64,000 nt of DNA from Psychrobacter aquimaris (lineage in GTDB: Bacteria > Pseudomonadota > Gammaproteobacteria > Pseudomonadales > Moraxellaceae), in the NCBI RefSeq assembly GCF_016107525.1, contig NZ_JABASR010000007.1:124001-188000 (forward strand). Reading direction: 5' to 3'. The position numbers were made by a program, and so were the translations under genes. Shown piece by piece: positions 1 through 64,000 of the stretch; positions within the stretch are counted from its first letter, which is position 1, and the number at the start of each line of letters is the position of its first letter. The notes below the pieces were generated by a model, which had not been told where the DNA came from, made no database searches, and was given only the letters and a program-made list of their open reading frames with translations.

Positions 1-1930
1 AGATAAGCTTGGCGTGCGTATTCGTATGGCACTAAGACCTACTGATCCACAGCGTAGCATTCTCGACCAGTTAATCAACATTCACGCCCAGTGCGACAGC
101 TTGTCCTCATGCTTATCTGCTATCAGACAACATGAAGCAAGTGTTAAACAGGAAGAGGCAACAGGTAAAACAGCCAATCAATATCTTGCTAGTAAAATCG
201 GTCAAATCAGACTTGGTTATGAGGTAGTAATTGATAATAAAGCTTTTATTGGTAAAACCTATACTGAAAATACTAAACGCGTAAAGTCGGCTCAAACCGT
301 CACCAAGACAGTGGCGCATATCGATGGTGAGCCGCTACAAAGAATAGTGTTTGGTACGAAAAAATCAAAAAAGCACAGTAACGTGGCAATCGCTGAAAAT
401 ATTGCTGATGACGACGAAGTACCTTTGCTAGACAATGACTTTAAGCCAGCCACACAAATTGCTAAATCCTCTGAGTTGCAGCAATGGCGATTAAAAAACA
501 ACCATCAACACGCCCGCCGTAATCAATTTCATTTCCCAACCAATCATCGTCAGCTAAGCATTACCGGATACCAGATGCTATTTGCCACGCTTTGGCAGCG
601 CTTTATGAGTGTTGATAAACAGAGTAGCACTGGGTATGCCGTTTTAATACTATCACTGTTAAGCGGTCTTAGTATTGATAGCATCATTGCTGATTGGCAA
701 TGCAGTCGCAGTCAACGGCAGTATTTTGTCTATGACCGTGTCCGTAAAGTTAGTAGCATTGCCATCACGATTGATGTGACGACCAATACTCGAAGTCATC
801 TGCTTGCCCACAGACAAAGCTACGGCAGTACCTTTTATCGCGCACTGCCTGAAGCTTTGCAAATCATGCTTGAGGATAAAATTACCGTTTCATCCGATAC
901 TGTTAAAGCCGCTATCTCTTACGCTAAAGATATACTTAACCTACCAGCACTGAGTCCTCAATATATTGAAGCAGGCCTGTTTATATTGATCAAAAACGAG
1001 CTTAATAAGCCCTTATATGCTGACCTGATCACAGGTGTTGATGTACGGCATAGCTCTGCGCTGTATTACCTTAGCACTAAAATGGTAGAGCTAGAGCAAA
1101 CTTATATAAAAGCGATAGAGCTGATAACTGAATACTGCAATGATGAGCAAAAAGCACTTTTAATAGATGAGTGTAGCATACCGATGAACGGGCATAGAAG
1201 CTACATTGGTAGTGATATGGCACTAAAGACCACAATGTGCCAGCAGTTCTTTAATCAACTGGCTGTCAGTGCCGAGAGCTTTAATGGCAAGCTAAAATCC
1301 CACATGGATCGCTATATTGCGCAGTTCAATAGCTATAGCATTTGGCTATGGCACATTGTTATGATCCAAACCGGTATTCGCCCAGTCAAGCATGCACCAG
1401 GCTTGCTACACCAGTTTGACTTTCATCGGTACATATTATGGGTATCTGATAAAGAAGAGCGTCATGCGCAATCTGATGGCAGGCTTATTCCTCTTAGCAA
1501 GTTTTTGATAATGGCTATTCAAAACTACATTATTTATATTAAGCAATTTGCCGCTATCTATAATTCATTATATCCAGCAGCGCGTTATCCCATCAATGCC
1601 ATCTTGCAATCAGAACAACCCCTCATTCAAATTTACCAAAAAAATCCAAAAGGCTTTGCCCGTATTACGCCAAGCCGAGTCCGCTATCAGTTGCAAGATT
1701 TTTTTAGTCATCAGGATAACTGGCTGCGTCATCAGCTGAGGTCTATGCTCACAGGGCGCGTGCCTGACTATCTGATTTGCACCCTTTACGGTCACGAACA
1801 TGCTGATCAGGAATTCATGCACCCGATGTCATCAAGCTCTATCAATCAGCTGCACCAGCTCAGCCCTCATTTAGATGCGATCGCTACAGATCTTCACTTA
1901 AAACAAATTGAGGTTCGTCTATATGGATAA
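1..1930 (+). CDS. Tyrosine recombinase-like protein without an obvious catalytic tyrosine, 5' end cut by the window edge
   Basis: The frame is open to the window edge (a GTG lies at 14, but codons continue upstream), so the true start is probably outside. The N-terminal ~400 residues are not recognised. The C-terminal part looks like an integrase catalytic fold: an arginine in a TGIRP box (near residue 453 counted from 14), a beta-hairpin with K and R ending in LIPLS, then HQLR (near 573) and YGHEH (near 592). In active enzymes a tyrosine follows the GH motif by about 9-10 residues; here the stretch reads EFMHPMSS and has no tyrosine nearby. The gene overlaps the next recombinase by 8 bases, which suggests they are translated together. 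Inference: a non-catalytic partner in a multi-recombinase unit, distantly like the TnpA/TnpB pairs of Tn554-type elements. Confidence 0.6.
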   Translation, partial: DKLGVRIRMALRPTDPQRSILDQLINIHAQCDSLSSCLSAIRQHEASVKQEEATGKTANQYLASKIGQIRLGYEVVIDNKAFIGKTYTENTKRVKSAQTVTKTVAHIDGEPLQRIVFGTKKSKKHSNVAIAENIADDDEVPLLDNDFKPATQIAKSSELQQWRLKNNHQHARRNQFHFPTNHRQLSITGYQMLFATLWQRFMSVDKQSSTGYAVLILSLLSGLSIDSIIADWQCSRSQRQYFVYDRVRKVSSIAITIDVTTNTRSHLLAHRQSYGSTFYRALPEALQIMLEDKITVSSDTVKAAISYAKDILNLPALSPQYIEAGLFILIKNELNKPLYADLITGVDVRHSSALYYLSTKMVELEQTYIKAIELITEYCNDEQKALLIDECSIPMNGHRSYIGSDMALKTTMCQQFFNQLAVSAESFNGKLKSHMDRYIAQFNSYSIWLWHIVMIQTGIRPVKHAPGLLHQFDFHRYILWVSDKEERHAQSDGRLIPLSKFLIMAIQNYIIYIKQFAAIYNSLYPAARYPINAILQSEQPLIQIYQKNPKGFARITPSRVRYQLQDFFSHQDNWLRHQLRSMLTGRVPDYLICTLYGHEHADQEFMHPMSSSSINQLHQLSPHLDAIATDLHLKQIEVRLYG

Positions 1931-4900
1931 TATTAGCGCTCATAAACTGCGACAGCTGAATAGAGAAGAATCCAAAAAAAGTGTTAAGCGTGACGCTAAA
2001 AAATTAATCGAAGAATATATCAATCAAAATTCTATGCAATTGCCTTGTGAGCTGCAGCATCACTACGAAGCAATTAACCTGTTACTAGAAGGGACGTTCG
2101 ATACCGCTCAAAACTTCCAATTGGCGCGGCGCGGGTTTTTAGAGTTTGTTCGTGATTATAATAAAACTCACCAGATATATCTTGATGAGCCTGTGGTACC
2201 GATACTGGCAACTCGTGAGCGCTTGACCATTAACTATGATTGGTTTGTGAGTGGACGCGCTGTGGCAGACAATAGCGCAACAATGATAGAGGTTTGGCAA
2301 CGAAAACGGCGTTTCTCAGTAAACGACTTGGTTGAAGGGGTGCTGTATTGCAGCATAATGTATGGCGGTATTAATGATATTGAGGTGTTAAGAGCGCTCT
2401 ATGATTGGCTGTTTGGTGAGCGCCGTGTGTATAAAATTGACATGCCAGCGACTGATGAAAAAAGCAGGGTAGAGCATTTGGCTGTGATATCGCTTGAGGT
2501 GCATGATGCTAACTATGGCTGCGCGATTGATGAGGATAATGACCTACATCGATTCGTTGATTATATTCCCGATGATATGAGCCTGTGTTTTTTATACGCT
2601 CTAAAGAACAAAGAGTTAAATACTGCCAAGATAAAGCCATTTAATACTATAATCAACGATATCTCAAAAACGCTTAAACTCACTAATAAAGATATCAATC
2701 GCCCGCAGCACTCACTGCTCATCAAATATGCGAACTACCACTGGCGGCAACTGGAAGATAACCAGATTGATGGGGCGCTTGCCGTGATTAAACAGGGTAA
2801 CCTCAAAACCACAGGACTGCCGACTGATAAGCTCATTCATTATAACCGAGAGGACATTAAGTCAAATCCTGTACCACTAACGTGGTCTGAACTGTTTAAT
2901 GCCAGTTATCAGACGGCAGGAAAATCACAAGACAAGAGAAATGCCACAGCTTATCCAAGCTTTAGTAAAAATGTGATCAAAGAGCTACAAGATGCACTCA
3001 AACTGATTAGAAACGCCGCTATTTCTACTATCACAACATTAAAGACAGACGCTAGCCAGTCTAATGCACAGCGCTTGCTTAGTTGGACTTTGTCGTTGCT
3101 CGGTGATACTAGCATTAGACTAAATACTATCAGTAAGTATGTGGGCTGCATTGGCCGCGACTGGCTGATGCTAACGATGGATGAGGACGTTGATCAATGG
3201 GAAGGCAGTGACTTTGAGGACGTTTACGAGCAGATTATTCAAAGTAAGGTAAAAAATGGCCGCAGGGTATCTGTGCTGAGCAAGTCATCAGAGTTTGATG
3301 ATACGTCTAGTGGTATAGATAATGATAACAATGCTACTGGTCAACAGCTATCTCATCTTGACCGCCTGAAAGACAGCCAGAAATTTACTTATGGGCGTCT
3401 GAAAGCATTTCACGATCACCAGCGTATGCACTTTGATGCGCCTTACGTTTATTTTCCATGGGGCAATAATCGGCAGGTAGTAAAATCTGAGATGGTGTCA
3501 CCGCATGTGTATCATGCGATGAAAGATTATATTCAGTCATCAAATTTAGATTTTGAGCAAAAGCAATTATGCTTTGTGGTTCTAGCACTTGCTTATCGCA
3601 CCGGTATGCGTATCAATGAAATTATTGGTACTAAGGTTAACGACATTACAGATATAGGGTTTATCAATGGCCAAGTGATTGAAGCGCCAAAAATAATTCT
3701 CAAACCCAACCGCTATCGTAGTCTTAAAAGCAGTAGTGCCAAACGAGTGATACCGATAGATAAGCTTTTCAAGATTGATGAGTTGAAACCGTTCATCGCA
3801 TTCTATTATCAACAAAAAAGGTTAAAGCGCCGCTATTTATTCTCACAAGGGTCAGGCGATCAACCACTACCATCTATATTTTTCAGCAATATGATGAAAA
3901 TAATATGGGATCGCTTATTAAATAATCATGACTTCACCTTTCATAGCTTTCGGCATACCGCCATTAGCCAATTGGCACTGGTGTTAAGCGGCTCATCACT
4001 TAAGCAGGTGATGACAGATTACGATATAGCTCATAGCGACGCTATCGTTGAAGCTATTCTTGCTAATAATAAAGAAAAGGGGGTGTGGTTTGGGCTGGCT
4101 AGTCTTGCTGGGCATCTAACGCCAGATACTACGTTTGAGCACTACATTCATATCGCTCATTTGCTCGCGGGCTGGCAAATGAGTGAAGCAAAACTAACGC
4201 TACCATTAACCGTTATAGATGCAGTCACAAAGATAAACTACCAGACAGTAAATAGAGAGGATGCTAGTGCCTACGACGCTAAAACTAAGCTAGTCGCCTT
4301 GAGTAAGTTACGTTTGTATCTTATAAAAAAGCTAGCTTGTCATAAAACATCTTTGTTTGTTGAAAGTATAGAACAAAAGAAAGGCTCTGAATCTAGCCAG
4401 CAAGCAACTGAAAATGCTAAAGACACAGAGAAACCAGAAGTAAAATCTATTTTAATCCATCCAAAGTATCATGATGTGATTGCATTTTTAGAAGAAATAC
4501 AGGAACTAAAAGTTGAAAAAAGACAAGAAAAGCTAGCAGAAGTTGCTATAAGGCATGGTATTAGTATAACCGAAGCAAAATGTATCTATCACAAGGCAGA
4601 GCAAGTGTTGACAAGCGATAGATTGCTGTTAGGCGCACCGAGAGGACGTAAGAATCAAGAGCTACTTATTAAAGCGCTTGATAGGGTTTATCAGATGTCT
4701 ATTGAAGAGCCTTTGCAGTTAACAGAATTCGTAGAAATCTTCTCTAATAAACATAATATAAAGACATCCTCTCTACATTTTGGGGTAAAAAAATCACAAT
4801 TAATAATACTAAAACAGTTCGTAAGTATAGGAACTAGACTCGTTGATAGCTTGTATTGGCAGATTCGTGCTGATAGCGAGAAGACGGTTAGTCATCTTAA

Positions 4901-5090
4901 AAAGGAGCTAAAGCTGGACAGCAATATACGTACTGGATCTCGTGAAAACTACAAAGGTTATGAAGTCAGAGTAGTACAGAGAAAACGTAGACATTCTGAT
5001 AAAAACTTGGCTAAGGCGGATAGCTACTATGCTTCTTCAGGACTTCTGAAATACGTGGGCTACTTACTTATGATATTAGTTGAAAACTAG
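1923..5090 (+). CDS. Large tyrosine recombinase/site-specific integrase
   Basis: About 1055 residues, much longer than usual integrases (300-500). The catalytic core lies in the middle: arginine in AYRTGMRINEI (near residue 565), HSFRHT (near 675), and GHLTPDTTFEHYIH with the tyrosine nucleophile (near 742). A region of about 540 residues precedes it and about 300 follow it; the tail contains a charged stretch and possible helix-turn-helix repeats that I cannot name. I chose ATG at 1923 because GAGG lies 9 bases before it and it overlaps the previous stop (ATGGATAA); a TTG at 1908 is also open. Inference: this is the active recombinase, and the upstream gene, which lacks a tyrosine, is its partner. 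It moves either this island or a nested element. Family membership is firm, the exact role is not. Confidence 0.8.
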   Translation: MDNISAHKLRQLNREESKKSVKRDAKKLIEEYINQNSMQLPCELQHHYEAINLLLEGTFDTAQNFQLARRGFLEFVRDYNKTHQIYLDEPVVPILATRERLTINYDWFVSGRAVADNSATMIEVWQRKRRFSVNDLVEGVLYCSIMYGGINDIEVLRALYDWLFGERRVYKIDMPATDEKSRVEHLAVISLEVHDANYGCAIDEDNDLHRFVDYIPDDMSLCFLYALKNKELNTAKIKPFNTIINDISKTLKLTNKDINRPQHSLLIKYANYHWRQLEDNQIDGALAVIKQGNLKTTGLPTDKLIHYNREDIKSNPVPLTWSELFNASYQTAGKSQDKRNATAYPSFSKNVIKELQDALKLIRNAAISTITTLKTDASQSNAQRLLSWTLSLLGDTSIRLNTISKYVGCIGRDWLMLTMDEDVDQWEGSDFEDVYEQIIQSKVKNGRRVSVLSKSSEFDDTSSGIDNDNNATGQQLSHLDRLKDSQKFTYGRLKAFHDHQRMHFDAPYVYFPWGNNRQVVKSEMVSPHVYHAMKDYIQSSNLDFEQKQLCFVVLALAYRTGMRINEIIGTKVNDITDIGFINGQVIEAPKIILKPNRYRSLKSSSAKRVIPIDKLFKIDELKPFIAFYYQQKRLKRRYLFSQGSGDQPLPSIFFSNMMKIIWDRLLNNHDFTFHSFRHTAISQLALVLSGSSLKQVMTDYDIAHSDAIVEAILANNKEKGVWFGLASLAGHLTPDTTFEHYIHIAHLLAGWQMSEAKLTLPLTVIDAVTKINYQTVNREDASAYDAKTKLVALSKLRLYLIKKLACHKTSLFVESIEQKKGSESSQQATENAKDTEKPEVKSILIHPKYHDVIAFLEEIQELKVEKRQEKLAEVAIRHGISITEAKCIYHKAEQVLTSDRLLLGAPRGRKNQELLIKALDRVYQMSIEEPLQLTEFVEIFSNKHNIKTSSLHFGVKKSQLIILKQFVSIGTRLVDSLYWQIRADSEKTVSHLKKELKLDSNIRTGSRENYKGYEVRVVQRKRRHSDKNLAKADSYYASSGLLKYVGYLLMILVEN

Positions 5091-5196
5091 AGCCTTTCAC
5101 AATTCTGAACGACTATTTTCCTTAATATAATTTGCAATCGTCATCGAGCTGACTCATTTAAATAGGTCATATAAGCATTAATAAGCATATCAATAA

Positions 5197-5211
5197 GGTG
5201 ACAGAGCGACA
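5197..5211 (+). repeat. Paired heptamer site 1 (GTGACA-type, 8-bp period)
   Basis: GGTGACA at 5197-5203 and AGCGACA at 5205-5211, one 8-bp step apart, followed by AGTC as in the site at 5923. This is the most degenerate of five sites sharing the TGTCACG/CGTGACA core. The regular period suggests a protein that binds side by side on DNA. Confidence 0.45.
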
Positions 5212-5309
5212 AGTCATAAGCTGAAAGGGTTGTAAGCTGATTTTCGACTTGTATGATCGAGGAAGCTGTCACGGATAATATTGCTCTGAACACTATAAGA
5301 TATAAAGGT

Positions 5310-5324
5310 TGTCACGCTGTCACG
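5310..5324 (-). repeat. Paired heptamer site 2 (TGTCACG x2, 8-bp period)
   Basis: Two exact TGTCACG copies at 5310-5316 and 5318-5324. A single further TGTCACG lies at 5267-5273. The site stands just before the strong ribosome-binding sequence at 5331-5340, so it could also control that transcript. Confidence 0.6.
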
Positions 5325-5345
5325 GTAAAAAAGGAGGAGGGATGT

Positions 5346-5387
5346 ATGGTGGCTAAAACACTCTACCTATTTAAGTATTGCAGTTGA
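5346..5387 (+). CDS. Possible 13-codon peptide behind a very strong Shine-Dalgarno sequence
   Basis: AAGGAGGAGG at 5331-5340 is followed after five bases by ATG at 5346; the frame reads 13 codons to TGA at 5385. The ribosome site is far better than that of most long genes here. Nothing coding follows on this strand for about 2 kb. It could be a leader peptide, or the surviving 5' end of a gene whose body was lost when the island was rearranged. Chance cannot be excluded. Confidence 0.2.
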   Translation: MVAKTLYLFKYCS

Positions 5388-5920
5388 TAATCACAACGCG
5401 TGCCTCACGCATTTGCTAGCATGTTATGAAGGGCTGATTTAGGTTAGGAGTAAAACTAAATTAAGTTTAAATGGGAAAATTAAAACAAAGCATGTATTAC
5501 GTAAATTTAGTTCAATTTTAGTGGGAAAATATTTAAATTATAGGCAACTATTTCCTATTATCTACCGAAAATTATCTGATCATGCGAGAGCTTGCATTAT
5601 GAATAAATATTAATATGAACCTGCATACAGTATGTCAATAATATTGAATAATAATTTACATTGTATTCATCCTTACTGAGCCCGATAGTTTGAATGGTTA
5701 TTTGCTTAACACAAGGCATTGATAATAAATTTTTTGGCACTTGATTAATGCTTGAAATAGGGTTTTCATAAAAATATTATCACTGTATATAAGATGATTA
5801 TTAACAAGTTATTCAAAGTATTTTACGAGCTTTACTTAGTTTTTACTGTCAGCGTTTTCCATATGTTCTTAGGACATCCAGTCTTTGATCATAATAGAGT
5901 GGTGTAGGACAGGTGTTTTT

Positions 5921-5937
5921 AGCGTGACACCGTGACA
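5921..5937 (+). repeat. Paired heptamer site 3 (CGTGACA x2, 8-bp period)
   Basis: Exact CGTGACA copies at 5923-5929 and 5931-5937. Together with site 4 it forms an inverted repeat: AGCGTGACACCG at 5921-5932 is the exact reverse complement of the sequence ending at 6051, and over 17 bases the two arms differ at one base. The arms are about 100 bases apart. Confidence 0.65.
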
Positions 5938-6034
5938 AGTCTTATTCTATATAGCTTAAAGGCATTTTATCTTTGTGACAACATAGTTGCCTACTAGAAT
6001 AAAGGATAGATGCAAAGCCATATTATCTAAGGTC

Positions 6035-6051
6035 TGTCCCGGTGTCACGCT
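6035..6051 (-). repeat. Paired heptamer site 4 (TGTCCCG + TGTCACG, 8-bp period)
   Basis: TGTCCCG at 6035-6041 and TGTCACG at 6043-6049, again one 8-bp step apart, in inverted orientation to site 3. It lies about 135 bases from the 3' end of the kinase gene. Confidence 0.6.
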
Positions 6052-6183
6052 TACAATAATGCGAATTTTATGAAAGTTAATAGCTCTTTAATGGATAGTT
6101 ATACTATGTCCTATTAAGTGCAGTTGGCTAGCCCAACTTAAATAGTTAAAATCCCTTGAGAATGCTTTTTTAAAATTAATCAG

Positions 6184-7653
6184 TCACATGACACCTAATT
6201 TTGTGTATAAGGCTTTTTTGCTTATCATATTAGCGTCTAATGGAGCTAAACGTAATGCAGCTTTTAAGTAGGCTACTGCACCTGAGTAATCACGCATTTG
6301 CTCGCAAACTAGTATTAATTGACAAAGCACTTTAAATTTCATTGGCGTCTTTTGATTCACTTTTTCCAAGAGGGCTCTTGCTTCTGGATACTTGGCTTCA
6401 AGACCAAGTATTGAGGATTCGAGATACATTGTAGTAGTGTTTTCTTCTGCAGCTTGCTTTCGCTTTAATAGCCAATATTTAGCCTGATTAATATCACGAA
6501 TTTGTAGATTTGCTTTAATGATTAATTCGAATAGATCTAATGGATGCTGCAATTCGCCCTCTAACAAAACTGCTCTGTTCTCTTCAACAATCTTTTCAAA
6601 CTCAAACAAGCGGTTCGCTCTATATAGTGCAATGAGTTGTTGGTGTAATGCTTGTAGATCTTTACTACGATTGTATTCTTGGGCAGAGAGTAGAGCGGCT
6701 TTTTGATAGGCTTGCTCAGACATGGCAGCTATTACTGCACTAGACCAGTCTTGCTCAGGTTTACTTTGATATATAGGGTTGATAGTTATTGATTTAAGTT
6801 GTTTCTCAACGGCACTATCAAATGCTTCAACTAATAGCGATACTGACTGATACCTATGTCTAGGTTGTTTTTGAAGGCAAGTCAGCACTACTTGCTCTAA
6901 ATCTGAGTGAATAAAGTTATTAATTTCTGTAGGTCGCCTAAAAGGTGCATGGCGTTGAACTTGTGCCGGCGTATTATGTGGTAGTTGCCCTGTAATTAGT
7001 TGGTATAGTAGTACTCCTAGACTGTAGATATCTCCCAGTAGCAACTCTTCCAAGCTACCTTTCCGGCTATACACATTAGAGAACTCAGGTGCTGAATAGA
7101 GCACGGTGCCGCCATTTTCCCTAGAGCGAACGTAAATCTCATCAGGTAAAGCTGAGCTACCGAAATCTGTGAGCTTCACTAAATCTTGCTCGCCCACCAA
7201 AATATTATGTGGTTTGATGTCACCATGAGAGATTGGCACTGATAGATTAGCCAAGTAGTGTACAGCGTCAAGTACTTGCCGATAGATACTGAAAAGTCGC
7301 TCGTAAGTTTGACCAAAATTTCTCTGATGGTCATCTAACTTTTGCGCCAATGTTTGACTGGGAAAGTATTCCATTTCAATATAAAACCATTCATTCTCGA
7401 TTCGGCCCATATCAAATATCTGTACTATATTAGAATGCGCCTCGATCCCCAGTAGCTCTTTTCCTTCAGCTAACTCTCTATCTTTACGTGTCATATCTTT
7501 AGGTATTTTAACTGCAACAATTTGATTGTCTTGTAAGCGCTCAGCGCGCCATACCCAGCCATGACTACCATCACCCAAACATTCTAGAAGTAAGTATTTA
7601 TCACCCAAGCGCTTATTTGTGCCTGGTAAGAAATGTGCTGACTTTATATTCAC
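6184..7653 (-). CDS. Serine/threonine protein kinase with repeat-like C-terminal domain (defence operon)
   Basis: The kinase domain spans about residues 20-290: glycine loop GDGSHG (27-32), ATP-anchoring lysine in AVK (49), catalytic loop HGDIKPHN (143-150), DFG (163-165) and APE (188-190). The usual HRD is HGD, so this is a non-RD kinase, but the aspartate is present and it should be active. Residues 300-489 look helical and repeat-like, in the manner of TPR repeats. No membrane segment is seen, so it is cytoplasmic. The gene starts with GTG overlapping the previous stop as GTGA and is last in the operon. Known: kinases occur in BREX type 2/Pgl (PglW) and related defence systems. Inference: it signals phage infection or controls the nuclease parts by phosphorylation. 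This one is far smaller than PglW. Confidence 0.85.
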   Translation of the reverse strand: MNIKSAHFLPGTNKRLGDKYLLLECLGDGSHGWVWRAERLQDNQIVAVKIPKDMTRKDRELAEGKELLGIEAHSNIVQIFDMGRIENEWFYIEMEYFPSQTLAQKLDDHQRNFGQTYERLFSIYRQVLDAVHYLANLSVPISHGDIKPHNILVGEQDLVKLTDFGSSALPDEIYVRSRENGGTVLYSAPEFSNVYSRKGSLEELLLGDIYSLGVLLYQLITGQLPHNTPAQVQRHAPFRRPTEINNFIHSDLEQVVLTCLQKQPRHRYQSVSLLVEAFDSAVEKQLKSITINPIYQSKPEQDWSSAVIAAMSEQAYQKAALLSAQEYNRSKDLQALHQQLIALYRANRLFEFEKIVEENRAVLLEGELQHPLDLFELIIKANLQIRDINQAKYWLLKRKQAAEENTTTMYLESSILGLEAKYPEARALLEKVNQKTPMKFKVLCQLILVCEQMRDYSGAVAYLKAALRLAPLDANMISKKALYTKLGVM

Positions 7654-8207
7654 AGTAACACCTCATTGTGAATTCGGTCTAATGCTATTGTTGACAGGCT
7701 TTTTATAAATATAAACCTGCTAAGAGTAACTTCTAGATTATGATGAGCAGAAACACGGTTACCAGTTGAAGAGGTAAAGCCATATTTACAGATATTTTTT
7801 AGACTTTTTACATCAGGTGCGTTTACCAATCCTTGGCTCCAAGTACTGAGTACAAGTTGTATTGGGGAGTGCTGCCATCGCTGCGCTGATTCAAGTAGAT
7901 TTTTCAGTTTCTCTTCTAGCTTAAGCTGACTAGGTTTTGACCCATCGTATCGCTCAAATTCAATTAAGCACAGCGGTTTTGTTGCGTGCATCTCAAACCA
8001 TCCTGAATCTGAGCGTATATCTGCACCAGAAGTCCCAGGCGCTGGACATTCAACAACTGCCATGTAACCTTGATCATGACCGAAGGTATTCCAAACACTA
8101 CAACCTAAGCTATGTACTAGAACATCTTGATCTATAAGTTTTGCACTGGTTAATAATGGAAAGTTGTTTGATACCCACTCAAAGTTGGGCAAAGTCATAT
8201 TAGCCAT
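7650..8207 (-). CDS. Unknown 185-aa protein, possible PD-(D/E)xK-type nuclease, between HerA and kinase
   Basis: I chose ATG at 8207: it overlaps the HerA stop by 8 bases (ATGGCTAA) and has GGGG 9 bases upstream. A longer frame opens at 8273 but would overlap HerA by 74 bases. Not recognised as a family. Seen: a central block with GADIRSDSGWFE (residues 61-72) followed by a hydrophobic strand ending in LCLIEFERYDGS (79-90). An acidic residue followed by a hydrophobic strand and E-x-E, with nearby basic residues, recalls the core of restriction-type nucleases, but the canonical E-x-K lysine is not clear. No signal peptide or membrane segment. Its tight coupling on both sides says it works with HerA and the kinase. 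The nuclease idea is weak. Confidence 0.5.
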   Translation of the reverse strand: MANMTLPNFEWVSNNFPLLTSAKLIDQDVLVHSLGCSVWNTFGHDQGYMAVVECPAPGTSGADIRSDSGWFEMHATKPLCLIEFERYDGSKPSQLKLEEKLKNLLESAQRWQHSPIQLVLSTWSQGLVNAPDVKSLKNICKYGFTSSTGNRVSAHHNLEVTLSRFIFIKSLSTIALDRIHNEVLL

Positions 8208-9885
8208 TAAATGAGCCCCAAACACGTAATACCTCTGGCGATTCACCACCATGAATGAGAGCTTTACTACCAACTTTAACTAATAGGGGCGCAGGGATTG
8301 AACGTCCGCATACTAATGCTTCACCAGTAGATAGACTTGGTAACTCATCAAGATCAGCTTTACTTATCATATCTGAGGCCTTAGCAATAAAGCGTTGATC
8401 GTCTGGATTTTTTAGTCGCATAGTAATTAGAGTATTACATTGTGAGGTTACGTCAGGATCTAGTTTAGATGGTCGTTGGCTAACAATTCCAAATCCCACA
8501 CCAAATTTACGTCCTTCTCCGGCAATTTTTTTAATAATGCGATGACTAACAGCTTTACCGCCTGCAGGTGCAAAGCTGTGGCCCTCTTCGTAAATGATAA
8601 AGCAAGGACGAAGTGGATCTGTTTTACTTGAGGCCGCTTTAAGGATTTCACTGGATAATAGAGCACAAACGACTTGTTTCGCTGTATCACTGAGACCTTG
8701 CAAGTCGACAACAACTAAGCGTCCTTGTTGGTTGTTAGGACGGCCAATCATTTTGTAGATGTCAGTGGGCTCTGACATGGCGGCACTGTAAAAGCTTTTG
8801 CCTTCATTAAGCACTCTAGAGAGCTTCATAGAAGCGACTGCAGCACTTCTACCAGAGAGTGCTTTAGCTTCTGCTTCAGACAAGTCGCTCCATTCTTTTA
8901 ACTCTTCGAGTCCATCGCCTAAAAAGTGTCTCAAGCGGTTAATATCTCGTGGTTCCGTCTTATCAGCATAGCGCCAGTAACGAATAGCAACGTCTAAGAC
9001 ACGTTGCTGTGGTTCAGTGAGTCCTGGAAGAATTTCAGCGATGTCATCCATCTCGAAATGATCAAACTGCAAAGCTAAAGGTGTGTTTTTACTAGCATAC
9101 TTGTGTTTGAATGACTCATTTTGCGGCGTATAGATTTGAATGCCAGCACCGGCAGCTTGCAGCTTTTCAAAAGTTTGTTTTATGAGCGGTAGGGTTTCTT
9201 TATCACGCGTATCTTCACTAATATTCAAGTCGTCTGCAAACTGCAAGTTACCACCAGCAAGTGCCTTGCCGTACTCACCGTGAGGATCAAACACTACAAC
9301 AGTACCGTTATTGAGAGTTACCAAGCGTTCAATAATTCTACCCACAGTGTATGACTTTCCTGAACCTGTCATAGCTAATACTGCCATATGCTCAGTCACT
9401 AACTTGTTCACATCAATAAAAACTGGAACTGTATTTTCGCCCTTGTCGTATCCAACCAAATTACCAAGATGGAGGCTTGTATGCTCATTAAATTCGTAAA
9501 AATCACTTAAAAACTGGAAATCAACGGTTTCTACAGCAGTACCGGGATTTAAAGGTCTACGTGGTATTTTTATTTGTCGTGAAATAGGGTCGCGATAGCC
9601 GACTAACTCAACTTGTGCGAACATATTCTCGCCAGTAACGTTTGCACTTGGTAGTAGTTCTAATTCAGTAACGCCATCACCAAATCCAGCGTTGTAAAGC
9701 ATATTGCTACGATTTATTTTAGTTATTCTTCCTAATACGGCTACTTCACCTTCATCCTTTCTTTCTTGATGCATAATACGCACAAATTCACCGCGACGAA
9801 CAGCAAAAGAGTCTTGTACGACCATGGTTAATTGGTTTGCGTCGCCTGTATTACCAACGAGTTTTCCCAAAACTTTATATACCAT
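8200..9885 (-). CDS. HerA-family DNA translocase ATPase (defence operon)
   Basis: 561 residues. An N-terminal beta-rich HAS-barrel-like region (1-140) is followed by the DUF87/FtsK-like motor: Walker A TGSGKS (173-178), VVVFDPHGEY (196-205), Walker B-like LVVVDLQGLSD (390-400), the HerA signature EEGHSF (433-438) and the SQRPSKLDPDV arginine-finger region (469-479). Known: HerA forms hexameric rings that pump DNA and pair with the nuclease NurA. The NurA-like gene lies immediately upstream with an 11-base overlap, which supports a HerA-NurA complex here. Bacterial HerA proteins recur in defence modules (for example Sir2-HerA and DUF4297-HerA). Inference: it feeds invading, unmethylated DNA to the nuclease. 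Confidence 0.9.
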   Translation of the reverse strand: MVYKVLGKLVGNTGDANQLTMVVQDSFAVRRGEFVRIMHQERKDEGEVAVLGRITKINRSNMLYNAGFGDGVTELELLPSANVTGENMFAQVELVGYRDPISRQIKIPRRPLNPGTAVETVDFQFLSDFYEFNEHTSLHLGNLVGYDKGENTVPVFIDVNKLVTEHMAVLAMTGSGKSYTVGRIIERLVTLNNGTVVVFDPHGEYGKALAGGNLQFADDLNISEDTRDKETLPLIKQTFEKLQAAGAGIQIYTPQNESFKHKYASKNTPLALQFDHFEMDDIAEILPGLTEPQQRVLDVAIRYWRYADKTEPRDINRLRHFLGDGLEELKEWSDLSEAEAKALSGRSAAVASMKLSRVLNEGKSFYSAAMSEPTDIYKMIGRPNNQQGRLVVVDLQGLSDTAKQVVCALLSSEILKAASSKTDPLRPCFIIYEEGHSFAPAGGKAVSHRIIKKIAGEGRKFGVGFGIVSQRPSKLDPDVTSQCNTLITMRLKNPDDQRFIAKASDMISKADLDELPSLSTGEALVCGRSIPAPLLVKVGSKALIHGGESPEVLRVWGSFNG

Positions 9886-11023
9886 TATTCAATTCCTCAT
9901 CTAAGCCAGACAACCAGCGAGTTTCAATATCATTATTTTTAAGTGCACCATGTAAGCTTTGGCGATAAAACTTAGTAAATTTGGGCAAAACCCCCAGTTG
10001 CTGATAGCCTAAAAGCTGAGGTAGTGGCATAGCGTTAGCCTTGCTTTGCATATCAAGCACCATTAAGCGGGCTGCTACTAAGTCTAGGCCTGTCGTTTCC
10101 CAGTCTGGCTCGTCGCCAGCAAGCTGTACCATCTTTATTTGGCCACCACGAGCACTGCGATAATGAAAACCAATTAAGCCTTGTTGAACTTCTATACTTG
10201 GCTCTATACGATTTTCTTTTTCAGACAAACGAAACGCAATAGTACGTGAATAATTTCCTAAAACCCCATTGATAAAGCGCAGATCGCCAACTCCAGCTAG
10301 GCTTTCATCTAAATCAGCTAAGTTCATCATACGCTCTTCAGAGAACCCATCACTTAAAAGTATTTGTTGACGGCCTTTTTCTGAACGTAAATCTTGTTTG
10401 GCAATGCTAACGATAGCACTAAAGCGTTCTGCTAGTATGCTGGCGAGGACTACACCTTTCTGGTTCCATGGAAACAGTTTTGCACGGTTATTTTGCCAAA
10501 ATGTTTCAATAGCCCGTAAGGTATTTTCATATTCTTGCTTATGGCGAATATTTCGATCGAGTGGTGCCATATCCCTTGCCAAAAATAGCGGAGTATCTAG
10601 TAAAATTAAATCACAGGGCTCCCCACTTAGTAGTTGTTTTTCCACTAATTGATAAGCTTGACGAATCTCTATCAAGTCTAGACGCTTACGCTGTGCTTCA
10701 AAATCAATATCATCGAGTTCGGAAACAGAGTCGCTACCTTGTGTGCTAACTTTATTGTCTTCAATCAGCAAGTCCGTGCGGACAGCAGCACTAGCATAAA
10801 TAAATCCGCCAAGCGCTCTATCTATGCAAGATTTAGTTGCAATGCCTGATACACGGAGATTAACCACAGTTGACTTTGGTACTGCTTTAACCAATCCAGC
10901 ATCATGAAACAATGGAGCCACTTGCTCAATGTCTCTAATTTGCTTAAGCAATCTACCAGCACTTCCTGGCAGACGTAACTGGCTATCTATCGCTAAAGAC
11001 TGTGCTAAATTCATATTTTTCAT
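9875..11023 (-). CDS. NurA-like nuclease, partner of HerA
   Basis: I chose ATG at 11023, which overlaps the previous stop as TAATG; another start at 11053 would add ten residues. About 382 residues. Seen (numbered from 11053): a strand-rich region with GGFIYASAAVR (82-92), E129 in LIEIRQAY, and CDLILLDTPLFL (147-158), the place where NurA proteins carry a D-hydrophobic-D-G-S-like catalytic strand. Known: NurA is an RNase H-like 5'-3' exonuclease/endonuclease that works with HerA. The match is structural in flavour, and the classic N-terminal DGS motif is not clear, so it may be a divergent NurA. Its place directly before herA is the strongest support. Confidence 0.7.
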   Translation of the reverse strand: MKNMNLAQSLAIDSQLRLPGSAGRLLKQIRDIEQVAPLFHDAGLVKAVPKSTVVNLRVSGIATKSCIDRALGGFIYASAAVRTDLLIEDNKVSTQGSDSVSELDDIDFEAQRKRLDLIEIRQAYQLVEKQLLSGEPCDLILLDTPLFLARDMAPLDRNIRHKQEYENTLRAIETFWQNNRAKLFPWNQKGVVLASILAERFSAIVSIAKQDLRSEKGRQQILLSDGFSEERMMNLADLDESLAGVGDLRFINGVLGNYSRTIAFRLSEKENRIEPSIEVQQGLIGFHYRSARGGQIKMVQLAGDEPDWETTGLDLVAARLMVLDMQSKANAMPLPQLLGYQQLGVLPKFTKFYRQSLHGALKNNDIETRWLSGLDEELNNGI

Positions 11024-11874
11024 TATCGCGTCCCGGTTCTTAACTGTTCGCATAATAACTCAGCATAAGCCCAATAGTCAGAATTCATGAGTATAGTGGT
11101 ACCTTTTTCAGTTAGCCTATTTTCACTAATAAAGCCGTATTGGCATAGATCTAGCCAGCGTTGATCAATTGCTAGGGTAGAGGTATCAAATAACATTTTA
11201 ACCGCTTGATGCTGACAAATCTCTTTCGCTGTCAATCCTGGGATGGCATAGATTAGGAGTAATACTACCTCATCTTTTTTGTCAGGAATAAAATCAGCCT
11301 TATTAACTTCAACTATAGAGGGAGTCGTATCTCCCGAATGAGTAATTAGCCAATTTAGCCAATCCAATAATATATCGCTATGATCTAGTAGGTTTAGAGA
11401 CCAAAGGGGTAAGGTAGTCATCGCAAATAGACCACTGTTACTGTGTTTACGAATATATCGCGTATGAATTACATCAGCTATCTGATGAAGGGTTGCGTTC
11501 GAGCTGCCACTAAAACCTATAATTTTTTGGGTGATTTCATCGGCTAGTAATTTTGTTAGGCCATCAGTATTAGCATCGATAATATTTGGAGCGGCTGCCA
11601 GATGCCAATCAATTTCAAGTTCAGGTGCTTGCCAGCAGTCAGTTTTACTGGTTAACGGATCCACTACTAATGCTGCGCAACCAGTTTGCATTGACCAATG
11701 ATACAAGGTTCGCCAATCTTCTACTTGGTTTAACTCATCACCTTGCACCAGTAGTAAACCTTGTTGGGGTGGGTTGGATTGCCAGTCACTCGTCAATGGC
11801 TGCGCTTGTACAATACTATGCAAAAAACGCCCTTTGCGATTACTACCCAGTTTAGCTGATATATATATTGTCAC
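11023..11874 (-). CDS. Unknown 283-aa defence operon protein, possible winged-helix C-terminus
   Basis: Starts with GTG overlapping the ATPase stop as TAGTG. No family recognised. Residues 1-150 show alternating strands (GLLLVQGDEL, AALVVDP) without nucleotide-binding motifs. Residues 200-275 look like a winged helix: a helix followed by GLTAKEICQHQAVKM and YGFISENRLTEKGTTIL, typical of small wHTH domains of the DUF/MarR kind. No signal peptide or membrane segment. Its position between the giant ATPase and the nuclease suggests a subunit that links them or reads DNA. The function is an inference from context only. Confidence 0.7.
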   Translation of the reverse strand: MTIYISAKLGSNRKGRFLHSIVQAQPLTSDWQSNPPQQGLLLVQGDELNQVEDWRTLYHWSMQTGCAALVVDPLTSKTDCWQAPELEIDWHLAAAPNIIDANTDGLTKLLADEITQKIIGFSGSSNATLHQIADVIHTRYIRKHSNSGLFAMTTLPLWSLNLLDHSDILLDWLNWLITHSGDTTPSIVEVNKADFIPDKKDEVVLLLIYAIPGLTAKEICQHQAVKMLFDTSTLAIDQRWLDLCQYGFISENRLTEKGTTILMNSDYWAYAELLCEQLRTGTR

Positions 11875-14800
11875 TAAGCCCCCAAGCTTTCTGCAAAAGT
11901 TAAACGCATTTTTAGGATGCCTTTATCTACCAATATTTGTTGTTGCTGAATGTTCAGCTTTGGCTCTTCATTCTGATTAATGGACTCATAGATACGTTGC
12001 CACTCATCTAATGAAAGTCCAGTCCCACTAAGTGCTTTATTAGCTATTTCTTTCCAGTCATGTACTGTTCTATCACATATCAGTAGCACCTCACTTACCA
12101 TAAGCTCTTTCATATCTGAGAGATTCAATACAGTAGCATGAGGGCTAGAATGCTGCTGCGAGATGAATAAAGGCTTTAGCATGGGTAGCCAGGCATTAAC
12201 CTCTTTAATAGAGTTATCTTTCATTTGATTTAAATGTTGACTGATTTTTATTAGATCGCCATGTATGGGGGCGATTTGACCACGGGCAGGCTTTAATAGC
12301 TCATCTGGCAAATCTCGAAGGGCAGTAAACTGACCATTACGAAGGCTGGCTTGTATCAGCTGTCGTTTTTGTTCAGCATCAGAAGGCAAATCTTCTATTG
12401 CGTCTTCGATTAACTGTAGTTTATTAATCAATTTAGGTAGTTCTGCTATATCGTCTGGATGGGGGTAAGCAGCAGGAGCATCTGCTAGCTGCCTGTGCAG
12501 GCTCGCGGCTTGAGTCTTCTGTTCAGTTAAGTTGTCCAATAGCTTTTCAAAGCGTGTTTTAAAATCACGGTAACTCGTCAGAATATAGCCTTGAATCTCA
12601 GCAAGAGGCAGTTGTTGTTCGCTTTGTAGGTTCAATCCGACTTCAAATGCTAACGCATTCAATTTATTCTGTGAATGAGGTAAATCGAGTTTTCTTAAAT
12701 AATGTAACAGTGTATCGCTACCAGCTTGCTGCTCTCTTTTACCTGTGACACTTGTATTATCTTCTTTCAAGGCTCCATCAAGAATATGGCCTATGGTACG
12801 TAAAGAATTAGTATAAAGAGATTTTGGAAAATTGCTTAGAGTAGAGACATCGTTCTCAATGTCTGCGATTAAGTCGATTAAACGTCTATTAATTTTTTCA
12901 GCACTATCTTCAACGAACTCCGCAAACAAACAGGCTTGTTCGACACGCTGGAATAATGAGGTAGTCTTATCCTCTAAGTTTAAGTCATGTGAGCTCTTTA
13001 AGTTTATTTCAGAGCATTGCATAGGTTTTACTTTCGCTACTAGTGCTAATATCTTAGCTCGTTTAGCGATTAAACTAGCAAGTACACCTGTATCACTGAG
13101 GTGAGAGATATCCTGTAATTGCTCTTCTTTTTGTTTCAGGTCTATAAAAAGCTGGCGAGCTTTCTCAAGTTGCTCTTTGGCTTCCACGGTAGCGTAACCT
13201 AATGAGTTTCGACCAATAGGTGCAAATATATCGTCTATACGACCTTGACCATAGACTCGGCTCATCACCTCAACTTTGGCTTTGTACCCATCGATGCTAT
13301 CGTCATTAAACCAGTTATTGGCTTCGATAATCGCATTATCTAATCGGGATCTTGGATAGTTTTGCCACAAAGCTTGTCTATCGTTAGGGTTTTCCAAAGT
13401 TAGAAGGTTTAGTTCACCACACCACCACATCCACTCATCAAATACACTCTTCGCGGTGTTGTTGGTATCAGAAACATAGCCAAAATAAAATTTCTGTTTG
13501 AAAGATTCGAACTTCCAATTCCATTGTTTATTGGGATGTGCGATACGAGATAAAAATAGTGGGATTTGTGCCTGACTACGCTGCGGATTGTTAAGCTCAG
13601 TAAACAGTTCTGCATGTTCATCAGTAGTAAAGCCTTTAGATATAGAGCTACCAGGAACTTTTAATTTGTCTAGTAAGCTCCCGAGTTCGTCCGATGCAAC
13701 ACCATGTTCACGTTGTAAATCCATCAGACCATTGAGGTTGGGATAGTCGATGGCTAAGGTATACCAGCCTTTAAATAATAAGTTGCGATCATTCGTTGAT
13801 AGCTTGCCATCCGCTTTAAATGGCCAAGCAATTAAACCCCGCTCATGCAAACGATGTCGCCATTTTTGAATAGCATTGGTTGCAAATGTTGTTAGAGCAT
13901 TTAGCTTATTCCTAAATTTTGCAGTAAAGCTCTCAGTGTTTAAAGTAATACTGTGTTTTTCGCACAGCGCTAAGCTCAAGCCTATACGCTCTAACTGATC
14001 TGTTTCGCTAGAATTCACATAGTGTAGTAGTACTGCATCACGCAGTAGAGAGCCATTCTCTAAACGGCTGTATTGCTCCATTAAGTGAGCAGAAGCCGTT
14101 AGTGCCAACACAGGTGTGCGACCATTTTTGCGTGCGTAATCAGATGCAAAGTCGTGCAATTGGTCCAACTCAGTTTTATTGCTTATCCATGCTAGTAATA
14201 CTTTGCCATCGGGATGTAGTTTGAAACCATCTAATGTAAACAATCCGCCTCGTGGTTCGCTAAGCAGTACTAAAGGTTGACCATTACTACCAGCACTATT
14301 ACTTAGTAGGGTTTGATCGTATCTCCAGTTGTTGTCTAATAAACGGATAAAGCCTGTCAAACGAGCCAAAGATTTTAGAATGGGCTTGTGATTACTGTCC
14401 TGTAAAAGCTCAGCCATGGCTTTTTTGTGACCATCACCCATACTAGGGTCTTTAAAAATAAGCGAGTTTTGTTGTACGCTGCGGTAGCGCAAGTCTAGTC
14501 GTAATAGCATCGCAACGCTGGGTCCAATGTGGGTCGCTTCATTTATATCAAGCTCGGTCGCTTCACCGACCAGTTTTTGCCATAGCGCATCGGCGGCAAA
14601 TTCAATCGCTGGATGATCATATAGTAAGCTCAGTAAGTGCTTAAACTCACCTTTAGACAGCGGTAGTAACACGGCATGTTTATCTTCGCTTTGGACCTGC
14701 TCTTTGATAGAAAAGGTAGATATATTATCGAGCAAAGTATCTAAGCTAAGGGCTTGTTCTACAGCGGGATAGTACCATTCTTCACCTTCACGTCGGAATT

Positions 14801-16163
14801 TGGCTTCTTCTAGAGCTTTTCGACATTGCCAGCGTTCTAGACTTAACTTGCGGTAAAGAGCGGCAATCGGCTCTTCATCTTCATTTTTAAGCGCTAATAA
14901 GTCTTGAGCATTTGCTATTTGATTGATTCGAACAGGTAACTGACCATAGAGTAAGTTTTTACATTCAGCTAATAACGTTTGATCACGAGTTTGAATACCC
15001 TCAATAGCACCTTTATCTAGTACATGCTTGGCCACTCGACCAGAGCCTGCAAGTACCGCTTCAAACAGCTCTCCAATATCCTTTAATTGAGGGCCTGCTT
15101 GTTGATACTGATATAAAACAGCATCAACGTTAGCCATAATGACGTTAAACCAACCAAAGTTTGCGCCGCTCATCGCATAAGCTGCTTCTACCAAGCCAGT
15201 AGGGTACTTATGTGCTAGCTTTTCGTCTCCGTCTAGGCTTGCTACGTAGTCAGAAACATCGGCAAATGCATTATGCTCTAGCTCAACCAATTCAAAACGA
15301 CGGGCAACAGATTGAATCTCCCGAAGTTGTTGTCCCAGCAGGGGTGAACATAGCGCCACATAACGCAGCCAATGTAGCTTACGACGAGGGTCCTCTTCCT
15401 TGATTGCTTTACCAATTAAGCGAATAGCTTGACCATCTAAGCGTTTACTATCATCATCTTCTAATCCAAAGGTGGCAGCTTCAGCTACAGTTTCCAGCTC
15501 GTCTAAGACTACAAGCACATAAGATATGCCAAAGCGTTCTAATACTTTATATGCGGCTTGAACAAGATCTACTACCAATGTCGGATCGGTATATAAGTCT
15601 TCTTCGCTATGGTTGGCATTGAGCTCTAAAGCATCCGCCAAATCCTGCGCAGTGAAACCAAGCGGCATTAAACGCTCATAGGCTTGCTTGGCAATTTCAC
15701 TTTGAATTGAACCATCAAATTTCTGCGTTGCCAAAGGCAATAATGCCTGATACAAGCCAAAGGCAAACCAGTTATCAGAGTTCTGATAGTCCGAGGCAAC
15801 TTGAGAGTAGCGAATATAGAGCGCTAAATATTTATCTTGCGCTTGTGAGTCGAAAAGCTGCTGATCATGTAGACTGCCATTTTCATCACGTACAAACCAA
15901 CCTCTAGAATAGTCATTTATTTGTGCTACCAGCTCATGGCCCAAGCGCGATTTACCGCGGCCCCATTCAGCCTCTATCGCAAAAACATGGGCAAAACGGT
16001 CTTCTTCATGGTCTACGGTGTGTAAAAAGGTTTGAAAGCGCTTGAAAAATCGACTTTGGCCTACCAACGGATCACTCGGTGGATAGTCAGAAACACCAGT
16101 AGCTGCCCAGCGATGTTGCTTGGCAAGCGTAGCAACTGATTGGTCATTTAATTCAAAATTCAT
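11874..16163 (-). CDS. Giant P-loop ATPase (1429 aa) of the defence operon
   Basis: Starts with ATG overlapping the previous stop as ATGA. An N-terminal AAA/STAND-type domain carries Walker A AEWGRGKSR (residues 65-73) and Walker B YVLVVLDELE (215-224), preceded by a GQSRFF-like motif (35-40) typical of NTPases that begin with a short anchor. After about residue 400 the protein is long, mostly helical and of unknown fold; residues about 990-1060 and 1190-1290 look like coiled coil. In size and layout it resembles the BrxC/PglY ATPases of BREX/Pgl, but the sequence motifs I can see do not prove that family. Known: such giant ATPases act as scaffolds or sensors in multi-gene phage defence. Inference: central assembly or sensing subunit. 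Confidence 0.8.
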   Translation of the reverse strand: MNFELNDQSVATLAKQHRWAATGVSDYPPSDPLVGQSRFFKRFQTFLHTVDHEEDRFAHVFAIEAEWGRGKSRLGHELVAQINDYSRGWFVRDENGSLHDQQLFDSQAQDKYLALYIRYSQVASDYQNSDNWFAFGLYQALLPLATQKFDGSIQSEIAKQAYERLMPLGFTAQDLADALELNANHSEEDLYTDPTLVVDLVQAAYKVLERFGISYVLVVLDELETVAEAATFGLEDDDSKRLDGQAIRLIGKAIKEEDPRRKLHWLRYVALCSPLLGQQLREIQSVARRFELVELEHNAFADVSDYVASLDGDEKLAHKYPTGLVEAAYAMSGANFGWFNVIMANVDAVLYQYQQAGPQLKDIGELFEAVLAGSGRVAKHVLDKGAIEGIQTRDQTLLAECKNLLYGQLPVRINQIANAQDLLALKNEDEEPIAALYRKLSLERWQCRKALEEAKFRREGEEWYYPAVEQALSLDTLLDNISTFSIKEQVQSEDKHAVLLPLSKGEFKHLLSLLYDHPAIEFAADALWQKLVGEATELDINEATHIGPSVAMLLRLDLRYRSVQQNSLIFKDPSMGDGHKKAMAELLQDSNHKPILKSLARLTGFIRLLDNNWRYDQTLLSNSAGSNGQPLVLLSEPRGGLFTLDGFKLHPDGKVLLAWISNKTELDQLHDFASDYARKNGRTPVLALTASAHLMEQYSRLENGSLLRDAVLLHYVNSSETDQLERIGLSLALCEKHSITLNTESFTAKFRNKLNALTTFATNAIQKWRHRLHERGLIAWPFKADGKLSTNDRNLLFKGWYTLAIDYPNLNGLMDLQREHGVASDELGSLLDKLKVPGSSISKGFTTDEHAELFTELNNPQRSQAQIPLFLSRIAHPNKQWNWKFESFKQKFYFGYVSDTNNTAKSVFDEWMWWCGELNLLTLENPNDRQALWQNYPRSRLDNAIIEANNWFNDDSIDGYKAKVEVMSRVYGQGRIDDIFAPIGRNSLGYATVEAKEQLEKARQLFIDLKQKEEQLQDISHLSDTGVLASLIAKRAKILALVAKVKPMQCSEINLKSSHDLNLEDKTTSLFQRVEQACLFAEFVEDSAEKINRRLIDLIADIENDVSTLSNFPKSLYTNSLRTIGHILDGALKEDNTSVTGKREQQAGSDTLLHYLRKLDLPHSQNKLNALAFEVGLNLQSEQQLPLAEIQGYILTSYRDFKTRFEKLLDNLTEQKTQAASLHRQLADAPAAYPHPDDIAELPKLINKLQLIEDAIEDLPSDAEQKRQLIQASLRNGQFTALRDLPDELLKPARGQIAPIHGDLIKISQHLNQMKDNSIKEVNAWLPMLKPLFISQQHSSPHATVLNLSDMKELMVSEVLLICDRTVHDWKEIANKALSGTGLSLDEWQRIYESINQNEEPKLNIQQQQILVDKGILKMRLTFAESLGA

Positions 16164-17416
16164 AGTCCACTTCCTTGAATATTAATAAGCTTCGCTGCTC
16201 GTATATCTCGTGCCGTTTGTTTCATAGCTTGTTGTAAACGCGCGCTTCTATAGCCAAAAATAGGTGCTAGTGGCAAGCTATAGCAAGTATCACTAAAGTC
16301 TGGATTAATGCTATAAAGTCCTGCTTCGTTACGTCCACCTTCCTTAAACTGCCAAATTTGGTAACTTAGTAGGTTGGCAATTAATGGTGCTAACGCTCGG
16401 TTTAGGTCATGAGTATTTGGTATTTTTGGATATAGCGAGATGTTTAAATTGTTAAATAATGCCAGTAAAAACGCTGCCAAATTTCCAACATTGACTTCAT
16501 CACCTTCTATCCCTTGCACGACCACACTGATTTCTGTTGGCGAAAAGGCATTCTGGTTACTGGGTAATGTAAGTAGCAAGCTATCGCGTTGTTCAGCTGC
16601 CCAAGCATCTTGTACAAATACGAGTAAGCTTAGAAGAAATAACCAAGGTTGCTGAGTGAATATTGTTAAATGTGATGAAGTGTCACTACTTGAACCTCGT
16701 TCAGTAAGTATCCACGATGCATGAGGTTTAGTTTGATTTAATAGAGAATAAGGTAGTGCTAGTAAACGTCTTGCACACCAGTTTTCATCAAGAGCTTTAG
16801 GATTATTATCAATGGGCGGTAGAGTGGCTAGTGTTGAATCGGCTTCGTGAGCGCTACGCTGAGCGATACTATTCAGCTGATAACTGGCTTTTAAAATCCT
16901 AAGTAGGGCTGGCAAGGCTGCGTTATCATGCAGGCTATGTCCGATCAGCTCGTACTCTAGGTCACTCAATGGTCCAGCACAGAGCTGAGGATTCACAGAA
17001 GTGTCTTCCAACGCTTCTAGCACCCATGCGCTGGCATTACCAAGTTGGCTAATGATTTTGATCAGCATCTGCGGATCGCGCATATTACCGGCTTCACGGC
17101 AGCGTGCAGCAGCCAAGCATAGCCAATGTGCACGGTATCTTGGGTTTAAGCCTAAGAGAGCCAGTTGCCATTCACCAAGTTGGCTTAATGTGCTAAATGC
17201 TATCAATAGGGGGGCGGTCAGAGTATATGCAATTGGAGTATCTGAATATTCATTGTCGCTAATAGGTTGTAACAGCCCGTTTTGTAATAATGGCATAGTA
17301 GCGAAGACCTCAGCAGCTGGTTCGGCAGCTATGCCGCCTCTTTGCCAAAGTAAGGCACAAGTTGTGCTGGCACGTTCCGCCTGAAGCAGCAATGAAGTTT
17401 CGCTGATGGCCATCAT
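16160..17416 (-). CDS. Unknown 418-aa defence operon protein
   Basis: Starts two bases after the specificity-subunit stop (two adjacent ATGs, at 17416 and 17413) and ends inside the ATPase start. I recognise no family. It is helix-rich and hydrophobic in places (for example residues 60-90 and 265-280, WLFLLSLLVFVQDAWAA) but shows no clear transmembrane topology or signal peptide. No nucleotide-binding or nuclease motif seen. Because it lies between the methylase/specificity pair and the giant ATPase with coupled starts, it probably bridges modification and effector parts. A search against the MADS and BREX gene sets would tell whether it is a known accessory subunit. Confidence 0.7.
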   Translation of the reverse strand: MMAISETSLLLQAERASTTCALLWQRGGIAAEPAAEVFATMPLLQNGLLQPISDNEYSDTPIAYTLTAPLLIAFSTLSQLGEWQLALLGLNPRYRAHWLCLAAARCREAGNMRDPQMLIKIISQLGNASAWVLEALEDTSVNPQLCAGPLSDLEYELIGHSLHDNAALPALLRILKASYQLNSIAQRSAHEADSTLATLPPIDNNPKALDENWCARRLLALPYSLLNQTKPHASWILTERGSSSDTSSHLTIFTQQPWLFLLSLLVFVQDAWAAEQRDSLLLTLPSNQNAFSPTEISVVVQGIEGDEVNVGNLAAFLLALFNNLNISLYPKIPNTHDLNRALAPLIANLLSYQIWQFKEGGRNEAGLYSINPDFSDTCYSLPLAPIFGYRSARLQQAMKQTARDIRAAKLINIQGSGL

Positions 17417-17418
17417 CG

Positions 17419-18960
17419 CTAGTCCTCACTATCAGCAGCAGTGGCGCTTGCCAGTAAGCGATAAAGCTCATCTATATCACTGAATAGTGGCGTAGCACCC
17501 TCTACAGCATAACCTTCGCTACTGAGTTTACTTAAGATAGTTTTATCTAGTGTGTTGTCGCCATCCTCTAGCGCTTGTTGGGCTTGAATCAGTTGTTCTT
17601 CAGTTAGTTGGCCTTCGATTAGCGCTTCGACTAGGGTTTTGGCTGTTCTTATGAGCGATTTTGACGCTCTAGTAGTAAGCTCATAATTTTCTAGTAGAGT
17701 TAAACAAGTTGTTTTTTTATTTAGAACATAATCTGGGATGTATAATGCAAGTAACTCTTCTTGACCAATCTGAGGCTGTACAGCGCCATAGCTAATCTTG
17801 TGAAGAAGTATTTTTCCGGCAGTAGAGTTAAGAAAGACTGAGACGGCTGCAGCTGTTTCTTCTTCTTCAAACTCTAAACGAATAAGATGACTACTTATGA
17901 CACAACCCTTATCTAGTATATTTACTTTGATAGCTGTACCGATAGAGCCTGTTCTTACCACTAATACACATCGCTCATGAATTATAGCTTTTGAAGGTAT
18001 GCTGATATCTGATCCAATTTGGGGAGCATCTTGTACATTTAACCGTCCTGAAGATACTTCTGTTACTGTAATATAGGGTACACCTTCATTAACAAAATTA
18101 CGCTCTTCAAAGCCGTTGGCAATAGATTTAATCAGAGAGCCTAGTAATGTACCGGATTTTTTAGTAAAACGTTCTACAGCAATTGCTTTACTATCATAAT
18201 ATTTAGGATCAAGACGATTAGATAAGTCATTTAATGTTGGGTGACTAATTTTGGCGTCAGGTGTGTTACAAGCTACTAGATACTCACTTGTATTCAAAAC
18301 TTGTTCAATTTCTGATTCCAGCTCTTTAGCCCAAGCGCGTAGTTGCTCAGCCTGACGAACTTTATCTCCAATATATTTTTGTGCATCTAATTCAACTTTT
18401 GGAATTATTAAAGCCCTGATACTTGGAAAGTCAATTGCCGGACGTGTTGCGCCATAAGCCTCGCGCCAAATAGCGATCTGTCCAGTAGGACAATTTAAAT
18501 ATGCAACTAAAAAATGAGAATCTATTTTTTCAGAGCTAGGTTTAAAGCGAACTGAATGTTGGCTTATGTTTCCTGGTAGATGATCAGCTCCTACTACGGC
18601 AGACTTACCAAATTTAGCACCAGTAATCGTGAGCAGAATGTCACCCTCTATTAGTCTGCTACGCTTTAATTTTTCATCATCTTCATCGGTAATATAAACA
18701 GCTTCTTCTGATACTAAAAACATTTCTTCGACTTCAGAGGTTCTGTAAAAACGTACACGACCTTTTTCGAGGTAGTTAGCACCTAATGGTGTTGCTCCAC
18801 TTGAAACTCCATGTTCTGAATTGATCACTGATTCAAGAGATAGGTTGCCTAGGTTTTTAGCTATTTTATTAATCTGCTTTTCAAAAGACGGCTGATAGTG
18901 CCAAGGATCTATTCTTCTATCTGTTAGCTTGGACGGTGATTGTTTATAAATGACTACCAT
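17419..18960 (-). CDS. Type I restriction-modification specificity subunit (HsdS-like)
   Basis: 513 residues with the classic two-half layout: target recognition domain 1 (about 20-195), a helical spacer (about 195-230, IGDKVRQAEQLRAWAKELES), target recognition domain 2 (about 245-410) and a second helical region (about 410-475). Repeated halves share motifs such as GDILLTITGAKFGKSAVV in the first and RCVLVVRTGSIGTAIKV in the second. Known: each recognition domain reads one half of a split DNA target and steers the methylase there. Start overlaps the methylase stop as TAATG, so the two are translated together. The C-terminal tail (about 475-513) is acidic. No HsdR gene is found nearby. Confidence 0.9.
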   Translation of the reverse strand: MVVIYKQSPSKLTDRRIDPWHYQPSFEKQINKIAKNLGNLSLESVINSEHGVSSGATPLGANYLEKGRVRFYRTSEVEEMFLVSEEAVYITDEDDEKLKRSRLIEGDILLTITGAKFGKSAVVGADHLPGNISQHSVRFKPSSEKIDSHFLVAYLNCPTGQIAIWREAYGATRPAIDFPSIRALIIPKVELDAQKYIGDKVRQAEQLRAWAKELESEIEQVLNTSEYLVACNTPDAKISHPTLNDLSNRLDPKYYDSKAIAVERFTKKSGTLLGSLIKSIANGFEERNFVNEGVPYITVTEVSSGRLNVQDAPQIGSDISIPSKAIIHERCVLVVRTGSIGTAIKVNILDKGCVISSHLIRLEFEEEETAAAVSVFLNSTAGKILLHKISYGAVQPQIGQEELLALYIPDYVLNKKTTCLTLLENYELTTRASKSLIRTAKTLVEALIEGQLTEEQLIQAQQALEDGDNTLDKTILSKLSSEGYAVEGATPLFSDIDELYRLLASATAADSED

Positions 18961-21104
18961 TACTCACCCCGCTTATAAGCAGAAGCAATTAAATCTAAAT
19001 CGTTTGACACGCCGGCGTTATAGTCTTCGATATTATTTTTCACCAAATAACCTAACGTTTCAGCCACTGCCATAAACACATCAGTTTGCGGTTCCGGTAA
19101 GAACTGCTCAGGCTGATCAGGACTGGCACGGCGCTTTTGTAAATACATGATTGAAGTCTTCGCACCCGTACCAGACAGTTTAAAACAATCACTGGGTAGT
19201 GATATCACCGCTCTTACGATGGCCTTACCACCGACGAACTCACCTGTTTTTTCATCTTTTTTACCCATGATGTACTCACGCACGTAGCGATCGCCTGAGT
19301 TACATAATATGCCATCAGGTAGTACAATCATCAGTCGCCCACCAGGTTTAAGTAGTTGCAAACAGCGGTCTATAAACAGTACAGCGGGATCAATGCTCGC
19401 ACCAACTGGCTTCCAGTTGCCTTTTTTATCAGGCTTACTGCCAAGTGCCAAGCCATCAGTGGAAGGTGCCAGGCTGTAAGTTGGCTTTTTATCAGTGCCA
19501 CCGGTCTGACGTAAGTCGGTACGGTAGCCGGCCCATTTAGGATTTCCATTTTCATCAAGATATAGGTCGCCAGTATCATCCCAACGCATTTTTAGATGGT
19601 CGTAATAGGCGTTGTAACTATCCGCCATCTGTTCTGTTGGTCGAAAGCCACCAAGTACTTGCTCCATGTTGGCTTCATAGTTCTTTTTCGAAGCCTGTCC
19701 ATTCTTGCCTTTATCAAATTTTGGTGTGCCAAACGGCGGGTTAGTGCAGATAAGGTCAAAACTGTTAGGCTTAAGTGCTGCAGTAGTCAATGAGTTGTCC
19801 GTATAGAATATCTGAGCCTTTGGAGCGCCTTGCAATGCCATATTGACTCGTGCCAGCATAACCATACGCGGTGCAGCATCAGCACCAGTGAAGCCTTCAT
19901 TGCGTAGTTTTTGTTTTAGTGCTTCTTTTTCACGATCGTCTAATCCACCAAGCTGGGTATCGATAAGATGGTCTAATTGACTTAATGCCACTGAGCCAAA
20001 GCCAAATGAACCACAGGTTGGATCACAAAATCTGAAGTCGCCATTAGATAAGCGTGCGATAGCGTCATCGTCTTTAGCAATATCATTGATGGCTATCTCT
20101 AACATGGCTTGCTTGACCGGGTTAGGGGTGAGGTAGACACCTAGGCCGCCTTTGGATTCAAAGTTAGCACGTAGGAATACATCGAATACTCGGCCTAATA
20201 AATCACCAGAGACATCACCTAGGGTGCCGTTTTCTTTTGCTGTGCGTCCATCATTATTGATAACGGGACCAAGGTTTTGTAAGGCTTCAAGTAAATCTTC
20301 ATAGTTTTTCGGTACAGATAGTCTCAAATGAGTATCGTCTGAAAAAATGGCATTTTTCGATCCGTCATCACTGGTGACAATATAATCCTCATGTGATTTA
20401 AACTCATTAAAAGCATCTTTGATTAAGTTGACCGCTTTCTCGCCTTCTTTCTTTACATACTGCCAATTAAATACGGAGCTAAATAGGTGTTTATTGCCCT
20501 GTTTATCAGTGAATTGAATATCAGGGTGGTAAATACGGAAGCTTTCTAAAAACAATAGCTTAGCGACTTCTTCAATAATATCGTTTTTATCGTTAACTTT
20601 ATCTTTAGTAACGCGATAGACGTTTTCATGAAAAGCATCAAAGCGGTGCATTAGGCGCGTATAGATACGCATGGACCAGCGAAAAGTGGGATCACGCTCT
20701 AACCGATCAAAACTGTTTAATTCCTCTAAGCTAGGAAGAACATCGACACCATGGGTACCATCAGAGCCATCAGAACCAAATAGACTCAGGATACGGTTGT
20801 TAGTACCATCGCTGATAACAGCGAATACTGGCCAATCACTGTCAGTGTCACTGAGTAGCGTATAGGCTAAATCATCAAACTTAGCCGTATCAGCAGCATT
20901 TTCCCAATGACCTTCTGCCAGCGCTAGTAGCATGACAGGTGGCGTTAGATTGCCCTCTACCATCCCTTGTACTAAGCCTGCTTTGGCAAAATCGTGCGAT
21001 GATAGCTCTAATACAGGTTGGTCGAAATTTCGATGTTGTTTAACCAGTTGGTTAAATAGGTCAGTGAGTTGAGCTTGTTTATTACTCTTATTGTCTTTTG
21101 CCAT
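18960..21104 (-). CDS. Type I-like N6-adenine DNA methyltransferase (HsdM-like)
   Basis: 714 residues. The SAM-binding motif DPTCGSFGFG lies at 361-370 and the catalytic NPPF at 455-458, the order of gamma-class N6-adenine methylases as in HsdM. The N-terminal ~300 residues are a helical domain longer than in E. coli HsdM (529 aa), and the motif LGVYLTPNPVKQAM (321-334) matches the usual LG-x-FYTP box. Known: with HsdS it would methylate one adenine per half-site and mark host DNA as self. In BREX/Pgl the same role is filled by PglX, which, however, carries its own recognition domain; here a separate S subunit is used. It is 59 bases downstream of a 127-aa gene and leads the main block of the operon. 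Confidence 0.9.
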   Translation of the reverse strand: MAKDNKSNKQAQLTDLFNQLVKQHRNFDQPVLELSSHDFAKAGLVQGMVEGNLTPPVMLLALAEGHWENAADTAKFDDLAYTLLSDTDSDWPVFAVISDGTNNRILSLFGSDGSDGTHGVDVLPSLEELNSFDRLERDPTFRWSMRIYTRLMHRFDAFHENVYRVTKDKVNDKNDIIEEVAKLLFLESFRIYHPDIQFTDKQGNKHLFSSVFNWQYVKKEGEKAVNLIKDAFNEFKSHEDYIVTSDDGSKNAIFSDDTHLRLSVPKNYEDLLEALQNLGPVINNDGRTAKENGTLGDVSGDLLGRVFDVFLRANFESKGGLGVYLTPNPVKQAMLEIAINDIAKDDDAIARLSNGDFRFCDPTCGSFGFGSVALSQLDHLIDTQLGGLDDREKEALKQKLRNEGFTGADAAPRMVMLARVNMALQGAPKAQIFYTDNSLTTAALKPNSFDLICTNPPFGTPKFDKGKNGQASKKNYEANMEQVLGGFRPTEQMADSYNAYYDHLKMRWDDTGDLYLDENGNPKWAGYRTDLRQTGGTDKKPTYSLAPSTDGLALGSKPDKKGNWKPVGASIDPAVLFIDRCLQLLKPGGRLMIVLPDGILCNSGDRYVREYIMGKKDEKTGEFVGGKAIVRAVISLPSDCFKLSGTGAKTSIMYLQKRRASPDQPEQFLPEPQTDVFMAVAETLGYLVKNNIEDYNAGVSNDLDLIASAYKRGE

Positions 21105-21163
21105 GAGATTTTTTGATTCCTAAGTTTTGGTGCTTTGGTTCACAGATGGTTGTTTGATAAATG

Positions 21164-21547
21164 TTAAGTATCAAGTACTAAAAATGGTCCTTTGACGCTC
21201 ATTTGTTGGTTTTGTTCAGCCAGTTTACGTAACTGCTGCTCAGTGATAGTCGTGCCAGCTGGTAGTTTCTTTAAAACTTGTGTGAGAGGCATACGCCCAC
21301 CAGAATTTCGCAATAGAGTAGCTAGATGCTCTGTGATATTGGAGGTTGTTTGATATGCTGATTTAGGTTCGTTTAATACATGACGTGCTGGCAAGGCTGC
21401 TAGCCATAGCGCTACTTGGGCTTGATTAAAACCTAAAGAATGCCAAAGCTCCTGCTGTTCACTAAAAAGGTCGTCTGCAGATTTTTCTGACGTTTTCAGT
21501 TGATCAATAAGCTGATTAAGCAGTGAGTTTTGAGTTTCTTGATACAT
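21164..21547 (-). CDS. Small unknown protein (127 aa) at the head of the defence operon
   Basis: Begins two bases after the HTH gene, with AAGGAA six bases before the ATG. Mostly helical and polar; a glutamine-rich N-terminus (residues 1-40) is followed by a helix-turn-helix-like C-terminal half (about 70-120: TEHLATLLRNSGGRMPLTQVLKK, TITEQQLRKLAEQN), which could be a small winged helix. I do not recognise a family. Its position beside the HTH regulator suggests either a second regulator or a structural subunit of the methylase complex. Confidence 0.65.
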   Translation of the reverse strand: MYQETQNSLLNQLIDQLKTSEKSADDLFSEQQELWHSLGFNQAQVALWLAALPARHVLNEPKSAYQTTSNITEHLATLLRNSGGRMPLTQVLKKLPAGTTITEQQLRKLAEQNQQMSVKGPFLVLDT

Positions 21548-21549
21548 AG

Positions 21550-21738
21550 CTATTCCTTGATTATGGCTTGTTCAGTTTGCTTTAACATCCAAGTGTCAAG
21601 GTCACTCCGTTTAAAACGCCAAGCATTGCCTACGCGAAATCCTGGTAACTCATTACTAGCTGCCAATCGATAAATAGTTCTCTCATTGACTTTGAGGTAT
21701 TCGGCCACTTCTTTAATAGTCAATACTTCACTGTCCAT
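21550..21738 (-). CDS. Excisionase/MerR-type helix-turn-helix protein, first gene of the defence operon
   Basis: 62 residues. The whole protein is one excisionase-family HTH: LTIKEVAEYLKVNERTIYRL (6-25) and PGFRVGNAWRFKRSDLDTWM (34-53), the standard winged-helix DNA-binding domain 17 (HTH_17) pattern. AGGAG lies nine bases before the ATG. Known: such proteins often sit beside type I-like methylase genes in islands and act as regulators or recombination directionality factors. Upstream is a promoter-like sequence with a 10-bp palindrome between the -35 and -10 elements. Inference: it represses its own operon. Confidence 0.85.
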   Translation of the reverse strand: MDSEVLTIKEVAEYLKVNERTIYRLAASNELPGFRVGNAWRFKRSDLDTWMLKQTEQAIIKE

Positions 21739-21783
21739 GACGAATAGCTCCTAGTTATGTCGAAAGAGTACATATAAATACAG

Positions 21784-21809
21784 TTTATACTAGCGGCTAG
21801 CCGTGTCAA
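21784..21809 (-). promoter_or_regulatory. Candidate defence operon promoter with palindromic operator
   Basis: Read on the minus strand: TTGACA (21809-21804), then the perfect palindrome CGGCTAGCCG (21803-21794), then TATAAA (21789-21784). The spacing of 14 bases is shorter than the normal 16-18, so the promoter may be weak or need an activator, or the -10 may lie a few bases further on. The palindrome placed between the two elements is a typical operator position. It stands about 45 bases before the HTH gene. Confidence 0.4.
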
Positions 21810-21881
21810 TGAATTACGCAGTTTTTAAGAGCAGGCAAGTCTTAACATTATTTTTGAAAAAGGATGCAGCTAGACAAAAAA

Positions 21882-21912
21882 GCCCAAGACCTGTGTTAAA
21901 CAGATCTTGGGC
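21882..21912 (-). terminator. Rho-independent terminator after the DUF3631 gene
   Basis: On the minus strand GCCCAAGATCTG pairs with AGGTCTTGGGC-type sequence (one G-U wobble, 7-base loop) followed by TTTTTT. It lies downstream of the minus-strand gene at 21995-23419 and insulates it from the defence operon. Confidence 0.75.
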
Positions 21913-21994
21913 ATTTAGGAAAGGGCGTGCTTCAATATTTTAGAGAATGCTTAAGTTTGTTGATACCTTAAGATATCGAAAATATAGGTAAATG

Positions 21995-23419
21995 CTACGA
22001 TAAATAACGTGAAAAAGCATCTTCGAAGTCTGTAATATCGTAGCCCTTACCTCGTACTTCATTACCGCGTAAGTCATGCGCCCTGATATCTTTGGATGAA
22101 ATTTTGAATTCACTCAATCTTTTAGCGATTTGTCGTAAAGTGATAGGCTTTCCATGATTTAAAGTTGACCAACTCATTTCTGGGTCTCGACGTAACTCAG
22201 TTAATAAATCCCTACTTAAAAGTCTATTAGTTTGAGTTAAAATAAAAACGGTTCTAATATCAGATAATAGCTGCTCATTTGAACTGGGCTCCTCGCTATC
22301 ACTACCTGATATTTCGATACAAGCTTTATAAGCCTGCTCTAGCCAGTTATCATCAAGTATAGAAGCAATTTTAAGCAAGATTTCCCAGTTATCCTGTGCC
22401 CGATCGTTGACGCAAACAGGTAGCACTGGCATAGCTGCTTTTACCGCTAGCATATTATCATCAGACCATCTAGCGAGTTTTGATTGGATAGTATTAGTGA
22501 CATCTTCAGGTAGATCGCGAACCCGTTTTTTTGTCTCACTTTTCATTTTTCGACGCAGTGTTAGAGGTATTGATCGATCTATTAATGTGCTAGGGATTTT
22601 GCCAATACCCGAGATGGCTTTAGCGCCATAAACATTGAATGGTATTAACTTGTTATCATCACCAAAACAGCGCATAACATATGGATTATCACGACTATGT
22701 CCCGCATTTAGTACGCCGCGTATACCTTCATTCTCATTGAGAAACGTGTCAACCTCATCAATAAATAATGTTGGTTTGTAGGCTTCAATGCAACGAAATA
22801 GCGCTGGCCCTGTGATGTTAGATGTCGATAGTGACCGATTGCTTATCCTGCTCATCAACGTCAACAGCGTGGTTTTTCCACAACGTTTTTCGGGCGCATT
22901 AATCCAGGCAATTGGCAGTATATGGCTTGCTGGTATTACCCAGGTCATCAATATCCATAGTGTAACAGCTACTTTAACTGCGTCAGTACAAGCTATGTGA
23001 TCGTCCAATATCTGGGATATTTGGTCAGCTAATAGGGCGATGTCTGCTACTGGTTCTGCGTATGGCTCAGTATCAACGACCAAACTATCAGAGGACTCAG
23101 ACTCCAATCTACCTTTAGCTCTCTTGACCAGCTTATCCAGTGATCGAACTGACATATTGTTGAGAGATTTCGCGGTTTCAGTGCGTTCTAGTTCATACTC
23201 TAGTTCTGATAATGTAGCTAGTCTGTCAATCGTAGCTTGTGCTAAATCAGAGCTAATTTTTAGGTCTTGTTGTGGTAAAATAATCGATGATGGCTCGTCA
23301 ATGTCATCTGTAGTGGTTTTTGAGAGCTGGTCATCCTGCAAGATGAGCAGCTTTTTTATTGGGTCAGCTGATTGCTTATCGGCTAACTCAGGAAGAGAGA
23401 TATAATCATTCTTACTCAT
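21995..23419 (-). CDS. DUF3631 P-loop ATPase, phage/island primase-helicase-like
   Basis: 474 residues. Walker A APEKRCGKTT (175-184) and Walker B PTLFIDEVDTF (216-226), followed by NEGIRGVLNAGH and GKIPSTLIDRSIPLTLRRK (sensor-like region), which is the pattern of the DUF3631 domain found in phage- and plasmid-borne replication proteins. Residues 1-150 form a charged, probably helical lead with a possible zinc-free linker; no TOPRIM or primase polymerase motif is visible, so this seems to be only the helicase half. It begins two bases after the AlpA-like gene. Known: such proteins start replication of satellite elements and integrative islands. Inference: replication or maintenance gene of this island. 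Confidence 0.8.
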   Translation of the reverse strand: MSKNDYISLPELADKQSADPIKKLLILQDDQLSKTTTDDIDEPSSIILPQQDLKISSDLAQATIDRLATLSELEYELERTETAKSLNNMSVRSLDKLVKRAKGRLESESSDSLVVDTEPYAEPVADIALLADQISQILDDHIACTDAVKVAVTLWILMTWVIPASHILPIAWINAPEKRCGKTTLLTLMSRISNRSLSTSNITGPALFRCIEAYKPTLFIDEVDTFLNENEGIRGVLNAGHSRDNPYVMRCFGDDNKLIPFNVYGAKAISGIGKIPSTLIDRSIPLTLRRKMKSETKKRVRDLPEDVTNTIQSKLARWSDDNMLAVKAAMPVLPVCVNDRAQDNWEILLKIASILDDNWLEQAYKACIEISGSDSEEPSSNEQLLSDIRTVFILTQTNRLLSRDLLTELRRDPEMSWSTLNHGKPITLRQIAKRLSEFKISSKDIRAHDLRGNEVRGKGYDITDFEDAFSRYLS

Positions 23420-23421
23420 GA

Positions 23422-23703
23422 TTATCTCTCCCCATCGTTAGAGGACGCAGAATGTTTCTCTATCCATTTGTTTATATCAGATAGACGCCAGAGGCTAGCT
23501 CCATCTATTTTGATGGGCGCTGGGAATCGATTCTGTCTAATCATCTTATAAATATGTTTGGATGAGAAACCTACGATACCTCGTTTGGCGCTTTTAGCAG
23601 TAACTGTTTTCTGGCGACCAGACTGGGTAGTATATGTTCGTGCCTTGATTTCGGGACAGTTAGCAAGGTCTGACATTCGTAGAAATTGTTCATTCGTTTT
23701 CAT
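23422..23703 (-). CDS. AlpA-like DNA-binding regulator
   Basis: 93 residues. The C-terminal half has the AlpA/excisionase HTH: GFSSKHIYKMIRQNRFPAPI (47-66) and DGASLWRLSDINKWIEKH (68-85). An N-terminal basic region (KARTYTTQSGRQKTVTAKSAKRG) precedes it. Known: AlpA-type proteins in P4-like islands activate int or direct excision. It is followed directly by the DUF3631 gene, so the two form one operon. Candidate binder of the TTAACAAC repeats before int. Confidence 0.8.
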   Translation of the reverse strand: MKTNEQFLRMSDLANCPEIKARTYTTQSGRQKTVTAKSAKRGIVGFSSKHIYKMIRQNRFPAPIKIDGASLWRLSDINKWIEKHSASSNDGER

Positions 23704-23809
23704 TATAGTTTACTCCGCAGCATGGTTATGGCCAGTAGTAGCTAGTGCTGTTGAGTAATGATAATCGACAGATTTAATAAATAGTATAGTTATGCGCGCA
23801 TAATAAATT

Positions 23810-24670
23810 TTATGATAAATTACCTTTTGCAGCTTCACTTATCAATTTATAAACATATTCATAAGTAGGTTTCTCATCTGTATCTATGTATTCTTTAATG
23901 TACCTCGTAGTTTCAGCATATTTTTTAAAACCCTGCTCCTCCATTATTGCAAGATACTCTTTTTTCTTCTGTTGTCTATACTCAGACTGTGGAGCCCATC
24001 TAGCTTCAGATGCTATAGTGCCGTTTAAGGAAGCCATTTTTTCGAAATAATCATTTCTATCGTAACCAATTTGCACAGCACTGCCAGCGAAAAGATACAT
24101 TGCGAAGTCATGGTAATTTAAACACAATTCGTATGCAGTTGACTCATAAGCTATCAGAGCTATACTCTTAAAAATATATATTCTAAAAATCTCATCTAGC
24201 ATAATCCCAATTCTTTTAATCTCTTCAATGGAATGAGGATTTAATATTTTATGAAAAATTTCACGTTTATTCTCAATATCATCTAAAGATTCATCAATTT
24301 TAATGAAGTTGCTTTCTATATATCGGTTCAAAGCATACTGATCTATATCAACATTATGTATCTCAGGGTCATAACCTTCTGAGTATTTTTTTATATTTTT
24401 AAAAAAATACTCATCATCAAATTCAAATTTCGTATCTACATAGTTTTTAGCAAAAACTTCTACGCTATCTAAAAAGAAAATGTTATTTCTTTGCTTATGG
24501 ATATGACATGTTTCATGCTCTAGAATTCGTCTAGCTATATCTATAGTTCTTGGCTTAGATATAGTCTGTTCTATAGCAGTATTTACGTTTTTAAAATTCT
24601 GCTTTGTTAAGAAGTTTTCAAAAGATTTTTTGTTTGAAGAGATGGTGGTTGATTGATTACTGGAGTTCAT
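23810..24670 (-). CDS. Unknown 286-aa protein, strongly AT-rich gene
   Basis: Not recognised. Lysine-, asparagine- and isoleucine-rich, with visibly more A/T than its neighbours, which points to transfer from another source. Mostly helical; residues about 30-60 contain RRILEHETCHIHKQRN, whose H-E-T-C-H spacing faintly recalls a metal-binding HExxH-like motif but is not canonical. No signal peptide. It stands alone between the AlpA-like gene and int, with AT-rich spacers on both sides, a usual spot for cargo such as anti-phage or toxin genes. Function unknown. Confidence 0.65.
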   Translation of the reverse strand: MNSSNQSTTISSNKKSFENFLTKQNFKNVNTAIEQTISKPRTIDIARRILEHETCHIHKQRNNIFFLDSVEVFAKNYVDTKFEFDDEYFFKNIKKYSEGYDPEIHNVDIDQYALNRYIESNFIKIDESLDDIENKREIFHKILNPHSIEEIKRIGIMLDEIFRIYIFKSIALIAYESTAYELCLNYHDFAMYLFAGSAVQIGYDRNDYFEKMASLNGTIASEARWAPQSEYRQQKKKEYLAIMEEQGFKKYAETTRYIKEYIDTDEKPTYEYVYKLISEAAKGNLS

Positions 24671-24792
24671 CGATTATGCCTATATAATAGTTAAGATTCA
24701 TAGAAGATATTTATGAAAGTTATATACTTTTTCTTACTAATTTTTTAATACTTTAAAAGTAAATTCGTTCTGTCTTAAATAAAATTTCTATA

Positions 24793-24807
24793 TGTGACTG
24801 CGTGACA
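24793..24807 (+). repeat. Paired heptamer site 5 (TGTGACT + CGTGACA, 8-bp period)
   Basis: TGTGACT at 24793-24799 and CGTGACA at 24801-24807, one 8-bp step apart, in the short non-coding gap between the orphan gene and int. The same pair pattern occurs four times at 5.2-6.05 kb, so the sites bracket the cargo of the island. Confidence 0.5.
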
Positions 24808-24894
24808 AAGCATGTAGAATTCTAGTAGCTGGTAAATTTATCAGGGACGTACAACTTTAATTTAATATTATTTTGACATGTAGGAAAGCTGTAA

Positions 24895-26367
24895 TTAGTT
24901 TGATTTAATTTGTTTAACGATCTGTATTAATAGATCAGGCGACACACCTTGTGCTTGTAAGCTTTTTATTAAAACATCTTTATCATGCAAAGCTATATCG
25001 ACCGCTTGCTCATCACGACTACGCATTTTTTTAGTAATTTCATCTGGCGTCATTAAGTCAAAATTAACAGCCTTGCCAGCTCGAAGGTCATCTAAATGAT
25101 TTGCCCACTGGTTCATCATCATTTGCCGTTCTGCTAGATGGGCTGACAAGTCATAACGTTTTTTTACACTGGACTGCTCAAGGTGGGCTAGCTGTATTTC
25201 TATAAGGTTTTGACTAAACTGCAACTCGTATAGTCCTGTGCTGGCAAGCTGCCTAAAGCCATGGCCTGTCATTTTAGGGTAAGGGTCGCCCGTGTAGCCC
25301 ATACGTTTTAATGCCTGATTGAACCATACATCGCTGTACGGTTTGCTACGCTCAAAGTTATAAAATACGTAACCCGTCTTTTCTGTCAAAGGTCGCATGC
25401 GCTCGATAATGGCCATTGCCTGTGGTGACAAGGGAATAATGTGATCTTGACGCATTTTCATCTTATGCGCTGGGATACGCCAAACATTTTTATGATAATC
25501 AATCTCTGACCACTCAAAAAATCTTAGCTCTTTCGTTCTGACAAAACACAATGTCATCAGTTGCATGCCAGCGATAGTCTGTTGATGCGCATTTGGATTG
25601 TCTGCACCGTATTGATCAATATTGCGTAGTAGCTCAGGGAATTGGTGCTGCTCAATAGCTTTCATGCGCTCAGCTTTATGAGGTCGTAATGCTTTGCTGC
25701 GACCATAAGCGATGTTGATGATATCGTAGCCTAATGTATTGATAGCATACTCGAAGACTGAGCTGATCAAGGCAACGCACTTGTGCGACGTATCGGTCGT
25801 CCATTTGCCTCGTTCTTCAAAATAGGTTTGGATTGCTAGCCCAGTTTTGATGACGTCCTGTGCAGTAATAGAGGCAATAGGGTAGTCACCAATATGAGGT
25901 GAAATATGCTTATCTAAATAATTATGGAGTTTTTGAACGTTCTTGGGTGTAGTGCTAGATCTTTCGTTAATATAGCTCTTAGCGATAACTCTGAATAAAT
26001 CTTTTTGCTCAAAGTTATTCTTTTCATGACTTTTGTATTCAGTAGGATCAACGCCATCACTGAGCAGTGCCTGAGCTTTATCACGTGCTAGCCGCGCCTC
26101 TTTTAGCGACACCTCTGGTTTAAAGGTAGAATCAATAGCTTGTTTGGCTGGCTTATAAATACCAATTTGATACGTTTTTTGCTTAGGTTTGAGGTCTTTG
26201 TCAGATTGATAGCGATAAGTCATCTGCCAAAACAGTGAGCCATTTGGATGTTGTATTAGATATAAGTTGTTGCCATCACCATGGCGTGTGACTTTGGTAG
26301 GCGTAGACTGTTTTGCAATTGCTTTCACGCCAGCGTCAGTTAATCGGTAGTCTTTTTTTCTTGTCAT
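24895..26367 (-). CDS. P4-type tyrosine integrase
   Basis: 490 residues. N-terminal DUF4102 arm-binding domain (about 1-110: LTDAGVKAIAKQ, GDGNNLYLIQHPNGSLFWQ), core-binding domain (about 120-215), and catalytic domain with R in FVRTKELRFFEW, HGFRQLASTGLY and the tyrosine in VKKRYDLSAHLAERQ. Length and motifs match the P4/CTnscr family. Known: these insert into tRNA 3' ends; here the tRNA-Arg(CCU) gene begins about 210 bases upstream. The ATG at 26367 is supported by the standard N-terminal motif. Likely catalyses island integration and, with a directionality factor, excision. Confidence 0.93.
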   Translation of the reverse strand: MTRKKDYRLTDAGVKAIAKQSTPTKVTRHGDGNNLYLIQHPNGSLFWQMTYRYQSDKDLKPKQKTYQIGIYKPAKQAIDSTFKPEVSLKEARLARDKAQALLSDGVDPTEYKSHEKNNFEQKDLFRVIAKSYINERSSTTPKNVQKLHNYLDKHISPHIGDYPIASITAQDVIKTGLAIQTYFEERGKWTTDTSHKCVALISSVFEYAINTLGYDIINIAYGRSKALRPHKAERMKAIEQHQFPELLRNIDQYGADNPNAHQQTIAGMQLMTLCFVRTKELRFFEWSEIDYHKNVWRIPAHKMKMRQDHIIPLSPQAMAIIERMRPLTEKTGYVFYNFERSKPYSDVWFNQALKRMGYTGDPYPKMTGHGFRQLASTGLYELQFSQNLIEIQLAHLEQSSVKKRYDLSAHLAERQMMMNQWANHLDDLRAGKAVNFDLMTPDEITKKMRSRDEQAVDIALHDKDVLIKSLQAQGVSPDLLIQIVKQIKSN

Positions 26368-26394
26368 GGCTTATACCTCAAGGTGTTAAGAGGT

Positions 26395-26467
26395 TTAACA
26401 ACAACCTCACTGCATAATTAACAACAAAAAATGACGTTGCATGTTATTTAACAACGCATTTAACAAC
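26395..26467 (+). repeat. Four direct TTAACAAC repeats between int and the attachment site
   Basis: Exact copies at 26395-26402, 26418-26425, 26448-26455 and 26460-26467. They lie upstream of int and about 110 bases from the tRNA 3' end, the usual place for arm-type integrase or AlpA binding sites. Function inferred from place and regularity. Confidence 0.6.
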
Positions 26468-26579
26468 ATTTTAGAGGTGCTAGTAGGTAATGGCAAGTGT
26501 TTAATAAAGACTAAAAACTATGTATGATAGGTGTTTAAAGCGATTGAGGTAATGCGAGGTTATGTCTAAATACAATGAT

Positions 26580-26655
26580 TGGTGCGCCCACCAAGACTCG
26601 AACTCGGATCGATCGCTTAGGAGGCAACTGCTCTATCCTGTTGAGCTATAGGCGC
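26580..26655 (-). tRNA. tRNA-Arg (anticodon CCU)
   Basis: 76 bases, complete, with encoded CCA. On the minus strand the acceptor is GCGCCTA with TGGGCGC, D-arm GCTC...GAGC, anticodon stem GTTGC/GCGAT with loop CTCCTAA (anticodon CCT), and T-arm CCGAG-TTCGAGT-CTTGG. Its 3' end faces the island and is the likely attachment site. It reads the rare AGG codon. Confidence 0.93.
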
Positions 26656-26728
26656 ATTATGGAGTGACATTGTAGGAAAAAGTAGTTATAAAAGCAATCA
26701 ACAAAAGACAAATAGAGACAATTTGTCG

Positions 26729-27526
26729 TTACTCGCCATTACTTAGGGCGTCAGCGACATTTACAGTATTGGTATTTGATGTTTTTTGTGCACGTGATGT
26801 TGGATTAAATAAGTCATCTACGCTATTTTTATAACCTTCGATATTATAATAATCGTACTTTTCTAATATATCTTGCCCCGTGCTCGATAGTAAAAAGTTA
26901 CGGAAGTTAATAGCAGCAGTATTCTCTGTCAAAATCACTCCTTCAAGCGTTTGCTTATCTCTCAATGCATAACTGAAAGAATTTAGGGTACGTGCCTCTG
27001 CATTATCAATCTCAACAGTATCAGTCTCAGCAGTATCTACTTTTTCATCATCAGTATTACGGATATTTGCTTTGTCTTGGTTTGTTTTATCTTGAGCGGA
27101 TTTTAGCTCTGTTTGTAACGGTGTGAGACGGTCTGCAGACAAACTGTCGTTAGCGATGATCATGTCTACATTAGTTACTAATTCTGTGCGTTTATTATGG
27201 CTAGAATTGTTATCTGATAATGTTAAGAGGTCGTTGGCGGGTACATAACTTGCTAACACCTGCATATGAGGGTAACGAGATTCGAAGCTAACGATGATAT
27301 CGTCCAAGGGTGCTTGCAAGTTCTCTTCTGCCTTTATGTACAAAGTACTGTCGGTGAGGGTATTCACCTCGTCCTGAGTGGTGGCTGACGGTTCATTTGC
27401 ATTTGCCATGATCGGTAGTGGATCTATATTTTTACGATTACTGCTCCACAACCAAGTAAAAATAGCGATAAAGATTACTAGCAGCAATAAAATTAGCCCA
27501 GCCAGTAGCAGCTTGTAGTCTTTCAT
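26729..27526 (-). CDS. Membrane-anchored ModA-like substrate-binding protein
   Basis: 265 residues. A single N-terminal membrane anchor (about 5-29, LLAGLILLLLVIFIAIFTWLW) with the rest outside the cytoplasm. Residues about 62-100 (LYIKAEENLQAPLDDIIVSF) and 205-235 (NFRNFLLSSTGQDILEKYDY) match the first and last parts of ModA-type periplasmic binding domains. Between them about 100 residues are low-complexity and rich in D, T and N, where the second lobe would be expected, so the protein is shorter than ModA and may not bind oxyanion. No modB/modC genes are near. It may be a divergent or decayed relative with a structural role. Confidence 0.6.
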   Translation of the reverse strand: MKDYKLLLAGLILLLLVIFIAIFTWLWSSNRKNIDPLPIMANANEPSATTQDEVNTLTDSTLYIKAEENLQAPLDDIIVSFESRYPHMQVLASYVPANDLLTLSDNNSSHNKRTELVTNVDMIIANDSLSADRLTPLQTELKSAQDKTNQDKANIRNTDDEKVDTAETDTVEIDNAEARTLNSFSYALRDKQTLEGVILTENTAAINFRNFLLSSTGQDILEKYDYYNIEGYKNSVDDLFNPTSRAQKTSNTNTVNVADALSNGE

Positions 27527-27593
27527 ATATTACAGCTCTTTTATTAATTGGTTTGTGTCAAGTTTACATAAAATACGGGATTTGACTTATGTT

Positions 27594-28115
27594 TTAAAGC
27601 TGTTGATGCAACACTTCATCTGCTAAGTCCGCAAGCATATCTGCAAAAACATCAGTTTCTGAATCAGGTAAAATTTTTTTCTCGTTATTATTCTTATGAC
27701 TAACTGTATTATTTTGATTGAATGGCGCAGGTTGCTCGTTTGAAGGAGAAGTAAGATCATTGTTAATGGCTTTTACTTGGTGTGCGGCCAATGGCGATTC
27801 GCCCATCGCAAGCTTGTCTTTAAGCCATTTAAAACCATGGACTTCCCACCATGCCTCAAAGCGTGGCAGCGTGCTACCACGCACCGCGACAGGCAGATTC
27901 AACGTTCGTAGTTTTTGTGCGAGTATAGGGTCTTTGATGGCTTGATGGATGCTCAAATAAAGCGAGCTACTATCATCGGTATAGGGCTGTCTGTTTTGCC
28001 ATGATCTATCGTCGATTTTCATGCGCGGCAATGCCCACAGCTCACCGCGATAGTATACAACATATAAACGTCGTTTAGGATGAACGAAAATGGCATCAAT
28101 GGGACGCAAGGGCAT
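27594..28115 (-). CDS. Conserved hypothetical protein (173 aa)
   Basis: No family recognised. The N-terminal 110 residues look folded (MPLRPIDAIFVHPKRRLYVV, ARGELWALPR-like strand pattern, WWEVHGFKWLKDKLAMGES), the C-terminal 60 residues are polar, N/Q-rich and probably disordered, ending in an acidic helix. No signal peptide or membrane segment. It lies between the anchored ModA-like gene and a 457-base gap before recC; the same strand suggests they may share a transcript. Confidence 0.6.
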   Translation of the reverse strand: MPLRPIDAIFVHPKRRLYVVYYRGELWALPRMKIDDRSWQNRQPYTDDSSSLYLSIHQAIKDPILAQKLRTLNLPVAVRGSTLPRFEAWWEVHGFKWLKDKLAMGESPLAAHQVKAINNDLTSPSNEQPAPFNQNNTVSHKNNNEKKILPDSETDVFADMLADLADEVLHQQL

Positions 28116-28572
28116 AGTATTAAGTTATTCCATTAAAAAGGGTTATGGATATAAAAATTACAACAGTTGATTTGACAAAAATACTGAATATTTGATTCAT
28201 AAATATGAGGCATTATAAATGCGACACTATCTGTCGCAAGATATTATAATAGTGGCACGCGTACTAGTAAACGATAGCTATCGATGGCACACTAATAAGC
28301 AGCCTATTTTATGATTATTATAAATAAATGCTAGTGAAGCACTGATGGTTAATTACTTTTGCCATTTTCATAGTGTTTATGACGTTCATGCTAGCAGAAA
28401 TACATTGTAGTAACGACCGTGAAATATGGATTGGTGAGTGTCTTTCGTGGTATTCCTTAGCAGACATTAATATGCATTGAACGGTTAATGCAAATGTTAT
28501 TCCTTTTCAGGTATTCAAGACCATCCACTTCACTTTATCATTCTTACTATTACCTCAATTAGACTATCCTTT
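28116..28572. other. Intergenic region before recC
   Basis: 457 bases without a credible gene. A perfect 7-bp hairpin TGCGACA-CTATC-TGTCGCA lies at 28220-28238, followed closely by TATAAT at 28245-28250 on the plus strand; the hairpin could be an operator of a promoter there, but the -35 is poor. The divergent promoters of recC and of the minus-strand 173-aa gene should be in this stretch. Confidence 0.5.
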
Positions 28573-31500
28573 ATGTTTACCATTATTCAGTCGCACCGTA
28601 CCGAAAACCTTGTTGATCAACTGCTCGTGCAATATCAATCAAAGAGCCAGAATATTTTTGAGCCTTTTATCGTTATTGTGCCTTCTATGGTATTGGGTGA
28701 CTGGTTGGATAAAACCATTGCCAGTCGCGCTGGGATTAGTACTTTGGTGCGTACGAAGTTTTGGGGTCAATATCAGTGGACGCTCATGCAGGATGTGTTA
28801 ACCCGCCATAACGCGTCTTTGTTAGAGCATAACCCTGAAGCAGTAATATTGAATGTGCCTGAAGTTGCGGTACTTTCACCCACGGTGATGCAGTGGCGCC
28901 TGTTCGGCTACCTAACCTACTATCAAGCGTTGATTGTCAATGATGACACCCATCCTGTGAACCCACTGCTGGTATCTTTGATTGGTGAGTCACAAGAAGG
29001 CACGGGGCAAGACACTATACAACAAGATAAGACACAACAAGACGCGCGCATTTGGCAGCTGGCAAGTGATTTGGCGAGAGTCTTTAACCGTTACTTGACT
29101 CACCGTGAGGATTGGCTGGCGCTATGGTCGCATAACAAGTCGCTCAATGTGGATGAGTTAATCGCAGATAAAGATGCGTTGTCCCTACGTTTTGATCAGT
29201 ATGCGCGCGGTACGCCTGAGTGGTTGGTGGCGCACTATGTAGAATTAGAGATTGCACAGCGATTCTTGTGGTCGCATCTATTTGCTGATGTACATCAGCA
29301 CCGTGTGGCAATTGAGAATACCTTTTGGTCAGCTTTAGAAGAAAACAAGGCAAATGAACGTGAGCAGTTGCCCAAAGTGCTGCGTATTTTTACCATTCAG
29401 CAATTGCCACAGACCGAGCTCGACTTTTTGCAGCGCTTGTCGAAATATATGAATATTACACTATTGCACTACAATCCCTCAAAGCTGTTTTGGGCAGATA
29501 TTGTTGATAAATCGTGGCTACAGCGTCAGCAGATCATTAATCCTGAAAGCGTGTTTTTGCGTGATTACGGGCACAGTTTGCTGTCGCGTTTAGGAAAGCA
29601 GTCACGCGATACTTTTGCCATGCTGGCCAATTTGTCGGGTAATGAGCAATACCAAGATGCGCTTGTGGAGTGGCAAGATAACTTTGATAGTGGCGTGGAT
29701 GAGAGTATTTATGATGACGATTTCAGTGCCCAAGATGCACAAAATAGTCCAAGTTTATTGCGCCGTTTGCAAAACGATGTGTTGATGCTTGACGAGCAAT
29801 CAACCCAACAAGCGACAGCGGCAAAAGTCTCAGAGGCCGTCAGCAACCAAATAGCATTGGATTTTGAGCAAGAAACGTCATGGTATGACGATGAGGTACT
29901 AGAAAATAAGCACTTTGAAAAAGATCGTTTTTGGGCAATCTCTTCTCAAGATAATAGCCTAAGCATACATTCTTGTCATAACTTGCAGCGGCAACTTGAA
30001 GTACTGCGCATTATGATTGGACGCTGGCTAAATGAGCCCATCAAATCTGGTGAGAAAAAACGCCATATATCCGATATTGTGGTGTTGCTACCTGATGTTG
30101 AGCGTCATCATGCGCTAATTAGCTCTATTTTCGTCAATGGCAGAGGACAAGATGGTTTGACTTTACCTGCTAAGGTGACTGGTGTTGTCGATGCTGACAT
30201 TCGCCAGTTATGGGAAGCGATTATTGGGTTCTATAAGTTGTTGGGCAGTCCTAGCGCTCGTTTTGAAGCGGCTGAGGTTTTAGACTGGCTGATGCTGCCG
30301 CCTTTATTTGAGAGTTTTGGGTTGACCCATGAGCAAATGAGCCGTGGTTGTGATTTGTTGGTGGAAGCTGGATTTATCCGCGGGTTTGACGAGCTGCATC
30401 TAAAGCAGACCCTAGACGTCAATGACTATGATTATCGCTTTAGCTTTGCACAAGCATTAGACAGATTGACCTTGGGGTTAATCATGCCAGAGGCGAGTAT
30501 GAGCGATTGTCTATACCCTTTGCATGAAGATGAATGGCCAAGTACGGCTGTGCCTGAGATGAGCTTACCACTAGCGCAAGTGAGTCTAAATGATGCCATT
30601 ATTGTAGAAGCGCTTTGCCGTATCTATACTGGCTTAGTCGCACGACGTGATGACCACACACAAAAAATGAAAGCGGAAGATTGGCTAGATCAGATTGAGA
30701 CCCAAGTTATCCATCGATACTTTGGCGATGTCGATCAAACACGCACGATGCGCGCTATCTATAATGCGATGAACGGCTTTAAATCGAGCTTACGTGCCAA
30801 TCGCCATTATAGACAATACTCTAGTGGTGATAGCAATAGGATAGAAGTTGAGCAAAGGCTGGCAGGCGTCGAGCAATTGCCACTAAAGCTGAGCTTTATG
30901 CTAGACAGTATCGAAGCTGAGCTTGAGAGCCAGCAAGTCAGTGCTGAGCCGACTGGCGTGATTACTTTTGGCCGATTTGGCGCACTAAGGAACGTACCAT
31001 TTGAGTTAGTGGTCATGCTCAATATGGATCTCTCTGAGTTTCCTGGGCGCGACCGTGACAACCGATATGATTTGATGAAAGCGACCAATTCACGGCGCGG
31101 TGATAGAGTCAGTGAGGATGATGATAACGGGGCATTTTTGGATGCGCTACTATGCGCACGTAGCGCATGCTGGATATTCTACAATGGCCAAAGCCTGACT
31201 GACACTCATGAGCATCTACCAGCGAACCCAGTGAGTGAGCTGCTACAGTTTTTACAAGGTGAGGTACAGTGGCAGGTCAACTCTCTTGATACTCTGCCTG
31301 AAAGTATTGATCCAACGACAGAGAGTCTTAAGCGTTATTTACCAAAGCTGATTAAGCAGTGGCTGGTCACTGATCATCCAGCACTACCTTTTCACAAGAG
31401 CTTGTTTGAAGCAGATATTGAAGAGGTTTCTGAGCAAAAGACTAATACGTCTAATGCCAATGTTGATCCAAGCAATACGTCTGATGATGTTAGAGATAGC

Positions 31501-33039
31501 AACCCTGATACTGCAGCAGCCGATGAGCTAGATAGGTTGCTAAATAAAGCCATGCGCAAAACCAAACTGGCTCAGAAAAAACAATTTCCGCCTGCACCGC
31601 TCTGGCAAGCGGTGTTTGAGACGCTACAGGAAAGAGTGTCTAGTAAGACTCAGCAATTGATTGGCTTACCCACAAAAGCACAGTACGAAGCCATGGCTCA
31701 CATGTTTGGGCACAGCTTTGGTCAGCTAGGACAAGTAGACAATCAAACCGTGTCTACATTGGCTAATATGTTTGGATTAGATACCGCTAATGCTAATGAT
31801 GTCAGTGATATGAACCAAGCGATGCGCGACACCGTATCTAACATTGGCGAGATAGATATTGAGGGTATGCTGGTGTATCAAGTTCGCCATCCTGCCAAAG
31901 CGTTTTTGCGTACTCAAAAGGTGCATGTGGTACAAGGTGAGGAAGCGATGGCGCATCAAGAGCCATTATTTTTGGATCACCTGACAACCTACCAAATCAA
32001 AGATTATTTGATTAAAGAGATGGCAGTAGCGACAGCTGATAACACTACTCAGCAAGATAGCTCAACTTTGATGTATCAAAAAATCATACCAGCAGGGGTG
32101 GCGCGCCAAACCACGTTGCCCAACCAACAACAAAAACTACAGCAGCAGTGCCTAGAGTTTGAAGAGCAATTAATCGCTAATGGCTTTGGTGAGAGTATTG
32201 TACCTAATGCAGGTATTACAGATTTGTATCTACTGACACCCACCGCAGAGTACCCCGTTCAGATAGAGCTGGCAGCTATAATTAATCGTGTAAATAATGA
32301 TGCAAGCAGTCAAATAGATACAGACGCATGGCTCAAAATCCTACCCAGATCTATTAAGATAAAAGGCCTAGTGCCGCTGTTAACGCCAATGCTATCACCA
32401 ACATCAGTACTATTAGATACCCATGATAAAAGCGCTCATACTCAGGCAGGCGTAACCTATGCCGAGCAATCACCTAAGCAGTGGTTAAATATACTGCCCA
32501 ATTCTGCCAGTCCAAAACATCTACTCAAGTTTTGGTTGTCTCATCTATATTGGCAGGTTGCCAGACGTACCACTGCTGAGCAGGTGGTGTTAAATGATGG
32601 GGCAAGTATTTGGCGCTTTAATAAGTCTAGCTCAAAAGTAGATGCCTACAAAAATTTCATCGCATTTAAACTAAGTCCAATCGTCTATGAAGATGCGGTA
32701 CTTGAGCTGATAAAGTGGGCAATTTTTGGCAACCTATCAGGTCAAACCCCCATTACATTACTGCCTGAGTATGCGTTAAATTATCTGGCTAAGTGCTTAA
32801 AATCGCAAGCAGATGATAATGAAAGCGGCAATTATTGGCCAAAACGAGCAGACTTCTCAGACTGGCTAAGACCTAGTTATAACTCAGACACGGTATACGA
32901 TACTTGCTCTCAACATGCTATTTGGCAATACGTATTGCGTGACCAAGATGCCTTTAAAGCTTTAACCACGGCATTGACCACTTTGGCGCAACCACTGTAT
33001 AAGCCGATGTTTACTGCACTAAAAGGATTGAATAGCTAG
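28573..33039 (+). CDS. recC: Exodeoxyribonuclease V subunit gamma (RecC)
   Basis: 1488 residues, against 1122 in E. coli. The N-terminus FTIIQSHRTENLVDQLLVQY matches the RecC opening, and the helicase-like fold without working ATPase motifs is expected: RecC recognises Chi and holds RecB and RecD together. Seen landmarks: GRFGALRNVPFELVVMLNMDLSEFPGRDRDNRYDL in the second half, typical of RecC. Extra length comes partly from polar insertions (about residues 950-1000, N/D/T-rich). It starts the recC-recB-recD run with short gaps. The complex loads RecA at double-strand breaks and degrades linear phage DNA. Confidence high from order and motifs. Confidence 0.95.
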   Translation: MFTIIQSHRTENLVDQLLVQYQSKSQNIFEPFIVIVPSMVLGDWLDKTIASRAGISTLVRTKFWGQYQWTLMQDVLTRHNASLLEHNPEAVILNVPEVAVLSPTVMQWRLFGYLTYYQALIVNDDTHPVNPLLVSLIGESQEGTGQDTIQQDKTQQDARIWQLASDLARVFNRYLTHREDWLALWSHNKSLNVDELIADKDALSLRFDQYARGTPEWLVAHYVELEIAQRFLWSHLFADVHQHRVAIENTFWSALEENKANEREQLPKVLRIFTIQQLPQTELDFLQRLSKYMNITLLHYNPSKLFWADIVDKSWLQRQQIINPESVFLRDYGHSLLSRLGKQSRDTFAMLANLSGNEQYQDALVEWQDNFDSGVDESIYDDDFSAQDAQNSPSLLRRLQNDVLMLDEQSTQQATAAKVSEAVSNQIALDFEQETSWYDDEVLENKHFEKDRFWAISSQDNSLSIHSCHNLQRQLEVLRIMIGRWLNEPIKSGEKKRHISDIVVLLPDVERHHALISSIFVNGRGQDGLTLPAKVTGVVDADIRQLWEAIIGFYKLLGSPSARFEAAEVLDWLMLPPLFESFGLTHEQMSRGCDLLVEAGFIRGFDELHLKQTLDVNDYDYRFSFAQALDRLTLGLIMPEASMSDCLYPLHEDEWPSTAVPEMSLPLAQVSLNDAIIVEALCRIYTGLVARRDDHTQKMKAEDWLDQIETQVIHRYFGDVDQTRTMRAIYNAMNGFKSSLRANRHYRQYSSGDSNRIEVEQRLAGVEQLPLKLSFMLDSIEAELESQQVSAEPTGVITFGRFGALRNVPFELVVMLNMDLSEFPGRDRDNRYDLMKATNSRRGDRVSEDDDNGAFLDALLCARSACWIFYNGQSLTDTHEHLPANPVSELLQFLQGEVQWQVNSLDTLPESIDPTTESLKRYLPKLIKQWLVTDHPALPFHKSLFEADIEEVSEQKTNTSNANVDPSNTSDDVRDSNPDTAAADELDRLLNKAMRKTKLAQKKQFPPAPLWQAVFETLQERVSSKTQQLIGLPTKAQYEAMAHMFGHSFGQLGQVDNQTVSTLANMFGLDTANANDVSDMNQAMRDTVSNIGEIDIEGMLVYQVRHPAKAFLRTQKVHVVQGEEAMAHQEPLFLDHLTTYQIKDYLIKEMAVATADNTTQQDSSTLMYQKIIPAGVARQTTLPNQQQKLQQQCLEFEEQLIANGFGESIVPNAGITDLYLLTPTAEYPVQIELAAIINRVNNDASSQIDTDAWLKILPRSIKIKGLVPLLTPMLSPTSVLLDTHDKSAHTQAGVTYAEQSPKQWLNILPNSASPKHLLKFWLSHLYWQVARRTTAEQVVLNDGASIWRFNKSSSKVDAYKNFIAFKLSPIVYEDAVLELIKWAIFGNLSGQTPITLLPEYALNYLAKCLKSQADDNESGNYWPKRADFSDWLRPSYNSDTVYDTCSQHAIWQYVLRDQDAFKALTTALTTLAQPLYKPMFTALKGLNS

Positions 33040-33099
33040 CCCTTAGTGTGTCTTTTATCCTCTTGCTCTTATAGATAATAATCAAAAGTATACGCCCAT

Positions 33100-36000
33100 A
33101 TGACAGATTTTACCGACATAACCAATACCGTTGATATCTCTATACAACCGCATTTATTTGATGAGTATCCAAATGAATTTGATGACTCGACTGCTATAGT
33201 CGAGCCCAAAGTAGATGTGACACCAGCGGTTGCTGTTGCATTAACGGGTCGTCATCTTATCGAAGCCTCAGCGGGTACGGGCAAGACTTGGACGCTGACT
33301 GGCATTGTGCTGCGTTTATTGATTGAAGCGCGGCGTGCGCCAGAGCAAATCATTGCCACGACCTTTACTCGAGCCGCCGCCGCCGAAATGCGTCAGCGCA
33401 TCCACGACCGTCTGGTAGAGTTTTATCAGCTATTACAATGGGTCAATAACCTGAGTGCGAATACCAATAATAAAGATAACTTATATCCCAGCATATTGCA
33501 GGTACTGCCTGACAGTGACGATAACAACAAAGGTAAACCAGAAGGCAGTGATTCAAGTACTGAATTAAATGCTAAGACAGACGTTGATGGGTTCAATCAA
33601 GATATTGACCGTGATAAGCAGATGGCTAAGGGAAAGCGCGCACAGGTAAAAAAAGAGCGTGAGAAATGGTTAATCGAGCAAGCCGAACACGTACGCTTAG
33701 ATGACATCATGCAAGATCCAGTGAACCTGCACTTGGTCGGTTATCTATTAGATCATGTATACAGCTATCCGATGGCAGAGGCGATCAGGCGCACCGCGCT
33801 GGTATTAACCACGTTGGACAAACTCTTCGTCGGTACGCTTGATAGCTTGGCGCAAAAATGGCTGACGGAGTACAGTAGCGAAACCGGTCATCAGCAAGGC
33901 ATGGCGATTATCGAAGACAGCAGTATCGAGCAGGTTACTGACAGCATCATCCATGATGAGCTGCGTCAGTTTCAAAGCCGTTTGTATCATGAGCAGCCTA
34001 AATTATATGCACTTATGGATCAGCAAGGTAAGCTGACTGAAGTGCATGATCATAAAAAATTCGTTTCTCGCTCGCTGAATTTTATTTCTGCGCCGATTGA
34101 TGAGATAAAACTAGAGCAAGGGTTTGACTTTGATGCGTATGAAAAGCTGATTCATGATTTTGCCCAGTTAGATTTAGCAGACATTCAAACCTATCTAAAT
34201 CCTGATTATAGGAAGTCTCAAGGGTTTAATGGACGTTCCAATTTATATAAACAGTTCGATGCTATTGTTGATGTCCATCAAAAAGTAGCGCAATATCAGC
34301 TAGCATTTAACAGTCATTTAAACGAGCGTGAAAATAAGATTCTGACCTCTTTGCAGGATGCCAGATATCCAAATGAAGATGGCAAAATTAAGAATTTTAA
34401 TAAAGATCGAGAAAAAGAGCATCAGACCCTTTTTGAGTCAGAGACCATCAGTAAGTTGATGGCGCTCTTAGATATGATCGAAGGGCTAAATCAGCATATC
34501 CTATTGGTTTTAGCTAATCTTAATCGTCATATCGTGCTTGCAGTACGTGACAGACTGCCCGTTATCTTAGAGGAGCGAGGGGAGACGACCTTTAGTCTGC
34601 AAATGGTGCGCTTAAACCAAGCATTAACAGGTCGGCAGGGGGATAAGCTGGCGCGTTATATTCGTCACCATTATCCAATTGCCTTAATTGATGAGTCGCA
34701 AGATATCAATGGCGAGCAAGCCATTATGATCGAAAGCATCTATTTGCCAAAGCGAAAAGGTAAACAGTCAGATAATGACAAGCAATCTACCACTAAGAAA
34801 TCCAATCATGAGTTTCTATTGCTGGTTGGTGACCCAAAGCAGGCGATTTATGGGTTTCGTGGCGGTGACGTGACCAACTATAACTATATGAAAGCGCAGT
34901 TTGACAAAAGTACTGTTTGGACACTCAACACTAACCGGCGCTCCACCCTCAGCTTGATTAATTCACTCAACTGCTGGTTTGGTATGCCAGAAGCAAAGAC
35001 TGCCGAAAATAAGCAGGCGCAGCTGGGTAGCGGTATTTATTATCAGCATAGCAAAGCCTCAAAAGAGCAGAGTAAATTGTCTTGGTTTAAGGATTTGGGC
35101 ATCCAAGATAGTAGTTTGGTGACTGAGGTGCTCTCTCCTCAGCCAGTGAGCGTATTACACCTACCGAATGGCAAAGAGGGTGAGCTTGACTATGATGAGT
35201 ATGAAATCACTGCACGCCACATAGCCATTTTGCTTAATAGTGGTCAGACATTAAAAGATAAGCCAATTCAGCCGAGTGATATTGGGGTGCTGGCACGTAC
35301 CAAAAAAGACTTAAAACAGGTTGAAGATGAGCTAGTCAAACTGGGCGTACCCACCTTGACCACCAGTGATGTCAGTATTTTTGAAACGATTATGGCAGAG
35401 GATGTCGCAGCGCTACTCAGTGCCATGCTATACCCGTATCGTCATGACATGATCAATCGAGTATTGACCAGTCATCTATATGGACTGAGTATTAAAGACA
35501 TCAAAGCGATGATGACGGATTATGAGTCAGGTGTGGTTGAGAATGACAACAGACTTACTGGCATCAACCTAAACGATAATGATGTTCAAAATACAGAGAA
35601 TAAAAAAAGCTATCAAGATTTTATTACCTATCTAAAAGAAGGCGCACAGCGCTGGCAGCATTTTGGTATCTTATCGGCGCTGCATTACTTATTAGATAAA
35701 AGCCCCATGCAACTACAAGGCGTTTGGCAAGCGCTGGCATCTCATCCAGAAGGCGATCGACATATCATGGATTTGCGTCATGTGATGGACATATTGGCAC
35801 AGTATGGCCTAGGCATGGGTGAGCATGAGCTATTAGCTTGGTTTAGACAGCATATAGAGGCCGCACCCAATAGTGATTGGGCCAAGCAGTATCCGCTACC
35901 CACAGAGTCTGGCGTGCAGCTTATGACCATTCATAAGTCAAAAGGACTTGAGTTTCCCATCGTCTATGTACTGGGTATGGGAGATGCCAGTAGGAAGTCA

Positions 36001-37581
36001 GGCAACAAAGAAGACTATGGACTGTATCTATATAATGCTCAGCAAGCGCCTTCAGCGTTAGTACAGCAATCCATAGAAGATCAGTCAATCGGTAATCAGC
36101 GTCGTTTCTCACCATTGCAAAGCTCTGCAACTAAAGAGGATTACTACACGGATATCGAGACAAACGAGGGTTTTGATGAGCTACGCCGACTTGGTTATGT
36201 TGCATTCACTCGTGCTAGCGAGCAACTTTATGTGGTGTTGCGAGATCCGAATGACACAAGAGATATGAAGCGCAAACCGGTATTTTATTGGTTTGACTCT
36301 CCAGAAGCAAAGTTTGAACTGCCTGATAACCTTAAAGGCACGATAGGTATGCTCAGAGGTCATAAGGTTAATGATTTCTATGATAGTCATTATTCTAAAA
36401 CAGTGACTTCAATGGATACCAAGCCTATTACCATCGCACCTATGACAGAAGCTATTGAGTATGTTCCTTTTGCTGAGGTCATGAAAACGAATTATTTTTA
36501 TGGTTGGGCTAAGACCAGCTTTACGGCTTTGGCCCGTCAGCTAGATGAATCAACTCAGGCAATGGCTGTTGTTGATGAGCGTATTGATGATGCTATAGAT
36601 ATTGATATGGCAGACGCTGCAATGTCGGTGGAGCCTTCACCTGATAGTAATGCGTCTATTGAAAAAATTGATGAGCTAAGTCTTAAGTCAGAAGAGGATA
36701 TTCGCTTCACCTTTGTAAAAGGTGCTAATGCAGGTACGTTTTTGCATGAGATATTCGAAAAAATCGATTTCACTAATAAACTGCAGTGGTCTGGGGTCAT
36801 TGATAGAGCGGTCAGTAGTTATCAATTACCGCTGGTGTATAGCAGTGCTGAACATCAAAGCCGTAGGTCACAGGGGAAGAGAGAAGGAGATAGTGACTCA
36901 TTTGACTCTGAGTCAATAGATACGACAAAGCATGAGGCCTTGATTACTTGGATTGAAGAGGTGTTACGTACTCCGCTATTGGCATCCAATCAGCCCTTAT
37001 GTGCTCTGAATGCAGGACAGCGATTTGCCGAATTAGAGTTTAATATGGGGTTGTCAGAGAGCTTTAAAGCAGAGGATATCAGCAAACTATTTCACGAGTA
37101 TCTGCCCGATGAGATGGACAAACATGTCAATCTTGTACCGCAAAATAGAACGCACTTGTATCGTTACTTGCGCGGTGAAATCGATTTGGTTTATGAGCAT
37201 ACTGGCAAGTATTATGTGGTCGATTATAAGAGTAATTTTTTAGGAAATAGCCTAAGCGATTACAATGAAAATACACTTAAAAAAGCCATGTCTAAAGCGG
37301 GATATTGGCTACAGGCAGCAATTTATCAAGTAGCATTGCATCGATTCCTTTCAATGAGAATCACTGATTATGTAGGCAATGAAGCTAAGTATTTAGGTGC
37401 AGTAGAGTATGTTTTTCTAAGAGGGGTATATGACCCCTCTTATCAAACAGCTGATACCGTATCGCAAGATGCTAATAGAACTAGCAAATCGCCACACAAC
37501 GGTCGCTATGGACTCGTGACTTGGGATATTCCAGTCGATTTTATCAAAGGTTTAGATGCGTTATTTGGTGTACCTGATTAG
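33100..37581 (+). CDS. recB: Exodeoxyribonuclease V subunit beta (RecB helicase-nuclease)
   Basis: 1493 residues against 1180 in E. coli. UvrD-like helicase motifs: Walker A ASAGTGKT (56-63), ALIDESQDI, GDPKQAIYGFRGGDV, MTIHKSKGLEFPIV, and GYVAFTRASEQLYVV. The C-terminal nuclease has GEIDLVYEHTGKYYVVDYKSN with the D...D-x-K catalytic set. Extra length includes polar insertions (about 140-195 and 1160-1200). Known: RecB is the 3'-5' motor and sole nuclease of the complex. It follows recC by 60 bases. Confidence 0.96.
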   Translation: MTDFTDITNTVDISIQPHLFDEYPNEFDDSTAIVEPKVDVTPAVAVALTGRHLIEASAGTGKTWTLTGIVLRLLIEARRAPEQIIATTFTRAAAAEMRQRIHDRLVEFYQLLQWVNNLSANTNNKDNLYPSILQVLPDSDDNNKGKPEGSDSSTELNAKTDVDGFNQDIDRDKQMAKGKRAQVKKEREKWLIEQAEHVRLDDIMQDPVNLHLVGYLLDHVYSYPMAEAIRRTALVLTTLDKLFVGTLDSLAQKWLTEYSSETGHQQGMAIIEDSSIEQVTDSIIHDELRQFQSRLYHEQPKLYALMDQQGKLTEVHDHKKFVSRSLNFISAPIDEIKLEQGFDFDAYEKLIHDFAQLDLADIQTYLNPDYRKSQGFNGRSNLYKQFDAIVDVHQKVAQYQLAFNSHLNERENKILTSLQDARYPNEDGKIKNFNKDREKEHQTLFESETISKLMALLDMIEGLNQHILLVLANLNRHIVLAVRDRLPVILEERGETTFSLQMVRLNQALTGRQGDKLARYIRHHYPIALIDESQDINGEQAIMIESIYLPKRKGKQSDNDKQSTTKKSNHEFLLLVGDPKQAIYGFRGGDVTNYNYMKAQFDKSTVWTLNTNRRSTLSLINSLNCWFGMPEAKTAENKQAQLGSGIYYQHSKASKEQSKLSWFKDLGIQDSSLVTEVLSPQPVSVLHLPNGKEGELDYDEYEITARHIAILLNSGQTLKDKPIQPSDIGVLARTKKDLKQVEDELVKLGVPTLTTSDVSIFETIMAEDVAALLSAMLYPYRHDMINRVLTSHLYGLSIKDIKAMMTDYESGVVENDNRLTGINLNDNDVQNTENKKSYQDFITYLKEGAQRWQHFGILSALHYLLDKSPMQLQGVWQALASHPEGDRHIMDLRHVMDILAQYGLGMGEHELLAWFRQHIEAAPNSDWAKQYPLPTESGVQLMTIHKSKGLEFPIVYVLGMGDASRKSGNKEDYGLYLYNAQQAPSALVQQSIEDQSIGNQRRFSPLQSSATKEDYYTDIETNEGFDELRRLGYVAFTRASEQLYVVLRDPNDTRDMKRKPVFYWFDSPEAKFELPDNLKGTIGMLRGHKVNDFYDSHYSKTVTSMDTKPITIAPMTEAIEYVPFAEVMKTNYFYGWAKTSFTALARQLDESTQAMAVVDERIDDAIDIDMADAAMSVEPSPDSNASIEKIDELSLKSEEDIRFTFVKGANAGTFLHEIFEKIDFTNKLQWSGVIDRAVSSYQLPLVYSSAEHQSRRSQGKREGDSDSFDSESIDTTKHEALITWIEEVLRTPLLASNQPLCALNAGQRFAELEFNMGLSESFKAEDISKLFHEYLPDEMDKHVNLVPQNRTHLYRYLRGEIDLVYEHTGKYYVVDYKSNFLGNSLSDYNENTLKKAMSKAGYWLQAAIYQVALHRFLSMRITDYVGNEAKYLGAVEYVFLRGVYDPSYQTADTVSQDANRTSKSPHNGRYGLVTWDIPVDFIKGLDALFGVPD

Positions 37582-37656
37582 CAAGCCTACATAACGAATA
37601 TCATTAATCAAAGATTCTAGAAAGATCAACCAGATCAAAATAGAGATAAGTATATC

Positions 37657-39861
37657 ATGAGCAATAATAATAAAAGCAGTGCAGCAATGGGCTTACAAGA
37701 AAGCTGGGCTAGTAATATCAGTGATTATATTTTGCTACGCCGTGAGCAAACGCGTATAGCGTACGACGCGACGGATGCAAAGACGAGTAATGAGAGCAAA
37801 CAGGTCGACAAGACAGCAGACGGTCATTTATTTAACGCATTGTTCATGATGTTAGCGACTCATTTGGAAGAGGGGCATACCGTATTGATCATTGAGGCCT
37901 CTGAGCATGAAGTACCATTGCAAGGTCAAATCAATGATGAGGTAACTACGCTATACGCTTGGCAGCAACAGTTATTAGAGATGCTAGCAATGCCAATATT
38001 TGCGCTCATAGATACCAAAAAAAATACGCAACCAGAAGATGAGTCTACCGCTGAAACGTCGCTATTTTTATTGCTAAACACGTTATTTAATAAGCGGGAT
38101 CAGCTATGGACGCAGTTGGCGCTGAGCAATCATGAAAAGGATATGCTAACCAAGCGTTTTGATACGATTGCTACGTTATTTCAGCTATTGAAAAATACTG
38201 ATGTCACTTCTTTCATGCGTTTAATTAGTGAACATAATTTGTTCGCTGAGGTTGGTACTGACATTAGTAGTAACAGTAAAGAAAATAGCCTAAGCAAAAA
38301 TAATCAACCTATTGTTTACAAAGTAACTAACAATCAAAATTCGACAAACTCTATTACTTTCTGGCTACATCGTACATGGCAGGCCGAATTTAATTTAGCA
38401 AAAAATATCAACAATATTTTGAATCAAAAAGTAAGTCCTTTACAAATAGCAATACCTGAAAGTCTTCACGAAAATCAAGTAAAGGCGATTAATGTCGCTA
38501 ATAACAACGCGTTTAGTATCATTACCGGTGGTCCAGGGACAGGTAAAACATACACCGTTGCTCAGTTAGTTATCGCCCTACAACAAGCGACAGAGAGTAG
38601 GGGTGATAATTCTGAAAATATTAGATTTAGTACGGATAGTGCGAGTCTAGCATTAGCAGCACCGACTGGTAAGGCAGCACAACGCATGCAAGAGTCTTTG
38701 CAAGCGGCTTTGGATGCAGTGGGTATCGATCTACAGCTGCAAGAAGCCAAAACCATCCACCGTTTGTTAGGTATTGGGCGGACGGGCAGACCTCGTTACA
38801 ATGCCGATAATCCACTTGGCGAAGATATTATCATCGTTGATGAAGCCTCAATGCTAGGGGTTGAGTTGGCCAATTACCTGGTGAGTGCGGTAAAACCAGG
38901 GGCAAGACTTATATTGTTAGGAGATGCTAACCAGTTGGCAGCAGTCGATGCAGGGGCAGTATTGGCGGATTTATGCCGTATACCATTTCTACAACCCATT
39001 CATGCGGAGCTGACTGAGAGTCGCCGATTTAGCGCAGATTCAGGTATCGGTAAGCTTGCTTATCAAATTAATAAGTTAGAGACAGATACCCAAGACATTT
39101 GGCAGCTGTTAAGGCAGGATGAAGCGTTGAGTTTTCAACATGTAAATACACTGCAAACAAACGCACTTATAGATAATAAAGTAAAAAATAGCCTAAGTAA
39201 TAAAATATTATTATCAAAAATTTCCTCAAATTACCAAAAATATCTAAAAAAGATTAAAAACCTATCAAATGATACGATAGAAAAATCCATACCAGAATCA
39301 ATAAAAAATACAATTACACCATTAATGGAGACATTTAACGAGTTCAGAATTCTATGTGCTGGCCATAATGGTGAGTGGGGTGACCACTATATTAATAATT
39401 ATCTCACTCAATGGCATCTTAGTGAGCTGAAGCTACCACTAGGTCAAAACACATGGTTCCATGGTCGACCTGTCATGGTTTTACAAAATAATTATGAGCT
39501 AGGCTTATTTAATGGTGACATCGGTTTTTGCCTACAAACAGGAGATGAAAGAAACCGATTAGAAGTGTTTTTTGAGAATAAAGAGCAGGGAATTGCGGTC
39601 AATCTACTAAACGAAGAGGTGATTGCCACAGCATATGCGATGACTATCCATAAGTCGCAGGGCTCTGAGTTTGATCATATTGCGATTACGTTTGATAATA
39701 GTCATGCAAGGTTGCTTAGCAAAGAGCTTATTTATACAGCGGTGACTCGTGCCAAAAAACAAGTGACTATATACAGTACAAAACACGCTTTTGAACAGGC
39801 CGTCCAAACACCGACTGAACGACATACGGGTTTAGCATTGCAGTTTTCTGAACTTGAATAG
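37657..39861 (+). CDS. recD: Exodeoxyribonuclease V subunit alpha (RecD helicase)
   Basis: 734 residues against 608 in E. coli. Walker A GGPGTGKTYT (near residue 290), then APTGKAAQRMQES, DEASMLGVELANYL, LGDANQLAAVDAGAVLADL, LTESRRF and, at the end, AMTIHKSQGSEFDHI and LIYTAVTRAKKQVTIY, all SF1B RecD motifs. The N-terminus matches the usual interface with RecC. A K/N-rich insertion lies near residues 505-560. RecD is the 5'-3' motor. It follows recB by 75 bases. Confidence 0.95.
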   Translation: MSNNNKSSAAMGLQESWASNISDYILLRREQTRIAYDATDAKTSNESKQVDKTADGHLFNALFMMLATHLEEGHTVLIIEASEHEVPLQGQINDEVTTLYAWQQQLLEMLAMPIFALIDTKKNTQPEDESTAETSLFLLLNTLFNKRDQLWTQLALSNHEKDMLTKRFDTIATLFQLLKNTDVTSFMRLISEHNLFAEVGTDISSNSKENSLSKNNQPIVYKVTNNQNSTNSITFWLHRTWQAEFNLAKNINNILNQKVSPLQIAIPESLHENQVKAINVANNNAFSIITGGPGTGKTYTVAQLVIALQQATESRGDNSENIRFSTDSASLALAAPTGKAAQRMQESLQAALDAVGIDLQLQEAKTIHRLLGIGRTGRPRYNADNPLGEDIIIVDEASMLGVELANYLVSAVKPGARLILLGDANQLAAVDAGAVLADLCRIPFLQPIHAELTESRRFSADSGIGKLAYQINKLETDTQDIWQLLRQDEALSFQHVNTLQTNALIDNKVKNSLSNKILLSKISSNYQKYLKKIKNLSNDTIEKSIPESIKNTITPLMETFNEFRILCAGHNGEWGDHYINNYLTQWHLSELKLPLGQNTWFHGRPVMVLQNNYELGLFNGDIGFCLQTGDERNRLEVFFENKEQGIAVNLLNEEVIATAYAMTIHKSQGSEFDHIAITFDNSHARLLSKELIYTAVTRAKKQVTIYSTKHAFEQAVQTPTERHTGLALQFSELE

Positions 39862-39895
39862 ATGAATATTCAGAAACATAAAAAGAGGGCTAAAA

Positions 39896-40414
39896 TTGCA
39901 TAAATTTTATAAAGTGCTAGAGCGTATTAATGAAGTCATTTATAGGCCTAACGAACTAACTATAGCCTCAATGGAAGAGGAACAACAAAATCTAGAATAT
40001 GCTGCTGGTACATTTGAACTAATGAATAAACTGGCTGTTAAAACGGTTAGATTTAGAGTTGCCAAGCAAACATCCACAAAAATAGGGCAGTTCGTTACTT
40101 TTTGGGAAAAGGGTTCCAAAGGTATTAATCAACCTTTCCAATATGATTCCTCGCCAGACTTATTGGTAGTCACTACATTTAAAGATAGCCATACATTTGG
40201 GCAATTTGTTTTTCCAAAAAATGTCTTACTTAGACATAATATTCTTCAGTCTCATTTTACAAAAGGTAAAATGGGTATAAGGGTGTATCCTAGCTGGGAT
40301 AAGCCAACCAGTCATACCGCTTTAAAGACTCAAAGTTGGCAGCTCGATTATTTTTTCATGGTTGCTGATACAGGCATACTACCTATAGCAAAAATACGGG
40401 CATTATATGAGTAG
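39896..40414 (+). CDS. MepB-family protein
   Basis: 172 residues. TTG at 39896 is preferred: AGAGGG stands six bases before it and no earlier start is in frame. The whole length matches the MepB domain (KTVRFRVAKQTSTKIGQFVTFWEKG, GQFVFPKNVLLRHNIL, GIRVYPSWDKP). Known: mepB was first named beside the staphylococcal MepA efflux pump, but its function is unknown. It lies 34 bases after recD, so could be co-transcribed by read-through, and ends before a shared terminator. Confidence 0.85.
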   Translation: MHKFYKVLERINEVIYRPNELTIASMEEEQQNLEYAAGTFELMNKLAVKTVRFRVAKQTSTKIGQFVTFWEKGSKGINQPFQYDSSPDLLVVTTFKDSHTFGQFVFPKNVLLRHNILQSHFTKGKMGIRVYPSWDKPTSHTALKTQSWQLDYFFMVADTGILPIAKIRALYE

Positions 40415-40453
40415 AAAAATTAACAGTAAGCGTAAAATCCGAGCAATAAAAAA

Positions 40454-40470
40454 GCATCCGATTTGGATGC
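40454..40470. terminator. Bidirectional terminator between MepB-like gene and hpt
   Basis: GCATCC-GATTT-GGATGC with A6 on the left and T8 on the right, between converging genes, so it can stop transcription from both sides. Confidence 0.85.
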
Positions 40471-40494
40471 TTTTTTTAAATTAAATCAAAGAAT

Positions 40495-41058
40495 TTAAAT
40501 TTTATCTTCTTTGATGGCATAGATGCCAGGTAGATGACGTAAGTAACCATGGAAATCCATACCACAGCCGTAGACATAACGGTCTGCAACATTGATACCA
40601 ACAAAATCAACATCAAAACCTTCAACTTTACGATCATGTTCTTTATTAAGCAGAACACAAGATTCAAGCGATAAAGGTTTTTCTTTACTCAATTCTTCAA
40701 CAACGGCTTTTAGCGTGATGCCTTCATCAAAAATATCGTCAATTAACAAGACGTGCTCGCCCTCGATGCTAACATCAGGCTTGAATTTCCAATCAAGCTC
40801 ATTGGTTCCTTCGTTATCACGATAGCGTGATGCATGAATATAATGCATGCGATGGTAGAACGTCAAATGAGTCAATAGTTGACCAGCTGGAATAAGTCCA
40901 CCGTTCATAACAACCATAACGATTGGATTTAAACCAGCATAATGTAGGTTGAGTTGGGCGGCAAGGCGCTCATAAGCAGCAGCTACTTCGATACTGCTGA
41001 TAAGGCACTCTGAGTTGCGTAATGTTTTTTCAATTTCTTGGTTGCTGATTTGGGTCAT
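40495..41058 (-). CDS. hpt: Hypoxanthine-guanine phosphoribosyltransferase
   Basis: 187 residues. PRPP-binding motif VLLIDDIFDEGITLKAVVEEL (about 103-123) and GGLIPAGQLL (about 53-62) are diagnostic of purine salvage phosphoribosyltransferases; the later FVGINVADRYVYGCGMD matches the hood region of HPRT. It converts hypoxanthine and guanine plus PRPP to IMP and GMP in the cytoplasm. The gene faces the MepB-like gene across a shared terminator. Length agrees with the family. Confidence 0.9.
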   Translation of the reverse strand: MTQISNQEIEKTLRNSECLISSIEVAAAYERLAAQLNLHYAGLNPIVMVVMNGGLIPAGQLLTHLTFYHRMHYIHASRYRDNEGTNELDWKFKPDVSIEGEHVLLIDDIFDEGITLKAVVEELSKEKPLSLESCVLLNKEHDRKVEGFDVDFVGINVADRYVYGCGMDFHGYLRHLPGIYAIKEDKI

Positions 41059-41160
41059 CGGGTGCGCCTTCGGTAAAAAGTGCCGCTTATTTTAGCAAAT
41101 TTTAGTGAATTTGCCCAATACCATCTGTCTTTTGAGGCAAAATTAATCAAATACTGGCAT

Positions 41161-41829
41161 TTATTCCGGCTTTTCTACGATGAAAGGGCGGTAATAGTTT
41201 GCCAAACGATTTAAAGAGCGATCAGGTAGGTCAGGTAGCAACTTATTTAAGGCCATACTCATGCCTTTATCAATAGCTGCTTTGGCAACTGGGACAGACT
41301 TACGTTTAATCATGCCAAGTTTTAGCGTTTCAGCATAGCGGCTGATAAAATGCGTTAATGTCTCTTCATTCATGGTCTCGAGTGCTTTTTTAAATGCTTT
41401 CATATCTACCTGCTCAGGTGTGATCGCAGCAAAGCCTTTTTCGATGGTTTGCGCATCTGCATCAGATAATTTAAAACCCACTCGTTTTACACCTTCATTA
41501 TCAATAAAAGTTGCCCGATCTCTCAAGAAATGAAAGCTTGGCATCACTTCTTCGTTATTCTCTTTACCGAGTAGGATATTAAGTAGAGTGTCTGTTGCTT
41601 TTTCAACTGTGCTAACGATTTTGCGCATAGAGGCTTGACGTTCAGGGTTTGGGATAATATCCACTAATCCAATCAGCAGATTATCGATTAGATCACGTGC
41701 TGTTTGATGCGTCAGGGCATCACGATATGGGTAGTATTCTACCTCCTCATTTGAGGAAATCACTTGCTCAGCGTCAATGATTAGCTTTTTTAATTTTTCT
41801 GAAGGTACAAACCCAAAATAATGCGCCAT
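41161..41829 (-). CDS. Conserved hypothetical protein (222 aa)
   Basis: No named family recognised. Helix-rich, soluble, without signal peptide or membrane segment; charged throughout and ending with LNRLANYYRPFIVEKPE. A clean start lies 12 bases after AAAGGAAGC-type sequence on the minus strand. It lies 102 bases upstream of hpt on the same strand and might share its transcript. It has the look of a lineage-conserved Moraxellaceae protein; its function is unknown. Confidence 0.65.
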   Translation of the reverse strand: MAHYFGFVPSEKLKKLIIDAEQVISSNEEVEYYPYRDALTHQTARDLIDNLLIGLVDIIPNPERQASMRKIVSTVEKATDTLLNILLGKENNEEVMPSFHFLRDRATFIDNEGVKRVGFKLSDADAQTIEKGFAAITPEQVDMKAFKKALETMNEETLTHFISRYAETLKLGMIKRKSVPVAKAAIDKGMSMALNKLLPDLPDRSLNRLANYYRPFIVEKPE

Positions 41830-42125
41830 GGTGCTTCCTTTATTTGTTGTTTTTCATGTTTAACTAGCGTTACATTCGTCGTTAAATCAGTTAGTATCTA
41901 AATGGGTTGCAGTCAAAGACTCACCATATGCTGACTAGTGACGTGTGCTAACTATAAAATGCAAAGCCTTATTAATAGATGATGATACTACAGTACTTCT
42001 ATAAATGGCCTTTGGACAGGTGTGCTAAGTCACTAGTCGCCGACTAATTTAACATATTTTTTATATTCTAAATTAAAAAGCTTGAACTTATAAGGCTATC
42101 TATTACTTGTCTAAGGAGAGATAAG

Positions 42126-43805
42126 ATGAATAGTGCAATCGTGCTAGTGTTTGCTGTTGCCGCTATGCTTTGCGGTTATCTGTTTTACTCAAAATTTATC
42201 GCCACTAAAATCTTGGCATTGGATAACAGTATCCCCACGCCAGCGCATACCATGAAAGATGGGGTAGATTATATCCCCACCAATAAATATGTGTTATGGG
42301 GACATCACTTTACTTCAGTCGCAGGAGCGGCTCCGATTATTGGCCCTGCCATTGCGGTGATTTGGGGCTGGGTGCCTGCTATCATTTGGGTGGTATTGGG
42401 CACTATTTTTATGGCGGGTGTCCACGACATGTCTGCCATTTGGGCAAGTATGCGTAATCGAGGTCAGTCGATTGGCTCGATTGCTGGTACCGTTATGGGT
42501 ACACGTGTACGTAGCTTGATGATGATCGTGATATTTTTATTATTACTAATGGTGAATGCAGTATTCGGCGTTGCTATTGCTAATATGATGATAAAAACCC
42601 CGTCTGCTGTACTGCCCGTTTGGGGTGCTTTGATAGTCGCCTTTATCATCGGTCAGTGTATTTATCGCTATAAGATGAATCTGGTGTGGGTATCAATCAT
42701 TGGGGTCACCGCTTTATATGGGCTTATTTATCTTGGTCCTATGTTCCCTATCGTATTACCTGAGACAGTCTTAGGGTTGCCTGATAATGCCGTTTGGATC
42801 ATTATTTTATTTGCCTATGCGGCAATCGCTTCTTTGTTACCGGTCTGGATGCTATTGCAACCGCGCGATTATATCAATGGCTTACAGTTATTTGTCGGTC
42901 TGATTTTATTATACGCTGCTATCTTTATTGCTACGCCGAATATTGTCGCGCCAGCAATAAACACAGCATTGCCAGTTGGCACACCCTCTATGCTGCCTTT
43001 ATTGTTTGTGACCATTGCTTGTGGTGCAATTTCAGGATTTCATGGGTTGGTGGCGACGGGTACGACGTCTAAGCAGATTGATAAAGAAGAAGATGTACGA
43101 TTCGTTGGTTACTTCGGTGCCATGGGTGAAGGTATGCTGGCACTTGGCGCGATACTTGCCGCAACGGCAGGCTTTGCAACCCTTGGCGACTGGCAAGCAG
43201 TTTATCAAAAATTTGGCGATGGCTCTATTGGTGCCTTCATTGATGGTGGTGCGACCATATTGAATGCTGGCGTCGGCATTGATATCGTTTTATCACAGAC
43301 GATGCTGACGGTAATGGCAGCATTGTTCGCTGGTACTACGATGGATACTGGGGTACGTCTGCAACGCTATATCTTCCAAGAGTTTGGTGAGATTTATAAA
43401 CTGCCTGTACTGAATAAGAGTGTGGTGGCAACATTGCTTGCTGTTGGCAGCTGTCTGTTATTAGCGTTTGGTGCTGGTGGTATCGACGGCGCGGGCGGTA
43501 TGATTATTTGGCCGCTATTTGGCACCACAAATCAGCTAATGGCAGCATTAACCTTGATGATTGTAACTGTCATCTTGTTACGTAAAGGCAAACCAGTGTG
43601 GTATACCTTAGGGCCATTGTCGTTCTTACTGGTCATGACTGTTTTTGCGTTATTGATTCAGCTAAAAACCTTTTTCAATGATGGCAATTGGCTGCTTATC
43701 ATTATGGATATCATTATCTTGATAGCCACGATTTTAGTGACATTTGAGAGTCTATCGGTACTCCGTAAAGAATGGTCAATACATAAGGGCAAAAGCAAAC
43801 TCTAA
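42126..43805 (+). CDS. CstA-family carbon starvation/peptide or pyruvate transporter
   Basis: 559 residues, shorter than E. coli CstA (701). About 14-16 hydrophobic segments; conserved stretches TSVAGAAPIIGPAIAVIWGWVP (about 60-81), FMAGVHDMSAIWASMRNRGQSIG (about 96-118), SGFHGLVATGTTSKQID, and TTMDTGVRLQRYIFQEF match the family. AAGGAGAG lies six bases before the ATG. Known: E. coli members carry peptides or pyruvate; the substrate here is not known. Followed by a good terminator, so it is a single-gene unit. Confidence 0.88.
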   Translation: MNSAIVLVFAVAAMLCGYLFYSKFIATKILALDNSIPTPAHTMKDGVDYIPTNKYVLWGHHFTSVAGAAPIIGPAIAVIWGWVPAIIWVVLGTIFMAGVHDMSAIWASMRNRGQSIGSIAGTVMGTRVRSLMMIVIFLLLLMVNAVFGVAIANMMIKTPSAVLPVWGALIVAFIIGQCIYRYKMNLVWVSIIGVTALYGLIYLGPMFPIVLPETVLGLPDNAVWIIILFAYAAIASLLPVWMLLQPRDYINGLQLFVGLILLYAAIFIATPNIVAPAINTALPVGTPSMLPLLFVTIACGAISGFHGLVATGTTSKQIDKEEDVRFVGYFGAMGEGMLALGAILAATAGFATLGDWQAVYQKFGDGSIGAFIDGGATILNAGVGIDIVLSQTMLTVMAALFAGTTMDTGVRLQRYIFQEFGEIYKLPVLNKSVVATLLAVGSCLLLAFGAGGIDGAGGMIIWPLFGTTNQLMAALTLMIVTVILLRKGKPVWYTLGPLSFLLVMTVFALLIQLKTFFNDGNWLLIIMDIIILIATILVTFESLSVLRKEWSIHKGKSKL

Positions 43806-43850
43806 GCCATAGCGAATAAATAGTTAGATACTTACTGAAATACGATAAAA

Positions 43851-43873
43851 ACGCTAGCAGCAATTGCTGGCGT
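43851..43873 (+). terminator. Rho-independent terminator of the CstA-family gene
   Basis: ACGCTAGCA-GCAAT-TGCTGGCGT (one T-G wobble) followed by TTTTT, 45 bases after the stop. Confidence 0.85.
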
Positions 43874-43922
43874 TTTTTGTCTCATATAGGCATGATAGAT
43901 AATAAGCATCCAAAAAAGAAGA

Positions 43923-44222
43923 ATGATTATGGAAAACACGGATATAACAAAACCTATAAAAAACATTGAGCCATGGTGGCAACGGTTTGCCGCTGGTCTA
44001 AATGAGTTTTATCATGCGCCTTATCGTCAAACGATGGCACGCGCCGCACGTGATGAAGAAGATTTTTTTATGTTACTCATGTTTGCGGAAAGCTTAGGTA
44101 TCGACAATCCTGCCAGCTTTTATACGCTAGAATTACAGCCATTATTTTTAGAAAATTTTCACGAATGGCATACACGTATGGGCATGGATAGATGTCCATT
44201 CGACCATGTCGGTTGCTGCTAA
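43923..44222 (+). CDS. Cory-CC-star family small protein
   Basis: 99 residues, ending in GMDRCPFDHVGCC with two cysteines right before the stop, the mark of the family NCBI calls cory-CC-star. The start is ATG at 43923 or 43929. Inside are conserved EPWWQRFAAGLNEFYHAPYR and FFMLLMFAESLGIDNPASFYTLEL. Next gene is an ArsA-type ATPase, 33 bases on, as is usual for this family. Cysteines C89, C98 and C99 could bind a metal or a metalloid. Function unknown, association with the ATPase is seen. Confidence 0.75.
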   Translation: MIMENTDITKPIKNIEPWWQRFAAGLNEFYHAPYRQTMARAARDEEDFFMLLMFAESLGIDNPASFYTLELQPLFLENFHEWHTRMGMDRCPFDHVGCC

Positions 44223-44255
44223 CTTCCTTTTAATTAATTAAAATGAGATACAAGT

Positions 44256-45290
44256 ATGGCATTACACCCTTTACATGGCTTGGTAGAGCAACTGGCGCCG
44301 CAGCCTATTATATTTATCGGTGGAAAGGGTGGTGTGGGGAAAACCACCACTGCCGCTGCACTTGCCAGCTATTACGCCAATCAAGGCAAAAAGACTTTGA
44401 TTGTCTCAACCGACCCAGCACACAGCTTGGGCGATGTATTAAATACAAAGCTTAATAACGCAAAAACAGCAATATCACCTTATTTAGATGCCATCGAACT
44501 AAACCCTGATGTAATCGTTGACGAGCACTTTGCTCAAGTTGAGCGTACGATTACCTCCTATGCCAATCCAGATATGATGCCAAAAATTCGCGAGCATCTA
44601 CGGCTATCAAAATCAGCGCCTGGCGCACAAGAAGCCGCCATGCTTGAATCCATGTGTCAGCACTTGGTTGCGGCAGCAGATGCTGGCTATGAGCATATAA
44701 TTTTTGATACCGCGCCAACTGGGCATACATTGCGTTTATTGGTATTGCCAGAGATGATGGGTGCATGGACAGATGGACTACTTGCTCAGCAGCGTAGACA
44801 GGCTAAATTGCGCTCGGTAGCGACGCATTTGGATAGTCATAATCAAAAAGGCAATCAAACAAAGAACCATCAAAACGATGTGGCAAATCCATTTGCGACA
44901 AAAAAATCTGATCGCTGGGAACAAGCAGTATCCGTTTTAGAAAAGCGCAAGCAGTTGTTTCGCCAAGCAGGGTTGCTGCTGCATGATCGTACACAAACGG
45001 CGATTGTGTTGGTTATGACTGCCGATGTATTGCCGTTGGCTGAGACCAAACGAGCTATCGAACAGCTAGAAGACAGTAAGCTCACGCCAGCAGCAATAGT
45101 CATCAATCAATTGATATCAACGACGCAGTCAGATGAGTTTTGGCGTCGTCGTGCTGAGCGCCAGCAGCAATTAATGCAGGATATCGAAAAGAATTTTTCT
45201 AAGTACCCCTTGTATCCAATTTATCTGCAGCAAACAGACGTACGCGGAACAGATGCATTAAGTAGGTTATTAAGTACAGTAAGTCAGTAA
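44256..45290 (+). CDS. ArsA/GET3-family ATPase
   Basis: 344 residues. Deviant Walker A GGKGGVGKTTTAAALASYY (about 23-41), switch I STDPAHSLGDVL (about 50-61), and the later HIIFDTAPTGHTLRLLVLPEMM, all characteristic of ArsA/TRC40 ATPases. It lacks the long duplicated second half of the arsenite pump ArsA, and there is no arsB or arsenic regulator near. It pairs with the cory-CC-star gene, so it probably handles a metal cofactor, a membrane protein or a small thiol-bound ligand. The exact role is unknown. Confidence 0.85.
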   Translation: MALHPLHGLVEQLAPQPIIFIGGKGGVGKTTTAAALASYYANQGKKTLIVSTDPAHSLGDVLNTKLNNAKTAISPYLDAIELNPDVIVDEHFAQVERTITSYANPDMMPKIREHLRLSKSAPGAQEAAMLESMCQHLVAAADAGYEHIIFDTAPTGHTLRLLVLPEMMGAWTDGLLAQQRRQAKLRSVATHLDSHNQKGNQTKNHQNDVANPFATKKSDRWEQAVSVLEKRKQLFRQAGLLLHDRTQTAIVLVMTADVLPLAETKRAIEQLEDSKLTPAAIVINQLISTTQSDEFWRRRAERQQQLMQDIEKNFSKYPLYPIYLQQTDVRGTDALSRLLSTVSQ

Positions 45291-45317
45291 CAGTATTATC
45301 CATAGCATAGTGAATAA

Positions 45318-46958
45318 TTAAGACTCACGCTTGTAGGACTGTAATTTGCCCGACAGCGACCATGCCATATCCGCACGCAGTAACTGCGCCTGTTCAGACT
45401 TACCACTGCTAAGCGATGACCATTGCGGTTTACCACGGGCTTTTTTTAGCTCACTGGGTAATTTATTCGCAGGCCATACAGTAATAGAATTGCTATCTTC
45501 ATCGGCATTATTATTGTAACTGCCATTATTTGACGATGCATCAAGGCTGTTTTTCTCGCCTTTATATAATAGTTGAGTAGCAGCATGGCCGCGATGGCGT
45601 AGGGCAGTGAGTAAGTCGATCGCTCGCGTTGCTAGCAATGTCAACGTCGCAGGATCGATATACAAGCGTTTTACCCCAGTGAGCCTATCTGCAATATTAC
45701 TGGTATTAGATAGTAACCCGCCTGCAATACCACCTATCGCTGCACCCAAGCCCAATGTCGTGCCAAGCGCTGCTGCATCAATACCCAATCCTAGAAGCGC
45801 ACCAGCTGCTGCACCAGACGTCGTACGAATACCATAGCTCTTGAGCAGCTCAGGATCGAATGGATCTTGCTGATATGCTTGTAATTCAAGTGGGGTTGCT
45901 GCAACTGCGTTATCATAAAATTTATACAGGTTAAGAAGATTGTACTGCATCGCCCGTTCACTTTGTCTCACGGCTTCTTGCATTTGTTCTAAGACTGGCA
46001 TTGGGTCGTCATCTTCACTAATCTCACGAACAAAAGCGGCAACATTGATTAAAAAATCAGCAATAATGATATTGGCCTCGTCATACAGTTGCGCCCAGTC
46101 TTCAGTGCGCCGTGCCATTAATTTCTCAAGCATCTCAGAGTGGGTAAGCATGGTGGCTAAATTCTGCCATAAGCGCATTTCATCTTCAAATTCAAAAGCA
46201 ACGGAATCAAAGCGTGTGGAAATATGTAAATTGCGTCTTGCCAGCATGGTCTGCCAATCATCAATATTGGCATTCTGACTGTCGGTAAAGTTAAAAACAG
46301 GCATGACAGGAATGGCTGCCCAAGACAAAATAGCCAGCTCGTCTTTATATTTACCCAATACTGGCTCACGAGCATCTACCACATAGATAGCCATATCACT
46401 TGCCAGCAGCTGCCGAATTACTTTGGCTTCTTGGCTGTAGTCGTAGCTGTCTGAAACTCTGCTACTATCTATACTTTGAGCAATATCAGCGGCCAAAAAT
46501 TGCTGCAAGCGCTCAATACCATCACGTCGACTGGCGGTATTGTCCTCCAGCCAATCCATGAGTCCTGAGGCATCCTCTAAACCAGGTGTGTCGTATAACG
46601 CCACTAGCACCTCGCCAGTTTGACTGTCTGTCAACCTTGCTTGCTCAACGTGGCGCGTGGTCGCCGCTTCATTTTTGACTTCACCAAAATACACATCACG
46701 TAGTAATGTGCGCAGTATGGATGTCTTACCAGTATTGGTATGGCCAACGACGGCCAATTTGAGTGCTTCACCACTGGCGATGGTTTTCTTTGTCATATTT
46801 GTCGTTACGGCTGCTGTTGATGGCTCAGTTGGTAAAGGTCGATTGTCCTGAGTTACAGGCGGATTTGAGTTGTCAGGAGTTGGCTCATAAGCCTTGTCTG
46901 CAAAGAGACCAGCAGGCTTATTGTGCTCATAATTCTCTTTTTTATTATCATTATTCAT
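45318..46958 (-). CDS. GTPase with DUF3482 domain
   Basis: 546 residues. The GTPase domain (about 65-270) has G1 GHTNTGKTS, G3 DTPGLED, and a NF(T)D-like G4 in VFNFTDSQN. The C-terminal DUF3482 region contains a glycine-rich hydrophobic stretch (about 390-425, GLGIDAAALGTTLGLGAAIGGIAGGLLS) that may bury in the membrane. The N-terminal 60 residues are polar. Known: it is habitually encoded next to a DUF2868 membrane protein, as here (88 bases upstream). Role unknown, possibly envelope-related. Confidence 0.85.
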   Translation of the reverse strand: MNNDNKKENYEHNKPAGLFADKAYEPTPDNSNPPVTQDNRPLPTEPSTAAVTTNMTKKTIASGEALKLAVVGHTNTGKTSILRTLLRDVYFGEVKNEAATTRHVEQARLTDSQTGEVLVALYDTPGLEDASGLMDWLEDNTASRRDGIERLQQFLAADIAQSIDSSRVSDSYDYSQEAKVIRQLLASDMAIYVVDAREPVLGKYKDELAILSWAAIPVMPVFNFTDSQNANIDDWQTMLARRNLHISTRFDSVAFEFEDEMRLWQNLATMLTHSEMLEKLMARRTEDWAQLYDEANIIIADFLINVAAFVREISEDDDPMPVLEQMQEAVRQSERAMQYNLLNLYKFYDNAVAATPLELQAYQQDPFDPELLKSYGIRTTSGAAAGALLGLGIDAAALGTTLGLGAAIGGIAGGLLSNTSNIADRLTGVKRLYIDPATLTLLATRAIDLLTALRHRGHAATQLLYKGEKNSLDASSNNGSYNNNADEDSNSITVWPANKLPSELKKARGKPQWSSLSSGKSEQAQLLRADMAWSLSGKLQSYKRES

Positions 46959-47046
46959 AATAGCGTCTTATATTTATTAATGGCCAAAACATACAGTGGT
47001 GATCTATTGTAAAAAAATCTACGGAAATTCAGCTTTAGTATCGATA

Positions 47047-48423
47047 TTAAGAGTCCATATTCACTAAGCCAATTTTTCGGGCAGACAAGGCGGTTTGCCA
47101 CTGCTGATAACGAACATCTTGATGGTTTGCAACCTGCTTGGTTAACTCTAAAGCGCTTGAATCACTCAGCAGCTGCACAATAAGTCCGTCTTTTGCATGG
47201 CTAGCGATTTGATCAAGTTTACGTAGCGTACCGCGGTCAGGGAGCGCTTTGCTATGAATACCCAACAAAACTTGCACCGGATGATCATCTAAATATTTTT
47301 TGAGGCGTGCCATATCATCGCGGTCATCAATAATGCCAAAATTTTCAATATCGCTATCCATGTTGATATCTGCATTAAGCCCCGACTGCCACCAGTGATT
47401 CTGCTCTGATGGATACTCAAGCAAAGCCACCAGTTTCTTGCCAGCGCTGACTTGGGCTTTTGGGGCAATAGGGACGGACGCTTCATTATTAAAGTCATCA
47501 GCATCTACCACCTGACGCTGCCAAAAATTCAAAATCTTTTGATAATAGGGCTGTTTGATGTCTAAACGCATTTTTTTGCGACGAAACATCAATGCGCAAA
47601 ACGCCCAAGCAATCGCTCTTGGTACAATACCGTACATCAGCAAGCTACCAACCAATAAGCCTGCCCATTGCCGTGCGACAGCCAATGGCATCGCATCAGT
47701 CACCAAGCGGCTCTGTACAATAGCGGTACTATCCGGCACATCAAATCCCACCATACTTGGTAGCCAGCCAAGTAACTGTGTCAAAGTAATCAGTGCCTGA
47801 TCGGATAGTAAAGTTGACTCCCAGCTAAAACTATACTGACGGACAATCAACAAAAAGATAATCGCCAGCAGCATACCCGTCAACGTTGCCAGCCATAACT
47901 GATGACTAAATCGCCCCAAATACCAGCGCATCCCGCTATGCTGTAATTGGCGCTCATACAGATCAACAGCCGCCTTGGTGACATCATCCTTACCACGTAT
48001 GAGATAACTGGGACTGACAAAGTTGGCAAACCAATTCGAGGATTGCTTGCCTTGATTAATCACGGTCATCACCAGCCAGCCCAACAGCATAATGGTATGA
48101 AACCCTAGTAGGCAGACAAGTACGTAAAAGAAATTTACCACATTGGTCTGTAGTAAGGTAAATAAGCCCAAAAATCCCGATAGACACCACAGCACGCTCA
48201 TGACTACCATGAGGCCTTTAATACGACCGTCAATTTTGCCCAATACTCGTGCCAGCTCACCGTTACTATCGATACGTGAGGCTCGGCGGTGCAATTTTTG
48301 AATGGGCTTGCCATCCTCACCTTGTAGCTTTTCCGTGATAAGTAGCGGGTCAGTGGCAAAGACATGTTGCTGAGTCTCAAGCGTGCGTACCAACTCAGTC
48401 AATTGATCTTGGGGTGATAGCAT
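47047..48423 (-). CDS. DUF2868 membrane protein
   Basis: 458 residues with about four transmembrane segments (LMVVMSVLWCLSGFLGLFTLL; FFYVLVCLLGFHTIMLLGWLV; LATLTGMLLAIIFLLIV; LLVGSLLMYGIVPRAIAW), then a soluble C-terminal part with IDDRDDMARLKKYLDDHP. This is the DUF2868 pattern. It is the first gene of a two-gene unit with the DUF3482 GTPase. Inference: a membrane receptor or anchor for the GTPase. Confidence 0.85.
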   Translation of the reverse strand: MLSPQDQLTELVRTLETQQHVFATDPLLITEKLQGEDGKPIQKLHRRASRIDSNGELARVLGKIDGRIKGLMVVMSVLWCLSGFLGLFTLLQTNVVNFFYVLVCLLGFHTIMLLGWLVMTVINQGKQSSNWFANFVSPSYLIRGKDDVTKAAVDLYERQLQHSGMRWYLGRFSHQLWLATLTGMLLAIIFLLIVRQYSFSWESTLLSDQALITLTQLLGWLPSMVGFDVPDSTAIVQSRLVTDAMPLAVARQWAGLLVGSLLMYGIVPRAIAWAFCALMFRRKKMRLDIKQPYYQKILNFWQRQVVDADDFNNEASVPIAPKAQVSAGKKLVALLEYPSEQNHWWQSGLNADINMDSDIENFGIIDDRDDMARLKKYLDDHPVQVLLGIHSKALPDRGTLRKLDQIASHAKDGLIVQLLSDSSALELTKQVANHQDVRYQQWQTALSARKIGLVNMDS

Positions 48424-48668
48424 AATGCAATAACATCCATATAAAAGCGTTTATGTAGGAGATGATTTTTGATTATTGTAGCGTATATATAATACTGATG
48501 ACGTCTATTATTTTGAGAGGATACTAGCCAAATGTTAGCAAACGGACATTGATTAAGCATTTTTATCATGGTAAAGACAATAAAAATCAGCCAAAATAAA
48601 TAATGCACAGAATGATAATGACAAGGGTAAAAAACGCTGTTAAAAAAGAATCCAAAAAAGGAATCGTT

Positions 48669-49454
48669 ATGAATAACAGAGCGTATCTAATCGTTGGTGG
48701 TACAGGCGGCATTGGTAGAGCGATGATCAAGCAATTAGTAGATAACACTGCCAGTGACAATGACAATAAGAAGACCGATAATGGTGAAAAACAAGATATC
48801 CATGTTTTTGCCACTTATCATCGAAACATACCTGATTTTGAGGCAGACAATCTGCATTGGATATCCATGAACATCTGTGACGAACAAAGTATCCAGCAAG
48901 CAGCCAAGGTCATTCAGCAGCAAACCCCTCATATTGATTGGATTATCAATTGTGCAGGATTGTTGCATACGGCGACGCAGCAGCCAGAAAAAGCACTGCG
49001 TCAGGTTGATACTGAGTTCTTTTTACAGAATATGCAAGTGAATGCCTTAGCTAGCTTGCTTATAGCCAAACATTTTAGACCCCTATTAGCCAAATCTGCG
49101 CGTAGTAATGACAAGCCCGCAGTTTTTGCGACGATTTCCGCGCGCGTTGGTAGTATCAGTGACAATCAATTGGGCGGCTGGTATAGCTATCGTATGAGTA
49201 AAGCGGCACTCAATATGGGCATGAAAAATCTGAGCATTGAATGGAATCGCTCGCTTAAAGACGTGTGCGTGGTTGTCATGCAGCCAGGGACGGTGAATAC
49301 GCAACTATCCGCACCTTTCCAAGGCAATGTGGCTGAAGGTCAGTTATTTTCGCCAGCCTATAGTGCAGAATGCTTATTAGAAGTACTTAACCGTATGACA
49401 GCTGCGCAATCAGGAAGCTTTGTTGACTGGGCAGGGGAATCCATACCTTGGTAG
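48669..49454 (+). CDS. SDR-family oxidoreductase
   Basis: 261 residues from ATG at 48669, which has AAGGAATC seven bases upstream; a longer frame from 48603 has no comparable ribosome site. NAD(P)-binding GGTGGIGRA (about 9-17), NCAGLL after a strand (about 100), and the catalytic YRMSK. Length and motifs match the CsgA/C-factor-like group of classical short-chain dehydrogenases. Substrate unknown. It faces prpD across a long hairpin terminator. Confidence 0.88.
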   Translation: MNNRAYLIVGGTGGIGRAMIKQLVDNTASDNDNKKTDNGEKQDIHVFATYHRNIPDFEADNLHWISMNICDEQSIQQAAKVIQQQTPHIDWIINCAGLLHTATQQPEKALRQVDTEFFLQNMQVNALASLLIAKHFRPLLAKSARSNDKPAVFATISARVGSISDNQLGGWYSYRMSKAALNMGMKNLSIEWNRSLKDVCVVVMQPGTVNTQLSAPFQGNVAEGQLFSPAYSAECLLEVLNRMTAAQSGSFVDWAGESIPW

Positions 49455-49496
49455 CGCTAAACGATTAAAAGGTTCATAAAGCCAATTCAATAGATA

Positions 49497-49549
49497 AAAA
49501 CAGGGCGTGTCGTTGTCGTTAATATGATGACAATGACAGGTCCTGTTTT
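49497..49549. terminator. Long hairpin terminator between SDR gene and prpD
   Basis: Outer stem AAAACAGG/CCTGTTTT around a second imperfect stem (TGTCGTTGTCG paired with TGACAATGACA, several G-U pairs). Lies between converging genes and ends in T-rich sequence on both strands. Confidence 0.75.
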
Positions 49550-49587
49550 ATTGATAATATAAGGGTGATTCTTAGATAGGAAAATGC

Positions 49588-51117
49588 TTAGTTCGCCATA
49601 AATAAGTCCATAAACTCATGTACTGCGGTGTGTTCTAAGCGCTTTTGATCGCTACAAAGGGCAAAAATATCCTGACAGCGACTGTCGATAAATCGCGTCG
49701 CCAAACTGGCACGAAACTTGGCTTCTAAGATAGGCAAGCCTTCTTTGCGGCGACGTTTATGTCCGATTGGGTATTCGACAGCAACCTTGTCGGTACTGCT
49801 ACCATCTTTAAAGAATATCTGAATGGCATTGGCAATCGAGCGCTTACTTGGGTCATGATAATCTTTTGAATAACCCGCATCTTCTTCTACGATCATCTTG
49901 CGGCGTAGCCCATCGATCAAAACATGGTGCTGCGCATGATAATCGTCTTCATAATTTTCTGCCATTAAATCCCCAGTTAGCAAAGGCACCGCGACCATAT
50001 ATTGCAAACAATGATCTCGATCAGCAGGGTTGGCCAATGTGCCTTCTTTAGAGATGATTCTAATCGCGGATTCATGGGTGGTCAGGACAATTTTTTCAAT
50101 ATCGTCGATTCTATCGTCAATACGTGGATGTAAAATAACAGCAGCCTCGCAAGCGGTCTGTGCATGAAACTCGGCAGGGAAGCTTAACTTAAATAAGATA
50201 TTTTCCATCACATAACTGCCAAAATCACGCTGAAAAGTAAAATGGCGCTCGTTTTCAGGCTTAAGGGCTAAGTCTTTATTGGTATGGCTAAACAACACGT
50301 CATAAAACCCCCACTGCGGTGCGGAGAGTGCACCAGGGATGCCCATTTCACCGCGACGGGTAATATCAACCAAGCGTACCGCGCGACTGGTAGCGTCGCC
50401 TGCCGCCCAAGATTTACGGCTACCGGCATTGGGTGCATGACGATAGGTGCGCAGTGCTTGACCATCGACGATCGCCTGCGAGATGGCAGCCATGATACGC
50501 TCACGTGGCAATTTATAGAGCTTGGCGACCACAGCAGTAGAGGCCAATTTAACTAAAAACACATGATCAAGACCCACACGGTTGAATGAGTTTTCGAGTG
50601 CAATGACCCCCTGAATCTCATGCGCCATAATCATAGCCTCGAGCACCTCACGCATGGTTAATGGCTGATGATTACGACTGATATTTTGTTGGCTGATATA
50701 GTCGGCGACCGCTAGGATACCGCCTAAATTGTCCGAAGGATGTCCCCATTCAGCAGCCAGCCACGTGTCATTATAATCAAGCCAGCGCACGATACAGCCA
50801 ATATCAAAGGCGGCTTTGATAGGATCTAAACGATGGGATGTGCCTGGAACGCGCGCGCCATGGGGTGTTAGCTGATCGGCACAATCTGGTCCCAAATGCT
50901 TGGTGCACTCAGGGAAACGTAACGCAAGCAGGCCGCAACCAAGCGTATCCATTAAGCAGAGGCGTGCGGTATTCCAAGCATCTGTGCTATTGGCGGAGTC
51001 GTTATCTATAGAATAGTTGAGCACATAATCAGCAATCTTTTGAATCTCAATATCGTATTCTGGTCGAACATTGCTTTCTACCGTTGCATCATTTTTATTT
51101 GAGTTATCATTTGACAT
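49588..51117 (-). CDS. prpD: 2-methylcitrate dehydratase (MmgE/PrpD family)
   Basis: 509 residues against 483 in E. coli. MmgE/PrpD motifs: CLMDTLGCGLLALRFPECTKHLGP, GTSHRLDPIKAAFDIGCIVRWLDYNDTW, EWGHPSDNLGGILAVADY, and FPAEFHAQTACEAAV. It dehydrates 2-methylcitrate in the methylcitrate cycle of propionate use. It is the last of the minus-strand methylcitrate genes, separated from prpF by an ABC exporter and a GNAT gene. A second route (acnD + prpF) is also encoded, so the step may be redundant. Confidence 0.9.
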   Translation of the reverse strand: MSNDNSNKNDATVESNVRPEYDIEIQKIADYVLNYSIDNDSANSTDAWNTARLCLMDTLGCGLLALRFPECTKHLGPDCADQLTPHGARVPGTSHRLDPIKAAFDIGCIVRWLDYNDTWLAAEWGHPSDNLGGILAVADYISQQNISRNHQPLTMREVLEAMIMAHEIQGVIALENSFNRVGLDHVFLVKLASTAVVAKLYKLPRERIMAAISQAIVDGQALRTYRHAPNAGSRKSWAAGDATSRAVRLVDITRRGEMGIPGALSAPQWGFYDVLFSHTNKDLALKPENERHFTFQRDFGSYVMENILFKLSFPAEFHAQTACEAAVILHPRIDDRIDDIEKIVLTTHESAIRIISKEGTLANPADRDHCLQYMVAVPLLTGDLMAENYEDDYHAQHHVLIDGLRRKMIVEEDAGYSKDYHDPSKRSIANAIQIFFKDGSSTDKVAVEYPIGHKRRRKEGLPILEAKFRASLATRFIDSRCQDIFALCSDQKRLEHTAVHEFMDLFMAN

Positions 51118-51265
51118 GGTTGTCTCCTCTTCCTTGAGTGTGCTACTTCCTTGACCTATTATCTCGGTAATGCTTTTAAATTAGCCATCATTTAAAAGTA
51201 GCATACTCAATATAAAACAACCAAATTGAATTATGTTAAGAATTAAAACCTTGCGAGCAGCGCGC

Positions 51266-51892
51266 TTAAATCATCAAATATAGCAGACCTAACACAAATA
51301 AGGCCGCCATGATAAACAGCAGAAAACTTAATACTTTGTTCGTCGTGGAGGCAGTATCAGCACGCTCTTTTTTTACTTTGTTTTTCTTGGCAACGTATAG
51401 AACCATTTTTACATGCTCTATATTGTCTTCAAGATAATGATCACCTTCAGGTACAAATCCTAAAGATTCATAAAAGCTGAGTAAATAGGCTTGTGCAGAG
51501 AGTATAATTGGGCGCTTCTTACCGTATTTTTTACGGCAGTGCGCAATGGCATGAATCATCATCTGCCGTGCGATACCCTCACCTCTGTGCTCTGATAATA
51601 CCAGCACTCTACCGATGGCAGGCATAGCAGTATGATTGGTCTTAATCGTAGGATCGGCGACTGATAGATTGGATTTTAATTTATTAAATTCAGGCGGAAT
51701 GATACGGCAGTAGCCTACCAACGCCTCGTTTTGATGCGCGATAAGATGTAGGCAGTCAAAGTCTACCTCATCCATATCTTGATAAGCGCAGTTTTGCTCA
51801 ACCACAAACACTTGCGATCGGGCTTTTAAAATATGGTACAGATCAACTGAGGTTAATTCATCAAAGGTTTTTATCGAAAATTCACAAGTCAT
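51266..51892 (-). CDS. ElaA-like GNAT acetyltransferase with C-terminal membrane segment
   Basis: 208 residues. The first ~150 match the ElaA-type GNAT domain (VDLYHILKARSQVFVVEQNCAYQDMDEVD, AMPAIGRVLVLSEHRGEGIARQMM with the Q/R-x-x-G-x-A pyrophosphate loop, LSAQAYLLSFYESLGFVPEG). Residues about 155-180 are charged, and the last ~20 (VLSFLLFIMAALFVLGLLYLMI) form one membrane segment. ElaA is normally a 150-residue soluble protein, so the tail is unusual. Substrate unknown. Confidence 0.8.
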   Translation of the reverse strand: MTCEFSIKTFDELTSVDLYHILKARSQVFVVEQNCAYQDMDEVDFDCLHLIAHQNEALVGYCRIIPPEFNKLKSNLSVADPTIKTNHTAMPAIGRVLVLSEHRGEGIARQMMIHAIAHCRKKYGKKRPIILSAQAYLLSFYESLGFVPEGDHYLEDNIEHVKMVLYVAKKNKVKKERADTASTTNKVLSFLLFIMAALFVLGLLYLMI

Positions 51893-51963
51893 AGTGGGCT
51901 AGCTTCTGGCAATAGGCGGTAAAAGATTGGCATTATAACGATTTAGGCACACATTAACCATTC

Positions 51964-53817
51964 CTAACCATTTAGAGTCTGGCTGATTTTATCCAAATTC
52001 AAGCTGTCAGACATGGCGCTAAATATCTCAAAATACTTGCCGTGTTTCTCATATAGCGCTTCATGCGTACCGGTTTCAACCACGCGACCATCTTCTATCA
52101 CAACCAAGTCATCGGCATCGATAATTTGTGCAATATTATGCGAGACCATAATCACGGTACGGTCTTTTTTGATGAGATCTAGACTTTTCTTCACTTGTTG
52201 GCTGGCGATGGCATCGAGGCTAGCAGTTGGTTCATCCAAAAACACAATGGGCGGATCTTTTAAAAACATCCGTGCCAGTGCGATACGTTGCTGTTGACCA
52301 CCAGACAATGACTTTGCTGTACTCTCATAGCCTTCTGCTAAATTAATAATTTGCTCATGAATCGAGGCTTTTTTAGCAGCGACGATAATATCTTCATCAG
52401 TGGCATTCATATCGCCATAACGAATATTTTCGCTAATCGTACCTGAAAAAATATGATTGCTTTGTAGTACCAAGCCAATATTTTGACGCAATTCATGGGT
52501 ATCGCAGTCGGCCAAATCATACCCATCTAAACATATTGTGCCAGCATCTGGCGCGTAAAACTTGACCAATAGATTAATAATGGTACTCTTGCCAGCGCCG
52601 CTTAAGCCCACCAGCGCAGTAATGCGATTGGGTTTAATAGTAAAACTGACATCTTTTAGCGCTTGCGTGCCATTAGGATAAGTAAAATCAACGTTTTTCA
52701 GCTCAATGTGACCTTTTAGATTTTTACTGCTCCTGCCATCGACATTTTCAACTTGCTCGTCATCTTCCAATATATCAAAAAAGCCTTCAGCATAAGTCAG
52801 AGCATTGTTGATTTGATCATAGATACGATGCAATTGACGAATAGGGGCGGCGACATTTTGAAACAGCATGACATGGAATAAAATCATACCGATGGTCATC
52901 TGGCCTTTTAATACAAAGTAGGACGTTAGCACAATGATAACCACCACACCTATTTGTTCGATAAAGGTTTTTATTGCATCATAAATAAAACCAATACTAC
53001 GAATACGCAGCTGATTGTCAGTCATGTCTTTTTGAATGGTTAAATGCTTTTCTGCTTCTATCGACTCACGGACAAAGGATTTCACCACGCTGATAGAATT
53101 AATCAGTGATATCACCAAACCACTTTTGGCTTCTCTATAGCCACGCATCTGTCGACGAAAACCTTGTAGACGCCGCGCTTGTTTTTGACTGATAAAAAAG
53201 TAAATGGGAATGATAATAAGACCGACCAAGCCTATCCAAAAATTGGTCGAAAACATAATGATGAGTGAGACGATCGCACTGGCAAACAGCGGTAGCATAT
53301 CGATAAAGAAGTTTTGCACTAAACTGGTTAAGCTGCTGACGCCATAATCGATACGCGTTTGCAACTTGCCGCTGTCGTTTTCGCTACTGGTATAAAATGC
53401 CATCCGATAGGTGAGGATGCGCTCAATGATTTTTTGCGATAAATCACGTGATAGATTGATACGAATCTTTTCGCCGAAGAAGCGTTGCCCAAACGAGATG
53501 AATATCGACAAGATCTCTTTGGTTAAGAGTACCGCACTGATAATGGTCAGCATGCGCACGCCAGCTTCCCAAGGCTCAGCGAGGGTAGCGATTTCGGTCA
53601 AGGTATCAACGGCATAGCGCAGCACAAAGGCATTAACTTGCGCGGTAAAGGAGCCAAGCACCGTTAATATCAAAGTGGCAATAATTAAAACTTTATATGG
53701 CGCGGCAAAAATGGCAAGCTTTTTGAGGATATCCCACAGCAATGCGCGCCGCTCCGTTTTTTTGAGCGGTGTTTTTTTGTCTAATTGCATACGGCGTGGC
53801 TGGGGAGATGTTGGCAT
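51964..53817 (-). CDS. ABC exporter, fused permease-ATPase
   Basis: 617 residues. Six transmembrane segments in the N-terminal half (about 35-340), then the ATPase: Walker A GLSGAGKST, signature LSGGQQQRIALARM, Walker B PIVFLDEPTAS and the H-loop MVSHN. This is a half-transporter of the MsbA/MDR type that works as a dimer in the inner membrane. Substrate unknown. It lies between prpF and a GNAT gene, which by itself does not say it is part of propionate use. Confidence 0.9.
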   Translation of the reverse strand: MPTSPQPRRMQLDKKTPLKKTERRALLWDILKKLAIFAAPYKVLIIATLILTVLGSFTAQVNAFVLRYAVDTLTEIATLAEPWEAGVRMLTIISAVLLTKEILSIFISFGQRFFGEKIRINLSRDLSQKIIERILTYRMAFYTSSENDSGKLQTRIDYGVSSLTSLVQNFFIDMLPLFASAIVSLIIMFSTNFWIGLVGLIIIPIYFFISQKQARRLQGFRRQMRGYREAKSGLVISLINSISVVKSFVRESIEAEKHLTIQKDMTDNQLRIRSIGFIYDAIKTFIEQIGVVVIIVLTSYFVLKGQMTIGMILFHVMLFQNVAAPIRQLHRIYDQINNALTYAEGFFDILEDDEQVENVDGRSSKNLKGHIELKNVDFTYPNGTQALKDVSFTIKPNRITALVGLSGAGKSTIINLLVKFYAPDAGTICLDGYDLADCDTHELRQNIGLVLQSNHIFSGTISENIRYGDMNATDEDIIVAAKKASIHEQIINLAEGYESTAKSLSGGQQQRIALARMFLKDPPIVFLDEPTASLDAIASQQVKKSLDLIKKDRTVIMVSHNIAQIIDADDLVVIEDGRVVETGTHEALYEKHGKYFEIFSAMSDSLNLDKISQTLNG

Positions 53818-53855
53818 AACACTCTATCAAAAATTAAAATAAGCCATGACTACGT

Positions 53856-55103
53856 TTAAAACGCATCCGCTGGCACAAAAACTTCACCGACCATGATACG
53901 CCTTGCTGAGCGGCTCATCGACACTTTTTTAGCTTGCCAGCGCCCATCGACCAGCTCAGTCTTACCACCGACAAGCAATGTACCTGATGGATGACCAAAA
54001 CGCACCTCTGCCAGCTCACCAGCGCCTGCCGCTTGATTGACGAGTGTGCCTTGTGTGGTTGCAGCAGCGGCTATCGCAACGGCGGCTGTGCCCATCATGG
54101 CGTGATGCAGTTGCCCCATACTCATGGCACGAACGACCAAATCGATATCACTAGCATCAACTGACTTACCACTAGAGGCCGTATAGCTCTGTGCTGCGCC
54201 AACCCAAGCAACTTTAGGAATATGCTGACTGGTCTGTGCCTCGCTCACGTCTTTAAACAATCCCATCGCCACACCGCCTTTAGCACGGATTTTCTCAAGT
54301 TTGGTGAGTAACTCATTGTCGCTATTGATGTCGCCTTGCAACTCAGTACCAGCAAAGCCTAAATCTTCTGCTTTCATAAAGATGGTTGGGATACCTGCAC
54401 TAATAAAGGTAGCTTTGACGCTATCGGCATTTAGACCGCAGCCAGATACATCGAAGTCATCGACCAAGTTGCCAGTAGGGAACATATCACTAGTAGCGTC
54501 CACAGGGTCGATAAACTCAATTTTGACTTCAGCCGCTGGGAAGGTCACACCGTCTAATTCAAAGTCGCCCGTTTCTTGAACGTGTACTTTATCATTTACG
54601 TCTTTATAGACTGGCACATGGGCAATAATGGTTTTACCGATATTCTCTTGCCAAATGCGTACTTCACAAATACCGCTATCCGCATTGTCATCGATGCTGT
54701 CAGCAATCTTGTCAGCATCAACCAGCCCCATATTAATGGCACAGGCACCAACGGCTGCGGTTAAGTTGCCACAGTTTCCTGCCCAATCAATCATTGGCTT
54801 GGCGATATTGACTTGTCCAAACAGATAATTCACGTCATGATCTGATTTATCAGAGGCCGACAAAATAACCGTCTTTGACGTGCTAGAGCTGCCATTGCCG
54901 AGACCATCGATTTGCTTGCCGTAAGGATCTGGGCTGCCGATGACACGTAGCAAAAACTTATCACGTGGCTCGCCAGCGACTTGGCAACGCTCAGGTAAAT
55001 CAGATATTTTAAAGAAAGTGCCTTTTGAGGTGCCGCCGCGCATATAAGTAGCGGGGACAGATAGTTGTGGGGCGAAAGCAGAGTTTGGTTGGGTCATCTT
55101 CAA
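53856..55103 (-). CDS. prpF: 2-methylaconitate cis-trans isomerase (PrpF)
   Basis: 415 residues. N-terminal SVPATYMRGGTSKGTFFK and DLPERC are the PrpF signature; later GNCGNLTAAVGACAINMGLV and GAAQSYTASSGKSVDASDID agree. It isomerises the product of AcnD so that AcnB can continue in the AcnD-PrpF branch of the methylcitrate cycle. The gene lies downstream of acnD on the same strand, with an excalibur gene and a toxin-antitoxin pair between them. Confidence 0.93.
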   Translation of the reverse strand: MKMTQPNSAFAPQLSVPATYMRGGTSKGTFFKISDLPERCQVAGEPRDKFLLRVIGSPDPYGKQIDGLGNGSSSTSKTVILSASDKSDHDVNYLFGQVNIAKPMIDWAGNCGNLTAAVGACAINMGLVDADKIADSIDDNADSGICEVRIWQENIGKTIIAHVPVYKDVNDKVHVQETGDFELDGVTFPAAEVKIEFIDPVDATSDMFPTGNLVDDFDVSGCGLNADSVKATFISAGIPTIFMKAEDLGFAGTELQGDINSDNELLTKLEKIRAKGGVAMGLFKDVSEAQTSQHIPKVAWVGAAQSYTASSGKSVDASDIDLVVRAMSMGQLHHAMMGTAAVAIAAAATTQGTLVNQAAGAGELAEVRFGHPSGTLLVGGKTELVDGRWQAKKVSMSRSARRIMVGEVFVPADAF

Positions 55104-55144
55104 AGTTCCTTTTTTATGGTATTTTTTAAAATAAAATTAATTGA

Positions 55145-55873
55145 CTAGCGTTTTTTTCTGCAATGACTACGCACTCTAGTACCATTTTTTCTTACATAAC
55201 CGTTTACCCAAGCTTCACTTGCAGTACATTGGTTTGTATAACTTCTTTGATTTTGAAAAACTTCACAAGGAATGCCATCATTATCGGCATCTAAATTGTA
55301 TGGGTCATAATCTGCATTAAATCCATGTTTCTTGAAAAATTGCATTGCCTCAACTTGGCTATCGAAATCTTTACAGCTGTAACTACCAGATAAAGGAGTT
55401 TCTGCCAAAGTCATTTTTGGGATGTTCGGTTTTGTCTTTAAATAGGAATCAGCGCCATCTGCCAATAAAAAGATATTAGGACTTACACCTATAAAAATTT
55501 CTCTACGTGTCTCCGAGGGGTCAAACGCAACCAAAATTTTTGTTTCGTTGAAATAATAGGCTTTACCATAAAAATCTATTGCGCCGTCGTCATCGCGGGA
55601 AACAAACCAGTCAGAGTAGGGTGTGAGCTGATGTCCAAAGGATTTTACAGAAGATTCCCAATCAACGATAAAGCGTGTCTGATCTTCTCCATAACTACCG
55701 CATAGCCAGTCGGTTTCAGGGTCTTGAAGTGCGTAAGAATCACAAGTGGCTACTGCGCTGCCCAAGCTGTTTAGCGCTTTTTTTGAAAAATTATAATAAG
55801 TAGCTTCCCTGTCCATTTCCTTAGCAAAGCATGAACTGCAAAACATGAGTATTATTAGAAATAGGTACTTCAT
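55145..55873 (-). CDS. Secreted protein with excalibur calcium-binding domain
   Basis: 242 residues with a clear signal peptide (MKYLFLIILMFCSSCFA). Near the C-terminus is the excalibur motif, DPYNLDADNDGIPCEVF (D-x-D-x-D-G-I-P-C-E), a calcium-binding loop; four cysteines outside may form disulphides. Residues 30-150 are not recognised. Sits alone in the methylcitrate cluster without obvious link to its metabolism. Confidence 0.8.
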   Translation of the reverse strand: MKYLFLIILMFCSSCFAKEMDREATYYNFSKKALNSLGSAVATCDSYALQDPETDWLCGSYGEDQTRFIVDWESSVKSFGHQLTPYSDWFVSRDDDGAIDFYGKAYYFNETKILVAFDPSETRREIFIGVSPNIFLLADGADSYLKTKPNIPKMTLAETPLSGSYSCKDFDSQVEAMQFFKKHGFNADYDPYNLDADNDGIPCEVFQNQRSYTNQCTASEAWVNGYVRKNGTRVRSHCRKKR

Positions 55874-55955
55874 GCTTGAACCTTAAATGTGAAATTTATA
55901 TAACATTGGATAGGTTGGGAGGATGAAACGACTCCCAACGAATAATTTTTTAAAA

Positions 55956-56216
55956 TTAATAATGATAGCGACAAGAGATAACAGTCAGATAGTTATCATC
56001 GACGGCATATACCAACCGATTGGCGTCATCGATACGTCTTGACCAAAATCCAGATAGGTTTTCTTTTAGGGGTTCAGGTTTACCAATGCCTTCAAACGGA
56101 CTGCGCTTGCAGTCGGTGATGAGCTTATTGATACGTTTAAGTGTTTTTTTGTCTTGTGTCTGCCAGTACAGGTAATCCTTCCACGCTGCATCGGTCCATG
56201 CTAATTGCTCACTCAT
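55956..56216 (-). CDS. yoeB: YoeB-type ribosome-dependent mRNA interferase toxin
   Basis: 86 residues from ATG at 56216, with AGGG eight bases upstream; a TTG at 56255 would overlap the antitoxin stop but adds residues not found in the family. Conserved WTDAAWKDYLYWQ, INKLITDC-KRSPFEGIGKPEPLK, GFWSRRI, and the active-site end ISCRYHY (H-Y at the terminus) match YoeB. Downstream partner of the antitoxin. Confidence 0.92.
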   Translation of the reverse strand: MSEQLAWTDAAWKDYLYWQTQDKKTLKRINKLITDCKRSPFEGIGKPEPLKENLSGFWSRRIDDANRLVYAVDDNYLTVISCRYHY

Positions 56217-56251
56217 TGTTAGACCCTTTGGATTGATTAAAGCCTTTGAGT

Positions 56252-56578
56252 TCAAGCATTTTCAATGTCGCTATCCGTATGCTTATTGTCATCGCTGCTA
56301 CCATCACTTTTACCACTGTCATCTGCCGTATCAATTAGCTCACGCGGAACAGTCTTGCCAGCTTTATATTGGGCAATAGAGTCCGCTAAGTGCGCCGCAT
56401 TGGCAGGAGATTTTAGTAGATAGACGGTTTCCATCAGGCTATTGTAATAATCAAGTGACATCACAACTGCATCATCAGCGTCACGGCGGGTCACGATAGT
56501 GGCGTTGGCATCATCATTTACCGTATCTAGGACGGACTTTAGGTGCTTTCTGGCTTCTGAAAAACTAACGACTCTCAT
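56252..56578 (-). CDS. yefM: YefM/Phd-type antitoxin
   Basis: 108 residues. N-terminal DNA-binding Phd/YefM domain (MRVVSFSEARKHLKSVLDTV, RRDADDAVVMSLDYYNSLMET). The family is usually 80-90 residues; the C-terminal ~25 residues here are acidic and S/D-rich, an extension after the toxin-binding part. It would bind and silence YoeB and repress the pair. Located immediately upstream of the toxin. Confidence 0.92.
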   Translation of the reverse strand: MRVVSFSEARKHLKSVLDTVNDDANATIVTRRDADDAVVMSLDYYNSLMETVYLLKSPANAAHLADSIAQYKAGKTVPRELIDTADDSGKSDGSSDDNKHTDSDIENA

Positions 56579-56810
56579 GGCTTACTCCTTTCATGACATT
56601 CTGCATAACTTGTACAATATATAGTACATATTACGCTATTGGTTAAGTAAACTCAATATTTAGCTACTATCCAATACTTAGGCATAAGTAACAAAACTCA
56701 GTGTATAGAACGCAAAAGAAAATAAAAGCCGATGTCATATAAACAAGTTATACAACAGCGGCGATTTTTATGCTTTGTGGTTTATCACACTGAAGGCCTG
56801 CATGATAACC

Positions 56811-59480
56811 TTAGACGATATCGAGTGTACCTTCGATAAACTCTTTAGCAAAACGCTGTAGCATACCGCCTGCGTTGTACATTTTTACTTCGTCAGCAGT
56901 ATCTAAACGGCAGATAATTGGCGTCTCAGTGGTACTACCATCAGTACGATGAATCACCAACGTCATTAACCCGCCAGCAGAGACTTCGCCCGTTACATCA
57001 AAGGTCTCCGTGCCATCGATATTTAATGTATGGCGAGTTGTGCCTTCTTCGAACTGTAGAGGTAGAGCGCCCATACCTACCAAATTTTGACGATGAATAC
57101 GTTCAAAGTCTTCAGCGACAACGGCTTCCACGCCAGCGAGACGGACACCTTTGGCCGCCCAGTCACGACTTGAACCTTGACCATAACCATCACCTGCGAT
57201 GATAATAAGCGGCTGCTCACGGTTCATATAGGTTTCGATTGCTTCCCACATACGCATGACTTGACCTTCTGGCTCGACGCGCGCCAGTGAACCTTGGATA
57301 ACGTCACCGCTCCTACTATCAATGCCGTCACGTACCATCTCGTTCAATAGTTTAGGATTGGCAAAGGTGGCACGTTGCGCGGTTAAATGGTCACCGCGAT
57401 GGGTCGCGTATGAGTTATAGTCCTCAGCGGGTAGGCCCATCGTGTCCAAATACTCGCCAGCTGCCGATGCACCTAAAATGGCGTTTGATGGTGACATATG
57501 GTCAGTGGTGATGTTGTCACCAAGCACTGCCAACGGACGCATACCTTTTAGTTTGTTCATCGCTGCCATTTTGCCTTCCCAATACGGCGGACGGCGAATA
57601 TAAGTGGTCATTTCACGCCAGTCGTACAATGGGCTTAACGCTTTGCCCGTGTCTTTTTTGGCTTCGTCAAACATGGGAATATATACAGCATTGAACTGCT
57701 CAGGCTTCACGGCAGCAGCAACGATGGCATCAACTTCTTCATCATCAAACCAGATGTCTTTTAGATACACATCATTGCCGTCTTGGTCTTTGCCCAACGA
57801 GTCTTTCTCAATATCAAAGCGAATGTTACCGGCGATGGCATAAGCGATAACGAGCGGCGGTGATGCCAAAAATGCTTGCTTGGCATACGGATGGATACGA
57901 CCATCAAAGTTACGGTTACCAGACAGCACAGCCGTAGTAAATAAATCGTTATCAATGATTTCTTTTTCGATATCAGGATCGAGCGCGCCGCTCATGCCGT
58001 TACACGTCGTACAGGCAAAACCAACCACGTCAAAGCCGATTTCTTGCAATTCTGGCATCAAACCTGCTTCTTCTAGGTACATTTTTACGGTCTTTGAGCC
58101 GGGTGCGAGTGAAGACTTCACCCAAGGTTTACGTAGTAATCCTTTGGCATTGGCGTTACGAGCGACAAGGCCTGCGGCGACCATGTTACGAGGGTTCGAA
58201 GTATTGGTACAGCTGGTGATAGCTGCGATAATCACTGCGCCATCTGGCATCAAACCATCTTTGGGTTCAGGTAGTTTTTCATCAGCACCATGAGCAATAC
58301 CTTTGGCAACCAAGTCAGTAGTCGATACACGTGCATGTGGACGCGAAGGGCCTGCCATATTACGTACCACTGCTGATAAATCAAACTCCAGCACACGTGC
58401 GTATTCGGCTTTTTCCATACCGTCAGCCCATAATCCAGTTTGTTTAGCATACTGCTCAACCAATTTGATCTGAGCCTCAGAACGACCAGTCAGACGTAGA
58501 TAGTCAATAGTTTGCTCATCGATATAGAACATCGCAGCAGTGGCGCCATATTCAGGCGTCATATTGGAGATAGAAGCACGATCACCGACACTTAACTGAC
58601 GTGCGCCTTCACCAAAGAATTCAATATAGGTAGAGACCACGCCTGCATCACGTAAAAACTCAGTCATCGCAAGCACGAGATCCGTGCCGGTAATGCCTTT
58701 TTGCAATTTGCCTGTTAATTTAACACCAACATAATCAGGTAGGCGCATGTATGATGGGTTGCCTAGCATGACGCTTTCGGCCTCAAGTCCGCCAACCCCG
58801 ATTGAGATAACGCCTAGCGCATCGACCATAGGTGTGTGGCTATCAGTACCGACTAACGTATCGGCAAATGCAACTTCTTCACCGGCTTTATTGTGCACGA
58901 CCTGTACGACAGGCGACATTTTTTCTAGGTTGATCTGATGCATGATGCCGTTACCCGGTGGCACGACATTGACATTATCAAAAGCATACTGACACCAGTT
59001 GATAAAGTGAAAACGGTCATCGTTACGGCGTTCTTCGATAGCACGGTTTTTCTCAAATGCGTCTTCTTCAAAGCCTGCGTGCTCAACCGCCAATGAATGA
59101 TCAACGATAAGCTGAGTCGGCACGATAGGGTTTACTTTAGAAGGATCACCGCCTTGTTCAGCAATGGCATCACGCAAGCCAGCCAAATCAACAAAAGCCG
59201 TCTGACCCAAGATATCGTGACACACCACGCGGGCAGGGTACCAAGGAAAATCAAGATCTTGCTTGCCTTCGATATGCTGCTTTAGCGCATCGGTTAACTC
59301 TTCTGGTGGGCAACGGCGTACTAGGTTTTCACACAATACTTTTGATGAGTACGGGAGCTTGTCATAAGCACCCGCTTGGATACTCTCGACAGCCTCACGT
59401 GTGTCAAAATAATAAAGATCAGTACCTGGAAGCGGCTTTTTAAATTGTTCGTTCATTGGTTGTACTAGGGCGTTGTCCAT
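56811..59480 (-). CDS. acnD: 2-methylcitrate dehydratase, Fe-S dependent (AcnD)
   Basis: 889 residues, the aconitase-A fold. Iron-sulphur ligand motifs AITSCTNTSNPRN and GFACTTCNGMSG are present; C-terminal swivel QGSSRDWAAKGVRLAG and DGTETFDVTGEVSAGG. AcnD is the member that acts in propionate use, with PrpF; the neighbours prpC and prpF support this over a housekeeping aconitase. Start has a GTGACTTA-type leader on the minus strand; other starts are not needed. Confidence 0.93.
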   Translation of the reverse strand: MDNALVQPMNEQFKKPLPGTDLYYFDTREAVESIQAGAYDKLPYSSKVLCENLVRRCPPEELTDALKQHIEGKQDLDFPWYPARVVCHDILGQTAFVDLAGLRDAIAEQGGDPSKVNPIVPTQLIVDHSLAVEHAGFEEDAFEKNRAIEERRNDDRFHFINWCQYAFDNVNVVPPGNGIMHQINLEKMSPVVQVVHNKAGEEVAFADTLVGTDSHTPMVDALGVISIGVGGLEAESVMLGNPSYMRLPDYVGVKLTGKLQKGITGTDLVLAMTEFLRDAGVVSTYIEFFGEGARQLSVGDRASISNMTPEYGATAAMFYIDEQTIDYLRLTGRSEAQIKLVEQYAKQTGLWADGMEKAEYARVLEFDLSAVVRNMAGPSRPHARVSTTDLVAKGIAHGADEKLPEPKDGLMPDGAVIIAAITSCTNTSNPRNMVAAGLVARNANAKGLLRKPWVKSSLAPGSKTVKMYLEEAGLMPELQEIGFDVVGFACTTCNGMSGALDPDIEKEIIDNDLFTTAVLSGNRNFDGRIHPYAKQAFLASPPLVIAYAIAGNIRFDIEKDSLGKDQDGNDVYLKDIWFDDEEVDAIVAAAVKPEQFNAVYIPMFDEAKKDTGKALSPLYDWREMTTYIRRPPYWEGKMAAMNKLKGMRPLAVLGDNITTDHMSPSNAILGASAAGEYLDTMGLPAEDYNSYATHRGDHLTAQRATFANPKLLNEMVRDGIDSRSGDVIQGSLARVEPEGQVMRMWEAIETYMNREQPLIIIAGDGYGQGSSRDWAAKGVRLAGVEAVVAEDFERIHRQNLVGMGALPLQFEEGTTRHTLNIDGTETFDVTGEVSAGGLMTLVIHRTDGSTTETPIICRLDTADEVKMYNAGGMLQRFAKEFIEGTLDIV

Positions 59481-59764
59481 AAGTCACCTTTGGCGGTTGG
59501 CTGATTTAAATGAATAATTAAGCGTCAATATTAGGTAAAAAAGTCATTCCTTTAGCAAAACCATCATTTGCTTTTGTAGGCTTTGCTAAAGAAGTGATAT
59601 TAGAATTAAAAGGGCATGGTCTATAAAAAAGATAGCGTATGACGATTAAACCTAGAAAGATCATAGCAAGGCTCAATCATCATACTTCTATCAGCTAGCG
59701 GCAGTGCTAGCTGATAATAATTACTTAGCAATAAACACTTAACAGTAGCTATTTAATAATAAAC

Positions 59765-60904
59765 TTAACGCGCACTCATATCAGGCACAGGACGCAATTC
59801 TTCACCTGTATATTCTGCACTTGGGCGAATGATACGGTTATTTGCACGTTGCTCAAATACGTGAGCGGCCCAGCCTGTTAGGCGTGAACAGACAAAAATA
59901 GGCGTGAACAACTTGGTTGGGATGCCCATGAAGTGATAGGCAGACGCATGGAAAAAGTCAGCATTACAGAATAGCTTTTTCTCGCGCCACATGACTTCTT
60001 CACAGCGTACTGATACTGGATATAAAACTTCATCACCAACGTCAGCGGCTAGCTTCTCAGCCCAACCTTTAATCACCACGTTACGCGGATCTGATTCGCT
60101 ATAGATAGCATGACCAAAGCCCATAATTTTGTCTTTACGTGCCAGCATACCCATCATCTCGGTTTCGGCTTCATCAGGTGAGCTAAAACCTTCAATCATA
60201 TCCATCGCTGCTTCGTTAGCGCCGCCATGCAATGGACCACGTAGTGAGCCGATTGCGCCGGTGATACAAGAATGAATGTCAGACAAAGTAGATGCACATA
60301 CACGAGCGGTAAAGGTTGAGGCATTAAACTCATGCTCTGCGTACAAGATAAGCGAGACGTTCATGACTTTTTCGTGTAGCTCGTTTGGTTTTTCACCTTT
60401 AAGCAAATGCAAAAAATGACCGCCAATGGTAGCGTCATCCGTATCAGTCTCGATACGCACATTGTCATGAGTAAAACGATACCAGTAGTTGATGATCGAT
60501 GGAAATGTGGCCAACATACGATCAGCTTTATCGTTTTGCTCAGCAAAGTCAGTTTCGGTCTCAAGATTACCAAGCATAGAGCAACCAGTACGTAACACAT
60601 CCATTGGATGGGAGTCGGCTGGGATACGCTCAAGAACGTCTTTTAGCGCTTGCGGCAAACTGCGCAAGCTTTTGAGCTTAGCTTGATAGGCATCAAGTTC
60701 ACTTTGAGTAGGCAAGTTGCCGTATAGTAGCAAATAGGCCACTTCTTCAAAAATACATTTATCTGCCAGCTCTGATACATCATAACCGCGATAGGTCAGA
60801 CCAGAGCCTGATTTGCCGACCGTAGATAGAGCGGTCTTGCCAGCGACTTGTCCGCGTAGACCTGCGCCTGACAATACTTTTGTTGATTGGTTTTGTGCTG
60901 CCAT
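59765..60904 (-). CDS. prpC: 2-methylcitrate synthase
   Basis: 379 residues. Citrate synthase motifs GSLRGPLHGGANEAAMDMI and GFGHAIYSESDPR, with YRGYDVSELADKC at the N-terminus, as in PrpC rather than GltA (about 430 residues). It joins propionyl-CoA and oxaloacetate. Followed on the same strand by acnD after about 280 bases of AT-rich, gene-free sequence. Confidence 0.93.
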   Translation of the reverse strand: MAAQNQSTKVLSGAGLRGQVAGKTALSTVGKSGSGLTYRGYDVSELADKCIFEEVAYLLLYGNLPTQSELDAYQAKLKSLRSLPQALKDVLERIPADSHPMDVLRTGCSMLGNLETETDFAEQNDKADRMLATFPSIINYWYRFTHDNVRIETDTDDATIGGHFLHLLKGEKPNELHEKVMNVSLILYAEHEFNASTFTARVCASTLSDIHSCITGAIGSLRGPLHGGANEAAMDMIEGFSSPDEAETEMMGMLARKDKIMGFGHAIYSESDPRNVVIKGWAEKLAADVGDEVLYPVSVRCEEVMWREKKLFCNADFFHASAYHFMGIPTKLFTPIFVCSRLTGWAAHVFEQRANNRIIRPSAEYTGEELRPVPDMSAR

Positions 60905-61026
60905 GTTTACATTCCTTTTGTGGGTAGCTTTTTTGAGTTGAAAAAGGGAGTACTTATAAAGGGAGCTCTTATAATTAATTTGTTCAGTGATCCATTCATT
61001 AGTGAATTACTGACTACAGTTAAATA

Positions 61027-61668
61027 CTACTTAGCCTCTGGGCCATCTAAATCGACATTACAACGCTTAAATTCAGCTTCGATAGGGCCATTCAAGACTT
61101 CCATCGCGCTGCCTTCGCCTTCAGCATTATTGATCTTCATATACTTCACACCCAGCGGTGACTCCATGAATGTCTGAATCTCAGTCATTTCTTCTGGAGT
61201 AGGTTCAGCCATTGGCGTTGCAACTTCTTCACCATTCATGACGCGCAATTGCTCATTGCCAAAAGCAATCAACTTTTTCCCCACATCTGACGTATAAAAG
61301 TCATCTAACTCTTTTAACTCTGCATCGGTAAACTGACTCTTATAAAAACGATCAACTTCCGCTTTACCCAAATTCTTATCACGTGATTCAAGGCAGCTGA
61401 CTTGCTCTGCACTAAGTGCCCCACTATTAATAACTGGTGCAAATAGTAAGCTGTTGACGGTATCTAGCGTAATCGTTGTCATGACCAAGTCGTTTTGGGC
61501 ATCAGTATCTGATGGTGCAGCTTGGGTAACAGCAGTGTCGCTCGCATCACTGGTGGTATCTTCAACGGTTTCTGGTGTTTTATCACAGCCCGTCATGAAT
61601 AACAGCGCAGCAAGCGTGCTACTAAGTAGTGAGGATTTGACAACAGTATTAGACGTAAAAAATGACAT
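61027..61668 (-). CDS. Lipoprotein with DUF2059-like C-terminus
   Basis: I chose ATG at 61668 (TTTAGG upstream); a TTG at 61719 would add 17 residues. Signal peptide followed by lipobox LLFMTGC (near residue 28), so the cysteine is probably lipidated. Polar acidic linker, then about 110 residues with FYKSQFTDAELKELDDFYTSDVGKKLIAF, like the DUF2059 helical domain. It stands between prpB and prpC on the same strand and may be co-transcribed. Role unknown. Confidence 0.8.
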   Translation of the reverse strand: MSFFTSNTVVKSSLLSSTLAALLFMTGCDKTPETVEDTTSDASDTAVTQAAPSDTDAQNDLVMTTITLDTVNSLLFAPVINSGALSAEQVSCLESRDKNLGKAEVDRFYKSQFTDAELKELDDFYTSDVGKKLIAFGNEQLRVMNGEEVATPMAEPTPEEMTEIQTFMESPLGVKYMKINNAEGEGSAMEVLNGPIEAEFKRCNVDLDGPEAK

Positions 61669-61761
61669 AAATAACCTAAAATTAAATGAAGACGGATTTC
61701 GAAAAGATAAAGCACTCAAAGGTGATTTATCCTATCGGAGTTGCCAATGACTAATCATTAA

Positions 61762-62655
61762 CTACTTATTATCAGCAAATAGCTTGTCTAGTGTCTGCTC
61801 AAACTCATGATAGTTTAAGAAATCATACAGCTCCATGCGGGTTTGCATGGTATCGACGACTTTTTCTTGTGTGCCATCAGTCAATAGATGCTGATAAACG
61901 TTCAACGCTGCTTTGTTCATCGCGCGGAAGGCTGATAGTGGATAGAGCACCATATCGACACCCACGCCATACAGCTGGTCAGTGGTATATAGATCTGTCT
62001 GACCAAACTCTGTCATGTTTGCTAGTACTGGAATGTCGAGTACATCAGTAAATTTACGATACATCTCGATATCTGTGAGCGCTTCTGCAAAGATCATGTC
62101 TGCGCCCGCTTCCTGAAAAGCAACGGCACGTTCAACAGCAGCGTCTAAGCCTTCGACTGATAGCGCATCAGTACGCGCCATGACCACAAAGTCAGTGTCA
62201 GTTTTGGCATCCAATGCGGCTTTTAGACGATCGACCATCTCTGAGATGCTAACAATTTCTTTATTTGGGCGATGACCACAACGCTTTTGCGCGACTTGGT
62301 CTTCGATATGTACCGCTGCAACGCCTGCTTTCTCCATTTTTTTGATGGTTTGAGCAATGTTAAACGCGCCGCCAAAGCCAGTATCGATATCTACCAGGAG
62401 AGGAGTGTCGACCGCATCGGTGATACGTCGTGCATCTTCTAGTACATTATCAAGACTGGTCATGCCCAGATCAGGCAAGCCAAATGAAGCGTTTGCCACG
62501 CCAGCACCAGAGAGATACAACGCTTGATGACCGACTTGGGTTGCCATCATAGCGGTATAAGCGTTGATAGCACCTGCAATCTGTAAAGGCTGGTTATTGT
62601 CTTTTTTTTGAGTTAGAGCACTGCGAAAGCGTGCGCCTGCTGAAGGTAATGTCAT
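61762..62655 (-). CDS. prpB: 2-methylisocitrate lyase
   Basis: 297 residues from ATG at 62655, which matches the family start ([15 protein letters not shown]) and has AAGGAC upstream. An earlier GTG-free ATG at 62712 is open but adds 19 non-family residues. Conserved [18 protein letters not shown], and the catalytic [16 protein letters not shown] (KKCGH in other PrpB). It cleaves 2-methylisocitrate to pyruvate and succinate. First gene of the minus-strand prp run. Confidence 0.94.
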
Positions 62656-63008
62656 ATGAGTGTCCTTGCATCGGGAGGTAATATTATCGTTGTTGTGTTC
62701 GATTATACCCAATAATCATTCACGGCAAAGCTTTGTTTAGGTGATATTAATTAATAAATTTAAATATAATATTTATAATAATTAACATTATTTATTATAT
62801 GAATAGCATTATCTGAAAAGTAGTGGTTTACTCAAACTATTATTCATATTGCTCAATTTGCAACGACATGTACAGCGCGTTATTTACATTTATTTACAAT
62901 AGCTGTTGCGACTATTTATGTCGATTAGCGATTTAAGCGTATAAAAAAGCCCTAGTAGCTAAGCTAAAAGGGCTTTTATGGTAGGAAGATATTTTTTTAA
63001 ATTAACGT
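62656..63008. other. Intergenic region upstream of prpB
   Basis: 353 bases, very AT-rich (62750-62815) and without a gene. It must hold the promoter of prpB. No clear operator was found; a GntR/PrpR-type regulator, common beside prpB, is absent in this window. Ends with the transporter terminator. Confidence 0.6.
62945..62977 (-). terminator. Terminator of the Nramp-like gene
   Basis: On the minus strand AAAAGCCCT and AGGGCTTTT pair around a 15-base loop, followed by a T-run; 31 bases after the transporter stop. Confidence 0.8.
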
Positions 63009-64000
63009 TTAGCCAAGTAGCCCAGCAAGGTTTGCCAAAAATAATAATGCAAAACCCGCCAAGAATATTAAGCCTGCGATAGAGAGCGCATTCATACCCA
63101 CTGACAGTTTTTTATGCTTTGTGACCAATGAGTAGTTTAACCAGCCAAAGATAGGCGCTGAGACAAATGCGGATATCATGGCAAACTTGAGCATAGCGCC
63201 TAGTTGTCCAGTGAAGAATGTGATAATCACTAGCCCGCCACCGATAGCATAGGTCGTCCAAAAAGCGATCTGCTTTTTGTTGATTTCGCTCTCACCTTTT
63301 AGCAAGCGCCAACACTCAGCATTGGCACGGCCATAACCGTCTGCACAGGTAATCGTCGTCCCAAACATGCACATAAAGGCGACGAAAGCGACCAATAGAC
63401 GTGACCATTCACCGATGGTTGCCGTATACATATTGATTAGCTGATTGATATAAGCACCACCGACCAGCTCAATCTCTTGACCTGAGCCATACTGGACAAA
63501 TACGCCTAATGATAAGAAAAATAAGGCCAAAATCGCTGAGACGGCGTAACCGACGTTAAAATCCAACAAGCCTTGCTTGTGCGTAGTGTGATCGGCTTTG
63601 ACTTTGGCCGACGTCCACATAGAAGTAATCGCGGCAAACTCAAGCGGTGCTGGCATCCAGCCCATCAATGCGACAATGAAACCCAATGTCGCTAAATTCC
63701 AAGGGGATACGGCAATAAAATCCGCTGCCATAACCGTTGGCTTGCCAGCGGCAATAACCACAGCCGCGACAGTTGCAGTCGTCAGTGCAATCATAATCCA
63801 CTTAGTCACGCCATCGAGCAGCTTATAGTGCCCTGCTATCAAAAAGAACCAAGATACTGCGACGATAATTAGAGACAACGCCATCGTCGATAGCCCAAGT
63901 GAGGCGGGCAACATAAAGCCTAATATCACCGCAGCGATCAGCGAGACTGCACCAGTACTAATGACGGCTGATAGAATGGAGAGAATAAAATATACCCAAA
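63009..64000 (-). CDS. Nramp-like metal transporter, 5' end cut by the window edge
   Basis: About 330 residues are visible. The frame stays open upstream of a GTG at 63929 to the window edge (VYFILSILSAVISTG-type membrane sequence), so the start is outside. About ten hydrophobic segments, with FIVALMGWMPAPLEFAAITSMW, TTITCADGYGRANAECWRLL and a C-terminal pair of helices. The pattern fits the Nramp superfamily, though the DPGN motif expected in the first helix is not in view. Substrate unknown. Confidence 0.65.
   Translation of the reverse strand, partial: WVYFILSILSAVISTGAVSLIAAVILGFMLPASLGLSTMALSLIIVAVSWFFLIAGHYKLLDGVTKWIMIALTTATVAAVVIAAGKPTVMAADFIAVSPWNLATLGFIVALMGWMPAPLEFAAITSMWTSAKVKADHTTHKQGLLDFNVGYAVSAILALFFLSLGVFVQYGSGQEIELVGGAYINQLINMYTATIGEWSRLLVAFVAFMCMFGTTITCADGYGRANAECWRLLKGESEINKKQIAFWTTYAIGGGLVIITFFTGQLGAMLKFAMISAFVSAPIFGWLNYSLVTKHKKLSVGMNALSIAGLIFLAGFALLFLANLAGLLG

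Follow-up and report, generated by a model that had tools for sequence, protein, structure and literature searches.

Gene content at the start of the window

The DNA analysed here, referred to as the window, is a stretch of 64,000 nucleotides of Psychrobacter aquimaris (contig NZ_JABASR010000007.1, positions 124,001 to 188,000 of the forward strand), which opens within a trio of genes arranged in the order 189-aa gene, 770-aa gene and integrase gene of about 1055 aa. The first of these (L003:3062-3631, in the numbering of the locus designated L003) lies entirely upstream of the window and overlaps the second, which occupies L003:3618-5930 (contig positions 123618-125930) on the forward strand and which, on the basis of its open reading frame, predicted AlphaFold2 fold and family conservation, is classed as a tyrosine-less tyrosine-recombinase-fold ('TFP-like') protein. 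The window truncates this second gene, which starts 382 bases upstream and reaches the window with positions 1-1930, where the frame at 2-1930 corresponds to its last 642 codons. The third gene (1923-5090, forward strand) encodes a complete tyrosine recombinase or integrase of 1055 aa when read from the ATG at 1923, or 1060 aa from the TTG at 1908. The initial annotation had described a tyrosine-less recombinase-family protein whose gene overlaps a complete recombinase, an observation that was partly confirmed, with corrections to the gene extent, as given here, and to the register of its H-x-x-R motif, as given below. The overlap itself is real, as the neighbouring frame matches the Pfam Phage_integrase model (PF00589; E 2e-8) and, read from the ATG at 1923, shares 8 bases (ATGGATAA) with the end of the 770-aa gene. 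No match to the 770-aa protein could be found in Pfam, NCBIfam or PADLOC (the 642 window residues being used for Pfam and PADLOC), while comparison against PHROG returned only a weak match (E 0.037).

Related loci were compiled as the best 80 of 88 from genome contigs and one from viral contigs. In this set, frames of at least 720 aa were observed for the second gene at 70/81 loci, the others being short or broken. A full-length integrase gene (at least 900 aa) follows on the same strand at 67 of these 70 loci, and in 64/67 cases the second and third genes overlap or abut, with gaps of 77, 82 and 1408 bases in the remaining three. Of the three loci where a full integrase is missing, two (L063 and L086) reach the contig end, and one (L113) carries only a fragment. 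The gap of 1408 bases occurs at L100 (BMPS01000027.1), a Psychrobacter-like trio under the label Streptomyces cinereus, which is probably a contamination. The distance matrices of the 770-aa protein and the integrase across 65 loci are strongly correlated (r 0.98; 0/999 permutations as high), as would also be expected from the co-inheritance of any two adjacent genes. The catalytic residues R, K, H, R, H and Y are complete in 66/66 homologues of the partner integrase, with the catalytic tyrosine (Y746 in the numbering from the TTG; Y in 66/66) encoded at 4143-4145 on the forward strand. In two Acinetobacter plasmids the three genes are annotated, in order, as hypothetical, hypothetical and tyrosine-type recombinase or site-specific integrase.

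Predicted fold of the 770-aa protein

AlphaFold2 models based on 43 aligned sequences reached a pLDDT of 77.8 for the 642 window residues (long model), and a pLDDT of 82.6 with a pTM of 0.85 for the last 251 residues (catalytic-domain model). Structural alignment to the archaeal XerA (4a8e) extended over 169 residues at 2.6 Å with the long model (Z 14.3) and over 170 residues at 2.8 Å with the domain model (Z 15.8). The structural alignments listed comprised tyrosine recombinases, type IB topoisomerases and one phage repressor with the tyrosine recombinase (TR) fold, and 8bpz, 9rgl and 8a0a represent such repressors among the structural matches. Foldseek returned no match below E 0.001 with the 642-aa model and three with the domain model. 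A profile search of the sequences of solved structures matched 0 chains, and the profile of the 770-aa family shows no similarity to that of the partner integrase, so that the case for homologous catalytic domains is a structural one, backed by the order of the motifs. On the same comparison, the possibility that the 770-aa gene is a truncated second copy of the integrase was rejected. The 770-aa protein is thus predicted to adopt the catalytic fold of tyrosine recombinases, and its earlier assignment to the recombinase family holds at the level of the fold.

Catalytic residues

Residue conservation was determined from 90 aligned sequences, which remained after duplicates had been removed from the 100 collected (frames shorter than 330 aa being excluded), and the counts given here refer to readable cells. 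All codons below lie on the forward strand, and residues are numbered in the full protein with the window frame in brackets. Arg-I is R588 (R460; in the motif TGIRPV, codon 1379-1381) and the beta-hairpin lysine is K612 (K484; in SDK, codon 1451-1453), each conserved in 88/88 sequences. Arg-II is R704 (R576; codon 1727-1729) and is followed by an invariant histidine, H705 (H577), both in 87/87, as is the His-III of the GH motif, H726 (H598; codon 1793-1795). The presence of R, K and the GH motif had been correctly read in the initial annotation. At the His-II position, in contrast, the protein has asparagine (N701; N573; codon 1718-1720), this position being occupied by N in 70, D in 16 and Y in one of 87 sequences and by histidine in none. 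The counterpart of the integrase H-x-x-R-H motif is therefore N701-W-L-R704-H705. Of the H-x-x-R box that had been proposed, Arg-II is indeed present; the box as read (probably H705-Q-L-R708) lies four residues late, and R708 is arginine in only 69/87 sequences.

The sequence after the GH motif reads EHADQEFMHPMSSSS and lacks a tyrosine. The stretch where the nucleophile would be expected, HIII+9 to +12 (residues 735-738; codons 1820-1831, forward strand), reads H-P-M-S. Tyrosine was found at HIII+9 or +10 in 0/86 readable homologues, while R, K, R and H are invariant, so that its loss exceeds what chance would explain. At HIII+11 a tyrosine occurs in 20/86 sequences beside M, F, N, H and others, and is thus not conserved, while HIII+12 (S738) is serine in 86/86 readable sequences. 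The expected tyrosine register, obtained by extending the alignment ends to the known catalytic tyrosines of Cre, lambda Int, XerH, IntI and Tn1549 Int (the last, Y379, being given in its entry title), falls near HIII+9 in the domain model and near HIII+13 in the long model, and is hence uncertain by about four residues; the loop after His-III has a pLDDT below 50 in both models. Of the checks proposed at the outset, the homologue alignment bears out a family-wide loss of the catalytic tyrosine, and no conserved tyrosine at a shifted place after His-III was found. Elsewhere in the protein Y484 and Y496 are invariant and Y573 nearly so, and the former two lie outside the catalytic domain.

Among columns of the 770-aa family that hold at least 80 letters, only 15 are invariant, and R588, K612, R622, R704, H705 and H726 account for six of them. 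The R, K, R and H residues are kept across sequences with identities down to about 21 percent, and two distant gammaproteobacterial relatives inspected by eye (L146 and L148) retain R, K, RH and GH, with no tyrosine in the region. Two catalytic residues rather than one are absent, since His-II is asparagine in addition to the missing tyrosine. In Cre, His-II helps to activate the tyrosine. The two residues most closely tied to nucleophilic attack thus appear to have been lost, while the invariance of Arg-I, Lys, Arg-II and His-III indicates, from the alignment, that the phosphate clamp has been retained.

A single-chain fusion on Acinetobacter plasmids

On the Acinetobacter ursingii plasmid NZ_CP068182, a single frame of 1680 aa is annotated as a tyrosine-type recombinase. 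Its C-terminal half matches PF00589 at residues 1215-1359 (E 1.5e-9), and an hhalign comparison (probability 98.2; pairwise E 2.7e-14) places its residues 313-743 in colinear register with residues 292-753 of the 770-aa family. The first half was missed by hmmsearch under default filters, but once the filters were switched off the 770-aa family was matched by 8/8 distinct fusions, at E values between 5e-15 and 2e-7 in a database of these eight. In all eight, the first half retains R, K, N, R and H and has no conserved tyrosine, while the second half contains R, K, H, R, H and Y. The HIII+12 position is serine in seven fusions and cysteine in the most divergent one. Fusions of about 1680 aa occur in 42 Acinetobacter plasmid records, with a coverage of 80 percent or more in every case and with IS elements interrupting some of them, and a search of the Moraxellaceae sample with the fusion matched 15/299 genomes, three of them only in the integrase part. 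Given these plasmid records and genome matches, the fusion is a stable gene rather than an artefact of assembly. This speaks for a joint action of the dead and live domains in a fixed ratio.

Distribution, borders and cargo

Matches to the module were found by protein search in 131/299 sampled Moraxellaceae genomes, while among 369 gammaproteobacterial genomes a profile search found matches in three besides the genome of the window. Matches also occur in 253 plasmid records, 251 of which are from Acinetobacter, and no phage record matched. A study of GR13 plasmids (PMC9455709) names tyr13 as a core recombinase gene on these plasmids, at least one of which, pDETAB5, carries the trio.

On the left side in the chromosome, similarity to related loci starts near L003:2030. 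The stretch L003:2029-2826, comprising a 106-aa gene and an Xre regulator, adjoins the trio and is also found beside ordinary Xis-integrase islands (L180-L187), so that the boundary at L003:2030 does not mark the end of a trio element. Elsewhere this stretch flanks modules of Xis and a 414-aa integrase near a pyruvate decarboxylase-like gene (names assigned by eye), and the trio appears to have replaced a phage-type integrase. On the right side, no clear junction was observed in the chromosome, which was followed to 21-25 kb of the window. In the Acinetobacter plasmids, the trio has an abrupt left border (TAATAACAGAAAACTAAAAAAAAGTGG...), which falls on identical bases in three distinct neighbourhoods; the border and its related repeats were recorded at L036:594, 3179 and 5137 (on the Acinetobacter pittii plasmid NZ_CP028573), L192:5003 and L193:4001. 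Related repeats, all oriented alike and measuring about 230 bp for the copies at 594 and 3179, flank HipA and Fic/YhfG toxin modules upstream, and 391 such places were counted in 204 plasmid records. The arrangement may represent an array of cassettes on which the trio acts. The right border in the plasmids is ambiguous between two break points, and no empty site could be demonstrated. At L076:112-308 and L077:8532-8598, an intact trio is preceded by an incomplete further copy of the start or promoter region of its first gene, hinting at tandem accretion of elements.

At the three loci viewed, the cargo directly after the trio includes MADS-like and type I modification genes (window), BREX (L064) and Avs2 (L068). 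Genes similar to mad6, HerA/mad8, type I specificity/mad5 and methyltransferase/mad2 occupy window positions 6184-21104, interspersed with several others for which PADLOC gave no match, and possibly represent a variant MADS-type defence system. On the other side of the trio, at L002:8445-14965 (some 11.6 to 5 kb before the window starts), an operon of genes for glycosyltransferase/kinase-like, GTP cyclohydrolase II/NADAR-like, asparagine synthase-like and arylamine N-acetyltransferase-like proteins (named by eye) was observed, a possible small natural-product cluster.

Comparison with known recombination systems

Several known systems share features with the trio. The phage repressors MrpR, YopR and SroF have the TR fold, as reflected in the structural matches; they act as stand-alone repressors and are not known to have recombinase activity, or to be operon-coupled or fused to a recombinase. 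In the gamma-mobile-trio (GmtX/Y/Z), three genes reportedly form a recombination signature that is associated with defence cargo in gammaproteobacteria, which makes it alike in gene number and cargo. The NCBIfam model recomb_GmtY (441 positions) gave no match above its cut-off in any of four genomes and no match in that of the window, and the three trio proteins matched none of the NCBIfam Gmt models at E values up to 10. The gamma-mobile-trio was accordingly rejected. A literature search found no prior description of the trio, with the gamma-mobile-trio compared by its models only.

A close likeness is that to the SEs, whose core operon is given as intA-tfp-intB-srap, where Tfp is a tyrosine-less tyrosine-recombinase-fold protein (PMC10214605, in its passages on SEs). 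As in the trio, a protein of this kind is there encoded in one operon with complete recombinases, and the genes are translationally coupled (same passages of PMC10214605). However, SEs have two complete recombinases and Srap, while the trio has one complete recombinase; and Tfp is described in those passages as lacking the whole RHRY set (PMC10214605), while the 770-aa protein keeps R, K, R and H. The four core genes of SEs are not present at the locus, where the next large genes of the window after the trio lie on the opposite strand. By sequence, too, SE membership was rejected, as comparison with one set of SE proteins, that of plasmid pAQU1 (L149; a putative SE by gene order and blaGMA-1), gave E values of 0.04 or worse with hmmsearch --max and 0.011 or worse with blastp. 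The GInts (ginABCD) similarly contain, in GinC, a third recombinase-fold protein with an incomplete catalytic set inside a recombination operon, and their cargo begins right after the operon, as it does after the trio (PMC5385486, in its description of the operon). GinC is said to lack the first arginine in that description (PMC5385486), or the tyrosine in the account of PMC10214605. The trio is set apart from GInts by this description, since GinA and GinB are both complete and are joined by GinD, while only one complete recombinase was found here. RIT elements also comprise three adjacent recombinase-fold genes, but all of them keep the catalytic tyrosine and encode proteins of 315-410 aa (PMC10214605, where it treats RITs). 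SEs and GInts both need two complete recombinases and the trio has one; it resembles an SE or GInt module in having a tyrosine-less partner, but was filed in neither group. The view of the locus as a non-standard recombination machine is fair in this light, but tyrosine-less partners with the TR fold are already in print, as Tfp of SEs and GinC of GInts (PMC10214605, in the parts on these elements).

Proposed role of the 770-aa protein

The fold, the family-wide loss of Tyr and His-II, the complete partner, the gene overlap and the fusion lend good support to the earlier proposal of a catalytically dead partner of the adjacent complete recombinase. The 770-aa protein is probably an inactive, stoichiometric partner of the integrase in a self-contained three-gene recombination module. 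The 1055-aa protein would then be the sole catalytic recombinase of the module, and the 770-aa protein a pseudo-recombinase with an intact phosphate clamp, which would bind half-sites and hold the phosphate without cutting. With regard to the proposal that such a partner only binds DNA, the invariant phosphate-binding residues suggest that the scissile phosphate, and not merely DNA, is held; the earlier interpretation is thus partly supported. The overlapping genes, correlated divergence and natural fusion point indirectly to a hetero-oligomer of fixed stoichiometry. In tyrosine recombination of the Cre/Xer kind, four subunits are involved and two are active at a time. With half of the subunits unable to cut, only one pair of strand cleavages would be possible, and exchange may be biased to a single strand and completed by replication as in SE elements. 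The latter are described as having a strict strand bias, one dead fold protein and translational coupling (PMC10214605, in its passages on SEs), and may by analogy serve as a model for one-strand exchange by the trio. The half-dead logic is not a demonstrated cause of the strand bias of SEs, however, because their IntA and IntB both have the tyrosine. It is possible, if doubtful, that the trio forms an obligate half-dead heterodimer (a single chain on some plasmids) whose dead half holds the scissile phosphate and either forbids one cleavage pair, giving a strand-locked exchange, or receives the tyrosine of the partner in trans.

The invariance of R, K, R and H and of the serine at HIII+12 is more than a mere DNA-binding relic needs, which counts against an inactive partner, and two rival explanations draw on these residues. 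The 770-aa protein may be half an enzyme rather than a dead one, its clamp being completed by the tyrosine of the neighbouring integrase, and Flp does complete its active sites in trans. The persistence of R, K, R and H at about 21 percent identity, despite the lost nucleophile and His-II, is consistent with such a composite site, as is the occurrence of both proteins as a single chain on 42 plasmids; but the active site of the integrase is itself complete (66/66) and His-II has been lost as well, leaving this explanation a small likelihood. Alternatively S738, serine in 86/86 sequences and just past the expected tyrosine position, could be a different nucleophile in a serine-dependent enzyme built on the tyrosine recombinase fold. 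While the long model places the tyrosine register near this residue, the domain model places it at HIII+9 rather than +12, S738-S739 sit immediately before the next helix, for which they may be no more than a cap, the cysteine in the most divergent of the eight fusions indicates that HIII+12 is not strictly kept, and His-II is lost, so that a serine nucleophile is highly improbable.

The remaining explanations dispense with a part in strand exchange. There are dead repressors with the TR fold, some of them among the structural matches (8bpz, 9rgl and 8a0a), and the 770-aa protein could, like MrpR or YopR, be a regulator or directionality factor acting at the attachment sites, with no structural part in the strand-exchange complex. 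The single-chain fusion to the integrase and the 1:1 gene order with translational overlap speak against this, and an invariant phosphate clamp would be needless for a repressor; the likelihood of a regulator is small but appreciable. That the gene is a decaying, functionless recombinase is the least probable explanation of all: some copies are indeed frameshifted or fragmented (e.g. L078, L089, L090 and L119), but frames of at least 720 aa at 70/81 loci (best 80 of 88, plus one) contradict a pseudogene, as do the invariant residues and an operon position shared across genera.

Significance

Why SEs and GInts need a tyrosine-less recombinase-fold protein is posed as an open question in print, where no role is assigned to the protein and its knockout failed (PMC10214605, where it discusses this protein). 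The trio family offers a simpler system, with one live and one dead subunit and, in addition, a natural single-chain fusion, so that models of stoichiometry and of half-of-sites activity can be put to a direct laboratory test. The module is common across Psychrobacter and Acinetobacter, and the cargo that was viewed includes defence genes. The pairing of a dead with a live protein, together with their fusion on plasmids, suggests that these bacteria carry an obligate half-dead recombination machine.

What the first reader, a model, noticed from the sequence alone, without database searches (positions are those of the whole stretch)
17419..21104. Type I-like M and S subunits without a restriction subunit
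The methylase (DPTCGSFGFG, NPPF) and two-domain specificity subunit are intact, but no DEAD-box HsdR exists in the window. HerA-NurA downstream could replace it as the translocating nuclease, giving a restriction machine of a different build: modification marks self DNA, HerA pumps and NurA cuts non-self.
Basis: inference. Interest (0 to 1): 0.65.

Follow-up and report, generated by a model that had tools for sequence, protein, structure and literature searches.

The report
Uncatalogued nine-gene methylation-linked defence operon
Two genes that look like half of an ordinary restriction system belong to a nine-gene bacterial operon found in the same order in distant phyla; it appears to mark the cell's own DNA by methylation and to destroy unmarked DNA with a DNA pump and a small BamHI-like nuclease instead of the usual restriction motor.

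Summary
Observation confirmed: an intact Type I-like methylase (18960-21104) and specificity subunit (17419-18960), with no HsdR found in the window or in the 99.99%-complete genome. They open one operon: M, S, a 418-aa protein, a 1429-aa ATPase, a 283-aa protein, a NurA-fold protein, HerA, a 207-aa protein (u207) and a Ser/Thr kinase. A scan of 84,980 species genomes gave 68 loci; 47 hold all nine genes in this order, from Psychrobacter to Planctomycetes, Cyanobacteria, Acidobacteria and Clostridia. A better nuclease candidate is u207, a PD-(D/E)xK-like fold with a BamHI-like E-D-ExE site invariant in 47 of 47. Compared directly with two real MADS loci, only M, S, kinase and weakly HerA are shared. 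Best reading: an uncatalogued modification-guided defence system, distantly related to MADS. Activity is untested, and earlier description in papers not held cannot be excluded.

The parts
21164..21547 (-). 127-aa small protein, winged-helix-like by eye; possible regulator
   Evidence: Homologue upstream of M in 36 of 49 complete loci; no family hit above cut-off
18960..21104 (-). M: Type I-like N6-adenine DNA methylase, 714 aa
   Evidence: PDLC03023 1406 bits, Pfam N6_Mtase; motifs conserved in relatives; matches solved Type I M proteins
17419..18960 (-). S: two-domain specificity subunit, 513 aa; the only fast-changing member
   Evidence: PDLC03120 356 bits; 32-39% identity between otherwise near-identical operons
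16160..17416 (-). u418: 418-aa protein of unknown fold
   Evidence: Conserved between S and the ATPase; no family or PDB match
11874..16163 (-). 1429-aa P-loop ATPase (WGRGKSR, VVLDELET)
   Evidence: Walker motifs invariant or nearly so; no family or PDB match
11023..11874 (-). u283: 283-aa protein of unknown fold
   Evidence: Conserved between ATPase and NurA-fold gene; no useful family match
9875..11053 (-). NurA-fold protein, 392 aa, lacking the motif-I catalytic Asp
   Evidence: Model pLDDT 83; S. solfataricus NurA 2ygk Z 20.4; motif-I position is S/A/T/G/V in 47 of 47
8200..9885 (-). HerA DNA-pumping ATPase, 561 aa
   Evidence: HAS-barrel and DUF87; best solved relative is HerA of the T. 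kodakarensis HerA-NurA complex
7650..8273 (-). u207: predicted PD-(D/E)xK nuclease, BamHI-like E75, D89, E105-x-E107 (start codon uncertain)
   Evidence: Model pLDDT 91; OkrAI 8.5, XisH 8.2, BamHI 7.9; catalytic residues invariant in 47 of 47
6184..7653 (-). Ser/Thr protein kinase, 489 aa (GTG start)
   Evidence: Pkinase 116 bits; K49, D145, D163 in 47 of 47
24895..26367 (-). Tyrosine integrase of the island (setting, not part of the machine)
   Evidence: Phage_integrase 72 bits
26580..26655 (-). tRNA-Arg(cct), probable integration site of the island
   Evidence: ARAGORN; attachment repeats not identified

Best explanation
The M/S pair is the recognition and modification module of a nine-gene, modification-guided defence system. 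Inferred mechanism: S directs M to methylate adenines at a split target, marking self DNA. The same complex, with the large ATPase, u418 and u283, reports unmethylated targets on incoming DNA. HerA, docked to the NurA-fold protein, pumps that DNA; the NurA-fold protein acts mainly as a coupling collar, and u207, a PD-(D/E)xK nuclease with a BamHI-like active site, makes the cut. The Ser/Thr kinase gates or senses activation. Shown here: the gene set, its synteny across phyla, intact motifs, S turnover, absence of HsdR from the host, and two predicted folds. Inferred: the complex, the order of events, which protein cuts, and the role of the kinase.
For: 49 loci hold all nine genes (47 from the genome scan, 2 from viral contigs); 47 are collinear and two differ only by an extended ORF start; neighbouring genes mostly touch or overlap. 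Distances of all members except S correlate at r 0.75-0.98; S at 0.36-0.40. S is 32-39% identical between operons whose other members are mostly 85-100% identical, the turnover expected of a target-recognition subunit. No HSDR_N in the host genome, none above cut-off in 17 of 50 other host genomes. u207: PD-(D/E)xK-like fold and invariant E-D-ExE. NurA-fold protein: no motif-I Asp in 47 of 47 (D49A in PMC12977600). Motifs of HerA, ATPase, kinase and M intact. u207 found in only 3 of 146 relatives and, of 369 genomes of the class, only in the host.
Against: No activity is tested. u207's Foldseek E-values are weak (best 0.02); its case rests on a coherent list at Z up to 8.5, a range where chance folds also occur, plus invariant residues. 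The motif-I position in the NurA-fold protein was assigned from sequence context and strand order, not residue-level superposition; its profile alignment with genuine NurA is not significant, and conserved D114, D115, D153, E284 and H297 could form a rearranged site. Folds of u418, u283 and most of the ATPase are unknown. In the most distant relatives u418 and u283 were not detected. A third of the surveyed hosts lack HsdR but two thirds carry one somewhere, and cross-pairing there was not tested.
Confidence: 0.6

Rival explanations
1. One reading: HerA pumps and the NurA-fold protein itself cuts, as in archaeal HerA-NurA; u207 is accessory.
For: Clear NurA fold (Z 20.4); its gene directly precedes HerA, whose best solved relative is the HerA of a true HerA-NurA complex; D153 kept in 46 of 47 and other polar residues invariant; TdpAB, matched, is a HerA/NurA-like defence pair (function recalled).
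Against: Motif-I Asp absent in 47 of 47; alpha-1 Glu kept in only 28 of 47. u207 has the better conserved active site.
Confidence: 0.2
2. The system methylates and excludes phage without cutting, for example by blocking replication through HerA, kinase and ATPase, as long assumed for BREX-like systems; u207 and the NurA-fold protein are structural.
For: Kinase and large ATPase without known nuclease function; two RNase H or PD-(D/E)xK-like folds can be repurposed; the restriction step of MADS, which shares M, S, kinase and HerA, is still listed as unknown (PMC12904381).
Against: All four predicted catalytic acids of u207 are invariant in 47 of 47, which a purely structural protein would not need.
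Confidence: 0.13
3. An orphan or decaying Type I system: M/S lost its HsdR and persists as a solitary or regulatory methylase beside an unrelated HerA-NurA repair pair.
For: No HsdR in the genome; solitary M/S pairs exist (recalled).
Against: Same nine genes in the same order in 49 loci over several phyla, correlated divergence, intact motifs and S turnover; this M family was found in only one of 369 genomes of the class, the host.
Confidence: 0.04
4. It is a MADS system (a divergent subtype).
For: M, S and kinase profiles match MADS proteins at 97, 150 and 132 bits, HerA at 17.
Against: The 449-aa, 235-aa and 557-aa MADS proteins have no counterpart here and five of our proteins have none there; gene order and kinase architecture differ; scores are far below the curated MAD cut-offs.
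Confidence: 0.1

Closest known systems
MADS (methylation-associated defence system; Maestri et al. 2024, paper not held; two loci fetched here)
   Same: Type I-like M and S, Ser/Thr kinase, HerA-like ATPase, no HsdR, one multi-gene operon
   Different: MADS loci here read M, 449-aa P-loop ATPase, 235-aa, S, ~1390-aa kinase with a NERD-like start, 557-aa, large protein with weak HerA similarity. No NurA-fold protein, u207 or 1429-aa ATPase detected there
Type I restriction-modification
   Same: M and S subunits with Type I homology; S turnover
   Different: No HsdR; no HsdM_N domain hit in Pfam; translocation assigned to HerA instead of a DEAD-box HsdR
HerA-NurA end-resection complex
   Same: HerA and a NurA-fold partner in adjacent genes
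   Different: NurA-fold protein lacks the motif-I Asp; operon has modification genes, kinase and u207 and no Mre11/Rad50
TdpAB and other HerA-based defences (HerA-DUF4297, HerA-SIR2, DndFGH, BREX-related capture systems)
   Same: HerA/FtsK-type pump paired with a nuclease-fold partner in defence; TdpB-like chain matches the NurA model at Z 15
   Different: None was found to combine M/S, kinase, NurA fold and u207; no such combination met in the passages read of PMC10853773 and PMC12839542
BamHI-like PD-(D/E)xK endonucleases
   Same: u207 fold and E-D-ExE arrangement (BamHI residues recalled)
   Different: No sequence similarity detected; embedded in a multi-gene system and only about 180 residues long

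Membership tests
Type I restriction-modification | HsdM and HsdS homologues | tested here: met
Type I restriction-modification | HsdR restriction/translocation subunit | tested here: not met
   No HSDR_N in the genome; ResIII hits opened are other helicases
Type I restriction-modification | m6A at a bipartite target | not testable with these tools
   Needs a methylome
MADS | MAD2, MAD5, MAD6 above curated cut-offs | tested here: not met
   111 of 720, 133 of 400 and 117 of 460 bits
MADS | MADS-specific proteins (449-aa ATPase, 235-aa, 557-aa) and gene order | tested here: not met
   No match of any of nine profiles to them at E below 1 apart from spurious frames; order differs
MADS | M, S, kinase and HerA-like components of some kind | tested here: met
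   97, 150, 132 and 17 bits
NurA nuclease | NurA fold | tested here: met
   2ygk Z 20.4, rmsd 3.6 over 281 residues; Foldseek E 1.8e-10
NurA nuclease | Motif-I (DGS) catalytic Asp | tested here: not met
   0 of 47 have Asp there; invariant D87 in six genuine NurA. Position assigned by sequence context and strand order
PD-(D/E)xK endonuclease (u207) | Core alpha-beta fold | tested here: met
   Helix, three strands, helix, strand; leading matches are endonuclease-like folds at Z 7-8.5; moderate strength, Foldseek not significant
PD-(D/E)xK endonuclease (u207) | Conserved catalytic acids | tested here: met
   E75, D89, E105, E107 and K122 in 47 of 47
PD-(D/E)xK endonuclease (u207) | Nuclease activity | not testable with these tools
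   Needs biochemistry
HerA translocase | HAS-barrel, DUF87 domain, Walker A and B | tested here: met

The most novel reading that the evidence does not exclude
A previously undescribed restriction machine of a different build: an interchangeable Type I-like M/S supplies the self mark, and in place of HsdR a HerA pump is coupled through a nuclease-dead NurA collar to a separate BamHI-like nuclease, under control of a Ser/Thr kinase and a 1429-aa ATPase.
Probability: 0.42. Interest if true: 0.85.

Novelty: new variant of a known kind. Interest (0 to 1): 0.7.

Why it matters
Annotation would file this M/S as a broken Type I system; PADLOC already holds a near-perfect model of this M under generic MTase_I. 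If the reading holds, a set of defence operons spread over several phyla has been counted as orphan methylases. It would also give a concrete, testable answer to how methylation-marked systems with HerA restrict, a step still listed as unknown for MADS (PMC12904381), and a case of NurA turned from nuclease into adaptor.

Tried and rejected
HsdR elsewhere in the genome: searched, not found. ATPase in plasmids and phages, NurA-fold protein in plasmids: no match. M and HerA in plasmids: only distant generic relatives. Pfam, NCBIfam, PADLOC and PDB-sequence searches with the ATPase, u283, u418, u207 and NurA-fold protein: no useful family. Profile comparison of the NurA-fold family with six genuine NurA: not significant, so NurA kinship rests on the predicted structure; Pfam NurA reached only E 0.038, in 2 of 40 members. 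The MADS paper, the FtsK-HerA superfamily paper and the defence-island papers are not in the library; nine literature searches of the held papers found no description of this operon, but subscription papers and preprints could not be checked. Island attachment repeats were not identified. MAD5 in 274 genomes of the class: none; MADS was then found in 2 of 349 genomes of the genus of P. frederiksbergensis.
Full report
1. Observation. The methylase (18960-21104, 714 aa) and specificity subunit (17419-18960, 513 aa) are intact and adjacent on the minus strand. M has DPTCGSFGFG and NPPF and fits a PADLOC Type I methylase model over its whole length at 1406 bits; S fits a specificity model at 356 bits. 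The host genome (3.43 Mb, 99.99% complete) has no HSDR_N match, while the same search rings in 9 of 14 controls, and this S is its only Methylase_S gene. The ResIII hits that were opened are a Type III Res and a neighbouring helicase, a RapA-like protein, Mfd and shorter housekeeping helicases; three weaker hits in frames of 355-599 aa were not opened.

2. It is part of an operon. After S follow a 418-aa protein, a 1429-aa P-loop ATPase, a 283-aa protein, a NurA-fold protein (392 aa), HerA (561 aa), a 207-aa protein and a Ser/Thr kinase (489 aa), mostly touching or overlapping; a 127-aa protein lies upstream of M. To test whether this is one unit, the ATPase, which no family library recognises, was searched in 84,980 species genomes. 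It gave 68 loci, from two seven-residue patterns, so a lower bound, and three loci in viral contigs. 49 loci hold all nine genes, 47 from genomes and 2 from viral contigs; L086 and L057 appear to be the same sequence, which leaves 48 distinct. 47 of the 49 are collinear; the other two differ only because one ORF was extended upstream; 36 also have the small upstream gene. Record titles include Psychrobacter, Ewingella, Pantoea, Vibrio, Pseudoalteromonas, Legionella, Azospirillum, Methylobacterium, Nitrosomonas, Calothrix, Lyngbya, Planctomycetota, Acidobacteria, Chthoniobacter and, more distantly, Herbinix and Clostridium. Many incomplete loci end at contig edges.

3. One machine with an exchangeable reader. 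Pairwise distances of the eight other proteins correlate at r 0.75-0.98; S correlates with all of them at only 0.36-0.40. Between close operons S is 32-39% identical while the other proteins are mostly 85-100% (Ewingella and Pantoea, two Legionella, two Clostridia; some pairs lower). This is the turnover expected of target recognition in modification systems and argues against an orphan or decaying methylase. HerA is the most conserved member (median distance 0.25 against 0.38 for M).

4. HsdR is not the hidden partner. Of 50 other host genomes, 17 have no HSDR_N match above cut-off. The other 33 have HsdR somewhere; whether it could serve this M/S was not tested. The operon persists without it, the window's host included.

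5. Which protein cuts? The NurA-fold protein was modelled from a 40-sequence alignment (pLDDT 83). It matches S. solfataricus NurA (Z 20.4, 281 residues), T. kodakarensis NurA (19.1) and a TdpAB chain (15.0), well above unrelated RNase H folds at about 11. Six genuine NurA proteins share an invariant Asp in the first DGS motif, and T. kodakarensis NurA D49A has no nuclease activity (PMC12977600; that D49 is the motif-I Asp is recalled). In this family the corresponding V-x-G of the first strand carries S, A, T, G or V, never Asp, in 47 of 47; the alpha-1 Glu is kept in 28, the strand-4 Asp (D153) in 46. The position match rests on sequence context and strand order; the profile alignment is not significant. 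I conclude that it is probably not an active NurA nuclease, with the reserve that other conserved polar residues could make a new site.

6. The better candidate is u207. Its model (pLDDT 91) has the helix, three strands, helix, strand core of PD-(D/E)xK nucleases. Foldseek finds nothing significant (best E 0.02), but the second-look aligner puts OkrAI 8.5, an XisH-family protein 8.2, BamHI 7.9, Card1 7.7, BglII 7.7, BstYI 7.5 and McrC 7.2 at the top. Z near 8 alone is not decisive. What adds weight is that E75, D89 and E105-x-E107 are invariant in 47 of 47, in the arrangement of BamHI E77, D94, E111-x-E113 (BamHI numbers recalled), and so is K122. u207 was found in 3 of 146 relatives and, of 369 genomes of the class, only in the host; the M family likewise.

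7. Proposed mechanism. Self DNA is methylated by M under S. An unmethylated target on entering DNA is recognised by the M/S side with the ATPase, u418 and u283. HerA with its NurA-fold collar translocates the DNA, u207 cuts, and the kinase controls activation. Motifs and linkage are shown; every step of the action is inferred.

8. Known systems. The nearest is MADS. Two MADS loci were found with the curated MAD6 model (730 and 726 bits), fetched and searched with our nine profiles. M (97 bits), S (150), kinase (132) and weakly HerA (17) have counterparts. The 449-aa, 235-aa and 557-aa MADS proteins have none here; our ATPase, NurA-fold protein, u207, u283 and u418 have none there; order and kinase architecture differ. 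Scores against the NCBIfam MAD models are far below cut-off. It resembles MADS in outline but fails the membership test. It is not Type I, for want of HsdR. The passages read of two surveys of HerA/FtsK and BREX-related systems describe no such combination. NCBIfam 2026 gives no model for the ATPase, NurA-fold protein, u207, u283 or u418. Key subscription papers were not available, so earlier description cannot be excluded.

9. Setting. The operon sits in a probable mobile island: a tyrosine integrase next to tRNA-Arg(cct) on one side, a large integrase-like protein with a companion gene on the other. It is sporadic: u207 occurs in 3 of 146 relatives, all of the same genus. The closest relatives of the operon are from Psychrobacter (97-98% identical ATPase), so the host is probably a Psychrobacter.

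10. Verdict. Observation confirmed; interpretation right that a HerA machine stands in for HsdR, probably wrong about the cutter. New variant of a known kind, interest 0.7.

Noticed in passing
L082, L084, L085: The most distant relatives have S between the NurA-fold gene and HerA instead of after M, and no detected u418 or u283: a possible second architecture of the system.
   Followed up: no
L069:7931-8761 and L017:7931-8764: A trypsin-like serine protease gene (by eye) sits between S and u418 in Chthoniobacter flavus and in a viral-collection contig that looks like the same sequence; a possible extra effector.
   Followed up: no
L074:8925-9977, L065:8928-9983, L047:7015-8202, L050:7586-8752: Other cargo genes of about 350-400 aa lie between S, u418 and the ATPase in several loci; PIN-like toxin genes (by eye) in L025, L047, L062 and L042.
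   Followed up: no
L011:4946-14320 (own genome, contig C3): A separate Type III restriction island (Mod, Res, helicase, integrase) in the same genome.
   Followed up: partly
L016:11063-17091; window 14-5090: Three-gene cassette: 189-aa and 770-aa proteins without a family hit and a 1060-aa integrase-like protein, facing the kinase end of the operon; may be a second mobile unit.
   Followed up: partly
window 21995-24670: DUF3631 protein, AlpA-type regulator and a 286-aa protein without a family hit between the operon and the integrase, typical island genes.
   Followed up: partly
L086 and L087 (IMG/VR contigs): The whole operon occurs in contigs filed as viral; L086 matches L057 (Nitrosomonas communis) and may be an integrated element.
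   Followed up: no
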